From: Panicum virgatum
Taxonomy: Eukaryota; Streptophyta; Magnoliopsida; Poales; Poaceae
DNA: 64,000 bases
NCBI RefSeq assembly: GCF_016808335.1
Contig: NC_053146.1
Coordinates: 35,894,470 to 35,958,469 of the forward strand
Reading direction: 5' to 3'
Shown here: piece after piece, positions 1 to 64,000 of the stretch
Position numbering within the stretch: the first letter of the stretch is position 1
Layout: every line of letters starts with the position of its first letter
Notes under the pieces: model-generated
What the model was told of the DNA's origin: nothing
What the model saw: only the letters and a program-made list of their open reading frames with translations
The model's database searches: none
Made by a program: the position numbers and the translations under genes

Positions 1-1863
1 GGAGGAAGAAGCTGCGGAGGGCGATGCTGAGGCTACCACGCGTGCTGTGGACCCAGCCGTCTCTGCCACGAGCTCGGACGATGACGACGGCCCCGACCCG
101 ACTACGTCTACTTCCTGGGGGCCGATCGAGCAGGTGACTCAAGCTTCACCAGTTGCACCTGAGGAGACACCAGATTTGGTAGAGAAGGAGGCGACTTCGA
201 CGCGGGAAGCACCGCGACACATTCAACGTCGTCATCCTCCTCAACAGATGCTAGGTGATCTCAACGAGCGAGTCACCAGGTCCAAGGTAACAAGTATCGC
301 TGGCTTTGCTCATTCAGCATTTGTTGCCTCTTTTGAGCCCAAGGATATTGGACACTCGCTTTCTGATTCTAATTGGGTCAACGCCATGCATGAGGAACTT
401 GAAAATTTTGAAAGAAACCAAGTTTGGGTTTTAATCGAGCCTCCACCTACTTGTAATCCCATCAGAACGAAGTGGGTTTTCAAAAACAAGCAGGGTGAGG
501 ATGGGTTGGTTGTTCGAAACAAGGCTCGTCTTGTTGCCCAGGGGTTTTGCCAAAAAGAGGGTATTGATTTTGAGGAGACTTTTGCCCCTGTTGCTCGTTT
601 GGAAGCTATTCGAATCTTTCTTGCATTTGCTGCTTCCAAGGGTTTTAAAGTTTTCCAAATGGATGTGAAATCTGCCTTCTTAAATGGTTTTATCGAAGAA
701 GAGGTTTATGTAAAACAACCCCCTGGTTTCGAAAATCCCAAGTTTCCAAACCGTGTTTATAAACTTCAGAAAGCACTTTATGGTTTGAGACAGGCACCTA
801 GAGCTTGGTATGATAGACTGAAAATATTTTTGCTGGATCAGAGTTTTAAAATGGGATGTGTGGATAAAACCTTTTGTTCCTCATGCGATCTGGCACTGAT
901 TTTCTATTAGTTCAGATATACGTGGATGATATTATCTTTGGTGGCTCTTCTCACGCTCTTGTCTCCAAGTTTTCTGAGCAGATGTCCAGGGAGTTCGAGA
1001 TGAGCATGATGGGTGAGCTGCAGTTCTTCCTCGGGCTACAGATCAAGCAAACTTCCCAGGGCACATTCATCCATCAAGCCAAGTACACCAGGGACTTGCT
1101 GCGGAAGTTCGACATGAGTGACTTGTCTCCTCAGCCGACTCCGATCAGCACATCGACGGCGCTTGATGAGGACATGGAAGGCGAGGCAGTGGACCAGAAG
1201 GAGTACAGGAGCATGATAGGCTCTCGCCTGTACCTGACGGCGACGCGGCCGAACATTTAGTTCGGCGTCTGCCTCTGTGCGCGGTATCAGGCTTCTCCGC
1301 ACACCTCCCACAGGCAGGTGGTGAAACGCATCTTCATGTATCTGAAATTCACCCCTGAATTTGGTCTTTGGTACTCTGCGTATTCTTCTCTGGTTTTGGT
1401 GAGTTTTTCTGATGCCGATTTCGGTGGGTGTCGGTTGGATCACAAGTCGACATCCGGCACTTGTCAATTTCTCGGTACATCTTTGATGTCTTGGTCCTCT
1501 CGCAAGCAGGCTAGCGTAGCGCTTTCTTCCACAGAAGCTGAGTATGTTGCCGCTGCTAGCTGCTGCTCCCAGATACTTTGGATGAAACAAATTTTGCAGG
1601 ATTATGGTTTGAGTTTCGGTAGGGTTTCCATCTTTGTAGACAACATGTCCGCCATTAGCATTGCAAAGAACCCTGTCCTACACTCCAGAACCAAACACAT
1701 AGATATCATATTCCATTTCCTGCGAGATAACCATGAGAGAGGACATATAGACTCGATACATGTCCCTTCAGAGAGGCAAACCACAGATATCCTCACCAAA
1801 CCGCTAGAGCAGGACACCTTTCCTCGCCTGCGAGGGGAGCTTGGGGTTTGTTACCCCTTTTGA
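1..1863 (+). pseudogene. Ty1/copia (Sirevirus-like) pol, C-terminal part: reverse transcriptase and RNase H
   Basis: This is the end of a copia polyprotein. It starts with the acidic linker after integrase (run of Asp near 75-90), then reverse transcriptase (motifs KARLVAQGF near 515-545, [12 protein letters not shown] near 655-690, and the YVDD box near 920), then RNase H (DADFGG near 1410, SSTEAEY near 1530) and the usual copia C-terminus with DILTKPL, ending GVCYPF at 1863. The frame is broken. A 2-base gain relative to the sister copy near 872-885 shifts the frame just before YVDD, and a TAG at 1258-1260 stops it again. The same family recurs at 55997-64000. It is a dead retrotransposon remnant cut by the window edge, so protease and integrase are not visible. 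Confidence 0.93.
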
Positions 1864-3281
1864 TCGCTTTTCGTTGGTTAGCTTTGTAGGTTTTATTTGC
1901 TTCTCTTCGTTTTTAGGTTTTGTAGTTGCGTTGTGCATATGCATTGTACATGTTTGCATTTTGCATTGCCTCACTTGCACTAGCATTCTTGTATACATTG
2001 CTATGATCTTCTAGTGCCTGCTAGTTTGGGTTGATAAATTTGATCATGTATAGCTTGCTCCACTATGGATATGACATCATCTGAGTTAAACTATTTTGAT
2101 TTGAAAATCTGAAAACATGATCACCCTGTCTTGGCTACTAGCATGTTAGGGCGTGTTGATATGCTTTGCTATCTTATTCATGCTAGTGTAGCCTTTCATT
2201 CAGCAATTCATACTTGAAATGATCTAAATTTGATAAAATTGCCTGAACTGTTCTTGAAATGGATTGAAAAGATCCAGGTGGGATTGCTTGTCGCACTGAT
2301 CGAGTTTTTGGGACAGCTCACTTTGCACTTGTGAGAACCCGGGCAAGACTGTGCATGACTGAAACGAGTGTCTTAAGCTTCTGATTCTCTTTGGCATAGG
2401 CTTGGCCTCGTTTCTAAGTAAAGCATGACAAGCTTTCAACCCCTGGCATTAAGAATTGCTTGATATAATTTGATTGAAAAATGAATGTTTGCAACATGCA
2501 TTGGCTAGTTTGGCTCACCTGTATGAGCTTGATTAGCACTGTTTTTCATTCCCTACTTGCTAGTGCTAGATCATGGGTGATGCTTTTATTTCTCCTAAAC
2601 TAAACTTGCCTAGCTCTGGATTGATTTGATATACCCTGTTGAGCTAGATGCAGGTCTTGTTTATGGATGCACATGTGCTTGTGACTAGATGTTGCTCATA
2701 TCTTTGTATCACTGAATGCTTTCACTTACACCTCCTGCATTGCATTCATTGCATAGCATCTGTTCAGGGGGAGACTCAGCCTCAGGGGGAGCTTTAGGTC
2801 TATTTAAGCTTGATGTGTGCATGTGCCAACAAGAGGGATAATTTTTGGGAGACTTGTTTGATTCTTGAAAAACTTGTTGTGCACAGGGTCTTTGAGAGTG
2901 CATTATTTTGGGAGAGTTGCACTTGTGAGAGGGAAAAGCGAGTGCATTATTTTGGAAGAGTTGCACTTGTGAGAGGGAAAAGCTTTGCTTGGGGAGTGTC
3001 TGCTTTGTTTCTGGCTCCTGGTTTTCCTCGTTTTCCCTTCACTTCCAGTATGATTGCGTCGAGCGTTACCTCTGTCTTTGAGGAGTCATGTTTTGGCTTT
3101 TGATCGATTGCGTCGAGCCGTTGCCCTTGTCTTAGGGAATCGATCTGTGCTTGAGTAATTGACTATTCTTGACTATCTGAGCTTTTTGTCACTTGCTTGA
3201 GTTCTTCACTTTCTTGCTTCTATTTTATCACTTCTCTGGTTTCAGGTGGTGTGTTGACAATGCACTCATGAAGGGGGAGAT
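1864..3281 (+). other. 3' noncoding region of the copia element, with polypurine tract
   Basis: About 1.4 kb follow pol without a credible gene. The sequence is T-rich and TGCATT-rich and is repeated nearly identically after the pol of the right-hand copy (63681-64000). GGGGGAG purine tracts occur near 2767 and 2787, and the working polypurine tract AAGGGGGAGAT lies at 3271-3281, directly before the LTR. A long 3' noncoding region with more than one polypurine-like tract is a published trait of Sireviruses. Confidence 0.8.
2896..2983 (+). repeat. Tandem duplication of a 44-bp unit
   Basis: Two adjacent 44-base copies (2896-2939 and 2940-2983) both begin GAGTGCATTATTTTGG and end GAGGGAAAAGC, with a single visible base difference. 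They lie in the 3' noncoding region of the left copia element. Nothing suggests a coding role. Confidence 0.9.
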
Positions 3282-3669
3282 TGAGGAATGTTGAGTACTC
3301 TATCCTGCCCGTGATGAGTGAATTGTCAATCGTGCGATTGGCGTCGGTCTCGGGATTGGTGGAGGCGATGGGCGTCGACGGCGTCTAGGGCCTCGCTGCG
3401 GGCGAGGAGGTGACGGGCGTCGGGCGGCGTCTAGGGCCGTCAGAAGGCCGAGGCGGGAACGGCGTCTAGGGCCACGGCGTGGAGGCGGGAATCTTCCCGT
3501 GCGAAGAGTTTTGGTAGTTTTCTCAAAACCGGCCATCTACCCGGGTTTCACAGACCTTCCAAAACCGTGGACCAGATCTTCATCAAGATGGTGGCATCGT
3601 GGAGAAGACTCCGTTCCGAAGAAAGAACCTCAGCTGTCAGATGAGATCGTGTACAGGGGGATGCTGCAG

Positions 3670-3756
3670 ACCAACCGGTCTGACAGGTCCCTGGCACCGG
3701 TCTGACTGGTCTAACCAACTGGTCTGACTGGTCCATGGAACCGGTCTGACTGGTCT
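3670..3756 (+). repeat. ACCGGTCTGAC-type palindromic repeat cluster upstream of the LTR TATA box
   Basis: Several copies of a 10-12 base motif (ACCGGTCTGAC, with variants such as ACTGGTCTGAC) lie just before the TATA box. The ACCGGT core is self-complementary. A second cluster in the opposite sense (CGGTCAGACCGG) lies at about 4326-4428. Short palindromes near the promoter are described for Sirevirus LTRs. Confidence 0.85.
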
Positions 3757-3763
3757 CCGTGGG

Positions 3764-3770
3764 TATAAAT
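3764..3770 (+). promoter_or_regulatory. LTR TATA box
   Basis: TATAAAT lies directly after the palindromic repeat cluster. The related LTR has TATAAAAA at the same place (56681). Transcription would start about 30 bases downstream. Confidence 0.7.
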
Positions 3771-4638
3771 ACCCCTTCACTTGTATTAGGTTTGGAGTGG
3801 CTTTTGTATTCCGTCTGAGGATTGTTCTGTTCCTTCCAGGCCGCCGCCCCTATGTCTCTCTCCCCGTTCTTCTCTTTAGAGTAGGATTTGATTATGGATT
3901 TGTGAGACTTTGTATTGGATTTGATTGGGAAAGGAGGCCCTATCCTCCTTGTGCCCTCTGGGTTTTTGAATCAATCCAATCCCGTCCCTCTTGTGCTCTT
4001 TTGTGATGGATTTTCGTTTCGTTTTTGGTGCACATGATCGCGACGGTTCGTAGAGCTCTTTGTAGTGATTCCCTTACCCCTAGCCTCGTGCCAAATCCTC
4101 TGGAATCACGAGTTCCTACGAATTGAAGTTTTTGAGTTCTTGAGAAAACCCCAATCCTTCTTGATCTTTTCTTAAATTCTCAAGTTTCTTTGATCTTTTG
4201 GGAAAGATCTCTTGGGGATATGTTCGCAGGTTAGTTGCGGAGGTGTCCTCCAAGTTTTGCTGGATTTGGACTTCGTTTGCTCGAGATTCTTCTCTTGAAG
4301 TCTTGTTCACGGGTTTTTCTGGATGCCACCGGTCAGACCGGACGGCAAGACCGGTCAGACCGGTCAAGACCTGTTCAGGCTGCCACGACCGTTCAAACCG
4401 GTTCGTTGCATCGGTCAGACCGGTCCAGGCAGATAGTTCTGCGATTTGTCTCGTTTTGCTTCCGCGAAGTTTCCTAGGGTGTGCTGCTGTGAGATAGCTT
4501 GTCCATAGCTATTCTCTTATACCTTAGGTTGAGGGCTTGCGGTGATTTTTGGGAAATAGGCCGACGGATCGATTTCGGAAGAAGTTTTGATCGGCTCACA
4601 TTCACCCCCCCTCTGGTCACCGGCTTCGGTCCCTCAAT

Positions 4639-4650
4639 TGGTATCAGAGC
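4639..4650 (+). other. Primer-binding site (initiator tRNA-Met)
   Basis: TGGTATCAGAGC, complementary to the 3' end of plant initiator methionine tRNA, lies two bases after the LTR end. This is the standard copia minus-strand primer site. Confidence 0.9.
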
Positions 4651-4700
4651 TTGGTTGAGGTTTTCAGTACCTTAACTGGTTCGAAAACCACTTGGCGACC

Positions 4701-4847
4701 ATGGCGAGTCTTGGGAAGATCCCGGTGTTTTCCGACGAGGACTATGCCTATTGGAAGGTTCGCATGAGAGCCTTCTTGCAGAGCATGGGAGCCGAGGTCT
4801 GGGATATTACCGGGAACCAGGCTTACGAGGTGCTTGCCGTTCGGACC
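4701..4847 (+). pseudogene. Copia gag, first 49 codons only
   Basis: An ATG opens a frame beginning MASLGKIPVFSDEDYAYW, almost the same as the gag start at 57679 in the right copy. Homology stops after TTCGGACC at 4847, where an unrelated copia 3' end begins. The rest of this element is missing, so it is a truncated relic. Confidence 0.9.
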
Positions 4848-4883
4848 TGTAACATCCCAGTTTTCATCACGATTAAGGGGGAG
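4848..4883 (+). other. 3' terminal stub and polypurine tract of a different copia element
   Basis: A 36-base stub ends in ATTAAGGGGGAG, a typical copia polypurine tract, directly before the LTR at 4884. The body of that element has been lost. Confidence 0.75.
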
Positions 4884-5558
4884 TGTTGAAATATATAATG
4901 CAAACTCCTAGAAGGTTCTATAAAAATAAGAATAAACCATGGCATAATTTTGTTCACCATGACAAGGTTCTAGAATGTTCCACAAGAATCATAAGAAGAC
5001 ATGAAGCTTGGATATTTTCTTGTCATGGTAAAATTTAGAATTTTCTAGAAATAGATATTTGTAGGAAATTTAGATATTTGTAGGGAACATCCTAAAATGT
5101 GACATGTGTCACTCATCCAAGAGGGTATGGGTGCCTATATAAGGAGGGTGCCACCCCTTGCCATGCCATACTACTCCACTCCATCCCACACACATCCAAG
5201 GGCATGGTAGAAGTGAGCATAGGTAGAGTGTGCTAGGTGTGTGTTCCTTTGTTGCTCCAATAAGGTAAGCGTCTTTATAAGTGTTAGTCTCCCGGTTAAG
5301 CTTAGCACTTAGTGTATAAGTCGTGATCCATCGAAGGTTGGCTCTGCCACCCGAGATCACAAAAGGGTCTGGGCTTCATTGAAGGTTGGCTCTGCCACCC
5401 GGAAGCCAGCATCATCTGTTGGTAGGCTTTGCCTCCCGGAAGCAAAAGGCGGCCCTGCCGTCAAAAGGACCCGGTACACTAAGTAACTAGAAGCTGACCG
5501 ACTCTGAAGTGAGTTGGTGTAGATCCTCAACTCAGTAGGGCCACCTCAATTTCCAACA
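4884..5558 (+). repeat. LTR of a second copia family (truncated element)
   Basis: The LTR starts TGTTGAAAT and ends ATTTCCAACA, giving inverted TGTTG/CAACA ends, and is about 675 bp long. A TATA box (TATATAAGG) lies at 5136-5144. The U5 part has three imperfect copies of a GGTTGGCTCTGCCACCC module (about 5335-5440). Only the 3' end of this element survives, abutting a gag fragment of the other family at 4847. Confidence 0.85.
5136..5144 (+). promoter_or_regulatory. LTR TATA box (second copia family)
   Basis: TATATAAGG lies about 250 bp into the LTR, a normal position for the start of R. Confidence 0.65.
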
Positions 5559-6637
5559 ATCACTAAAACTTATGTTGCAATTAAACTAGTAACGTAAAAT
5601 AATACTAATGTTATACGAGGTATTACATAACTACTAGGTAAACTATTTTATACTCTTGCCTTGCGTTAGTACGTTCGCTCCCTCCAGTAACCAGCATACG
5701 CATGCTTGTACCTACGACAAAAATCATCTCGTCTCTTTCCATAAAAGCCTCTCGAGTCACCGTACCATGCCATAATTCCCAGACAATCATGACAGCGCCT
5801 ACCTCCTTTACCATAACTTCATCATTCCCTGGAAGCCACAGAGTACCCACACCATTGACCTTGAAATTACCCGTCATGGCAGCACCCACCTCGCTATAAA
5901 TCGGGGTCGCCACGCACAGTGCCGGCCGAGATTTTTTCGCCGAACCGCCTCACCCGCTCGCTCTCGCTCTCGCTCTCGCTTGGGGTCATGGTGGAGATTT
6001 TGTTTTGGTTCTAGGCGGGGTATAGGCGTCTGGAATGGTGTTTGTCTTCTTTAGGCAGGTCAATGGGTCGCGCCACTGGTCCCGTGTAGCGTCTTAGCTA
6101 GCGGAGGGTTGGTTTCACTTCTTCGAAACCACCCCTGTTTCATGTATTACAAACTCTTCTTCTTAATGAAAAATGTGCTCAGGCACGGTCGCGAAAAACT
6201 ACTTAATTTCATGGAGAACAGAAATATGCATGACGAAGAGAAATTACACCTACCCCAAAAGGAGAAATACCTTCAATGTAAAGTCACCTTACAAAGGGTT
6301 GCCTACCGGCTACCCAATGCTAGCTGCCCAAGGCATTTTCATCTTGCTACTTTCCAGTGATAAAGTAGTAACAAGAAACATGAATAATGTTATGTGTAGC
6401 AAAATCTTATAGGAATGATACATAAGAACTATTTATACTCAATAAGGAAAAATGCAGTAAATTTGAAGGCAAATGCTTCTAAGAGGGTGTCAAAAATTAT
6501 TTTAAAATATTACATGGTTTGAGCTAATGTTTGAAACTCCCAAGATGTAGGAGTCATTCCGCAAACGAAGAAAAAATCAAGAGCTCTCCCGGAGGCAACC
6601 CTGTAACATTTGTTTGTATGATACAAATAAGATATAG
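5559..6637 (+). other. Unassigned stretch with a CTCGCT microsatellite and a LINE-like tail
   Basis: No gene is recognised here. A TATA-like CTATAAAT at 5894-5901 is followed by a GC-rich segment with a short CTCGCT microsatellite (about 5953-5980), resembling a plant promoter and 5' leader, but no exon follows. At about 6140-6195 the sequence TTCTTCTTAATGAAAA followed by an A-rich end resembles the 3' tail of grass L1-type LINEs. The remainder to 6637 is AT-rich with no evident feature. Confidence 0.45.
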
Positions 6638-7062
6638 TGTAACAAACATGGCCCGTTATGCCAAATTTTGTGATTTTGGTGATTGTGTGATAACATAATC
6701 AAATGAGACTAACAATGTTTGTGAGCTCAAGTTTGTAGGATTTCTAGGTCCGATGGATGTAATCAAATGAGTCCAATTCGCTATCAAGGTGTCCGAATCA
6801 TAGTGAAAAACCAGAGATCGAATATATTTTAGGTGTCGAAATGAAATGACAGCCATGACTAGTTGGACAAGTGAAAGAAGAATATATGCATCGGTTAAAC
6901 TGACACTACATTATTATAAAGCATCAGTGCAATGGATGATACATCGTTGAGACAAGTGAAGGAAGTTCAACCGCACCGGTTGAACTGACGCTAGTGGAAT
7001 TGAGAGCGTTGGTGCATCAGGAGGAGCCAAGGTGATTAGGGCCCAGAAGACCATGCAAAACC
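6638..7062 (+). repeat. Solo LTR, 5' part (split by a CACTA transposon)
   Basis: It begins TGTAACAAACATGG, clearly related to the LTR starts at 39957 and 47043 (TGTAACGAACATG). Its other part is 29798-31002, ending CGATTCCTTACA. The outer flanks carry a 5-bp target duplication: TATAG at 6633-6637 and TATAG at 31003-31007. No internal retrotransposon sequence exists between the two parts, only the CACTA insertion, so this is a solo LTR of about 1.63 kb. Confidence 0.9.
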
Positions 7063-7084
7063 CACTACTGCAAAAACGATTTGT

Positions 7085-7420
7085 AGCAACGCCCATTTTT
7101 TTAGGGGCGGATCTAAATTTGACCCGTTGCTACAAGTAGCCGTAGACACTGTAGCAATTCACCCGTCCCCTAGGAACACCACTTGTAGGGGCGGCTCAAC
7201 TCACCGGCTGCCCCTGCAAATGGACGCCATTTATAGGGGCGGACGGGGCGATGAGCCACCCCTACAAATGGTGTTTCTATGGGAGGATTCCCCCCCCCCC
7301 CCCCGCCCCTAAAAAATGGACCTATTTATAGGGTCGGCCGGTGGGGTGAGCCGCCCCTAGAAACACCATTTGTAGGGGCGGCTCACCCCCCCCCCCCCCC
7401 GGTCCGCCCCTATAAATGGT
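7085..7420. repeat. CACTA left subterminal repeat array
   Basis: Repeated TTTGTAGGGGCGG-type units and their complements (CCGCCCCTACAAA) alternate through this stretch, with two poly-C runs (about 7290-7304 and 7387-7400). Related units end the transposon at 29713-29790. Subterminal repeats bind transposase in this superfamily. Confidence 0.85.
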
Positions 7421-7497
7421 TGTAAGGTTTTTTGTTTTTTTTTCATCCAATGAAGCTCTCTTTGCCTCTCTCTTGATTTAGATCTCGATGGTATGGA

Positions 7498-7945
7498 TTA
7501 GTCATAGTTCATGGGAATAAAAAGCCTGTGGAGAGCATATACTTTATTTTGAACTCTTACAGGAGGTGGATCTTCACAATTTGTTAGGGCTAGGCGAATC
7601 CTCTCTAACAACTTAGCACTAGCCGCACAAGTCTGAAGGCAGTTAAATTGCCGTCTTGGATCCCATGAGGACCACCACTTTTTGGTAAGAGGGAAGGGAT
7701 GAAATATTGTCTTTGGAGGTATTGAAAGTATAGGTGACCCATTCACGAGTGGCAGGTTGTGTATGCAGCCTCTCTTTTTGGCAGCGGCACATGAGTACTT
7801 TGAGTCTACAAATTCTAGAAGTATGGTGGGCCAATAGCCGGTCCAGGTAGCAATCTGTTGTTCACTGACCTTAACCTGATCAACAAATTAAAACCAACCA
7901 TTGGTTTTGGGAGACGCATTGGCTCATCATCCGAAGATTTAACAT
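7498..7945 (-). pseudogene. Captured fragment of a DRM-type (domains rearranged) de novo DNA methyltransferase gene
   Basis: Read on the minus strand from about 7945, the frame gives DDEPMRLPKPMVGFN, then LRSVNNRLLP and GPAIGPPYF. After a frame change at about 7823 it gives EFVDSKY, CAAAKKRG, IHNLPL, FPLTKKWWSSWDPRRQFNCL, QTCAASAKLLERIR and PPPVRVQ. These match, in order, the conserved central region of plant DRM1/DRM2-type cytosine-5 methyltransferases, which carry out RNA-directed DNA methylation. About 20 codons are missing at the PPYF/EFVDS joint. After VQNKV the sequence seems to jump to ALHRLFIPMN, resembling residues just after catalytic motif I. No ubiquitin-associated domains, FSGIGG motif or catalytic PCN loop are present, so it cannot be an active enzyme. 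It lies inside the CACTA transposon and is best read as captured host sequence. Confidence 0.85.
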
Positions 7946-8053
7946 AAGTTCACATCTACACGAATAGTGTGCAATACATAGTCACAACTCACAAACTACA
8001 CATAGAGATAGAAGAGTTAACAAAAGTTGAATTGCATGCCTACATTACATCAT

Positions 8054-9071
8054 CTAACGAATAATATTCCGAAGCAAGAGGTAGTCAACATACTTAACAT
8101 CGCCAATCTTGTACCCCAGGGCATCGTCAATGAAAGTCAATGCACAGATAAGTGCACTGTCCTTTGCTTCACTTCTACGAGGAAGTGCTTTGCCGTAGAT
8201 GGTGAACATTGGTTCTGCGGTAGGATCTGGCGTGGTTCAAAATTGAAAAGAATCCTGGTAGAGACCTTCCCTTGTCTATACCGGTCCCTCCTCAGTGGAG
8301 TAGTAACCCAACTGCTCCACGGCTTGACATAAAATTTCTTCTAAACTCATCGCCGCAAAGGTGTTACCAAATATATCCTGCAATGGAGATGGAATAAAAT
8401 TTTTACAAAAGTGCTTTGATTAACAAAATTCACATACTATGTCATGTAGAAACTATCATAATTCTTTAAATTAACAAAATTCACTTACTATGTCATGTAG
8501 ATTTTCTCGTCAAAGGCTCTCACAAATACTTACAATATCATGTTGATTCTGTCGAAGTGCTTTGATTTTAAACCATGACAAATCTAGAATCAGATAACCA
8601 TAGATCTCAAGTTCCAGAAGGCATGCTTTTATGGCAGTTCTTTCATAAGTCATCTGAACTGGTGATTCCTTTCCACTAGCCACTATTGCCATCATAATAT
8701 CTGGATCTTGTCTTAATGGTATCTCGAAAGAGATTGTCATTTTCTTGAATTGTAGGCGTTCTATGGTTTCCACCTGTAGAGGTGTACCATCTAGGCATTG
8801 TAGTACTTCGGAAAGCTATTTAAAATAATCGATCCGCTGCATTAGAGGCGACAAAACATTAATAAGTATCAACCATTCTTATTAATCAAGCCAAAAAAAA
8901 GGCTCATACTCAAAAGATGGGTCTTACTATTCTTGGAGCTGTAATATTCTGTTCAGAACATGGCCTCGGTCTAGCCCTGTTGACTCTGCTGAAAATGATG
9001 CCAGGAGGGCGAGCCAGCGGCAAAGAGTAATCCTGATGCGGCACACCACAACCAAAGCCACCACTTGCCAT
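8054..9071 (-). pseudogene. Three-exon gene of unknown function carried by the CACTA transposon
   Basis: Three phase-0 exons can be assembled. Exon 1 is 9071-8928 (ATG at 9071, 48 codons, beginning MASGGFGCGVPHQDYS, donor GTAAGA). Exon 2 is 8815-8534 (acceptor TAG, 94 codons, donor GTAAGT). Exon 3 is 8377-8054 (acceptor TTGCAG, ending LLLRNIIR and a stop at 8054-8056). All join in one frame. Exon 3 has two internal stops (after EEGPV and after SFQF), so the copy is broken unless another intron removes them. Exons 2 and 3 each hold a similar module ending in a GY-x-I-x-D pattern (ELEIYGYLILDLSWFK; DDALGYKIGDVKYVDY). I do not recognise the family. It lies in the same orientation just upstream of the DRM fragment and may have been captured with it. 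Confidence 0.6.
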
Positions 9072-9679
9072 ATGCCTTCATAGAAAAATTACAATAACTA
9101 CAATTATTATTGTCTAACTAATTAGCTAATTTGAATAACTACATTTCTTATTGTCAAACTACTTAGCTAATTCCAATATCTACATTTCCTATTCTCAAAC
9201 TAAATATCTAATTTCACTAACTAAATTTCTTATTGCCAAACTAATTAGTTAATTTAATTGCACTAACTACATTTCTTATTCTCAAATTAAATATCTAATT
9301 TCACTTACTAGGCAATGTTATACATAAAAAACATTAAAAGTAAATCAAGAATCTCACCTTAGCTCAGATCCGGAGCTGAAGATCCGGATCGCGGGCGCCA
9401 GATGAGCGCGACGATGGGCAGTGGAGGAGGACGACCACGGGCGGCAGAGGAGGCGCGGGTTCGGCTGGGTAGGGGGAGGAGGCGCGCAGACGGCAGTCGT
9501 GGAGGGCGAAGGAACGACGCGGCGGGTCGGGCGCGGGAGGGGGCGCACGGGCAGAAGTGGCCACGGGCGCGGAGGGCGACGGCGCTGGAGGCGGGAGGGG
9601 GAGGTCGGGCGGCGGCGGCAGGTTACCCTCGAGCTCTCTGGAAACGAAGAAAAAAAGACAAGTCCAATATATATGTGAA
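9072..9679 (-). other. AT-rich intron-like stretch and GC-rich possible 5' leader
   Basis: 9072-9355 is AT-rich, with repeated CTAACTACATTTCTTATTG-type modules. 9360-9650 is strongly G-rich on the plus strand. On the minus strand it reads as proline-rich low-complexity protein, which could be the first exon or leader of the minus-strand gene at 8054-9071. No recognisable domain is present. Confidence 0.4.
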
Positions 9680-10830
9680 AACAAATTTAGGGGAGGGCCG
9701 CGGCTTCACCCGCCCCTACAAATTGATTTGCAGGGGTGGGCGAAGCCGCGGACCGCCCCTAGAAATAGCTTTGTAGGGGCGGGTGACGCCCATGCCCGCC
9801 CCTACAAATGTTTTCTCAATTGTTTCTGAAAAATCATTTAATCCTAAAAAATAGCAAATGACATATAAAAACGTGAAATTTTCACCATTACCATATAACA
9901 ACCTGTGCCTCTGGTGAAAAATATCGAAAGTACAATTCAGCTTTTTTATTGTTTTAATGTGTTGAAAGGACAAAGTTGCTCTTAAATTGTATGAGAGAGT
10001 AGTGACTTAGTAGAGGCATTTGAACATATTGTAGCCTTATTAATGTTGTTGTGTTTTACACATCAAAATACACATATGGTAAAACTTTCAGTATTTTTTG
10101 ATAATTTTTACTATATTTTCTGATTTAAAAGAATTTCCGGAATAAATGTAAAAACTATTTCTAGCGGCGGGCTGGGGCATCACCCACCCCTAAAAACATA
10201 TTTGTAGGGGCGGGCGATGCCGGGGACCGCCCCTAGAATTGCTTTGTAGGGCGGGTGATGCCCACGCCCGCCCCTACAAATATTTACATAATTGTTTTTG
10301 AAAATCATTTAATTCTAAAAAATAGCAACCGACATATAAAAATGTGAAATTTTTACTATTACCGTATAACAACATGTGCCTCTGGTGAAAAATACCAAAA
10401 GTACAATTCAACCTTTTTTTTGTTTTAATGTGTTGAAAGGACAAAGTTGCTCTTAAATTGTATGAGAGAGTAGTGATACTAAAGATAAAGTTTGAACATA
10501 TTTTCTTTTTACTTAGAGTGCAATGTAGGTTTACAAATTTTGTTATGTTTTACACATCAAAATACGCGTATGGTAAAAAATTCAGCATGTTTTGATAATT
10601 ATTACTATATTTTCTGATTTAAAAGAATTTCCGGAATAAATTTCGAAAACTATTTTTAGGGGCGGGCGTGGCCGCCGACCGCCCCTACAAATCTATAGAG
10701 GTGGGTCATGGCGCCACCCGCCCCTACAAATAGATTTGTAAGGGCGGTCGTCACCCCAGGTGCCTAGAAATATATTTGTAGGGTCGGTTGATGCGCCCAC
10801 CCGCCCCTACAAATCGAGCTCCTATAAATA
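9680..10830. repeat. Internal subterminal-like repeats with a tandem duplication of about 480 bp
   Basis: Blocks of TTTGTAGGGGCGGG and its complement occur at about 9685-9810, 10160-10285 and 10655-10815. The AT-rich spacers between them are copies of each other: 9815-10150 and 10290-10650 share long runs such as GTGTTGAAAGGACAAAGTTG and TATTTTCTGATTTAAAAG. A third partial copy lies at about 13240-13345. Subterminal repeats in mid-element suggest internal duplication or fusion of two CACTA ends. Confidence 0.8.
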
Positions 10831-10867
10831 TATGTGAACTTAGATAAATTTTTACACTCCCATGGCG

Positions 10868-11640
10868 CGCGCGAGAAGACACCGGAAGGCTGCCAAAATT
10901 TTCCGTGCTCCCTCGCCGCCGCACCTTCCGCCGCCGCTCCCCCCGCCTCCCTGCCACCACCGCCGCCCCCGCCAACCCCGCGCCGCCCCCTCCGCCGCCC
11001 CCGCCAACCCCGTGCCACCCCCTATGCCGTTCCCTAGCTTTGATCCGGCGCGTGCTCCCTCCGCCGCCTCCACCACGCCCGCCTCCTCCTCGCATCCGCC
11101 TCCGCCCCCGCTGGCCTGCCTCCTCCTCGCCGCCCCCGCGCCGCTCTGACGCCTCCGCCGCTTCGCCCCCTCCGCCCCCGTGCCGCTCCCTCAGCCGCCG
11201 CCCCCTCGTAGATCCGGCGCCTCCTCGCCACCGCTGGCCTGCCTCCTCCTCGCCGCTCCCTCCGCCCCCGCGCCGCTCCCTCCGCCCCCCGCGCCGCTCC
11301 CTCCGCCGCCGCCCCCTTTTAGATCCGGCGCCTCCTCGCCACCTCTCCTCGCCGTCGCCTCCACCCCCGTTGGCCTGCCTCCTCCTCGCCGCCCCCTCCG
11401 CCCCCACGCCACTCCCTCCGCCGCCGCCCCCTCGTAGATCCGGCACCTCCTCCCCGTGCCTCCTCCCCGCCGCATCCGCCTCCTCCCCGTGCCTCCTCCC
11501 CGCCACCTCCTCCGCCGCGCCTCCCCGCCACCTCCTCCGCTGCCACCTCCCTGCCACCTCCTCCCCGCCACCTCCTTCGCCACCGCCTCCCCGCCACCTC
11601 CTCCCCGTGCCGCCTCCCCACCACCTCCCCGCCACCCCAT
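10868..11640 (+). repeat. Cytosine-rich, strand-asymmetric low-complexity tract
   Basis: About 770 bases are dominated by CCGCC, CCTCC and CCCC on the plus strand, with few guanines. Modules such as TCGTAGATCCGGC...CCTCCTCGCC recur. Long open frames on both strands encode only proline/arginine or glycine repeats and share no domain with known proteins, so I treat them as non-genes. It could be the GC-rich leader of the plus-strand relic that follows. Confidence 0.75.
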
Positions 11641-11655
11641 CCTCAGGGGACCAAC

Positions 11656-13130
11656 CGATGGCACATGTCAACTATGAACACTTGACAATCTTTGAGGAAC
11701 ATGAGTTCAACTTGCACGCTCAGGTTTTCGCCGGCCTCTTAATAATTACTAAGTTTCCTCTATGTTTGCATATTCAAGTAGAAGTCCCCCGTTCTGTCAG
11801 TCGCCGCAAGCTACTACGAGTGTTAAGGGAAAACACTGGGATACAGCTTCCGCTAGAGAATGTCTTATGTTTGTTCGGCGATTATGTGCTGCTAACCTGA
11901 ACATTTGAAGAAGCCACTCGCATCATGAGCTATCCATACATCCACGTTGAGAACCATGTCCTTGCAATTCTAGGATGGATGCCCGACTATGGGTCCACTA
12001 CTTTATTCTTGGATGAGTCTATTCCAGTATTGCACCAGATAGAAGGTAGACAACAACATCTACAAGAAAGTAATGTACCACTTAGTCTTCTCATATCTGG
12101 ATTGCCACCACAATTATTTCTGCAGTGTCCCACGATATTACATAGAATCTTCGTGAACATATGTAAACTTCGCAACATCTAAACGAGGCAAGTGGATTTC
12201 TCAATCAGGGTGCACACATTCGCTCCAAGGAACGTTATACCTAGTGTTGTACATGTAGCCGTCCGCAGAGTTCAGACAGGAGGGGGTTCCTACTTGAGCA
12301 TATGGCCAATTTGGATTCATGCTGATGTTCTTCCACAGGGCGACCTAACGGCAATCCAGTTAGCCGCGAGCACGAACGGTAACTGCAATTACAAAAGACC
12401 TTTGCTCCATTAATGTGAAACTGTTCCGTCTAACAATTGTCACTCTTCCTACAGCATCGAGCAACTTTCCACTCCGATGCACACTGTACCCGCAACCCCA
12501 AGGTTACCATGGTGCGGGGACTTCTAGACAAGAAGGTGGACAAGGAGGTGGACATGAAGCACGTCTTCTGCAATTACGTATGGTTCAACTTGCCTATACA
12601 TTGGCCCTAACTACATAGTTGAGCACCAAAACAATCTGTAAACTACAATACCTCATGCGCATTCTCATGCAGATCTGATTGAAGAAGAAGATTCGCCTCC
12701 TCAAGGGAAATGAGGATTTGGTTCCACCGAAGTAATAGAGACACCATCAAGCACACTATCGGATCACACACAGCCAATGGACATTGCGGAGGACAACCAG
12801 GAAGAATCCAGCCATGACGAAGACGAAGAATTACTATGGTACAGTAATTACTCCAATCCTTATGTATACAACTATCCAACTAAAACAAAAATAAGTTGTC
12901 CATCTGTTGTTTTGCTAACACAACTCTTTTACAGCTCCGGAGAATAATAATTACAAAGATGAGGAGACACTGGAAGCGGCAAGCACTCAAGAAAGTTGTG
13001 CCTGATGCCACGACTACGTGCCCATCCTCTGTCGTACCCACGGAGCAACACCGCAGTCGCCGCCGTGAGACTCTCGTTGCACAATGTGTGCTTGTATCAT
13101 TTCGCTTTGTATGTGGTAGTAAGAACTAGT
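11656..13130 (+). pseudogene. Unrecognised plus-strand coding relic in the CACTA transposon
   Basis: Protein-like sequence runs through several broken frames. 11656-11900 contains EVPRSVSRRKLLRVLREN. 11925-12182 contains HVENHVLAILGWMPDYGS and LISGLPPQLFLQCPTI. 12192-12413 contains VVHVAVRRVQTGGGSYLSIW. 12896-13129 ends with a basic tail. The second part continues the first after one stop at 11898-11900. The layout (a small alpha/beta-like module, then an LP-rich segment, then a VRRV...W segment) faintly recalls DUF4283-like proteins common in grass genomes, but I cannot assign it. No transposase motif was seen. Confidence 0.4.
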
Positions 13131-13239
13131 AGCTAGTTGTATGGATTGAATGTTCTGTTTGTTGTAATGTATGGACTTCAATCATTTACCGTGCGGATTT
13201 AATGTATGGACACGTAATTTTCGCCCCCTAGTATGGATT

Positions 13240-13437
13240 TCTATCTTAGTGATACGCGTATGGTATAAATTACAGCTTTTTTATATTGTTTACTATATTT
13301 TCTGATTTTAACGATTTTTTGGATTAGTATGGAAAACGATTTTTAGGGGCGGGTGGTCACCCGCCCCTGTTAACACATTTTCAGAGGCGGGTGGGGGGGT
13401 CACCCGCCCCTAAAAAACCATTTGTAGGGGCGCCCGC
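13240..13437. repeat. CACTA right subterminal repeats, left of the gypsy insertion
   Basis: An AT-rich segment related to 10555-10650 is followed by alternating CACCCGCCCCT and AGGGGCGGGTG units. It continues after the gypsy element at 29713. The duplicated target CCCGC is 13433-13437. Confidence 0.8.
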
Positions 13438-16400
13438 TGTGGCGGAACCACCCAAAACTACTGGGCCCGGGTGCACTGATCTTCGTTGCTAAGCAACTCT
13501 GACCCAATCTGGCACTCACCGGCAGTTCCTCGAGTGAAGCCTCGATAAAAGCCACGCTATTCCAGGATCAGCAGACAACACTCACACGAAGGTGAGCCCA
13601 GAGATTACAACACAAACCATTTCATACATCTCAGAGTGATTGCAGCGGAAAGAAAACTTATTACAAACCATGTTCAGACTAGCGAAGTACTACGGAGTTC
13701 CAACTCCTCAAATTATTCAAGTCTCAAAGTTCAGCGGAAGCATTAAAAGATAACTAACGAAATAACGTGACGCATCGGTAAAGCCCGTACGAATGCGTCA
13801 CTCAGCGGGAGGGTGATTAGCACCAGCTGAAGGGCCATCCCACTCAACAGACCAACCCGGAGGCAGAGTACAAGGCCAAGTAAGACTCGCAAACAGGTCT
13901 TCAAAGTTAGTACCTGAAAAACAGTGCCACAAGCAAGGCTGAGTATACTAATACTCAGCAAGACTGACCCGTCTCCGGATATAACATAGTCCGATAACTA
14001 GACATGCAAGCTTTTTGGTTGGTAGGGTTTGTTTGCCAAAAATGCCGCTAAGTGTTGATCCTTAATTTCAGGTTTTACTTAGCCAGATTCTAGTAGAATT
14101 AACCATTCTAAATTTGCAACTGACTCTACTCAAACATGGTAGAGCAACCATTTAATCAACCAACAGTATTTTCATCATTGGATTTCACTTGTTACTCTAT
14201 GTGACCGAAAACATTAAGCAATCTCATGCCGTGAGAGGCGGACGATTCTGAATCGAATTTCAACCTGGCCAGGGGAACCTAGACCACACGCATGGGGATC
14301 GACTTCGCTCCCGCCCACGCTACTTTTCCCCTTTCTTTCCAGTCCGTGGATCCGGAACACCCTCCCCGACTACAGAGTCCGACCACTCTGCACCCGTACG
14401 TCGCGACATAAAAATAAACCCTACTTCTACCAGGAGGGTGCGAGATCGTTCCACTCGCCGGTCCAATCAGGTACTTAAGCTTACCGATTACCATATTTCT
14501 CGGTATGTGGCTAGTACTTTCAAACGCTTAACGAAATGAGCCACACACCGCGACCTTAGCCATTTTTGACTATACCAGCGGGGTATCACAACTACACAAC
14601 CCCGCCCGTTGTCCTTACATTTCAACAGGAATTAAAGTCAGTACAAATCCTATTTGCTCGCGAGAGGCAGGGAACCACTCGACTTCTACCGAACCTATTT
14701 AGCATGGCAACTAGTCGATAAAAAGATCCGGTATCAAACATAGGTTCCTATGGATCATGCATCTAGGGTTTTCGATCAACGCCTAGAGAACTTAATTGCA
14801 GAAAACCAACTATTACCATACATTAATAAATAGATAGCAGAATGGTAATTCGGAAAAAATAGTGGGATTATGCTCCGGGGCTTGCCTTCTTGGGCACTGT
14901 CAGACAGAAAAGCTTCTGGGGCTTGGCCCCGGTCTTGAGACAAGTTAGTACAGTTCAGATTAACCTCCTGCTCCGCACGAGAGTCCGCGGGCACCAGTTC
15001 GTAGTCTCCGTCCGCGAGGTTAACCGTTTCTATATGCAATGCAAGATTTTGAGTTATTCAGGGATATAATTTCTTTCCTTCACGATAAAGTTGTAGTCCA
15101 TGAAAGTTAATTTAGTGATGATTTCACATTTCATTGCATGGGCAACCGTTTATAGAGTAGCAAACATAACTACGGTTATTCATGAATGAGTGGGGTTTTG
15201 GGTTTTCATTTTTTTATTTCAACACATAGCATGCTTTCATTATTCCTTAACAACACCACTACTAAAGAGCTAGTGATGAAACACTAAAGTAACTCAGATT
15301 CAAACTTGAACATTAGGGTATAAATTTCAGCATCTACCATAGAGCAAGAACTATAACTATTCATGCAAAAGGATTACTCTAGTTACTTCATCTTTTTGTA
15401 CAGAATGTTCAACATGGATTCTGGTGCTACAAATTTTATGCAAGCAACTTCAAAGCATAAACTCAGTACTGAAATTTTTCCAGATTTTATACACTTATAT
15501 AGCAGAGGTGATAAAAAGATTAAAAACAGCAAGCCATTAACAAAGATTAAATCTACAGAAAGTTTTACTAAGGATTTGCTTCTCAAATGTTTACCAGAGA
15601 CTGGTCCTGAGTTAAACATACTCCAGAAAATTTTTCAAGATTTAACTCACTATGATAAATTAGTTATTCAGTTAATTTAACATGAGTTTGCATGAATTTC
15701 TCAAGATGCATACGACCAGTATTGCATCTGAACTTTTTATCACAGGTAGAACATACTCTAAACAAGATCATGCCCAAAAATGATGATCAGAAACATTGTA
15801 GATTACTCAGAAAAAAAATAGTAAATCTAGCCCTAAGATGTTAAGCATGATTATTCACCAAGGCAAAACTCTGTAACTGCAGCTCAAAATTTTTAGACAG
15901 GAACATAGAGCTAAAAAGAGACTCCAGAAATAAATATAAATTTTTCTGAGCATAAGAACTATATATGAGGAATTAAGTTGATTAAACAAGCATAAATCAT
16001 GGTATATAGCAAATGAACTCTAATAAATTTGAATTTTAGAGATTTGCAGGGATTCAGTGGCACAAGGCTGTAGTAAAATTTTCAGAGCAAGTTCATGTAC
16101 ACATTTTCCAGAATTAAATCGAGATTGCTAACAACAGATTAGAGAATCTTGATTGTTCTAACCCGATAACTGTTTTGGTTTGGTGTCATCTTTTTACTGT
16201 GATCTTAGCATCCCATTAGTTATAACATATCCAAAAATCAAAGTCATTTGATGAGCAGAACTTCATGAACATGCATAAGGTGATTTTCTTAATCTTTTCC
16301 CTAGATTAAATTCGGTTGAGTTTCTGCAAATGTGAATGTTACAAAATTTGTAGATTTTGTTACAAGGATTCCAGATCAGTTGAGTTTGCATTTTTCTGAT

Positions 16401-17829
16401 TTTTCTGTGATTTGTTTCGCATTTTAGAAGTTCACTGGTATACACTGTAAAACTTGCAGAGACACCCTTGAACGAAAAAAAGAAATTACAACCGGGTCCT
16501 TCGCCGGCCTTCTCCGCCGTGGCATCTTGCCGGTGGTGTTCTGCGGTGCAGGGCTTACCGGGGCTGCCACGGGGAGGCGCGTGGGGGAGAAAGGATCGAG
16601 GAACACCTACCCTGGTCGACGTTCGAGCGTTTGGAGCACAGGTTCAAGCTCGTCGGCGTTGATGGCGGGTCGGTTGTTCGGCTCGCCGGCGCTGGAGGTG
16701 AAGGAGGGCTCGGGGTAGGGGAACAAGGCGCGCACGAGCACCACGTGAGCTCGTTGATGCTTCTGGGGTAGCTGTCGGGCTCGGCCTTCCCCGGAGCTGG
16801 CCGGTCCGCGGTGAGCCTGAGCTCGCCGGCGGCGGCGCAAAAGGGGAACGGCTTCGGGAGGGGTTTTGGGTTCGATTCCGCGCGCGTGGAGCGTAACTAG
16901 GAGGTGGAGAAGCTTCTGCGGAGGTCGGAGGGGGCAATGTGGGGCTGGGCTAGCCGGTCCGCGCGAGCTGGATCTCGGCGGCCATGGCGGAGCGGCGGGA
17001 GGAGGAAGAAGAGGAAGAAGGGGCGCGACCGTGGGTTTCTGGGGGTCTTTATAGGCCAAAGAGCTCCTGGGTGAGCAATGTAGTGACTGGGGGTGGTCGA
17101 TTTGGCCCTGGGCGACTCGACGGCGAGCGGGCGGAGGAGGCAGCGGCGCTGCGCCGGCCGGGGTGTCGTGGCGGCTCGGGAGCGGCCTGGGACGCGTGTG
17201 CGCGTGAGGAGGTGCCAAGGGGCGGGCCAGGTGGCGTTAAACGGTTTCCCCGGGTCCATTTGGCCATGGGCGCGCGGTGGACTTCGTCCACCGGCGGCGT
17301 ACGGCGGGCGGCGGGCGAAACAGAGCCAGCCGGGAGAGAGAGATGGAGATGGGGGCTCTTTTGCGATTTCTGAAAATTTCAGGGACCTCTCGGTAAACAA
17401 AAATTATCTCCTACTTGGAGGGCTCAAATGGAAAAGTGTTGAATACCATTTTTGTATAACTTTTCAAGATCTACCACTTTTGTGTTATGCAAATTTTCGT
17501 TTGAAACTCACATTTTGAACTATTGGTACATTTACATATTTGCACAAAAGGACTTTAGTTTTAATCAGTTTTTGACTTGACTTTGGCTGAAGTTCAATTG
17601 AGCACATGTCAATTGAAATACTTCTCATGAGCCAACAAAAATTTTGTGCACATTTTTGAATTAAAATTTGAGTAGTTTTTCACTCCTTTCTCTTTTTCCT
17701 TTAATTTCTTTTGTATGATTTGTATTTTATTTGGTCCTTTCTCTTTGAATTAGTTTCCCAAATTTTTCTTTTAACTTTCCCTAATGTGTATTGATTGGAT
17801 TTCAAAGTATTGACACCTGAGGTGTCACA
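13438..17829 (-). repeat. 3' LTR of the gypsy element
   Basis: In plus-strand terms it runs from TGTGGCGGAACC to GAGGTGTCACA, so the element-sense ends are TGTGACACC and GGTTCCGCCACA. Open frames inside it (for example 16607-17218) are duplicated in the other LTR and encode only low-complexity proline/arginine sequence; they are not treated as genes. Confidence 0.95.
17046..17053 (-). promoter_or_regulatory. LTR TATA box (3' LTR copy)
   Basis: Minus-strand TATAAAGA precedes a GC-rich segment. The equivalent in the 5' LTR, which would drive the genomic transcript, is 28928-28935. Confidence 0.6.
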
Positions 17830-17843
17830 ACCTACCCCCCTTA
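17830..17843 (-). other. Polypurine tract of the gypsy element
   Basis: The minus strand reads AAGGGGGGTAGGT directly before the 3' LTR, the expected plus-strand primer for reverse transcription. Confidence 0.8.
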
Positions 17844-17901
17844 AAAAGAATCTCGTCCCGAGATTGGATGATTGAATTGAGGCGGGGAAAAATGATATAC
17901 C

Positions 17902-20586
17902 TCAGGTAGAACTAAGGAAACCCGGATAGTGTCGATTAAGATAATCCTCCGTCTCCCAAGTGCCTTCTTCTTCAGTGTGATGAGACCACTGAATTTTATA
18001 CATTTTTAACACCTTTCGACGAGTACCTCTCTCTTTTTGATCCAGAATTTTGAGTGGATATTCGGTATATGAGAGATCGGGCTCCACTAAAATTTCCTGT
18101 TGATCAATGATTTCCGTAGGAACTCGAACACATTTCTTGAGTTGGGATATGTGGAAAACATTATGGATGGCGGCAAGTCGTGAAGGAAGTCGCAAACGAT
18201 AAGCCACGGGTCCACATTCTTCAATGATTTCATATGGCCCGACATAGCGAGGTGCGAGCTTACCCCTAACTCCGAAACGTTGAACGCCTCGAGTTGGGGA
18301 CACTCGTAAATAGACGTGATTACCAACCATGAACTTCAAAGGATCCCTTCTTTTATCGAAATAACTCTTTTGCCGAGACTGGGCTGCTCGGAGATTTGCT
18401 TGTACTATTTTTACTTTCTCTTCAGCCTCGACCACTAATTCAGGTCCAAAGATTTGACGTTCTCCAGTCTGGGACCAACTCAAAGGAGTTCGACACCGTC
18501 GACCATACAAGGCCTCGAAGGGTGCCATCTTCAGACTGGCCTGATAGCTGTTGTTATAAGAAAACTCAGCCAAGGATAAACATTTGTCCCAGTTCTTGTC
18601 ATAATGGATGACACATGCTCGAAGCATATCTTCAAGAATTTGATTAACCCTTTCGGTCTGTCCGTCAGTCTGTGGATGGTAAGCTGAGCTTCGAATTAAT
18701 TTAGTTCCGAGAGCCTCTTGGAGTTGCTCCCAAAACCTTGCCACAAACTGAGGACCACGATCCGATATAATTGTTTTGGGTATACCGTGTAGGCAGACAA
18801 TCCGATCAATATAGATCTCAGCATATTTCTTGGCTCGATATTCAGTATGCACTGGAATAAAATGAGCAGTCTTTGTGAGCCTATCAACTATGACCCAAAT
18901 GGAATCATGGTGCTGAGAAGTATTTGGTAAGCCCACAATGAAATCCATGCTGATATCTTCCCATTTCCAAGATGGAATTGGTAGAGGTTGAAGAGTTCCA
19001 GCAACCTTCAAGTGACTAGCTTTCACTCTCTGGCAGGTGTCACATTCTGCGACATATTTGGCAATCTCTCTCTTCATGCGAGTCCACCAAAAATTTTGCC
19101 TGAGATCTTGGTACATCTTGGTGCTGCCCGGATGAATACAGAATTTAGAGAGATGTGCTTCGTCCAGGATTTGTTTCCGCAGGTCAGGATTCTTGGGAAC
19201 GACTAGGCGATCCTCGAACCACAAAATTCCTTTATGGTCCACTCGGAAACACTTATATTTATTTTCACCTTCTACTACTTGCTGCTTGAGGATACCAACA
19301 CTTTTGTCGTGTAATTGTGCCATGATGACCTGGTCATAGAGTGTCGGTTCCACCGAAATATGATTCAAAGAGCCCTGAGGAATAATTTCTAATTTCAGCC
19401 TTTGCATTTCAGCACACAATGTGTCATTATACGACTCCATTGAAAGGCAATTGCAGTGAACCTTGCGACTGAGCGCGTCGGCTACCACATTCGCCTTGCC
19501 CGGATGATAATGAACCTCCAGATCATAATCTTTAATTAATTCCAGCCATCTTCGTTGCCTCATATTCAGCTCACTTTGAGTGAAAATGTATTTGAGACTC
19601 TTATGGTCGGTATAGATATTGCAATGAGTGCCCATAAGATAATGTCTCCAAAGCTTGAGAGCATGAATAACGGCGGCTAGTTCCAGATCATGAGTGGGAT
19701 AATTTAGCTCGTGTGGCCGTAGAGCTCGGGAAGCATAAGCTATCACCCGATTGTCTTGCATTAGAACACAACCAAGACCAGTGCCTGAAGCATCACAATA
19801 AACGTCGTATGGTTTATTGTTGTCAGGTTGAGCCAAGACTGGTGCAGTGGTTAGATGTGCTCTCAATGTATGGAATGCTTCATCACACTTCGTGTTCCAT
19901 TTAAACTTGACATCTTTCCTTAGTAGTTCTGTCATGGGCTTAGCAATTCTGGAGAAGTCCGGAATAAATCTGCGGTAATACCCCGCCAAGCCGAGAAAAC
20001 TGCGGATCTGATGAACTGAAGTAGGAGGTTTCCAGTCCATCACTTCTTGCACTTTGCTGGGATCAACTGAAATGCCTTCACTAGATATAGTGTGACCCAG
20101 AAATTTGACTGTGTCCAGCCAGAATTCACACTTGGAGAATTTTGCGTATAGCTTATGATCTCTGAGACGTTGAAGAACAATGCGCAGATGTTGCTCATGT
20201 TCTGCCTCATCTTTGGAATAGATCAGAATGTCATCAATAAAGACCACGACAAACTTGTCAAGTTCCGGCATAAATACCGAGTTCATGAGGTACATGAAAT
20301 AGGCCGGAGCATTGGTGAGACCGAAAGACATAACCAAGTACTCATAGAGACCATATCGGGTTGAGAAGGCGGTCTTGGGAATATCACAAGGCCGGATTTT
20401 AATTTGATGATAACCCGAACGAAGATCAATCTTGGAGAAAATCTTTGCTCCAGCCAATTGATCAAACAATACATCAATGCGGGGAAGTGGATATTTATTT
20501 TTGATGGTCACCGCATTGAGAGGCCGGTAATCAACACACAACCTCAGGCTATCATCTTTCTTCTTTACGAACAATGCTGGACAGCC
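17902..20586 (-). CDS. Gypsy pol: reverse transcriptase, RNase H, integrase and chromodomain
   Basis: The frame is open for about 894 codons after the UAG at 20587-20589. Counting from the FVKKKDD segment, reverse transcriptase comes first, with the FIDDILIYS active-site box near residue 112. RNase H follows ([13 protein letters not shown] near 265; [10 protein letters not shown] near 325), then the integrase zinc-binding HHCC region (ending CDTCQRVK near 520). The integrase core has [17 protein letters not shown] and the [13 protein letters not shown] glutamate motif. A chromodomain-like tail ([16 protein letters not shown], then [14 protein letters not shown]) ends the protein at 17902. The tail places it in the Del/Tekay chromoviruses, whose chromodomain directs integration to heterochromatin. 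It is continuous in frame with gag-protease apart from the single stop, and there is no ATG at its own start, so it would be made only as part of the polyprotein. Confidence 0.93.
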
Positions 20587-22365
20587 CTAAGGTGAAGCAC
20601 TTGGGCGAATAAAACCCTTGTCCAACAGTTCTTGTAGCTGGATTTTTAGTTCAGCCAATTCTTTAGGCGGCATTCGATATGGCCTTTTTGAAATAGGTGC
20701 TGTACCAGGCTGAAGTTCAATGACAAATTCGATATCCCGGTCTGGCGGCATACCAGGTAAATCTTCCGGAAAAACATCTACATACTCACGGACTACCGGA
20801 ATATCTTCGAGACGAATATCTTTCATGGCATAGACACAAGAGTTGTGACATTGAGGATGTGGTAAATATAGAACCGAATGACCATGAGTTGGAGAATTTA
20901 TTTCAACGGCTCGGGAAGAGATATCTAACATTACCCCATGTCTTTTCATCCAATCCATTCCTAGTATAATGTCCATACCTTCTAGTGGCAACAATATCAA
21001 GGTGGTAGGAACAGTTTTACTACCCAAACTAAGTGGCGCATTATGAACGATTTGGTTTGATGCGACTTTACCACCCGGGGTAGATATCATGAATGACCCT
21101 TTTGTGTGACAGAAATCTAACCCAACCCTTGCTCCAAATTTAGAACTAATGAAGCTATGAGATGCACCAGAATCGAATAAGATAACAGTGGGGTGTTGGT
21201 TTATAGAGAATGTACCCGACATGATTGGTGCTCCCTCAGGAAGGTCAGCAAGGTTGGTGAAGTTAAGTCGGCCCTGCCTGACTTGAATGGTTTGCCTCTT
21301 GCCCTTGTACTGATCATTTCTGCGAGAAGCCTGCCCTTGAGATTGTCCCGCCTGGGGGCACATCTTGGCAAAGTGATCCGGACTCCCGCATCTGAAACAG
21401 CGGTTATTATTATCGGGGCGAGCGGCTGGCTGAGCATTCGGCCTAGGGCCGTTCTGCTGCTGCTGAGGTGCAAATCGAGCTTGCTGGGGAAGCCCGAATC
21501 GAGTCGGCTGCTGCTGTTGAGGAGACCTAATAATCCAACGCCCTGGCTGAGGGGCCTTCTGAGAGGATGCATGTGGGTTATTTTGCACAATACGATACCT
21601 CGGTGCAGAGGCACTCGAGGGTCCAGCAGGTGCCTTGCGCTTCTTTTCAGCGCGGTGTGCAGAAATCAGATCCTCCTGAGATATAGCCATATTCACCAAT
21701 TCATTGAATGAGTCTGCTCGGACAAGATTTAGCCTCTCCTGTAATTTGGTACTAAGGCCTCGACGGAAGCGCTCACGCTTCTTAGCGTCGGTATCAGCAT
21801 GATGTCCAGCATACTGACACAATTGATGGAATACTTGAGCATACTGCACCACGGTACGAGTGCCCTGAGTCAAGGCCAAGAACTCGTTGAGCTTACGGTC
21901 AAGAAGTCCAGCTGGAATATGATGATCTCGAAAAGCCAATTTGAATTCATTCCAATTCACCACATGATCAGCCGGTAGCATCCCGTGGTAATGATCCCAC
22001 CACATACGAGCTGATCCGCGAAGCTGCTGCGCGGCATAGCGAGTCTTGTTCGCTTTGGAACAAGGAGTAGTCAATAGAGAAAACTTGGACTCGATCGTGC
22101 GAATCCAAGCGTCAGCGTCCAGAGGCTCATCCGCTTTATTGAACAGCGGAGGCTGAGTGCTGAGGAAATCTTGGTAGCTCGCCTCTTGTGCGTGATGAGC
22201 ATGATGCCCACCCCGCGGTTGTTGCTGAGCTTGAACCAGCTGCCGCAAAATTTCCGTCTGGGCGGCAAGAACCTCAGCAATACCCACTGGTGGAGGAGGT
22301 GGAGGTGGATCGCCATTCCCTCCGGCTCCAAAACCACTAGGGGTGCCTCGAGTTGATCCAACCAT
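20587..22365 (-). CDS. Gypsy gag and protease, ending at a premature UAG
   Basis: The ATG at 22365 opens 592 codons. The N-terminus has a proline run, then the retrotransposon gag domain (WIRTIESKF near residue 88, ARMWWDHYHG near 119, FRRGLSTKLQERLN near 200), a glutamine-rich linker, a CCHC zinc knuckle (CFRCGSPDHFAKMC near 322) and aspartic protease (LFDSGASHSFIS near 396, ILGMDWM near 467). The start of RT follows (RPYRMPPKELAELK), and the frame stops at UAG (20587-20589) inside the RT N-terminus, where related elements continue. The next codons downstream are in the same frame and also match RT, so this is a point nonsense change, not a normal gag-pol boundary. Confidence 0.93.
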   Translation of the reverse strand: MVGSTRGTPSGFGAGGNGDPPPPPPPVGIAEVLAAQTEILRQLVQAQQQPRGGHHAHHAQEASYQDFLSTQPPLFNKADEPLDADAWIRTIESKFSLLTTPCSKANKTRYAAQQLRGSARMWWDHYHGMLPADHVVNWNEFKLAFRDHHIPAGLLDRKLNEFLALTQGTRTVVQYAQVFHQLCQYAGHHADTDAKKRERFRRGLSTKLQERLNLVRADSFNELVNMAISQEDLISAHRAEKKRKAPAGPSSASAPRYRIVQNNPHASSQKAPQPGRWIIRSPQQQQPTRFGLPQQARFAPQQQQNGPRPNAQPAARPDNNNRCFRCGSPDHFAKMCPQAGQSQGQASRRNDQYKGKRQTIQVRQGRLNFTNLADLPEGAPIMSGTFSINQHPTVILFDSGASHSFISSKFGARVGLDFCHTKGSFMISTPGGKVASNQIVHNAPLSLGSKTVPTTLILLPLEGMDIILGMDWMKRHGVMLDISSRAVEINSPTHGHSVLYLPHPQCHNSCVYAMKDIRLEDIPVVREYVDVFPEDLPGMPPDRDIEFVIELQPGTAPISKRPYRMPPKELAELKIQLQELLDKGFIRPSASP

Positions 22366-23019
22366 CTGAAATGTGAGTACTTTTGCATTAGGCTCATCAT
22401 TATCATCATTTCAAATGGAATATACAACTCAAAATGACATGGAAATACTGGAAATTGCTTAATCAGGTTGTGCAGCAAGACCAGCGATACGAAAACGCTC
22501 ATAACTGGAGTTCGGTACATGATATGGACTTGAAATTTTTACAAGAGATAGGAAATTTCATGATATACAACTTTGGTAGTCATCACAAAGTCAGATTTCC
22601 AGAGTAGGTTAGTCGAAAAATTCAATTACTCCTCCTCTGGTTTTTCTGCTTCACAGAAAACAGAGCTTCTGTAATTTGCGATTATCTCCTGCAATACCAA
22701 TCCGTTTGAGCTGAAATTTTGCGAGCAGGTTCCTGATGAAATTTGGAACAACTTTGGTATTCAACTCAGGAGCTAAATCCGAAAGGAAAAGAGGATAAAA
22801 ATTCGAACTAGCTGCTGCCTTCAGCTTTTTGCAGATCACTGATATTTAACACTAGTAGCATTAGGGGTTCATTACATCCATCGTTCTCTCATTTCTACTT
22901 GGTCACTCCTAACATCAGTACTAAGGGGGTTACTCAACTCTAAGTTAGCCTAGTAGCCATGATCCAAAAGTAGGCTACACTAAGAGGAGTCTACAAAAGC
23001 TAAGAAACAGCGCCTCGGT
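22366..23019 (-). other. Leader between the extra ORF and gag
   Basis: About 650 bases without a credible ORF separate the end of the 299-residue ORF from the gag start codon. The sequence is AT-rich, with no recognised site. Confidence 0.6.
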
Positions 23020-23919
23020 CTACATGTTGACCGATGCCTCACTCGCCGCGGGAGTGTGAACCTCAACCGGTGCGGGCTGCGGCGCCTGGTCCTCGGAGTC
23101 CATCTCTGAAACGCCCTCTATCTCCTGGGGCTCGTCCTCCTCGTCCACCTGCATCTCATCGGGAGGTGCGTGAAGGGCATCCTGCGCGTGCTGTATCGCG
23201 TGGAGCTGCCCTTGAGCCTCGTCCAACTCAAGCTGCAGGTCGTGAAACTGGTCCTCCAGGAAGTTGATCGTAGCGTCACGATCCGACACAGTGTCCTGAA
23301 GCTCGTGAACCTGGCCGTGGAGCTGGGCGATAAGAGTAGCCCTGCTCTCGAGCTCGGTACTAGCCTCCTGAAGCTGCCCATCTCTCAGCTGGACCGCCAG
23401 GTGCAAGGCCTGAGCGTGGTCCACCAACTGAGCGACGGCGTAACTCTGGTAAGTGTGAAGTCTGTAAAGGCCGTCCAAGCACATCGCTGTCGTCTGAAGT
23501 GCCCCGACCGGGTCAAGGGTAGCGACCACGTCCACGTGTGCCATCCGGTCGAGCCAAAGCGGGTCTGCTGGGTCAGGTGCAGGGAACAACCCGAACGCGG
23601 TCAGAACCACCTCCAGAGGGCGCAAAGAGCAAAAGGTGGTCATCGCCCTCATGGCGGTAAGCTCCCAGGTGTCCAGCAGGTAGTGACCGACCATCTGAGT
23701 CACGATCGGCTCCCACCCGTTGAGCGGGTGCTGCGGGATCACCATCGTCACACTGCAGCGACGAACTCCGTCCTCCACAAACTCGTGGCCGTCGTAAACC
23801 GGTGGCTGGAGGTAACCGGCTGCACTCAAAAGCTCCCAAAGACGGCGGGGAAACCCGTCCCAGTGCAGGCAAGCGGAGTGCACGTGCCCCTGCGCGTCAA
23901 CGACCAGCAGCTCTTCCAT
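23020..23919 (-). CDS. Additional ORF upstream of gag in the gypsy element, unknown function
   Basis: The ATG at 23919 opens 299 codons (MEELLVVDAQGHVHSACLHW...) ending at 23020, in the sense orientation of the element and about 650 bases upstream of gag. The first 170 residues look globular, with many Trp and Leu. Residues about 175-250 form a probable coiled coil (QLRDGQLQEASTELESRA and LEDQFHDLQLELDEAQGQ). The C-terminus is strongly acidic (DEMQVDEEDEPQEIEG). It has no zinc knuckle, protease or envelope-like transmembrane segment. Its full length in a young element suggests it has been kept open, while codon and base composition is richer in GC than gag. I do not recognise the family. Confidence 0.75.
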   Translation of the reverse strand: MEELLVVDAQGHVHSACLHWDGFPRRLWELLSAAGYLQPPVYDGHEFVEDGVRRCSVTMVIPQHPLNGWEPIVTQMVGHYLLDTWELTAMRAMTTFCSLRPLEVVLTAFGLFPAPDPADPLWLDRMAHVDVVATLDPVGALQTTAMCLDGLYRLHTYQSYAVAQLVDHAQALHLAVQLRDGQLQEASTELESRATLIAQLHGQVHELQDTVSDRDATINFLEDQFHDLQLELDEAQGQLHAIQHAQDALHAPPDEMQVDEEDEPQEIEGVSEMDSEDQAPQPAPVEVHTPAASEASVNM

Positions 23920-25319
23920 CTGTCCCAACAAAAGACCGATGGATCAGCTGATGGTAACAAGAACTACTAACTCTGGAATAGTGAAAGAAATGGCCAAAAC
24001 TGTAGAGAGCTTGCTTCAAAAATTCTCAAAAATTTACACAAGATCCCTCTGATGTTAAGGAACAATTCACCTAGTCATCACTAAGCTCAATTCGGATTCC
24101 ATGGGGGTGATATGCTCAGGTATTCAGAGTGGTGTTAACCAGGAAAACAGAGTGTCCAGAGAGGGTGTATTTTGACTATAACTCTCAACCCAGTCGTCAA
24201 AAATTCTTCAAATGTTTATGGTAAGCTCATCACTTAGTGGTCTACAACTTTCATGTTGAACGATTTTTAGTTTGAGCAACTTATAAAGGTCGAAAAATTT
24301 CAGTTGTATAGACGGTTCAGAGTTAACAGTTTTACACAGGGTTGATCCAAAAATACAAATACCATGGTAGAAGGCTTCAAAAATTTTCAAATTTTTACAG
24401 CAGCTTGATAACTTAGGAAACATCATTTAGTCTTACTACCCCAAGTCGATTTAAGTAACTTATCAGAAGGTTAAAATTCGTGGAAACCAGGTTGCAGACT
24501 TTCTGGATACTCCCTAGGATAGTGTTTTAACGGATTTGCTTGCGATTTCCCCAGAGATTTATTTGCTAATCTTTTTGAGAATGAATGCAGAGCCTACATC
24601 CTCACCAAGGAGAAAAAATTGCCAAGTAACCTTGGTCTTACGCAATGACTTTGGTGGCATACATATTACGTCTCTCACTATATAGCTACTCGACATAGCT
24701 AGATAGCCTATAATTCGATTTCGAGTTAGCGTACCTGCAGAAGATTGACAGTATATAAAATGAACCTTTCGTGCCAGCACTCACGAAAGCGTCCCCATAC
24801 ATTACCGATTACTATAGAATCGGCATCCATACCATTACCGCCGTATGGACAACGTTAAGCATACGTTATCGAAACAACGTATTGACTGAGTACCGTCTTT
24901 GACGGGGAATTGAATTCCAATTTCGAACTATTACTCCCCATATACTCAACCGAAGATGGTATATGGGCAGCAGCTCAAGTAGGCCACTGCTTGAGCTCCA
25001 GCGTTCGGCTCGCATCACCGACGGGAAGGTCAGACTCCCTCAGCTGACTGAGTAAGCATACCTTCGTGGCGATGATGTAGTTGCAGAATTTAAATTACAG
25101 GATTTAAATACTGAGAAGTAAGGTGCTGGAAGTTAGCCATACAAAATAAGCCACCTGATTATACCCATAAGATTCCCTAGGGCTTTACGTCCTAGACTTG
25201 TCCTTGGAGATCCTAAACTCTTTCAAAACTTTAGTAGCTTTGAAGTCAAGTTTTAAGTTGTTGTTGTGAAAACCGAGGTTGCCATCCCTGGTAGGCTGTC
25301 TGCGAGCTCTGATGCCAGC
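23920..25319 (-). other. Gypsy 5' leader with primer-binding site
   Basis: About 1.4 kb between the 5' LTR and the extra ORF hold no supportable gene. TGGCATCAGAGC (minus strand, 25317-25306) lies two bases after the LTR and differs from the initiator tRNA-Met site at one base. With the LTR start site near 28900, gag would sit behind a leader of about 6.5 kb. Confidence 0.75.
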
Positions 25320-28300
25320 TGTGGCGGAACCACCCAAAACTACTGGGCCCGGGTGCACTGATCTTCGTTGCTAAGCAACTCTGACCCAATCTGGCACTCA
25401 CCGGCAGTTCCTCGAGTGAAGCCTCGATAAAAGCCACGCTATTCCAGGATCAGCAGACAACACTCACACGAAGGTGAGCCCAGAGATTACAACACAAACC
25501 ATTTCATACATCTCAGAGTGATTGCAGCGGAAAGAAAACTTATTACAAACCATGTTCAGACTAGCGAAGTACTACGGAGTTCCAACTCCTCAAATTATTC
25601 AAGTCTCAAAGTTCAGCGGAAGCATTAAAAGATAACTAACGAAATAACGTGACGCATCGGTAAAGCCCGTACGAATGCGTCACTCAGCGGGAGGGTGATT
25701 AGCACCAGCTGAAGGGCCATCCCACTCAACAGACCAACCCGGAGGCAGAGTACAAGGCCAAGTAAGACTCGCAAACAGGTCTTCAAAGTTAGTACCTGAA
25801 AAACAGTGCCACAAGCAAGGCTGAGTATACTAATACTCAGCAAGACTGACCCGTCTCCGGATATAACATAGTCCGATAACTAGACATACAAGCTTTTTGG
25901 TTGGTAGGGTTTGTTTGCCAAAAATGCCGCTAAGTGTTGATCCTTAATTTCAGGTTTTACTTAGCCAGATTCTAGTAGAATTAACCATTCTAAATTTGCA
26001 ACTGACTCTACTCAAACATGGTAGAGCAACCATTTAATCAACCAACAATATTTTCATCATTGGATTTCACTTGTTACTCTATGTGACCGAAAACATTAAG
26101 CAATCTCATGCCGTGAGAGGCGGACGATTCTGAATCGAATTTCAACCTGGCCAGGGGAACCTAGACCACACGCATGGGGATCGACTTCGCTCCCGCCCAC
26201 GCTACTTTTCCCCTTTCTTTCCAGTCCGTGGATCCGGAACACCCTCCCCGACTACAGAGTCCGACCACTCTGCACCCGTACGTCGCGACATAAAAATAAA
26301 CCCTACTTCTACCAGGAGGGTGCGAGATCGTTCCACTCGCCGGTCCAATCAGGTACTTAAGCTTACCGATTACCATATTTCTCGGTATGTGGCTAGTACT
26401 TTCAAACGCTTAACGAAATGAGCCACACACCGCGACCTTAGCCATTTTTGACTATACCAGCGGGGTATCACAACTACACAACCCCGCCCGTTGTCCTTAC
26501 ATTTCAATAGGAATTAAAGTCAGTACAAATCCTATTTGCTCGCGAGAGGCAGGGAACCACTCGACTTCTACCGAACCTATTTAGCATGGCAACTAGTCGA
26601 TAAAAAGATCCGGTATCAAACATAGGTTCCTATGGATCATGCATCTAGGGTTTTCGATCAACGCCTAGAGAACTTAATTGCAGAAAACCAACTATTACCA
26701 TACATTAATAAATAGATAGCAGAATGGTAATTCGGAAAAAATAGTGGGATTATGCTCCGGGGCTTGCCTTCTTGGGCACTGTCAGACAGAAAAGCTTCTG
26801 GGGCTTGGCCCAGGTCTTGAGACAAGTTAGTACAGTTCAGATTAACCTCCTGCTCCGCACGAGAGTCCGCGGGCACCAGTTCGTAGTCTCCGTCCGCGAG
26901 GTTAACCGTTTCTATATGCAATGCAAGATTTTGAGTTATTCAGGGATATAATTTCTTTCCTTCACGATAAAGTTGTAGTCCATGAAAGTTAATTTAGTGA
27001 TGATTTCACATTTCATTGCATGGGCAACCGTTTATAGAGTAGCAAACATAACTACGGTTATTCATGAATGAGTGGGGTTTTGGGTTTTCATTTTTTTATT
27101 TCAACACATAGCATGCTTTCATTATTCCTTAACAACACCACTACTAAAGAGCTAGTGATGAAACACTAAAGTAACTCAGATTCAAACTTGAACATTAGGG
27201 TATAAATTTCAGCATCTACCATAGAGCAAGAACTATAACTATTCATGCAAAAGGATTACTCTAGTTACTTCATCTTTTTGTACAGAATGTTCAACATGGA
27301 TTCTGGTGCTAAAAATTTTATGCAAGCAACTTCAAAGCATAAACTCAGTACTGAAATTTTTCCAGATTTTATACACTTATATAGCAGAGGTGATAAAAAG
27401 ATTAAAAACAGCAAGCCATTAACAAAGATTAAATCTACAGAAAGTTTTACTAAGGATTTGCTTCTCAAATGTTTACCAGAGACTGGTCCTGAGTTAAACA
27501 TACTCCAGAAAATTTTTCAAGATTTAACTCACTATGATAAATTAGTTATTCAGTTAATTTAACATGAGTTTGCATGAATTTCTCAAGATGCATCCGACCA
27601 GTATTGCATCTGAACTTTTTATCACAGGTAGAACATACTCTAAACAAGATCATGCCCAAAAATGATGATCAGAAACATTGTAGATTACTCAGAACAAAAA
27701 TAGTAAATCTAGCCCTAAGATGTTAAGCATGATTATTCACCAAGGCAAAACTCTGTAACTGCAGCTCAAAATTTTTAGACAGGAACATAGAGCTAAAAAG
27801 AGACTCCAGAAATAAATATAAATTTTTCTGAGCATAAGAACTATATATGAGGAATTAAGTTGATTAAACAAGCATAAATCATGGTATATAGCAAATGAAC
27901 TCTAATAAATTTTAATTTTAGAGATTTGCAGGGATTCAGTGGCACAAGGCTGTAGTAAAATTTTCAGAGCAAGTTCATGTACACATTTTCCAGAATTAAA
28001 TCGAGATTGCTAACAACAGATTAGAGAATCTTGATTGTTCTAACCCGATAACTGTTTTGGTTTGGTGTCATCTTTTTACTGTGATCTTAGCATCCCATTA
28101 GTTATAACATATCCAAAAATCAAAGTCATTTGATGAGCAGAACTTCATGAACATGCATAAGGTGATTTTCTTAATCTTTTCCCTAGATTAAATTCGGTTG
28201 AGTTTCTGCAAATGTGAATGTTACAAAATTTGTAGATTTTGTTACAAGGATTCCAGATCAGTTGAGTTTGCATTTTTCTGATTTTTCTGTGATTTGTTTC

Positions 28301-29712
28301 GCATTTTAGAAGTTCACTGGTATACACTGTAAAACTTGCAGAGACACCCTTGAACGAAAAAAAGAAATTACAACCGGGTCCTTCGCCGGCCTTCTCCGCC
28401 GTGGCATCTTGCCGGTGGTGTTCTGCGGTGCAGGGCTTACCGGGGCTGCCACGGGGAGGCGCGTGGGGGAGAAAGGATCGAGGAACACCTACCCTGGTCG
28501 ACGTTCGAGCGTTTGGAGCACAGGTTCAAGCTCGTCGGCGTTGATGGCGGGTCGGTTGTTCGGCTCGCCGGCGCTGGAGGTGAAGGAGGGCTCGGGGTAG
28601 GGGAACAAGGCGCGCACGAGCACCACGTGAGCTCGTTGATGCTTCTGGGGTAGCTGTCGGGCTCGGCCTTCCCCGGAGCTGGCCGGTCCGCGGTGAGCCT
28701 GAGCTCGCCGGCGGTGACGCAAAAGGGGAACGGCTTCGGGAGGGGTTTTGGGTTCGATTCCGCGCGCGTGGAGCGTAACTAGGAGGTGGAGAAGCTTCTG
28801 CGGTGGTCGGAGGGGGCAATGTGGGGCTGGGCTAGCCGGTCCGCGCGAGCTGGATCTCGGCGGCCATGGCGGAGCGGCGGGAGGAGGAAGAAGAGGAAGA
28901 AGGGGCGCGACCGTGGGTTTCTGGGGGTCTTTATAGGCCAAAGAGCTCCTGGGTGAGCAATGTAGTGACTGGGGGTGGTCGATTTGGCCCTGGGCGACTC
29001 GACGGCGAGCGGGCGGAGGAGGCAGCGGCGCTGCGCCGGCCGGGGTGTCGTGGCGGCTCGGGAGCGGCCTGGGACGCGTGTGCGCGTGAGGAGGTGCCAA
29101 GGGGCGGGCCAGGTGGCGTTAAACGGTTTCCCCGGGTCCATTTGGCCATGGGCGCGCGGTGGACTTCGTCCACCGGCGGCGTACGGCGGGCGGCGGGCGA
29201 AACAGAGCCAGCCGGGAGAGAGAGATGGAGATGGGGGCTCTTTTGCGATTTCTGAAAATTTCAGGGACCTCTCGGTAAACAAAAATTATCTCCTACTTGG
29301 AGGGCTCAAATGGAAAAGTGTTGAATACCATTTTTGTATAACTTTTCAAGATCTACCACTTTTGTGTTATGCAAATTTTCGTTTGAAACTCACATTTTGA
29401 ACTATTGGTACATTTACATATTTGCACAAAAGGACTTTAGTTTTAATCAGTTTTTGACTTGACTTTGGCTGAAGTTCAATTGAGCACATGTCAATTGAAA
29501 TACTTCTCATGAGCCAACAAAAATTTTGTGCACATTTTTGAATTAAAATTTGAGTAGTTTTTCACTCCTTTCTCTTTTTTCCTTTAATTTCTTTTGTATG
29601 ATTTGTATTTTATTTGGTCCTTTCTCTTTGAATTAGTTTCCCAAATTTTTCTTTTAACTTTCCCTAATGTGTATTGATTGGATTTCAAAGTATTGACACC
29701 TGAGGTGTCACA
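25320..29712 (-). repeat. 5' LTR of the gypsy element
   Basis: It is the near-identical partner of 13438-17829 (offset 11,882 bases), with about 11 substitutions and one extra T near 29577. The minus-strand TATA box TATAAAGA is at 28935-28928. Confidence 0.95.
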
Positions 29713-29797
29713 CCCGCCCCTGCAAACCGCCATTTTTAGCTGCGAAAAGCAGGGACGATTATGCGGCCCGCCCCTACAAATCATTTTTGCAGTAGTG
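29713..29797. repeat. Right end of the CACTA transposon
   Basis: Subterminal CCGCCCCTACAAA units lead to the terminal inverted repeat ending GCAGTAGTG, followed by the ACC target duplication. The gypsy insertion is only 85 bases from this end. Confidence 0.92.
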
Positions 29798-31002
29798 ACC
29801 GGTTGAACTGACACTGCTAAAGGACTAGTGTTGGTGTGATGCTAAGTGTGCACGACAATCAGGTGGGGAATTCCAAATGTTACCGGTTAAACCGACGATG
29901 CAGTAAGAGGCATCGGTGCATTGGTCTGACCATTGTCCTGTCCAGAGAGCATGTCGGGGCACAGAAGAAAAAGTCATCAAGACCGGTTGAACCAACGATG
30001 CTTCAATTCAAGGTATCGGTGCAATGACATCATCAAAAACAGGCATGTCAGAAGGAGTCCAACGGCTATCTGGGGCATGTGCAGGGTGATCGGTTGAACC
30101 AACACTCCCATGCATAGGTGTCGATTCAACCAACACCTATGGTGTTTTTGCTAGCCGTTGGAATAATGGCTCCTTGGAGTGTTTGGCCTATATATATACA
30201 TCACCCCGGGTCATTTGAGGTTGCTGGAGTTTTGAGACACGCCATATAACTAGAGAACATCTCCAAGGTACCCTTGAGCTTAGTGAACACATCTATAGAC
30301 CTTAGCACAAGCTTTGTGAGTGTTAGTGCTAGAATTAACTCTTGAGAGTGTGAGAGCAAGGTGTGCTGCCTTGTGGACTGGTTCTGGAGTGAACTACCTT
30401 TGTACCTTAGTGCGCCGGCCTCTTGGAGCTTTGGTGGCTCGCCGGCACGTCTTCGACCCTCCGGTTCGGTGTAGAGCGGCGTCAACATCTTTGTGCGGGG
30501 ACGTGGAGGCCCCCGTCCTTCGTGGCAAAGCTCCTTAGTGGAAAGCGGAATCAAGGTGACCGGAAACTTGGCGTGAGCCTTGGTGGTCTAGCCTTAGTGG
30601 CAAGTCAAGGATTCCCGGAAGAGACTTGGTGGTGGAGAAGGCGATACTCTTGATTGAGTGTTTCAACAACGTGGACTAGGGATGAGTTAGCGCCTGCCAA
30701 TATCACGGGATACATCATTGTGTCAAGAGTTCGCTTTCTCTTATCCTCTCTTTACGCTTCCGCATTCATTCTTGCAACTTGTGTGCTTTTACATTCTTAG
30801 TGTAGTATAGTTCTAGGAATGCCTATAAGTTCCAAAACTTTTTTGCGATGAGGGTTTTACACTAGAAAAACCGTAATTGCACATTTAGATTGCATATTTT
30901 AATTTAAGTTTTGTGCAAACTAGTTGGAGTCATATGTTAAGTTTTTAGATTGCCTAATTCACCCCCTTCCCCTCTTAGGCTACGACCACCCGATTCCTTA
31001 CA
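29798..31002 (+). repeat. Solo LTR, 3' part
   Basis: This continues the LTR from 7062. It carries repeated CCGGTTGAAC-C/T-GAC and ATCGGTGCA motifs, a TATA box (TATATATA near 30189) and the family's 3' end CCCGATTCCTTACA. The flank TATAG (31003-31007) matches the left flank. It is related to the 39957-48563 element but clearly diverged. Confidence 0.9.
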
Positions 31003-31466
31003 TATAGCAATCCTGTAATCTGCAATAATACTTTTCACCACAAAGTACTATGTAGGTTTCTCATGCAAACTCAAAAATATGCGAAAATGTAACAACATCC
31101 GAAATTAGACAGATGAGCTGATGGATGGAAATGCATTCACTGGTGAAACAAAACGACAAATTCCTACATTGGAATTGGCGTATAATAGTTATCGGTACTT
31201 GTTTACTTGTTTTGACAGTACGCAATGCAGGCAACAGTTGTCCTTTACTGGAAAAAATTTGGCAGTGGTGCATCAAACTGTGGTTGCGTGGTCTGTCTCT
31301 GTCCCAGTTAACCGTAGTAAAACAAGCCAGCACTTTAATTATTCAACCTGAAGCAACCTTAGGTGCACTGCCTTTTTGAATGAACGTGATGCAGTCCACC
31401 ATGCTTGCTTTGTACATCAGAAGTAGCATACAGAAGAAGCACACATAGGGGCGCAAAGAGGAGCAA
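31003..31466. other. Host intergenic sequence
   Basis: Nothing recognised. Short frames on both strands overlap each other and have no domain. Confidence 0.5.
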
Positions 31467-31577
31467 GGTATCTACCGTCCCTCATTAATTCAAAAATTTG
31501 TACTAGTTTTTCAGAGTGGAAGCTCATTTTGAGAAACTAGTACAATTTTTTTGAATAAAAGAGGGACAATGGATACC
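31467..31577. repeat. Foldback (MITE-like) element, 111 bp
   Basis: GGTATCTACCGTCCCTCATT at the left end pairs with the complement of the right end (GGTATCCATTGTCCCTCTTT). The arms run about 48 bases each, through TTGTACTAGTTT, around a loop near 31517-31530. CNGTCCCTC ends recall Stowaway-type MITEs, but no clear TA duplication can be shown. Confidence 0.7.
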
Positions 31578-31893
31578 CTAAAGGATACTCATTGCAGCTC
31601 TAGGCACAAATATTGTTGCTAAATGGATATACTGATTCTGATTTCTGAATCATTTTTTGAAGTACCAAAGTTCAGAAGCCAGAAAGATCAAATTCCAGAG
31701 AGAAAAAAAAAGAATCTGTTAGTCTGTATTAACATCTAGCATTCTCCATCTTTACAACGCTATGCACGTAGCCTTGCCTTCCACAAGAGGCAAGAAAACA
31801 AAGAGCCTTCATACCATGAGATCCACCCACCAAACATGGCAAGGTGGAAAAGATGGAAAAAAAAGAACAGAAAGTCGCATTGCGCCTTCAGAC
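31578..31893. other. Downstream flank of the first DVL-like gene
   Basis: AT-rich, no gene seen. It probably includes the 3' untranslated region of the minus-strand gene that starts at 32019. Confidence 0.45.
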
Positions 31894-32019
31894 TTAATAT
31901 GAGTCACTCCAGCAGAGGAGCATGATGACACATCGGCGGATGATGTAGAGCCTGGCCTTCTGCTCCCTCAGCACCCTCTGCAGCTTCCCCCTCTGCTGCT
32001 GCTTCTTCCCTTTCTCCAT
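31894..32019 (-). CDS. DVL/RTFL (DEVIL/ROTUNDIFOLIA-like) small polypeptide, 41 residues
   Basis: The ATG at 32019 opens 41 codons. A basic N-terminus ([12 protein letters not shown]) leads to the diagnostic DVL/RTF domain, here [19 protein letters not shown], ending SDSY and a stop at 31894. DVL/RTFL peptides are plant-specific, plasma-membrane-associated small proteins; overexpression shortens organs by changing polar cell proliferation. The central [12 protein letters not shown] stretch is the hydrophobic, Arg/Cys-containing core that defines the family. A CTATATAAAG TATA box lies on the minus strand at 32147-32156, about 128 bp upstream. It is one of three paralogues here and is head-to-head with the next gene. 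The start is the only ATG before the domain. Expression cannot be judged from sequence. Confidence 0.92.
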
Positions 32020-32146
32020 GTTTGCCAACAAGGGGTTCAGCACAGCAATTGTGCAAAGGTTTGTGTTGCTGAGCTGAGCTGGGCTGTGCTCTCCTTGGGA
32101 TGATGGTAGTGATGGGGTGGAGATGCTGGGCAGTGATTTAGCTCTT

Positions 32147-32156
32147 CTTTATATAG
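32147..32156 (-). promoter_or_regulatory. TATA box of the first DVL-like gene
   Basis: Minus-strand CTATATAAAG, 128 bp upstream of the ATG. The identical 10-mer occurs at 38285-38294 before the third paralogue. A CCCCACATGCA motif lies just further upstream in both (near 32201 and 38338). Confidence 0.75.
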
Positions 32157-34816
32157 ACGGTGGCAGGGATCTCAAGACCTCCACATACACCCACCAGCCA
32201 CCCCACATGCAGTCAACACTTTTGTGCCTTGGAGGGGACACTTCTGAGTCCAAGTGCATGCTCCAGCTCCTTTTCTATTGCTTAGACTAAGGGTTTAGGC
32301 CTTTAGGGGCAGATAGGATACTAACCTGCATTGCAATGTGATCATGGATGGACCCTTGATGGGTGCTGAGGAGCAGCGCCATGATTGAGGACCGTGCGCC
32401 GCGCCGCGGACAGGATCAAGTGGCCATCCATGCTTGCCTGCGAGCAAGATTGATTCACGGATTGTTTAATGAAACATAGGTGGTCTGTTCATGGCCCTCA
32501 AGCAGTCAAGGTTACCTTAAAAGCTGCTGCTGGGGTTGCTCAGGGATGCAGTTAACCCTTTACACTGCTAAACGGGCAGGGCACTTGTTGACAGGCTGTA
32601 GGAGTGGGCTGGACGGTGTGAAAACAACCAGATCGAGAATGGACTCGATAACAGAATTTGTTTCTGCTCCTTACCTGCAGATGTGTCATGTGCATTGTTC
32701 ATACCGGATACAACTCCAATCAGATCCATGCTTGGACGTTCCTGACGAATATAGAAATAGAGTTTCTCCCACACCAGGCAGAGGTGGAGTGAGTTTGTAT
32801 TTCCACTTCATATTTTCATATGTTGGAAACAACAGGTTGGGGAATTGCTGTGAGGAGACACCAATTAGTTAGGAATTCAGAGATGTAGCATCCATGTCAA
32901 CACAATACAAGGAATACTAGTGCATGCATCTGTCAACCAGGTACCATAAAATGGTAAACATGGACATGACAAGTTCTACAATAAAAAAAATGTCATTATC
33001 AGATTTAGTCGACTCTTGACACTACATGTTCGCATTCCATAAAGAACAACAACATTTCGGTTCGCACTAGGCGATACTGATGAACTGATTGCAGAAAGAG
33101 CTGAAGTAACCTCATCAATTAATCTACTCAGCGTAACCTTTCAGCAGGCTGAAACGGCATATTAGAGGCCCCTAAACTAGACTAGCAACAGCTTATCATT
33201 GGCCACTACAGATAGAGCAAAACTAACGAAGTGAACACCTATTAACCAAAGCGCTAGTGGTGCACTAGGCAACGAATCAAAAGCACTGAACTACAAGGCC
33301 AAGACCAACGGTAACTGTGGTCCAGTACAACATTTGCAGATCTTCAACACTGGCACACAAACCAACATGGTGTACAAAATGGAAGAATCAATTAGTACTT
33401 GTTATTAACTGCTACAGGTAAATCAAGCAGTAATACAATTGTACATACCTGGAAGTACAGGTACAGAAATCAGATTAGTACAGGTCGTATGCTTTTCCTT
33501 CCCTTTTGCAAATAAGCTCGCCAGGAGACATAAAAGCTTACTTAGCATGTGTTGAATATGCACTAATATCTTAATCCGGAGGCTAAATGATGGGAATATA
33601 AGGAAAGCAACCAAATAAAGATGCTCACATGGTTAAGATTGAACCCATTGACCGGGGCCTAAATGCTGGTTAACATGAGACAGTGCTTGTGTGCTACATG
33701 ACCAGCATTGAGACATGGTATGTCACATAGTTGACTAGCATTCAGCCAACGGATTCAACACAAAAGTCAGCCAGTGTTGCATGCACCTATTATGACCAAT
33801 CATAATCCATAGAATCAAGTTGAGTGCTGAAGCCCAGCAAACTAATACATCCATATGCTAAAGAAAAAAAATTCATAACATATATATATGCTGCAGAATA
33901 TTATCATTCATAGTAGGACCTTAACAAAGATAATCACAAAAATTAACATATGGAGAACTTATCTAATGGCAAGAGGCAGAAAACCCCAATACATATATAT
34001 CAAGTGCATGTCCTGCTTTTGACTGGCAATTAGGCAAAAGGCATGAAAATACACTAATAAATAATACAACATCAAACGGCTAAAATGCCCACTCCTTCAC
34101 AGACAAGCACCCCCAACCCAAGACACACAAAAGATTATGGCTTAATTAATCATCCAAAACAAGTACACTCAAAAGTACTTTCCAGTCAAAAGATACGCCG
34201 GCGGCACGGATGATCCGGATACTCATTCCATCCTTCCTAGCAGCTTCCGAACGGATCGAGAAGACATGAGGAAATCTCAAAGATACTCGAATATTACATC
34301 TCTAAGAACGTTTCCCAACTCCTTGCCGGCACAATCTACCGACAACAGGATAAAGTACAGTAGTATGCATTGTTACTAGTTACTACTGCCAACTCCAAGA
34401 AGATATGGGAAATGCAAGAAGATCACGGCTACTCTCACAAGCAGATCAAGCAGACAGTTTACAGTGGTGTGAGCCTTCCAAGTGTAACATGGAGAAGAAA
34501 AGCAAGACAGTAAGGGGATAAATTAAGATACCAGCCGCATGAAGCACTGCCGGATACCTTGAACCTTCGTTGCAACCATGCTGAACCGCTGAATCTGCAG
34601 ATTTGGACACGTATGCTGGGAGCAGAGGCACGATGAGCTGTCTGTTATCTGAAACAATCCTATCCGTCAATGAGATCAAGCTTTTTGTCGCCGACAAGAA
34701 CAATAAGCTACATTCAGGTTCAGAGATTTGTCCCCTGATATTAGATGAAGGAGGCAAAAGAAATGTCAGCAAGGTTGCATGCATGGGAGGAGGGGAGCTA
34801 CATGCTTGCCTCCTCT
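32157..34816. other. Intergenic region between the two head-to-head DVL-like genes
   Basis: About 2.7 kb without a supportable gene or complete transposon. It should hold the promoters of both genes. The frames at 32480-32872 and 34446-34866 lack domains and overlap on opposite strands. Confidence 0.5.
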
Positions 34817-34824
34817 CTATAAAG
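34817..34824 (+). promoter_or_regulatory. TATA box of the second DVL-like gene
   Basis: CTATAAAG, 117 bp upstream of the ATG at 34941. GCATGCATGG (an RY-like CATGCATG) lies just before it, near 34776-34786. Confidence 0.75.
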
Positions 34825-34940
34825 ACCCCAGCGTCCTTCCGAGTTCTGCATCACAGCAAGCTCTAGCCAAAATCATCAGAGAGCAAGGTGTCCGCCTTCT
34901 CTGACCACAGCTCACCAGTTCATCAAGTTAACTTGTAGCC

Positions 34941-35060
34941 ATGAGGACCGTAAGCCAGAGCAAGCAGAAGGGGAAGGTGGCCAGAGCCCTGAAAGAGCAC
35001 AGAGCCAGGCTCTACATCATCCGCCGGTGCATCGTCATGCTCCTCTGCTGGCACGACTGA
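34941..35060 (+). CDS. DVL/RTFL small polypeptide, 39 residues
   Basis: The ATG at 34941 opens 39 codons and stops at 35058-35060. The basic N-terminus ([20 protein letters not shown]) leads to [19 protein letters not shown], the DVL/RTF domain in full. It is the closest of the three to the textbook family signature. Members act as small membrane-associated regulators of organ shape. The gene has its own TATA box and about 90 bases of 5' leader and, as usual for the family, no intron within the coding region. It faces away from the gene at 31894 and towards the one at 38049. Confidence 0.94.
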
Positions 35061-36740
35061 ACTCCGGCCAGCGTTTTCCTCCATGGAATCTGTCAAGGGT
35101 CCATGGGGAGGTTACACACTAGTAGCTAGGCAACTGCTAGTCAGGACTCAGGACTCAGGAGTAGAACTAGGAAGGCACTCTCATGGCTGTGCCAGTTTTG
35201 CACTAAGCAAGCTCGGCAGGCTGAGACATTCTATCATTTGTTTCAATATACTTGCAACTTCTGCTCTCTCTTTTTTTTCTCCACACTTTTTACCTTCTGC
35301 TATCCAGATAGCAGCGGGATATGGTGGCTTACCATTTTTTGTACATGCTATGTATTGTAGCTCGATGTCTACTTAGAAATGATTCAGTTAATTCAAACAG
35401 AGTTAATCAAATTGTTCTTCAGTGCACTGGAACTCTTGCTTTTTTACTCTCTAATATTCAAGGGGTCCTTTTATGGCTTACGAATATGATAACTCTGTAT
35501 TTTTCAGTTATGAACAAAAGAACTGCCAGCCACCTAGAAAAGCAGCTAACCCTAATAATTTTAATATGGTAGCTTTTTCATCATGCTTGGTACTACCACT
35601 ATTTTCCTACAAACAGGTATATGACATAAACATTATCCCAGCAGACAAGAAGATGGAAAGCTAAAATTACTTTACCTTGATTGAACCCCTCATAAGCAGT
35701 AGCCTCTAGGTTGCACAATATCAAAGAATGGACAGGAGGTCCACAAAGGAACTAATTAAATACTTTTTTTTCAAACAGCAGGACAGCTGCCTGTCATTAC
35801 ATTAATAAGGAAACTAACTAATTTACTTGGCTGTCAGAGAGGTTAATTTCCAAAAGGCAATTATTAGTCAAATGTCTAAGCATACTACTGGTACTTGCTA
35901 AGTGGAATCTGCACTGGCTAGCTATATATGTCTTAGCAGAAAGGCTGCAGCCTACCAAAGCCTATTAGCAGTCCTTGATTGTCCTTATGTACCAGTTGCA
36001 TGGACGCATCACAGCTCTCCCAAATACCTAAGCAGCTACAAATCAGTAAGATATTGCAGCCACAGATAGGACAAAGTTTGTAATCAACCTGCTGCAGTGT
36101 GCAGTCTGATATGCAGAGCAAAATATTACTCATCAGGAATACAGGGCCCTTGTCTTCCGGGAAGAGCAACTCCTCCTGCATTTCTTAAGGAGCCAGAAAC
36201 AGAAGAAAACAACGCAGGATATATGCAGAGCTGCAGCGGATGTGACCAAGCAGAAGCACACGAGTTAACAAGAGGACAAACGCACGCACACGCGCACGCA
36301 ACGTACCAAGGCGCTCAGGCACGTGCAGGCCATGAGTCCCTTTATTCCCCATGCCACACTGAGCCTGGCAGTTTCATGTGACCAAGAATTGGCAGCAAAC
36401 ACACTTGCAGTGATCAGCAGAAAAGAAAATTTTGCATAATTCATATAGAAATTTGCAATAATTCGTCTAGTCAAGCAACAGTTAGTAAGACATTGAATTG
36501 ACTTCTGGCACGATTCAGCCAATATCTCTGCTCTGATTAGGCTCCCACTAAAAAAAAAGACATTGTTGTGTTTTAGTCAGCTCCCACTTAGAAAGACAGT
36601 GTTTTAATCAGCTTCCACTGAAAAAGATTGTAATGCGTTTTTAGTGGATTCCATATGTATGTGTGTGCTAGACCAAGCAATTTAAATTTACACAATTTTC
36701 GTTCTCCAATTAGTGCCTAGTCAACACCATCTGCACATAA
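35061..36740. other. Intergenic region with a LINE-like 3' tail
   Basis: No gene seen. At about 35762-35815 a T run followed by CAAACAGCAGGACAGCTGCC and TGTCATTACATTAATAAGG is the reverse complement of a typical grass L1-type LINE 3' end, so a minus-strand LINE tail is likely. 36540-36650 has three imperfect copies of a CAGCTCCCACT...AAAGAC module. 36268-36310 is a short CA/CG-rich simple repeat. Confidence 0.5.
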
Positions 36741-37523
36741 TCTTACTATTACTAATTGGAGGCTCCTTACTAATTGGAAGCTCTGAAGTCACCTAGGATC
36801 CTAAGTGGATACTCTGAAAAAATAGAGAAATCCTATAAATTCTCATAAAAATCAGAAACATCCAGCCATCAATCCAACAACTCTAATTATAATAACCATC
36901 AGATCTGTTATTTCCTAATAAATTACCCACCTCTACTATTATGAAAATAAACTAAAGTAACCCCCTAAACATGTATGTAAATTACCCACCTCTACCATTA
37001 TAAAAAAATCTAAAGTAACCCCCTAATCTTTGTGTAAATTATCCACCTATGCTATTATAAAAATAATACAAATACTCTCCTAAATTTGCATGTAAATTAT
37101 CCAATTATATCATTCTAATTACAAGTTAAATTACTCATAAATCTGAATCTAAATTATACAATTATAATAATATATTAAGGTGCACCAATATAAAATTCTA
37201 AATTACTACTTCTATCATTATTAATATATTATTTATATTTAAATGCTACCCATAATATATGTCATCATATATTCATGTATGATGGAAGAGATAAAAATAC
37301 CAATTCACAAATAAATAGTTTAACTAAACATATATTGAATACATATGTAGGTGTGATGCAAAATAAAATCTATTGTAAATACAGAATGATAAATATATAT
37401 TTTAGAGTATGTGTTAGAATATTTAATAGATGAAAAGGATGTGAGATAGATAATTATAATTATTGACCTCATTCTTATATTAATTCTAATTAGCCCGTGC
37501 GGGAGCACGGGTTGATAGACTAG
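36741..37523 (+). mobile_element. Non-autonomous Helitron candidate
   Basis: The 3' end has the Helitron signature: a hairpin with stem CCCGTGC/GCACGGG and loop GGGA (37494-37511), then CTAG at 37520-37523 followed by T. A matching 5' end TCTTACTATTACTAATTGG starts at 36741 after an A, as expected for insertion between A and T without target duplication. The interior is AT-rich, with at least four imperfect repeats of AATTA(C/T)CCACCTCTACTATTAT. It has no Rep/helicase coding capacity. Confidence 0.75.
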
Positions 37524-38048
37524 TAAGAGAAAATAAAAAGAGATAAATGAAAAGTAGGGTAAAAGTTTTCTTTTTCTCCTTTTCATATGCACAAGATCTT
37601 AACTATCTTCAGAATATGAATCAAGAGCTACGGCCTGGAAAGCATGGAGGAAGGGAAACGAGCATATATGAATATATGACCACACAAACTGATCTCGACT
37701 TTACGTAAAATGTTCAAAGCACAAAGCATCTGATACGGATCAGTTCAAACTATTACGAAGTATAGCTTCATAGCTAAAGTTCATCATTCATTCTCCTTAA
37801 TAAAAAACTGCCATATCCACCTTCTTCCAGTTGTACAAAACATGGCAATCTCAGATTACAGAGCTGGATCTCTCACCCTTGCCTGAAACAACAGGCAAGC
37901 AAGAAAAAAAAAAGATTGCCACTAGAATCAGCACATGACCAGCCTATACAGGGCAACTATGCCTAAACTCTAAACCCTACCAAAATGGCAGTGCCCAAAA
38001 AACATCCAAAATGGAGGGGAAAGTAATATCTCCCGTGGAGATCAACAT
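37524..38048. other. Downstream flank of the third DVL-like gene
   Basis: No gene or repeat recognised. It probably includes the 3' untranslated region of the minus-strand gene at 38049-38168. Confidence 0.45.
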
Positions 38049-38168
38049 CTAATCGCTCCAGCGGAGCAACATGACTACGCAGCGGCGGAAAATGTAAAAT
38101 CTAGCCCTCTTCTCCCTGAAGGCTCTGTTGAGCCTCCCCATCTGCCTCCCTTGTCCTCCAAGCTTCAT
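38049..38168 (-). CDS. DVL/RTFL small polypeptide, 39 residues, diverged
   Basis: The ATG at 38168 opens 39 codons to a stop at 38049. It reads MKLGGQGRQMGRLNRAFREK, then RARFYIFRRCVVMLLRWSD. The DVL/RTF core is clear, but the usual LYII is FYIF and the Cys of the LLCW motif is Arg. That Cys-to-Arg change sits in the conserved hydrophobic core and may alter membrane association. The minus-strand TATA box CTATATAAAG is at 38285-38294, 117 bp upstream, and a CCACATGCAG motif precedes it as in the first paralogue. It is convergent with the gene at 34941. Confidence 0.9.
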   Translation of the reverse strand: MKLGGQGRQMGRLNRAFREKRARFYIFRRCVVMLLRWSD

Positions 38169-38284
38169 GGTCTGATGAAGAAGAACAAGCTTTGTGCAAG
38201 GCAAATGAGAGAAGGAAGGGATGCCAAGATGGACAACTTGTAGTGTTATGTCTAGTGTAGTGGTATGTTGAGAGGGAAGGCTGG

Positions 38285-38294
38285 CTTTATATAG
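38285..38294 (-). promoter_or_regulatory. TATA box of the third DVL-like gene
   Basis: Minus-strand CTATATAAAG, identical to the TATA box of the first paralogue and at nearly the same distance from the ATG. Confidence 0.75.
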
Positions 38295-39915
38295 AGGTGC
38301 ACAAGGGAGGGATATGCCATATCAAAAGAACATCATACCCCCACATGCAGGCAGTTTGTTAATGCACTAGGAGGCATACTGCTGACCCTACACTTATCCT
38401 ACTCATTAGTCTTTGCATAGAGCTTAGGAGCTCGCAAAAGGTTAAACTATGCATGACCATGACCATACTAGAGAACTACTATAGTAAAAACAGACAAGAT
38501 AAAGTGGCCGTCCATCCATCCGTGCAACAAAGGTGGATGCAGGTTGTTTAGTGACTCCAAGAAAGGGATTGCAAAAAAAATATCCTGGCAGGGATTCGAG
38601 GGAAGCTTCCAGGAAGGTCACATTAATACATAGAGTAAGTGTGATTAAGCTCATCCATTACAGATGAAGACCTGGTAATACTGCTACTATGAAAATGCCG
38701 TATAAGCAGCAACAGGATAAAATTTCAGAAATTGATGAGACTGGTCTGATTTCACCTTCCATGCATTGGCACGAAGTTACAGCTAATGGAATTACACGTT
38801 AAACAAATATAAGGCCTTGTAGAAATGCAATAAAAAATAATGTATAACACAAACCAGTTGGGTACAGCTGCAGACTTCATGAGACTTGTCTGAATTCACT
38901 TTCCCTCCATTGCAGCAGGGTTATCTCTTTCCTTAGCCATCATTAGAGCAATGCAAGACACGTAGCTTGTGATAAAGTCAGCAGCCTTGAGTAGATGGAG
39001 AAATATATCATAATCCTCATTCTCTGAAGATGTTTGAATTAAGTGGCCAGGAAGACCTCTTGCTCTGCAAATGGAGAACTAAATAAACTTGAACAAGTAA
39101 AATACTTGATATCTTCTGTGGGTGTCCTAGAAACTATCTTTCATTGCCACTATCCTGTTTTCAGACATAGAATTTCTGGATTATCCCATTATTTTGAACT
39201 AAATACATTGTGCTTTGCAATAGGACAGTTGCATTCTGGACTTCTTGTCAGATGACCTACGACCACTACCCCGACACTGTCTTCATTTCTTCTGTTCCTG
39301 ATGACACATAAAACTAGGTGTCACTTCCTAAAAATTACTGAATAAAGTTCAGTCAAATACGTTCATGCTTCGAGTATGAAGTGATGCTAAGTTAACTTGC
39401 CTAAGAACAAACTAACTCTTTCTATTTAACCATCAAAAGGTACCTTCATGTACATCACTCAACTAGTCAAACATCATCAGTGAAGTCACTACAAGACATC
39501 GTCAAGTCTAAAATGTCGCGAGACAGAAGCTATAGTTATTGTAGGTTGAACATTAATCATGTAGTAGGGAATCAAATCACAGCAAATCTCCATATGCATT
39601 GAACCGCTCTTAGCTTGACTGCTTGTCTGCTATAGATGTCATAGCACTAGAACAAAACAGAGGAAGATTATGCGACATTTTCTTCTTTTTTCCTAAAAAA
39701 AGATTGGAAGATCAGCACCGTTAAGAAATTAAACTTCCTATTGTAAAGAATGGTGAAAGATGATAGCATTTCTTTATAATATATGAGCAGTAACCCCTTT
39801 TATTGCCTTCAATTTTGCCATTTCAATAATATATTCAAAGTGCTTAGTGAAAACAAAAAAAGTTCATGTTTCACAAAATGCTTAAGCTTAATATATAAAC
39901 TCCAAGATCTTGCGT
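38295..39915. other. Intergenic region
   Basis: No supportable gene. It is AT-rich host-type sequence, containing the upstream flank of the third DVL-like gene and, at its right end, probably the 3' untranslated region of the minus-strand host gene whose stop codon is at 39916-39918. Confidence 0.45.
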
Positions 39916-39956
39916 TCAGCTGAGCCAAACGAGGTCTTCATGCTTCTTTTCTACTA
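39916..39956 (-). pseudogene. Host gene terminal exon, distal part (split by a retrotransposon)
   Basis: The minus strand reads EKKHEDLVWLS and a stop at 39916-39918. This continues, in frame, the exon that ends at 48564 on the other side of the 39957-48563 insertion once a single copy of the TACTA target duplication is kept. The protein family is not recognised. Confidence 0.6.
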
Positions 39957-42900
39957 TGTAACGAACATGACACCATTTATGCCATTTCGAGTGATTTTGG
40001 TGATCGAATGACAACAAAACACTTGGACTAATATGATTGTTAAGATGATCATTCTCAGGCTTTTAGGTTCAAGTGATGACAAAGAGAAAGAGAAGATAGG
40101 CGTAGCAAGGCCCGAAGGACCGCCCCTACGGGGGTTGCGCTACCCGGTTAGCGGACGGGGGTCGAGGGGGAGCCGCCCCTCGCGGGTCTCAGGGCAGCGC
40201 CCTGAAATCTCTTCGGATCCGGAGCACCGGAAGAACCGATGCCTAAGCATCGGTGCATCCGACACTTGTCGGAAGAACCGGCGCTATGAAGTTTGGTGCA
40301 GAAGGGAATCGAAGCCAAGTCAGCCTATAGGCACCGGTTGAACCGACGGGTCAAAAAGGAGGCATCGGTGCATTGGGCGTCCTATGTTCCAGAGACGATG
40401 TCAAGACCCCAGGAGAAGATTCTTCAGCACCGGTTGAACCGGTGAAACATCGGTGCATACCATCGGTGTAATGACGTCAGCTGTCAGGAGAAGATTCTTA
40501 AGCACCGGATGAACCGGTGATGCATCGGAACAAAGCATCGGTTCAACCGGTGGTCACTGCATCAGCTGTCAGGACTTCAACGGCTACTTCGGTTTATGAG
40601 TGACCGGAAGAACCGACGCTACCCCTGCCAGAGCATCGGTTCTTCCGGTGATACGCAGATTTTCAGCTAACCATTGGAGCAACGGCTACAAGACTTGGTG
40701 GCCTATATATACGCCTCACCCCGGCCATTTGAAGATTGCTGGAGTTGCTGGACATCCCACACACACCCAAGAACATCTCCAAGTCATACAAAAGCATCAA
40801 GATCATATCCTTAGCCCTTAGCACACTTTGAGAGTGTTGTGTAAAGGTTAGCTCTTAGTGAGTGTGAGTGTGATGGCAAGGCCTTGAGTCTTTGTGCTGT
40901 GGTTCTCTAGTGAACCAAAACAAGAGCTTGGTGCGCCGGCACCTTGGAGCGTGAAGCTCGCCGGCAATATCATCGACCCTCCGACTTGGTGTGGAGCGGC
41001 GGCGACATCTTTGTGCGGGGGACGTGGAGACCTGGGGCCAAGGTGACCGTGATTGTGTTCACGGAAGAGACTTGGTGGCCGAGTAGCAATACTCTTAGTG
41101 AGTGCTACAACAACGTGGATGTAGGTGTGCCTTTGTGGCTAACCGAACCACGGGATAAACACCCATGTCAAGAGTTTGCTATCTCCTATCCCGCTCTTTA
41201 AGCTTCCGCATTTATTACTTGCAACATTTGTGCCTTTACTTTCATAGAGTAGTTTCTTGTTAGGAAAGGCTATAGGATGCATAACTCTTTTGGGATAGGG
41301 GTTTCACACTAGAACAACCTAGTTGCACATCTAGATAGCTTGTTTTAGTTTAAGTTTTGTGCAAACTAGTTGGAGCTATAGGTCTAAATTTTTATTAGTG
41401 CCTGTTTCACCCCCTCCCCCTCTTAGGCTAGAGCACCCAAAGGGGGCATCGGTGCATTGGGCGTCCTATGTTCCAGAGATGATGTCAAGACCCCAGGAGA
41501 AAATTCTTCAGCACCGGTTGAACCGGTGAAGCATCGGTGCATACCATCGGTGTAATGATGTCAGCTGTCAGGAGAAGATTCTTAAGCACCGGATGAACCG
41601 GTGATGCATCGGAACAAAGCATCAGTTCAACTGGTGGTCACTGCATCAGCTATCAGGACTTCAACGGCTACTTCGGTTTATGAGTGACCGGAAGAACCGA
41701 CGCTACCCCTGCCAGAGCATCGGTTCTTCCGGTGATACGCAGATTTTCAGCTAACCGTTGGAGCAATGGCTACAAGACTTGGTGGCCTATATATACGCCT
41801 CACCCCGGCCATTTGAAGATTGCTGGAGTTGCTGGACATCCCACACACACCCAAGAACATCTCCAAGCCATACAAAAGCATCAAGATCATATCCTTAGCC
41901 CTTAGCACACTTTGAGAGTGTTGTGTAAAGGTTAGCTCTTAGTGAGTGTGATTGCAAAGCCTTGAGCCTTTGTGCTGTGGTTCTCTAGTGAACCAAAACA
42001 AGAGCTTGGTGCGCCGTCACCTTGGAGCGTGAAGCTCGCCGGCAACATCATCGACCCTCCGACTTGGTGTGGAGCGGCGGCGACATCTTTGTGCGGGGGA
42101 CGTGGAGACCTGGGGCCAAGGTGACCGTGATTGTGTTCACGGAAGAGACTTGGTGGCCGAGTAGCAATACTCTTAGTGAGTGCTACAACAACGTGGATGT
42201 AGGTGTGCCTTTGTGGCTAACCGAACCACGGGATAAACACCCGTGTCAAGAGTTTGCTATCTCCTATCCCGCTCTTTAAGCTTCCGCATTTATTACTTGC
42301 AACATTTGTGCCTTTACTTTCATAGAGTAGTTTCTTGTTAGGAAAGGCTATAGGATGCATAACTCTTTTGGGATAGGGGTTTCACACTAGAACAACCTAG
42401 TTGCACATCTAGATAGCTTGTTTTAGTTTAAGTTTTGTGCAAACTAGTTGGAGCTATAGGTCTAAGTTTTTATTAGTGCCTGTTTCACCACCTCCCCCTC
42501 TTAGGCTAGAGCACCCAAAGGGGGCATCGGTGCATTGGGCGTCCTATGTTCCAGAGACGATGTCAAGACCCCAGGAGAAGATTCTTCAGCACCGGTTGAA
42601 CCGGTGAAGCATCGGTGCATACCATTGGTGTAATGACGTCAGCTGTCAGGAGAAGATTCTTAAGCACCGGATGAACCGGTGATGCATCGGAACAAAGCAT
42701 CAGTTCAACTGGTGGTCACTGCATCAGCTGTCAGGACTTCAACGGCTACTTCGGTTTATGAGTGACCGGAAGAACCGACGCTACCCCTGCCAGAGCATCG
42801 GTTCTTCCGGTGATACGCAGATTTTCAGCTAACTGTTGGAGCAATGGCTACAAGACTTGGTGGCCTATATATACGCCTCACCCAGGCCATTTGAAGATTG

Positions 42901-43639
42901 CTGGAGTTGCTGGACATCCCACACACACCCAAGAACATCTCCAAGCCATACAAAAGCATCAAGATCATATCCTTAGCCCTTAGCACACTTTGAGAGTGTT
43001 GTGTAAAGGTTAGCTCTTAGTGAGTGTGATTGCAAGGCCTTGAGCCTTTGTGCTATGGTTCTCTAGTGAACCAAAACAAGAGCTTGGTGCGCCGGCACCT
43101 TGGAGCGTGAAGCTCGCCGGCAACGTCATCGACCCTCCGACTTGGTATGGAGCGGCGGCGACATCTTTGTGCGGGGGACGTGGAGACCCCTATCCTTTGT
43201 GGAGAAGCTCCTTAGTGGAACCCGGGGCCAAGGTGACCGTGATTGTGTTCACGGAAGAGACTTGGTGGCCGAGTAGCAATACTCTTAGTGAGTGCTACAA
43301 CAACGTGGATGTAGGTGTGCCTTTGTGGCTAACCGAACCACGGGATAAACACCCGCGTCAAGAGTTTGCTATCTCCTATCCCGCTCTTTAAGCTTCCGCA
43401 TTTATTACTTGCAACCTTTGTGCCTTTACTTTCATAGAGTAGTTTCTTGTTAGAAAAGGCTATAGGATGCATAACTCTTTTGGGATAGGGGTTTCACATT
43501 AGAACAACCTAGTTGCACATCTAGATAGCTTGTTTTAGTTTAAGTTTTGTGCAAACTAGTTGGAGCCATAGGTCAAAGTTTTTATTAGTGCCTAATTCAC
43601 CTCCTCCCCCTCTTAGGCTAGAGCACCCGATTCCTTTCA
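39957..43639 (+). repeat. 5' LTR with triplicated body
   Basis: A head segment (39957 to about 40354) is followed by three tandem copies of one block: about 40355-41438, 41439-42516 and 42517-43628, then the last 11 bases of the LTR. The joints are identical (GAGCACCC joined to AAAGGGGGCATCGG). Each copy has its own TATA box (TATATATA near 40704, 41788 and 42866). Copies 1 and 2 lack a 34-base segment near GTGGAGACC that copy 3 and the 3' LTR retain. Confidence 0.93.
40355..43628 (+). repeat. Three tandem 1.08-1.11 kb repeats
   Basis: The spacing is 1084 bases between copies 1 and 2 and 1078 between copies 2 and 3. Copies match almost base for base. Each contains an array of CACCGGTTGAACCGGTG and CATCGGTGCAT motifs upstream of its TATA box. 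Confidence 0.93.
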
Positions 43640-43640
43640 A

Positions 43641-43654
43641 GTGGTTCAGAGCCG
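43641..43654 (+). other. Primer-binding site, degenerate
   Basis: GTGGTTCAGAGCCG lies immediately after the LTR. It resembles the initiator tRNA-Met site TGGTATCAGAGC with one base lost. Confidence 0.65.
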
Positions 43655-43765
43655 GGACTCACTTGTCTCACAAACAAAGCAAATTCTATTGGCAAATTTG
43701 TGTTTACCGGCTCATTAGATCGGTAGGCTTCACCGCCTAGTGAGTTAGCTCTTTTAGGGGAAGGG

Positions 43766-45646
43766 ATGGATTCTCTAGGACCTCCTCCACGTTTCGATGG
43801 CACGGGCTTCCAATGTTGGAAAATTCTAATGCAATCCCACCTCCAAGCAAAGGGCCTAAATGTTTGGAGAGTTACAAGTGAAGGAACTAAGAGCAATAGT
43901 CAACAAGAGATGTAATATGATGCTATTGCCAAGTGTGCTATTTTAAACTCTCTTGGTGAAAATGTGTTTAACCGTGTGTTTGCTTGCGAAAATGCTAATG
44001 TCTTATGGAAAACTATTAGTGAGAACCATGAAGGAACAAAAGATGTTGCAAATTAAAAATATCACGTTCTCATTGATAAACTTAATAGTTTCAAGCAACT
44101 TGATCATGAAAATATCAAAACTATGTACTCACGGTTGAATATTCTTGTGAATGAGATTAATTCTTTAGATGTGAAGAAAATTGAAGATTTGGAACTCATT
44201 CGCAAGATCCTTCACTCACTTCGAAGGCCGGACTATGATTTGGTGACAACAATTCTATATGAGAAAGATCTCAACACAATGACACCAAACAAAGTCCTAA
44301 ACAAGGTGATCGCCCATGAGCTACGCCATGATATCAAGCCAAGAGCGCCACCTTATTCATCAACACAAAGCGCACTTGCATGCAAGCAAGTCAAAAAATT
44401 GAAGAAGATGGCCATCAAAGGTAGCTCAAGTGATGAGGAAGAAGAAGAAGCAAGAAGCTCCTCAAGTGATGATCAAGAGCCAATGCACCCCAACCTCTAC
44501 AAGCATGTTAAGAAGATGAACAAGTGCTTAAAGGAAATCAACTCAATGGGGTATATGGTCTTCCTCAAAGATGGGTCTCACCATCAACTTATGAAGGTTG
44601 AGAAGAAGTTTAAAAAGAACAAGCAAAAGAAGGAGAAGAAACCCAAGCATGAATCATTTGCCATATTTGGTGAATGGGTAAGCGGTGGTGAAGAATCAAG
44701 TGCTAGCTCAAGTGATGAATCAAGCAAGAGATTCACCACCCGCACCAACTTCGGATCATCATCAAACACTTGCCTTATGGCCAAAGGTATGGAGAGCGAT
44801 GTAAGTGATGATATCTCCGATTCTCCTTCAATTGATGAACTTCTTGACCTTGTTCATGAGCACCAAAAAGTCATTAAGAAACAATCAAAAGAAATTAAAA
44901 ACCTTAGTGCTCTCAAAGACCTAAATGCTTCTCTTGCTACAAACTTTGAAAATTTGATGTGCAAATTCAATTTGCTTAGCAAGGAGCATGAAGAGCTCAA
45001 ATTAAAATTTGAGAGCATTAATGATACTAATAACTCTTTGGAAATAAAGCAAACTATCCCTTGTGCAGTTCCTATCTCTAGGGTAGATGCTTCAACTTCT
45101 TGCATTGATTTAATTGATGATTCTTGCTCTAACCCTTGCAATGAGAAATGCAATGAGAATATTGTTGTAGAATTATGTGATGATCTCATTACCAAGGAGA
45201 ATGATGAGCTCAAGCAAGAAGTGGAAAAGCTCATGAAGGACTTGTATAGATTGAAGGGCAAAGGCATGGAGAGTAATGTCCAACCTTCTCAAGATAACCA
45301 TGAGAACATGGTGAAGAAGCTTGAGAAGGGGTCCACCGTGACTTGCTCTAAGTGCCACAAAGAAGGCCACAAGTCCAACAAGTGTCCTCAACCAAGGAAG
45401 AAGCTTTCGGATGAGAAGAACAAAAAGAAACTCACAATTAAGAGTTCTCTCATCTACACCAAGCCCAACCGGAGGAACAAAAGCAATAGCACCTCCTATG
45501 TGATCAAAAAGATGATCAATGGCAAGGTGGTTGCTCACAAGGTTGGGAAGCAAGGAAGGAGTTGGAACCGCCCCATTTGGGTGCCCAAGGATGTCATCAT
45601 CAATATGAAGGGTCCTCAAATGGTGTGGGTTCCAAAGGAGATGTGA
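43766..45646 (+). pseudogene. Copia gag with two internal stops
   Basis: The ATG at 43766 starts MDSLGPPPRFDGTGFQCWK, a typical copia gag beginning. The frame continues unshifted to 45646, with TAA at 43913-43915 and again at 44054-44056. After the stops it runs 507 codons open. A gag helical domain (LNILVNEINSLDVKKIEDLE) comes first, then acidic/serine-rich segments, a long coiled coil around 44840-45260, and a CCHC zinc knuckle (CSKCHKEGHKSNKC near 45350). A basic tail follows (KKKLTIKSSLIYTKPNRRNK). Gag forms the particle that packages retrotransposon RNA; it is often the only gene kept by elements that rely on others for enzymes. Confidence 0.88.
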
Positions 45647-47042
45647 AGCCCAAAAACGGCTTCGGGGGATTTGGAGGCTTAACTTACAAGTTGAAGTAAA
45701 GGTTCAAGCCAAAACAAGCTAAGCTCACAACTTGAACATACGTTGCCCAAGTCCCCCATGTAAAGGTAATGGTAGCTAGAATTCAATTCAAGCATCATAT
45801 AGCTCCATTGCTTCTTGCTAGGATAGTTGCATTGCATCTCCTAGTGTTATATATGGTGGGTTGCTTGTGTCATGACTCTAACCCATGAGCAACCTACATG
45901 GTTTAATAAGTGTGTAGAAAGCTACACAAGATTACTCTTCATGGTACATGGACTTCATGAGGTAAGTATTTCATATGTGTACCATGAACACAAGCTATAG
46001 GGTGAACTTCCCAATTGTGTCAAAATCAATGTGCATACATTTGCTTGGTGATTCAAACACTAAATGCACACATTTAGGGGGAGTTCATCCTATGGCTTGT
46101 GATTTTGAGACTAACATGTCTACAAGTTTATCTTTTGTAGTCTCACTTGGAGTTAGCACTCTAAGAGAATGTTTCTCACGATCAATGTGAACAAACAACT
46201 CTATAAGAGTGATTAGATAAATTGTGTTTCATGCATATTGAGCCATGCTCTATTGAACTTAAAATGCTCATATCTAAGTTCATAAGCTATGCGCTCATAC
46301 ATTTGCTTAACCTTGGTTTACCAAGAGCTCTTCTTTTAAAGACATTCAATTGGTACATGCAAGGTAAACAATTACCCCCGGAGGTATGCAAGGTTCTAAA
46401 TTCTTTCATTTGGTATCATTGTCATATCCTATTTATTTTAGAGCTACCTCCGTGCATGATATGATCTAAGCTTTCTAGTTTAAACATTTAGTTATGCACT
46501 TGATTTTCACATTATCATTTTGTGCACATACTTGTGGAAAGCTTAGCTCATGTCATGCTAGTTTTGTGATTTTGTGATCCACCATAGTGAAGTTTTCAAT
46601 TGGTATCTTCATTGATATCATACAATTGGATCATGAATCATGGAACTAACTCCCTAGGCTACTAATCTTCTCTTGAGCTATATTGTTTTGCAAGACCTTG
46701 TTTTTAGGAGCAAGACCTTTTAGGTGATTTGATTCCAAAGGGGGAGAAATGTGGATCAAAGCAAGGTGTTTTCTCTAGGAAAAGAAGTATATCCCAAAGG
46801 GGGAGAAATACCTAAGTGAATCAAGTCATGAGGGGGAAGTAGCGAAAAAGGGGGAGAATCAAAGGGGGGGAATCATGGTTTTAGGGGGAGGCCAAGTCAT
46901 CATTGGATGATGGTAAACATCCAAGCAAGCGTAAGCGGTTTTCAATTAATTTCAATTGGTATCAAGTGGTTAAATCTGTCAATTTTTGCAATTTTATGCT
47001 TGCTTTGATTGTGTTGTTATCAATCACCAAAAAGGGGGAGAT
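45647..47042 (+). other. 3' noncoding region with multiple polypurine tracts
   Basis: No gene. From about 46738 on, AAGGGGGAG-type tracts appear at least six times (near 46738, 46797, 46831, 46849, 46863, 46884), ending with the working tract AAAAAGGGGGAGAT directly before the 3' LTR. Another GGGGGAG tract lies near 46077. Confidence 0.8.
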
Positions 47043-48563
47043 TGTAACGAACATGGCACCATTTATGTCATTTCGAGTGATTTTGGTGATCGAATGACAA
47101 CACAACACTTGGACTAATATGATTGTTAAGATGATCATTCTCAGGCTTTTAGGTTCAAGTGATGACAAAGAGAAAGAGAAGATAGGCGTAGCAAGGCCCG
47201 AAGGGCCGCCCCTATGGGGGTTCTGCTACCCGGTTAGCGGACGGGGGTCGAGGGGGAGCCGCCCCTCGCGGGTCTCAGGGCAGTGCCCTGAAATCTCTTC
47301 GGATCCGGAGCACCGGAAGAACCGATGCCTAAGCATCGGTGCATCCAACGCTTGTCGGAAGAACCGGCACTATGAAGTTTGATGCAGAAGGGAATTGAAG
47401 CCAAGTCAGCCTATAGGCACCGGTTGAACCGACGGGTCAAAAAGGGGGCATCGGTGCATTGGGCGTCCTATGTTCCAGAGACGATCTCAAGACCCCAGGA
47501 GAAGATTCTTCAGCACCGGTTGAACCGGTGAAGCATCGGTGCATACCATCGGTGTAATGACGCCAGCTGTCAGGAGAAGATTCGTAAGCACCGGATGAAC
47601 CGGTGATGCATCGGAACAAAGCATCGGTTCAACCGGTGGTCACTGCATCGGCTGTCAGGACTTCAACGGCTACTTCGGTTTATGAGTGACCGGAAGAACC
47701 GACACTACCCCTGCCAGAGCATCGGTTCTTCCGGTGATACGCAGATTTTCAGCTAACCGTTGGAGCAACGGCTACAAGACTTGGTGGCCTATATATACGC
47801 CTCACCCCGGCCATTTGAAGATTGCTGGAGTTGCTGGACATCCCACACACACCCAAGAACATCTCCAAGCCATACAAAAGCATCAAGATCATATCCTTAG
47901 CCCTTAGCACACTTTGAGCGTGTTGTGTAAAGGCTAGCTCTTAGTGAGTGTGATTGCAAGACCTTGAGCCTTTGTGCTGTGGTTCTCTAGTGAACCAAAA
48001 CAAGAGCTTGGTGTGCCGGCACCTCGGAGCGTGAAGCTCGCTGGCAACGTCATTGACCCTCCGACTTGGTGTGGAGCGGCGATGACATCTTTGTGCGGGG
48101 GACGTGGAGACCCCCATCCTTTGTGGAGAAGCTCCTTAGTGGAACCCGGGGCCAAGGTGACCGTGATTGTGTTCACGGAAGAGACTTGGTGGCCGAGTAG
48201 CAATACTCTTAGTGAGTGCTACAACAACGTAGATGTAGGTGTGCCTTTGTGGCTAACCGAACCATGGGATAAACACCCGTGTCAAGAGTTTGCTATCTCC
48301 TATCCCGCTCTTTAAGCTTCGGCATTTATTACTTGCAACCTTTGTGCCTTTACTTTCATAGAGTAGTTTCTTGTTAGGAAAGGCTATAGGATGCATAACT
48401 CTTTTGGGATAGGGGTTTCACACTAGAACAACCTAGTTGCACATCTAGATAGCTTGTTTTAGTTTAAGTTTTGTGCAAACTAGTTGGAGCCATAGGTCAA
48501 AGTTTTTATTAGTGCCTAATTCACCCCCTCCCCCTCTTAGGCTAGAGCACCCGATTCCTTTCA
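47043..48563 (+). repeat. 3' LTR of the gag-only element
   Basis: A single-unit LTR of 1521 bp from TGTAACGAACATGG to CGATTCCTTTCA, with one TATA box (TATATATA near 47790) and one palindromic motif array (about 47290-47730). Confidence 0.93.
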
Positions 48564-48727
48564 TACTACAAATCTACAATGAATGTCTTCTAGTGGCTTA
48601 ACAGGATCCTGCGGCCACCAATCTTTCTTGTAGAGAAGAGAAAGGATAGGCTTCTTCAGATTTAGAACCCTCACAAGTACATCTAAATTAAGTAAACGGC
48701 AATATTCTTCAACAAAAAGGATCGGAG
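48564..48727 (-). pseudogene. Host gene terminal exon, proximal part
   Basis: The minus strand begins after a good acceptor (TTTCTGATTTCAG, 48742-48728) and reads PILFVEEYCRLLNLDVLVRV, then LNLKKPILSLLYKKDWWPQD and PVKPLEDIHCRFVV, where the retrotransposon interrupts it. Joined across the insertion the exon is about 200 bp and ends EKKHEDLVWLS-stop. The composition looks like conserved host protein, but I do not recognise the family. Upstream exons were not found; an Athila-type element lies directly upstream. Confidence 0.65.
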
Positions 48728-48779
48728 CTGAAATCAGAAACAAGTAATTTTAGTATTAACCTATCAATATAGCCTGAAA

Positions 48780-50950
48780 AGTAATGGTGGCATAACTCAT
48801 CGATGAAAGGCAGCAGGAAGTGGTCCTTCTTCGTAGCCATCATGAGTTTTCTGTAGTCGATGCACATCCTCCATCATGTGACGGTTCGTTGAGGAATTAG
48901 CTCATTCTTACTATTTTCCATTACCGCCATACCTCCTTTCTTAGGCACAACCTGCACGGAGCTCACCCACTCGCTGTGTGGGATGGGATAGATGATTCCA
49001 GCCTGTAGAAGCTTGAGGACCTCCTTCTTCACAACTTCCCTCGTGGCATTGTTCAACCTTCATTGGGGTTCCCTGGAATGTGTTATTTCTGGGCCAAGAG
49101 GGATCCGGTGTGTGCAAAGAGCAAGGTTGATGCTCTTAAGATCCTGAAGAGCGTAGGCGCGTAGCCGAAAATAGGTCGATGCTTTTCTAGAATAGCGATG
49201 AGTTTTGTTGTCTCCTCTTCTAAGAGTTTATCACTGATGATTACGAGAGACTCTACATAACTATTTAAGAAGGCATATCTGAGCCTAGAAGGTAAGGGTT
49301 TGAGCTCGAGAGGGGGTCATGATGGTTTTTCAAAATGGGGGAGTTCGAAGGATTTGTCTGAATCATCTTCCTCCTTGATGAATTCAATGACGTCTCTTTC
49401 GAGAGCCAATTCTGGTGAATCGAAGACCGCGACGGCCATCACTTTCTCGTTTGGCTCAATGATAGGGCAATCCTCCACAAAACAATTTCCTGATCAAGAG
49501 ATTAGAACACGGAGAGATTCTTTCCCGATATTGATGTTAAGGTTTCCTTGGTAAATCCTTAAGGAGTGCCTTAATGGGATGGACAATAAGAAAATCGAAG
49601 TTGAGATCTTCAAAAACATGGAAATCCTAGATAACCTTGTTGTCTTTGTGCCATATAAACACGTTCTTGATCACCCCGTAACTGCTCACGAGAGATCTGA
49701 TGACCCTCTTGAGCTTTCGGTTAGTCAGAGTTAGAGTTTTGTTGCCTAAGAAGGCTAGCGCGAATTCATCGAACATGAGATTGGATCTAATAGTGGGGTT
49801 ATAGAGAACGTTGACATCCTGTTCCTGATACAACAACGGAGGGATGAGGAAGGAGAATCAATTTGACTAGGATTCAAGGATAACTCTCCTTCTTTCAGCC
49901 ACTCGTCGCTCATTAAAGCTGGCAACTCCTTTATGGTGTGTCAGAGATATTCCTCCTCGGATGGATCTAAAGGAGTGATGGGGGCTGGTGGTCACTTCTG
50001 ATAGAAAAAGTTTGAGGTGTTTCCAAAATCTTCCAAGAGATCATCCTCAAAATCTTGAAGAAACTCCAGAGGTTGAGGATCCTCTTCCTCCGGTGTCTCG
50101 GGTTTTATTTCATGAAAGGGTTCAGGAGTCAAATCTATGGATTGTCTTTCTGTAGGTTCATATTCGATCACTAGAATTTCCTCTTGACACATCTCGGATT
50201 CTACTAGGGGTGGCTCATGCACACAAACAAAAGAAGTTCTGTCCATAATCTTGTTAAGGACTTCCTTTCCTTCTATTGGAGTTAAATGTGCAAAAGATCC
50301 TCCAGATGTGAGATCGAGGTGGTGTGCAGACTCCTTATCATGCCCCGTGTAAAAATGTTGAAGCAACAAATGATCGGGCAAAGACAAGTCGGGTCCTGAA
50401 GGAACCAATAAGGTAAATCGGGCCCAAGCTACACCAATTAATTCCTTGTCATTCTAGCAGAAGTTTAAAACATCCGCTCTAAGAGCGCAAATGTGGGAGA
50501 GTGGGAAGAACGCGGAACAAAAAATTTCCCGAAGTTCAATCCAATTTCTGTGCACGCATCCTGCAATGCGAGACTACCATCGCTTCGCTTCCTCCGTAAG
50601 GGAGAAAGGAAACAACTTTATGTGTCAGGCTGGAAATTTTCAGATACGAGCACACTTGCTCAAATTCATGCAGATGATGGTTGGATTTTCGAAACCCCTT
50701 CCTGAAAAGGAATTTTTTATGAACTAAAGCTATAAAGCCAGAGCTGAGTTCATAGCTGGTTGAAAAAATTGGGTTGGAAAGTGATGGTCGCTCATAGAAC
50801 TCATTCTTGGGTGCAGAGAACCAATGAAGGGACAACTGCTCCATAGATAGCGGGGGTATATATAGAATCAAAGAAAATGAAAAGGATACGTGGACGATTG
50901 AGTCCGAAGATATTATAACTGCCGCTCTTCGGCAACATCGCCAGAAAGCT
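48780..50950 (-). pseudogene. Decayed Athila-type gypsy element: gag and start of RT
   Basis: Reading on the minus strand from 50950: a gag-like frame (SLSNPIFSTSYELSSGFIAL, then HLHEFEQVCSYL), a linker (GPDLSLPDHLLLQHFYTGHD and ITSGGSFAH-like SGGSFAHLTPIEGKEVL), protease-region remnants near 49600-49850, and the RT N-terminus (VVKKEVLKLLQAGIIYPI, SEWVSSVQVVPKKGG, NELIPQRTVT). It stops near KDHFLLPFIDEL at about 48790, before the RT active site. Frames are broken many times. These segments are characteristic of the Athila lineage. The 3' half is missing. Confidence 0.85.
50930..50943 (-). other. Primer-binding site resembling tRNA-Asp
   Basis: Minus-strand TGGCGATGTTGCCG, 7 bases from the LTR. 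It resembles the tRNA-Asp site used by Athila/Tat elements, with a two-base difference. Confidence 0.65.
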
Positions 50951-52173
50951 TGTTGGTATTTTTGAGCCTCACGAAAGAATCCGCAAGTGCACGGATACCA
51001 CTATAGCTTTCACCCAGGAGTATTCCAGAGTATCGTAAACATTAAGGAAGGTGAGTACACAATACTATCTAATATTCAAGTTCATCCAAGGACACAACAC
51101 CGGTAGGATCAAGGATAGAGAGGATTCTGCAAGTTTAAAATTTAAGATAAGAAAAGCCTAGCTTAAGTATTTATTTCGGGCAATCAGCTTCACTTGGATA
51201 AAACCAAAAGTTCTGATAATAAGGCTACTATCATGCACCCTCGAACATGGAGAATTACGATGGTAGAAAACATGACTGTCACCACTTGCAGACTACCTCT
51301 ATAAACCGTGGGATGCTACAACAATCGAAGGGTAAAGTCTAGTATAGACACCACACCTACACTATTTAGTAAACTATTTTTTACTAACTCTAGTCTTGGC
51401 CAACAGCATCGGTCTTTATCAGGAGTCTTAGACTAAAGCTATCCAAACTAAATTACTGAAATACTGAGAAGATCACGAATACTTACTATGATTGATAAGC
51501 ATCCATCAAGCTACAAGCGGGAGAAGAGTGCCGACAAACCCTGTAACTCCCCGTTTCCTCCTCACTCTCTCCCTATTTTCCTACACCTCTAGGCTGCCTA
51601 AGCACCTAGAAGAGAGCTTTCAAGCTCCAAGATGAAGGAGAGAGGAATGGCTTCAAGTGTTGGTGTACCTCATTTCTTCGCTCCCCCCTGTCATATTTAT
51701 AGAAGGGAGCCATGGGGTCTTCTGCCGTTAACTATTGCCCGAGCCTTCCCAAACCAACGTATATGACCAATGGGGAGCACCACGCCAAAGATTGAAGTCG
51801 GTGGCACAAAAACTTGTCAGACGACCGGCTTGGTCGGTCGAGCCCAATTCATCTCCAACCGACCTCATCTTTGGTCCTAAGGCCGACACGTGGACCCTCA
51901 TGCCTTTGGCATGTGATTGGGCTCAAGTATATGTCAGTTTCCGGCTCTAGTGGGCCCTTCAATCCGTGTGACACTACGTGTCGCGGTCTGATTGGCCGAA
52001 GTTTTGTGCCTTGGATCATGCCTTACCATTTAGCTATATTTGAGCTCAAATTCACCTGCACACAATTTCATACCAGCATCTGTGGAATTCATTAATATTT
52101 AGCTCTATGTTAGCATTTATTCCTTTATATACATGGTTTTTGTGCAAGACTTGGCAGTCAAAATAGACCATCA
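50951..52173 (-). repeat. 5' LTR of the Athila-type element
   Basis: On the minus strand it begins TGATGGTC and ends ACCAACA, about 1223 bp. The segment GTTGGTATTTTTGAGCCTCA and the following ATCCGCAAGTGCACGGAT are familiar from grass Athila/Tat LTRs. No partner LTR is present. Confidence 0.8.
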
Positions 52174-54325
52174 ACAGCTGGCCTCCGATTCAAAGATAGT
52201 GTCACGCATCACGTGTACACGCTTGTTCTCTAGATCATAGGTGCAGTAGCCCTTGATACGCTCATTGTAACCCATGAAGATCATGGTCGTGCTGCATTCA
52301 TCAAGCTTGCAAAGTTGTGGGTGAACATCTTGATGTAGAACACACACCCGAATGTTTGGCGTCAAGTCGTCTAGGCTCATGGTGGGAGCACGATAAAGAA
52401 GGTACACTATCCTCATGACGACCTCCCCCCAAACTCTACTGGTAACTTATGCTGCTTCATCACCACACGCGTTGTCGCCACCACGGTATGGTTCCGCCTC
52501 TCGACAACACCATTCTACTGCAAGCTGCATGGCGCAGTGAACTGGTGCTGCACACTGTGTCCCTCAAAATGGCGTCAAACTCATCGGAGGTGAATTCGCG
52601 ACCGTGGTCAGTGTGGATAACACGCTGCTTCCTGCTGCATTCTGCTTCTGCCGCTACCTGAATGCGAGATGAATTGAAGTCGTCGCGTTGCCTTTCCCGG
52701 CTAGAAGGGCCACCCACATGTAGCAGGTGAAGTCATTGACCAGCAAAAGGAAATAGCAGTGTCCACAAGTGTCGTAGGTGTGATCAAACCGCAGACAACG
52801 CCAGCGATGAGGTCAAGACATCCTTTAGCCTGTAAGTTTGCCTACTTGGGGAAGGGTGTGCAATGATGCTTGGTGGTGATGTAGACATCACAGAACTGGT
52901 CCATGTGCTCGAACTTCCAGCAGCTTGTGCACTATCTTGAGGCGCGACATGTGTTGCAGTGCGTTGAAGGAAATGTGGCCGAACTGGTCATGGCACCTCC
53001 ATGCGTTGTCATCATGTAAAGTGGCAAAGCAGATGGGGCGCGCGACATTGAGGCGCAGCATGTACAGATGATTGGTGTCACACCGCACTTAGGTGAGGAG
53101 CCACTGCTACCGATCCCAAATGCAAAGCACAACATCGTTGATGTGGATCGTGGCGCCATTCTCATCAAGCTAGCCAAGGCACGTGATGCTGTTACAGAGC
53201 CGCGAAACGTAATCAAGATGCTCGACGTTGTCGTCCGCAGCTCCAAGGAACACCTGCGCGCGCGGCTCTTCGAGGTGCACACTCTCCGAGGCCACCAAGA
53301 GCACACAAACATGTGCCATAAGAAGTGTGGGCTCCTTGTCATCCCCATCAGCTAGGGTGAGGTGTGCCTGCACCTTCTTGGGCTTGTGGCAATCCTTTTC
53401 CCAATGCCCAAAGTGACCGTAGGTTAGGCACCTATCCTTGTCATCGTCGTTGCCTCCATCCTTGGTGTTGGGTGCTTGATTCTGCTTCTCGCATGCAGCA
53501 CGGGAGCGACATCGTCCACCGCCTCTAGCCTTGGGTAGCTTGGAGCTCCCTCACCATCACATTTCTTCTTCATCCGAGCTAGCCACTTCTCGGTGAAGTA
53601 GAGCTTGCTGCCGGACAACAATAGCTGATTTGGGTCTGCTTGTGGCAGCGTGTCATCATGATCATCCACATCCATCAACCGGCCAGTTACCTTCTCGATC
53701 GTGAGCTCCGTTGGGTCAAGCAGAGTCTTGATCGACATAGAGATCTACGAGTACTTCTTAGGGACAACGCACAAAATCTTCTCAATGACTCGTTGCTCAT
53801 TGATAGTGTTGCCATAGATGCTCAGCGAACTCATCAGGCAGGAGAGGCGAAGCACAAAGTTGTAAACATGCTCGCCATCGTGGAAGGAGACCAGCTCCCA
53901 CTCCCTACACAGCCGCTATATGGTTGTCTTGCAGGCGCGATCAAAGCCGATGTGAATCAACTTGATCCTCCCACCTCCTTGGATATCTTCTTCACCGTCA
54001 AGGTGTCTATCATCTTTGCAAGCACAGTGAAAAAGATGGCATCAAGCACCATGCGATCCTCCTAGCTATCAGCATCACCATGCTCGACCGCGTCCTAGAG
54101 GCCTCGAGCCTTTAGCTTCACCTTCATGAGGAGGCTCCAATCCTCATAGTTGCCATGTGTCAGTTGTGAGAATGGTGCGCCTACCACCTCCTTCGCCATG
54201 GGCTGGATGACTACGTCTGGTGGGTCCTGGCGCCTCCCGTGCTGTGTTGTGAGGAGGGAACAATGATGCTACATCTGCCACACGGAGTTGCGGCTTGGGC
54301 CATTCACAGCCGAAGCTGACGCCAT
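52174..54325 (-). pseudogene. Decayed copia element: gag to integrase
   Basis: Reading on the minus strand: ATG at 54325 (MASASAVNGPS), gag around 54170-53424 (HGNYEDWSLLMKVKL and later KTLLDPTELTIEKVTGRL), a degraded zinc-knuckle region, protease remnants near 53400-53080, the GAG-pre-integrase segment (CHDQFGHISFNALQHMSR near 53000), integrase remnants (HTDHGREFTSDEF near 52620) and the linker after integrase (TTMIFMGYNERIKGYCTYDL near 52290, then VHVMRDTIFE). Many frameshifts and stops. The RT end has been lost where the Athila LTR begins. Confidence 0.85.
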
Positions 54326-54340
54326 GGATCAACAACCTCG

Positions 54341-54352
54341 GCTCTGGTACCA
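54341..54352 (-). other. Primer-binding site of the minus-strand copia element
   Basis: Minus-strand TGGTACCAGAGC, one base from the initiator tRNA-Met site, adjacent to an LTR end reading CTCCAACA (minus strand). Confidence 0.75.
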
Positions 54353-54354
54353 AA

Positions 54355-54560
54355 TGTTGGAGTAGGCAGCAACTATAGGATGAGTTGGGAGGGAGAGAGT
54401 TTAAGTAGCACACAGTTCCAAACACCATTTTTAGATACAGATATGCACACATCGCACATTCGATAACCAAGTTGACATGTGAGGACCAAAATGTGTAAAG
54501 ATGAGTCCAAAGAACGGATGTGCAGAACCTTGAGATGAAAAACTACACATACTAAGGCTA
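54355..54560 (-). repeat. LTR of the minus-strand copia element (outer end uncertain)
   Basis: The inner end is certain: plus-strand TGTTGGAG at 54355, next to the primer site. The outer boundary cannot be fixed without a partner LTR; a TGTAGTTTTTCATC start on the minus strand near 54547 is one candidate. Confidence 0.5.
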
Positions 54561-55259
54561 TTCGCATTTGTTATACTCTATTTTCATCCTTTAAATAAAA
54601 GCAACATATAGAGTTGCTCACTATAATTTAATTATATAAAGTACTTTTGGTGCTATTGCTCTCCAAAATCATCACCATACGAAGTGAAGTATCCTTAGTA
54701 GGGATCTGATTGTACAGGAGCCTTTCACTAATGCACATTTCAAGTTGATAATTAACAAATTACGTTGTCGGCAAATACAAATCAAGGCTCTAGGAACAGC
54801 CGCCTGGAAAGTTCATGTGGACCTTGTTCTAACACACTTGACCTAGCATATGTCTAGGTAAACCAACTTCTCAATGAATCTGTTAAAAGTTGCAACATAG
54901 CCTTGTTGCCAGGATGCATGCATGAGAATCAGAAATGAGTGAAGACCAAGACTGTCAAAGTTCGCTACAGAAAAAGCCCAAGTACCAAAACAAAGTTGTG
55001 CTACGTATAACAATAGAATAATTGGAGCAATGACGGGACAAAATGGAAACATGTGTATCTTGGAGAGCAGCCAACAAAAGACAGCATCGACCATGCTGCA
55101 CACTTTTTGAGCAGGAAACAATGTTACATTATACCATCTGATCCAGTGATTAATTAACGAATATGTGCAAGACCTCATACTGCATTAAGATGCTTTCGCT
55201 TTGTGTAGTGTTGCCACCTGCACTCTCAGCTTCTATTAACATGCCCAATCCTGATTTCC
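54561..55259. other. Unassigned AT-rich stretch
   Basis: No gene, repeat or transposon end recognised. The minus-strand frame at 54843-55178 has no domain and no splice context. Confidence 0.4.
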
Positions 55260-55615
55260 GGTTGACGGTAACTTCCCTTCTCCGCGGCCGATTTAGATCT
55301 CACCCAACCTCCCACATGACGGGCCCAGTATACCTATCCGCGCGCCTTCTCCTTCACTCGCTCCTCTCTCCTTCCCACTTCCCCTTTATCTTCTTCCTCG
55401 GGGCGGATCTGAGCCGGCGCGCTCGAGCGGCTGCGGCCGGCGCGCTCGAGCGGCGGCACGGCAGCGGCGGCGGCCGGGTGGCGCGGCCGCCGGGAGATGC
55501 GGCAGCGGGGCGGCCGCGGCCGGGTGGCGCGGCGGCAGGGAGATGCGCCGGCGGGGCGGCCGCGGCTGGGTGGCGCGGCGGCGGGGGCCGTTGGTGGGGA
55601 GGCCGCCGCCACTCC
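55260..55615. repeat. GC-rich block with tandem GCGGCCGCGGC modules
   Basis: A pyrimidine-rich leader-like segment (55325-55400) precedes a tandem GC block in which GGGCGGCCGCGGC and GGTGGCGCGGC...GGGAGATGCG recur three times. All frames read as Ala/Gly/Arg/Pro low complexity. It could be the first exon of a lost gene; I cannot support a product. Confidence 0.5.
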
Positions 55616-55996
55616 AATAGGTTTTCCTTTTTTTTCTTTTTTTTAGTTTGTTTCTTTTTTCTTTTTTATTCAAAAAATTTGTACCTGTGTTTTTTATGTA
55701 AATTTTTTTCTTGAATTGTTTTCAATTTATTTCATAAAACTTTTCTTCCAAATTTTCTTGTATTTTTTTCTATCTCTCCAAAAATTTCTTGGAATTTTTT
55801 CTATCTTTTCGAATTTTTTCTTGATTTTTTTTTTCAAATTTTCTTGAAGTTCCGTTTGTTTCTCTAATGTTTACAAAAGTTTTTACCAATTTTTTTGGAT
55901 GCAAAATTTTTCTCTTCAGATTTTCTCAATTTGTTTCTCAAAATTTTCTATTTTAATTTTTTTTCTCGTCAAAATTTTTCTCTCTCCAAAATTTCT
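55616..55996. repeat. T-rich degenerate repeat tract
   Basis: About 380 bases of T-rich sequence in which AAATTTTCTTG/AATTTTTTC variants recur about every 30-40 bases, ending right at the copia LTR (55997). No coding potential. Confidence 0.65.
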
Positions 55997-57614
55997 TGAG
56001 GAACGAGAGTACTCTATCCTGCCTGTGATTAGTAAATTGTCAACCGTGCGGTGTGATCGTGCGCTTGGCCTTTGGATTGCAGGTACACGGGCGTCGAGTG
56101 TCGACGAGGAGCTGCCGTGGAGGTGTTGTGGCTGATGGACCGTGCGGTGGACGGCGGTGAAGGGCAGCCGGGACCGGAGCTCAGGCCGGGCGGCTGCTGT
56201 GGCGTCCACTCCTGGATCGAGGGCGCAAGCGGCGACGGAAGGCGGGTTTCTTGGTTTGCGCCACAAAACCAAGGAGGCGGACGGCGGTTGAAGACGCCGA
56301 GTCGTGGAGGCACGGGCGTCGGTCTCGGGACTGACGGAGGCGACGGGCGTCGATGGCGTCTAGGGCCTCGCTCCGGGCGAGGAGGTGACGGGCGTCGGGC
56401 GGCGTCTAGGGCCGTCAGAAGGCCGAGGCGGGAACGGCATCTAGGGCCACGGTGTGGAGGCGGAAATCTTCCCGCGCGTGGAGTTTTGGCGGTTTTCTCA
56501 AAACCGGCCACCTATCCGGGTTTCACGGACCCTCCAAAACCGCGGACAGGTACTTCGTCGATGTGGCGGCATCGCAGCAAAGACTTCGAGTCGAAGAAAG
56601 AAGCTCCGCCGTCGATCGAGGGTGTACAGCGGGCTGCTGCAGACCCGACCGGTCTGACCGGTCTGGCCGCAGCAGCTGGGTATAAAAACCCCCACCAGCC
56701 CGTGGCTGGGGGAGTCTCTTGAGCCTTTTGTTTTCTCTTCATTTTTCCTTCTCCCTGCCCCTGCTCTAGGTTAGGGCCAAGGTCACCAACGCAAAGGGAG
56801 GTTAGATTATAGCTAATCTCTTCGATTTAGAGGGTGGATGATGGTGTGGTAGGCTCTAGCCTTTTTATAGGTGAATTCCTCCGCGAATTATGAATGAAAT
56901 TGTGTTGAGATTCACCCGTGTGTGCTGAGCTTTTCGTCCTCCCCTTCCCTTTGTGTTTTTGGACTTGATTTTTCCTCCTTTGAGGTGTTTTGTGTTTGGA
57001 GGAGTCAAGTTCTTCGATTCATGGTTTGATGGACTCGTTGTGACGATTCTAATCTATCTAGCCTAGTGCCAAACCAGCAGGAATCGCGAGTTCTCACGGA
57101 TTGAGATTTTTGGGTTCTTGAGAAAACCCCAATTCTCGTTGATCTTCCCTTAATTTCTCGAGATCTATTAATCTTTTGGGAAAGATCTTTTGGGGATATG
57201 TTCATGGGGTAGATGCGAAGCTCTCCTCCAAGTTTCGTTGGATTTGGACTTCGTTTGCTCGAGATTTGACATTTGGAGCTTTGTTGGCGGGCTGTCTGGG
57301 AGCGACCGGTCTGAGTAACCGGTCTGACCGGTCTGGAGTTTGAATTCCTAGCCCGACCGGTCTGACCGGTCTGTGCAACCGGTCTAACTGGTCTCTGCAG
57401 TCCAGTTTTGCGATTTGCATCGTGTTGGCTCTTTTGCTTCCGCGCAGCTACCTAGGGCTTTTCACTTGGAGATTGCTAGTCTATAGCTACTCTCTCATAT
57501 CCTATGTTCAAGAGTTTGCGGTGATTTTGGGATATAGGCCGATGGATCGATTTCGGAAGAAATTTTGATCGGCTCCCATTCACCCCCCCTCTGGTTGCCG
57601 GTTTCGGTCCCTCA
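55997..57614 (+). repeat. 5' LTR of the right Sirevirus-like copia element
   Basis: It runs from TGAGGAACG to GTCCCTCA, about 1618 bp, and includes the roughly 263-bp segment lost from the left LTR. ACCGGTCTGACCGGTCTG repeats lie before the TATA box (TATAAAAA, 56681-56688) and again at about 57304-57395. The left flank is TTTCT; the matching right flank is outside the window. Confidence 0.92.
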
Positions 57615-57616
57615 AT

Positions 57617-57628
57617 TGGTATCAGAGC
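57617..57628 (+). other. Primer-binding site (initiator tRNA-Met)
   Basis: TGGTATCAGAGC two bases after the LTR, identical to the left copy. Confidence 0.9.
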
Positions 57629-57678
57629 TTGGTTGAGGTTTTCAATACCTTAACCGGTTCGAAAACCACTTGGCGACT

Positions 57679-60198
57679 ATGGCGAGTCTTGGTAAGATTC
57701 CGGTGTTTTCCGGCGAGTACAATGCCTACTGGAAGGTTCGCATGAGAGCCTTCTTGCAGAGCATGGGAGCCGAGGTCTGGGAAATTACCACGAACCAGCT
57801 TTACGAGGTGCTGGCTGTTCGGACCACGCCTCTTCAGGTGACCCAGCACGAGGCGAACGCCAAGGCCGTCAATGCCTTGTTCGCTGGCGTTTCTCGTGCG
57901 GAGTTCTCACGCGTCCAGGGTTTTCAGGAAGCCCATAAGATTTGGACGTGCCTTGAGAACTACCACGAGGGTACACCTCAGGTGAAGGCCAGACTGTTCG
58001 AGACTCACCGGCGTGAATACGAGAACTTCACACAGGAGCCGGGTGAGAGCATTGACTTGATGTTCAGTCGCTTTCAGTCGATTGTGAACAAAGTCAATGC
58101 GAACAGATCTGCTGGTGCCCTTGAGTACACAGAGCACGAGAAGGCTCTCAAGTTGCTCTACGCACTTGACCGCTCTGTGTGGGATCTCAAGGTGAACACG
58201 ATCATTGAGTCTGCAGGCTATGAGACTCTGACCGTAAACGAGCTTCTCAGCAAGCTCAAGGACACGGAGGTGGATAACCAGACATGAGCCAAGCTCAATG
58301 GTGCCCCTCCTTCCAAGAGCGTCACTCTTGTGACTGGCCCAGGTGGATCGAGCTCTAACTCTAACTCTGCTCTTGGCTTTTCTCTTGCCTCTTTGTCTTC
58401 TGTTTCAGATGAGCAGCTGGAGACGCTGGGCGACGACAACTTGTGCCTCCTCATCAGCAAGTTCCAGCGCGTCTACCACAACAGGCAGAGGAAGAAGAAC
58501 CCCGGGTGCTACAACTGCGGCGATCTGAACCACTTCATCGCCGATTGCCCCAAGAAGTCCGGCGGTGGCCAGAACAACTCCTTCGACTACTACCGCCACC
58601 ACGACCGCGACGAGGGAGGCTCCAACAAGGAGCGTCGGTGCCACAAGCACCGCAGTCGGGACATGGGAGGACGCTTAGACAAGGAGTCGCTCAAGAAGCG
58701 CTTCCAGTACAAGGCCAAGAAGCGGGAGAAGGCCTTCCTGGCGCAGCTCAGCGACCTCGACAAGAGCTCCGACACCGACCGCTCTTCTTCACCGACCTCC
58801 GACGACGACGACAAGAAGAAGAAGAAGCGGGACAAGGAAGCCACCGGCTTCATCAGCCTTTGCTTGGCGGCTGGTCGGCGCAAGAGCTTCTGCACCATGG
58901 CGGGCGAAGCCGATGGTGCTCGTGCGTCTTCGGGTGGACATGCTACACCGACGCACTCCGGCTCTTCTCCTGGATCCGAGAGCGATTCAGAGGTAAACTC
59001 CACGATCGACCTGCTTGATACAGAGGTTAGGGAGTTGTACGCCGCTCTTGACAACCAGAAGAAGCTGCTTAAGGAAGCAGCTAGAGAGCGTAGAAAGCTT
59101 AGGGCTGAGCTGGCTTGTGCTAGGGAGAAATCTAGTGAGGATGAGTGCGCTGGCTGTATATCTCACATGAATGATCTTGTTGCTCTCCGTGCCAAGCATG
59201 ATGAGAACGTCGCGAACTTAGATGTTGCTAAGACTTCGCTTTCTAACGTGTCTCACGAGGTAGCCAAGGCCAAGCATGAGCTTGAACTTGTCAAGGACGC
59301 TCCCATTGTTAGTGATGTGCTTAAATGCGATGAGTGTCCTATCTTCAAGTCTGATCTAGCTTCTTTGCAGTCCAAGTTTGCTACTATTGTTTGTGAACGA
59401 GAGGAGCTTAGATCTAGGCCTGCTTTGCTTGGCGCTTGTAAGCTTTGTCCCACGCTTAGGTCGGAGCTAGAGGAGAAGAACGCTTTGATCAAGTCTTTTG
59501 GAAAGACTAAGATCGTAGAGTCTAGCCCACCTATTGACTACTCTGTTTGCCCTGGTTTGATCTCTGATTTAGATAATCTTGCGGTAGAGAAAGCCAACTT
59601 GGAGAATGAGAACACATACCTTAGGGCGATTCTGAGTTGGGTTTCTAGCAGTGAGCCGCAGGTGGGCATAATGATTAAGCAGTTCAAGCGTGGTGATGGG
59701 TTTGGGGTCGGTTACACATACACGAAGTCAGACTTTGATAGGTTGTATGGTAAGATTGGCAAGGCTGCTGGAAACACTGCTAGCATGAGCACACAGCCTT
59801 CGCTTGTTGACCGCGCGGATGGTGTGCTTAAAGAACCACCGAAAGCACCTCCGCAGAAGCAGGTTTGGGTTCCCAAGTCCAATGAGCTGAGGAATTCCCT
59901 CGACACGCTCCCTGCTGCCGCAGCTCAGGTTGCCCAGAAGAAGGGGGCTGCTCCTCCCCGTCCACAGGCTAGGCCTCCACCTCCCAAGCGTGAGGTGAGG
60001 TACCACTGCGAGTTCTGTGACAGGGAAGGTCATCTGGAGGAGTTTTGCTTCAGGAGGAAGCGGGCTGTGAGGCGAGAGCAGGAGAGACGGAACACGGACA
60101 TGTACTCTGCTCGGGTGCATGGTCCTTCTCGGCATGGTGGTAGGCAAGATGCTAGGGCGCACCGTGTAGGTGGAGGTCAGGGAGACGGTGGTGGTTAG
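57679..60198 (+). pseudogene. Copia (Sirevirus-like) gag, long form with two zinc knuckles
   Basis: The ATG at 57679 (MASLGKIPVFSGEYNAYWKV) opens a frame that runs to 60198, with one TGA at 58285-58287. The N-terminal gag domain covers about residues 1-200 (TCLENYHEGTPQVKARLFE, MFSRFQSIVNKV). A CCHC knuckle (CYNCGDLNHFIADC) follows near 58507, then an acidic/lysine-rich stretch and a long coiled coil (59000-59620). A second CCHC knuckle (CEFCDREGHLEEFC) lies near 60007. The size, about 840 codons, is large for copia and fits Sireviruses. Related sequence continues past the TAG at 60196-60198 towards protease. Confidence 0.9.
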
Positions 60199-63100
60199 CG
60201 TGCTCCAGCGGGTGGTCGCTTTGCCGGTCGTGCTCCTGCTCGTTTTCAGTACGACCATGGACCACGGGACCGAGGCTTTAGAGGAGGTTTTGCGGCTCCA
60301 CGCTTTCCTCGCGGTGGTGTTCGTCAGTCACGCAGTAGACGAGACGGGGATACGCTTTGCCTAGTTTTGCTAACCCTTCTATAGAGCAAATGGCTCGACA
60401 CTGGTTTGCTTCTCACTTTGCTAACCCTAGTGTTGAGACATTTGCTCACCCTTTGTCTCACTACTGATGTGCAGGTCGGAGGCTTGGAGAACAGGTGGAT
60501 CATGGACTCCGGTTGTTCGCGCCACATGACCGGAAATGACAAATGGTTCTCCAGCCTCACCCCGATGCGCTCAAAGGAGTACATTGTGTTCGGGAATAAT
60601 GGAAGAGGAAAGGTACGTGGACTTGGTGCTGTTCGAGTTTCTGATCGCTTTACCCTGAGAGAAGTTGCTTTAGTTTCGAACCTTGGGTTCAATTTGCTTT
60701 CTGTTTCGCAACTTCTTGATGAGGGGTTTGAGGTTCGCTTCAAGGAGGGTTGCTCGCGTGTTTTGGATTCCAGGGGAGATTTGGTTTGCCGGATTACATC
60801 TCACGATCGAGTTTTCTTGGTTGACTTCTCTGGAACTCCTTTTGGCCCTTCTCATTGCTTGATGGCTGGTCCTTCTTCTGATATGTGGAAGTGGCATAGG
60901 AGACTTGGACATTTGAGCTTTGACTTGTTGTCGAGACTGAGCTCATTTGGCTGGTCCGAGGATTGCCCAAATTGAAGTTTGAAAAGGACCTTGTTTGCCA
61001 TCCGTGTCGCCACAGAAAGATGATTGCCACTTCACATCCGCCTGTTAATCAGGTGATGACCTCTCACCCTGGAGAGTTGCTACACATGGACACTGTCGGT
61101 CCTTCTCGGGTGATGTCTGTTGGTGGGAAGTGGTACGTTCTTGTGATTGTGGACGACTTTTCTCGCTATTCTTGGGTCTTTTTCTTGAGAACCAAGGATG
61201 AGGCTTTCGAGTTTGTTCGAGACTTGATCTTGAGGTTGAAAAATGAGTTACCCCAGGCCATGAGAGCGATCTGCAGTGACAATGGCACATAATTCAAAAA
61301 CGCTCGTTTTGGCGCCTTTTGCAGTGATCAAGGGCTTGAACACCAGTATTCTTCTCCCTACACTCCACAGCAGAATGGAGTTGTAGAGCGGAAGAATTGG
61401 ACGCTGGTTGAGATGGCGAGGACGATGCTCGATGAGCATAGGACTCCTCACAAATACTGGGCTGAGGCGGTTAACACCGCTTGTTACGTGTCCAACCGCA
61501 TTTTCTTGCATGCTTTCATGCAAGGACTTCTTATGAGTTGCGGTTTGAACGCCAGCCCCGTGTTGACCATCTCAAAGTTTTCGGTTGCCGGTGCTTTGTG
61601 CTGAAAGATGGAAATCTTGATAAGTTTGAGTCTCGCTCGTCTGACGGCATTTTTCTCGGTTATGCTTCTCACTCTAGAGCGTACCGTGTGCTGATTATTG
61701 ATACTAACATCGTCAGAGAGACTTGTGAAGTCACTTTCGACGAGACTGCACCATGCAATTCTTCTGCCTTTGAAGTTGCAGGAGATGATGAGCTCGGCAC
61801 CTCCATCTTTGAAGATGAGGACGAAGAAGCTGCAGAGGGCGACGCTGAGGCTACCACGCATGCTGTGGACCCAGCTATCTCTGCCACGAGCTCGGACGAT
61901 GACGACGGCCCCGATCCGACTACGTCTACTTCCCGGGGGCTGATCGAGGAGGTGACTCAGGCTTCACCAGCTGTACCTGAGGAGACACCAGCTTTGGTTG
62001 AGGAGGAGGCGACTTCGACACGGGAAGCACCGCGATACATTCAGCGTCGCCATCCACCTCAACAGATGCTAGGTGATCTCAATGAGCGAGTCACCAGGTC
62101 CAAGGTAACAAGTATCGCTGGCTTTGTCCATTCAGCGTTTGTTGCCTCTTTTGAGCCCAAAGATATTGGAAATGCTCTTTCTGATTCTAATTGGGTCAAT
62201 GCCATGCATGAGGAACTTGAAAATTTTGAAAGAAACCAAGTTTGGGTCTTAGTCAAGCCTCCACCTGCTTGTAATCCCATCGGAACGAAGTAGGTTTTCA
62301 AAAACAAGCAGGGTGAGGATGGGTTGGTTGTTCGAAACAAGGCTCGTCTTGTTGCTCAGGCGTTTTGCCAAAAAGAGGGTATTGATTTTGAGGAAACTTT
62401 TGCCCCTGTTGCTCGTTTGGAAGCTATTCGAATTTTTCTTGCATTTGCTGCTTCCAAGGGTTTTAAGGTTTTCCAAATGGATGTGAAATCTGACTTCTTG
62501 AATGGTTTTATCGAAGAAGAAGTTTATGTGAAGCAACCCCCTGGTTTCGAAAATCCCAAGTTTCCGAACCGTGTTTATAAACTTCATAAAGCTCTTTACG
62601 GTTTGAAACAGGCACCTAGAGCTTGGTATGATAGATTGAAAACCTTTTTGCTGGCTCAGGGCTTTAAAATGGGATGTGTTAATAAAACTTTGTTCCTCAT
62701 GCGATCTGGCACTGATTTTCTTTTAGTTCAGATATACGTGGATGATATTATCTTTGGTGGCTCTTCTCATGCTCTTGTTTCCAAGTTTTCTGAGCAGATG
62801 TCCAGGGAGTTCGAGATGAGCATAATGGGTGAGTTGCAGTTCTTCCTCGGGCTGCAGATCAAGCAAACTCCTCAGGGCACTTTTGTCCATCAAGCCAAGT
62901 ACACTAGAGACTTACTGTGGAAGTTCGACATGAGTTACTTGTCTCCTCAGCCGACTCCGATCAGCACATCTACGACGCTTGATGAGGACTTGGACGGCAA
63001 GGCAGCGGACCAAAAGGAGTACAGGAGCATGATCGGCTCTCTCCTGTACCTGACGGCGACGCGACCGGACATCCAGTTCGGCGTCTGCCTCTGCGCGTAG

Positions 63101-63680
63101 TATTAGGCTTCGCCGCGCACTTCCCACAGGCAGGTGGTGAAACACATCTTTAGGTATCTGAAATTCACCCCTGAATTTGGTCTTTGGTATTCTGCGGATT
63201 CTTCTCTGGTCTTGGTGGGCTTTTCTGATGCCGATTTCGGTGGGTGTCGGTTGGATTGCAAGTCAACATCCGGTACTTGTCAATTTCTCGATACATCTTT
63301 GGTGTCTTGGTCCTCTCGCAAGCAGGCTAGTGTAGCGCTTTCTTCCACAAAAGCTGAGTATGTTGTCACTGCTAGTTGCTGCTCCCAGATACTTTGGATG
63401 AAACAAACCTTGCAGGATTATGGCTTGAGTTTCGGTAGGGTTCCCATCTTTGTAGACAACATGTCAGCCATTAGCATTGCAAAGAACCCTGTCCTACACT
63501 CCAGAACCAAACACATAGATATCCGGTTCCATTTCCTGCGAGATAACCATGAGAGAGGCCACATAGACTTGGTCCATGTCCCTTCAGAGAGGTAAACCGC
63601 AGATATTCTCACCAAACTGCTTGAGCAGGACACTTTTGCTCGCTTGCGAGGGGAGCTTGGGGTTTGTTACCCCTTTTGAT
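60199..63680 (+). pseudogene. Copia (Sirevirus-like) pol: protease, integrase, RT and RNase H
   Basis: Domains in order: protease (WIMDSGCSRHMTG near 60497), GAG-pre-integrase (WHRRLGHLSFDLL near 60890), integrase (HMDTVGPSRV near 61086, IVDDFSRYSWVFF near 61147, YTPQQNGVVERK near 61360), acidic linker, RT (KARLVAQAF near 62340, [12 protein letters not shown] near 62475, YVDD near 62738), RNase H (DADFGG near 63225, SSTKAEY near 63345) and C-terminus GVCYPF at 63679. Breaks: a frameshift near 60960, TAA at 61290-61292, a frameshift near 61520, TAG at 62291-62293, two stops near 63098-63106 and TAA at 63593-63595. The RNase H SSTEAEY glutamate of the left copy is lysine here. It is inactive. 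Confidence 0.92.
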
Positions 63681-64000
63681 TGCTGACTTTTCTTTGGTTA
63701 ACTTTGTAGATTTTATTTGCTTCTCTTTGTTTTCTAGGTTTGGTAGTTGCATTGTGCATATGCATTGTACATGTTTGCATTTTGCATTGTCTCACTTGCA
63801 CTAGCATTCTTGTATACAGTGTTATGATCTTCTAGTGCCTGCTAGTGTGAGTTGATAAATTTAATCATGTATAGCTTGCTCCACTGTGTATATGACATCA
63901 TCTGAGTTAAGCTATTTTGATTTGAAAATATGAAAACATGATCACCCTGTCTTGGCTACTAGCATGTTAGGGTGTGTTGATATGCTTTGCTATCTTATTC
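63681..64000 (+). other. Start of the 3' noncoding region of the right copia element
   Basis: Nearly identical to 1864-2180 of the left copy. By that comparison the 3' LTR should begin about 1.1 kb past the window end. Confidence 0.85.

Follow-up and report, generated by a model that had tools for sequence, protein, structure and literature searches.

A gapped piece of a DRM2 methyltransferase gene within a CACTA transposon of Panicum virgatum

Results

The window, the whole 64,000-nucleotide stretch of Panicum virgatum DNA analysed here, holds a CACTA element that encloses three pieces of a DRM2 gene and a nested Gypsy element (Table 1). The terminal sequence CACTACTGCAAAAA occurs exactly at 7063 (plus strand) and at 29784-29797 (minus strand), and these are its sole two matches at up to two mismatches. 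Since 17 of 100 shuffles also gave at least two such matches, the stronger evidence is the 95.8% agreement of the terminal repeats over 24 bp together with the ACC duplication, 3 bp being the length of the target site duplication in the CACTA superfamily. GGGGCGG-type subterminal repeats recur beyond the left array at 9672-10814 and 13393-13432, and similar CCCGCCCCTACAAAT words lie near the right end. Inverted CACTA ends, a 3-bp duplication and subterminal repeats thus all mark the element as a member of the superfamily. When the flanks are joined with a single ACC, a 15-bp exact repeat of a left-flank unit spans the junction (BLAST E 0.003), as it would if the site had been uninterrupted before insertion. 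The initial annotation, made from translations of the sequence, had described a DRM-type capture bounded by CACTA ends and an ACC duplication; ends and duplication are both present, the right end, however, lying 22.7 kb away because the Gypsy element sits between them.

Table 1. Positions of the transposon, gene-piece and frame features in the window
Feature	Position	Strand	Details
CACTA element	7063..29797	.	inverted CACTACTGCAAAAA ends, terminal repeats, ACC
Left target site duplication (ACC)	7060..7062		
Right target site duplication (ACC)	29798..29800		
Left terminal inverted repeat	7063..7086	+	
Right terminal inverted repeat	29774..29797	-	
Left subterminal repeat array	7167..7400		GGGGCGG units
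DRM2 piece 1	7818..7934	-	P0002 residues 254-292 (SDDEPM...GPPYF); tblastn 90%, 39 aa
DRM2 piece 2	7540..7815	-	P0002 residues 318-409 (EFVDSKY...VQNKV); tblastn 83%, 92 aa
DRM2 piece 3	7504..7536	-	P0002 residues 496-506 (ALHRLFIPMNY)
Open frame, 129 codons stop to stop	7498..7887	-	spans pieces 2 and 3
Gypsy LTR element inside the CACTA element	13438..29712	-	LTRs 13438-17829 and 25320-29712; duplication CCCGC
Gypsy target site duplication (CCCGC)	13433-13437 and 29713-29717		

By coordinate arithmetic the CACTA element measures 22.7 kb with the Gypsy element and ~6,455 bp (~6.46 kb) minus it. The two Gypsy LTRs are 99.7% identical (12 mismatches over 4399 aligned positions), corresponding to an age of about 0.1 million years at a substitution rate of 1.3e-8 per site and year; the Gypsy element lies within the CACTA element, whose own insertion is therefore older. 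Between gag-pol and LTR of the Gypsy element, a 307-codon minus-strand frame (23020-23943) gave only weak, sub-cut-off Pfam matches.

The transposase of its own that would mark an autonomous CACTA element was not found in the frames scanned: no transposase family matched in 7 CACTA frames at E 0.01, nor in 6 read-through frames (8000-9079 and 11640-12961) at E 1, the latter giving only two weak sub-cut-off matches, to other families. Two further stretches of the element look protein-like, neither with a Pfam match above cut-off. Upstream of the DRM2 pieces, 8057-8815 on the minus strand contains frames of 60-101 codons and is possibly a second captured gene; on the plus strand, 11650-12960 is a broken stretch that follows a proline-rich, GC-rich region and may be what is left of a CACTA gene, or a further capture.

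As reference for the DRM2 pieces we used P0002 (604 aa, 27 member sequences, JGI source), the full-length protein of highest identity, 83% over the region covered; P0001 from Oryza nivara scored more bits (251 vs 166) but at 63% identity. This predicted P0001 protein carries a tandem duplicate of part of its methyltransferase domain. A tblastn search of P0002 against the whole window, at E up to 1, matched pieces 1 and 2 (E 2.4e-57) and nothing DRM2-like besides 7934-7818 and 7815-7540. Piece 3 is short yet specific: the match covers 13 residues with a score of 38, whereas the next-best place in the six frames of the window reaches 28, and the same stretch reads ALHKLGIRMNYD in the sibling copy P0051 (see below) vs ALHRLGIRMNYV in P0002. 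The joined translations of the pieces matched six distinct solved DRM chains (E 8.5e-38 to 9.9e-30). The motifs listed in the initial annotation are indeed present in minus-strand translations of 7400-8000, PKPMVGFN and GPPYF in one frame and EFVDSKY, IHNLPL, KKWWSSWDPRR and NCLQTC in another, and the best matches are to DRM2 rather than to a family other than methyltransferases. Its description of the piece as rearranged did not hold, since all three pieces keep the order of the gene and are separated by two internal gaps.

Between pieces 1 and 2, P0002 codons 293-317 (25 codons, including ENV) are exchanged for 2 bases; for a source without an intron at this place, the arithmetic gives 73 bases lost on balance and a shifted frame. 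The second gap, between pieces 2 and 3, takes out residues 410-495 and FSGIGG with them. P0002 residues 293-317, 410-495 and everything past 506, including PCN, are without a match in the window. We take ENV, FSGIGG and PCN to be motifs of a working DRM methyltransferase, and because gaps and truncation have removed all three, the window copy as it reads cannot make the enzyme. Gapped and truncated as it is, the piece also excludes an intact, colinear DRM gene at the locus, the finding that would have spoken against a capture. In the 129-codon frame the DRM2 part is not preceded by an ATG. A second or inverted copy of the DRM2 piece was not found within the window. Scans of viral contigs matched 6 patterns for P0002 and 4 for the piece, with no relatives among them.

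The 129-aa frame was also used as query for sibling copies among proteins 0.55 to 1.75 times its length, which returned 13 matches. Nine of these fragment-length matches belong to the captured lineage, and seven (P0051, P0052, P0053, P0055, P0057, P0058 and P0063) carry the same abnormal join after piece 2, which reads NKVCALHKLGIRMNYD in P0051 and KYVLSTGLVFA or nearly so in the other six; the window DNA, read in the other frame, gives KYMLSTGFLFP at this place. In P0052, P0055, P0057 and P0063 this shared tail extends for no more than about nine residues. P0059 and P0060 end upstream of the join and were placed in the lineage by shared residues. P0053 extends into the CACTA subterminal repeats, its alignment with the window reaching 7363. 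In P0051, a 138-aa frame with an M start crosses all three pieces and holds its frame over both gaps. The initial claim that a CACTA element captured part of a DRM-type gene is borne out, and siblings with the same abnormal join make it stronger. The capture is, on these protein records, from which the copies are known, no one-off, and the family is multicopy.

The siblings also bear on the order of events. The ENV stretch is retained in P0053, P0055, P0057 and P0060 (as EDV in P0060), P0052 retains what follows it, and the window and P0051 have lost it; the deletions therefore probably came after the capture. In P0058 and P0059 a stretch of the DRM2 piece is repeated: it appears once in the same shifted frame as in the window and again, further on, in the frame of DRM2. 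Three of the 13 matches are gene fragments (P0054, P0056 and P0062, with nearest genes at 99%, 98-99% and 85-88%), and the placement of P0061, which has additional upstream DRM2 sequence, is uncertain. A profile search, which scored only the 7992 candidates with the most words in common, yielded 311 matches; P0064, among the 120 of them listed, has the lineage residues and lacks the second gap. Lineage words were sought among 171 proteins.

A tree of 59 rows and 129 columns, from which P0058, P0059, P0062, P0063 and one row with fewer than 80 filled columns were excluded, nests the window piece among DRM2 sequences, making it a member of the DRM family by descent. The window piece groups with six siblings, P0061 and P0002 in a single clade (support 100/96), which P0003 and P0008 (Panicum miliaceum DRM2) join in a larger group (90/89); the sequences from rice cluster apart (99/94). 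With the clade close to P0008 of Panicum miliaceum and rice apart from it, the source was probably the DRM2 of a panicoid, Panicum-like grass lineage. No branch sets the seven captured rows alone on one side. P0061 falls among them with its further upstream DRM2 sequence, so the source may have been a DRM2 pseudogene lineage, or the first capture may have been longer than the piece now seen.

How does the captured sequence evolve? We called a position conserved when at most one of the other non-redundant genes departs from it, and took as baseline 21 DRM2 genes that show 8-30 differences, leaving out one gene at a time; neither sum includes the gene fragments P0036, P0050, P0054 and P0056, or P0061. 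Compared with the nearest gene, the seven captured rows carry changes at 47 of 364 conserved positions (12.9%) and 70 of 429 variable ones (16.3%), whereas the 21 genes of similar divergence differ at 13 of 1199 (1.1%) and 281 of 1485 (18.9%). The window alone differs at 7 of 57 conserved and 13 of 72 variable positions (p 6.5e-5), and the pooled p of 2e-18 is an overstatement because the captured rows share ancestry. The captured rows thus change conserved positions almost as often as variable ones, which the genes do not: measured on protein letters, DRM2-like constraint is gone and the function of the captured protein is not maintained.

Discussion

DRM2 is the plant gene for an enzyme that silences jumping genes, and its capture by a CACTA element at this locus is as good as shown. 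The account that we favour, with a probability of about 0.83, is that a non-autonomous CACTA element took in a stretch of DRM2 from its own host lineage, a transduplication of the Pack-CACTA type; that the captured stretch would then have lost parts through internal deletion; that the element with its DRM2 pieces would have been multiplied by transposition; and that the window copy would be a decaying passenger. The 129-codon frame of the window and the M-start frame of P0051 could hint at coding and count against the passenger part of this account.

The best known precedent for another outcome comes from rice, in which pre-miR820, a miRNA fold-back, sits in CACTA elements and is similar to OsDRM2 over a stretch that runs from exon 2 into intron 3, and in which miR820 lowers OsDRM2 (PMC3459959, Nosaka et al. 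2012). Among open-licence PMC papers, the miR820 papers were the only ones found to link DRM2 with CACTA elements, and rice miR820 is the one case found of a CACTA element turning part of DRM2 against its host. Could the piece described here do the same, yielding small RNAs, either siRNAs or a miRNA of recent origin, that reduce DRM2 in the host and so weaken transposon silencing? The published precedent concerns the same gene and the same superfamily, the family is multicopy, and a protein similarity of 83-90% suggests that the DNA, too, is near enough for effects that depend on homology. Positions 7815-7920 can fold into a 27-pair hairpin, which points the same way, but this fold has a z of only -1.56, is equalled by 14 of 200 shuffles, and is weak evidence because the hairpin was picked after the first fold; as a whole, the piece does not stand out from its shuffles in folding (z -0.11; equalled by 44 of 100). 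Also against an effect of this kind, positions 5000-31000 gave no match to Rfam at gathering score, miR820 was not found within 3 mismatches, and no inverted copy of the piece turned up in the window. The miRNA precursor hairpin against DRM2 that defines the rice case was not found. Small-RNA action on DRM2 would on balance be unlikely, and the initial annotation was right to put forward a regulatory effect only as inference. The same holds, to the same degree, for the broader idea that, in separate groups of grasses, two lineages of CACTA elements independently took different parts of DRM2 and that both use them against it, here through small RNAs that would derive from the methyltransferase-domain piece.

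The complement of miR820, as printed in PMC4429473, encodes GPSTR, at residue 36 of the 626 of P0035, and the present piece corresponds to P0035 residues from 276 on. The captured parts do not overlap in the protein and belong to different parts of the grass tree, and the capture seen in the window would therefore most simply be independent of the miR820 capture. Like the rice miR820 elements, ours is a CACTA element with a captured piece of host DRM2 that exists in several copies after capture; unlike them, it has its piece from within the N-terminal half of the methyltransferase domain, and this piece has neither a clear fold-back nor a known small RNA.

A quite different view would make the DRM2 pieces a pseudogene already resident on the site, with the CACTA ends around it unrelated or coincidental. 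The length of the element, 22.7 kb with the Gypsy element, and its broken state give this view some room, as does the fact that only one copy is read as DNA. However, P0053 has the same DRM2 tail joined to the same subterminal repeats, the join recurs in 7 of the 13 matches, and the flanks joined with one ACC remake the 15-bp repeat unit, which together leave a resident pseudogene very improbable. Least probable of all is that some copies make a short DRM2-like decoy protein that interferes with DRM2: the P0051 frame kept over both gaps and the in-frame ENV stretch of P0053, P0055 and P0057 speak for it, but conserved positions of the captured rows change nearly as often as variable ones, the window copy is frame-shifted between pieces 1 and 2 with no start preceding piece 2, and open frames are over-represented because database proteins are predicted frames.

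Gene capture by Pack-CACTA elements is well described (PMC8903248, PMC13317346), and the element of the window resembles them as an apparently non-autonomous CACTA element with a piece of a host gene between its ends, multiplied, it would seem, by transposition into multiple copies, these being copies in protein records. The words DRM and methyltransferase are absent from the main texts of these two papers, and the elements of PMC8903248 have target site duplications of 5 nt. An action through small RNAs would further recall the VANDAL transposons, which counter host silencing (PMC10398659); unlike here, where there is only a broken gene piece, their VANC is a working, sequence-specific anti-silencing protein. 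With a second capture, from a different part of the gene, in a different grass lineage and found in several copies, it becomes possible to test whether transposons repeatedly gain by taking silencing genes or capture them neutrally. If the captures are neutral, miR820 would be the exception.

The remainder of the window contains other repeated sequence. The right flank of the CACTA element (~30184-30500) has four places of 72-74% similarity at 40699-48100, three of them ~1.1 kb apart, and Copia-like polyprotein frames, recognised by eye, lie at 57637-63595 and 868-1863; closely similar stretches of them occur near the two ends of the window.
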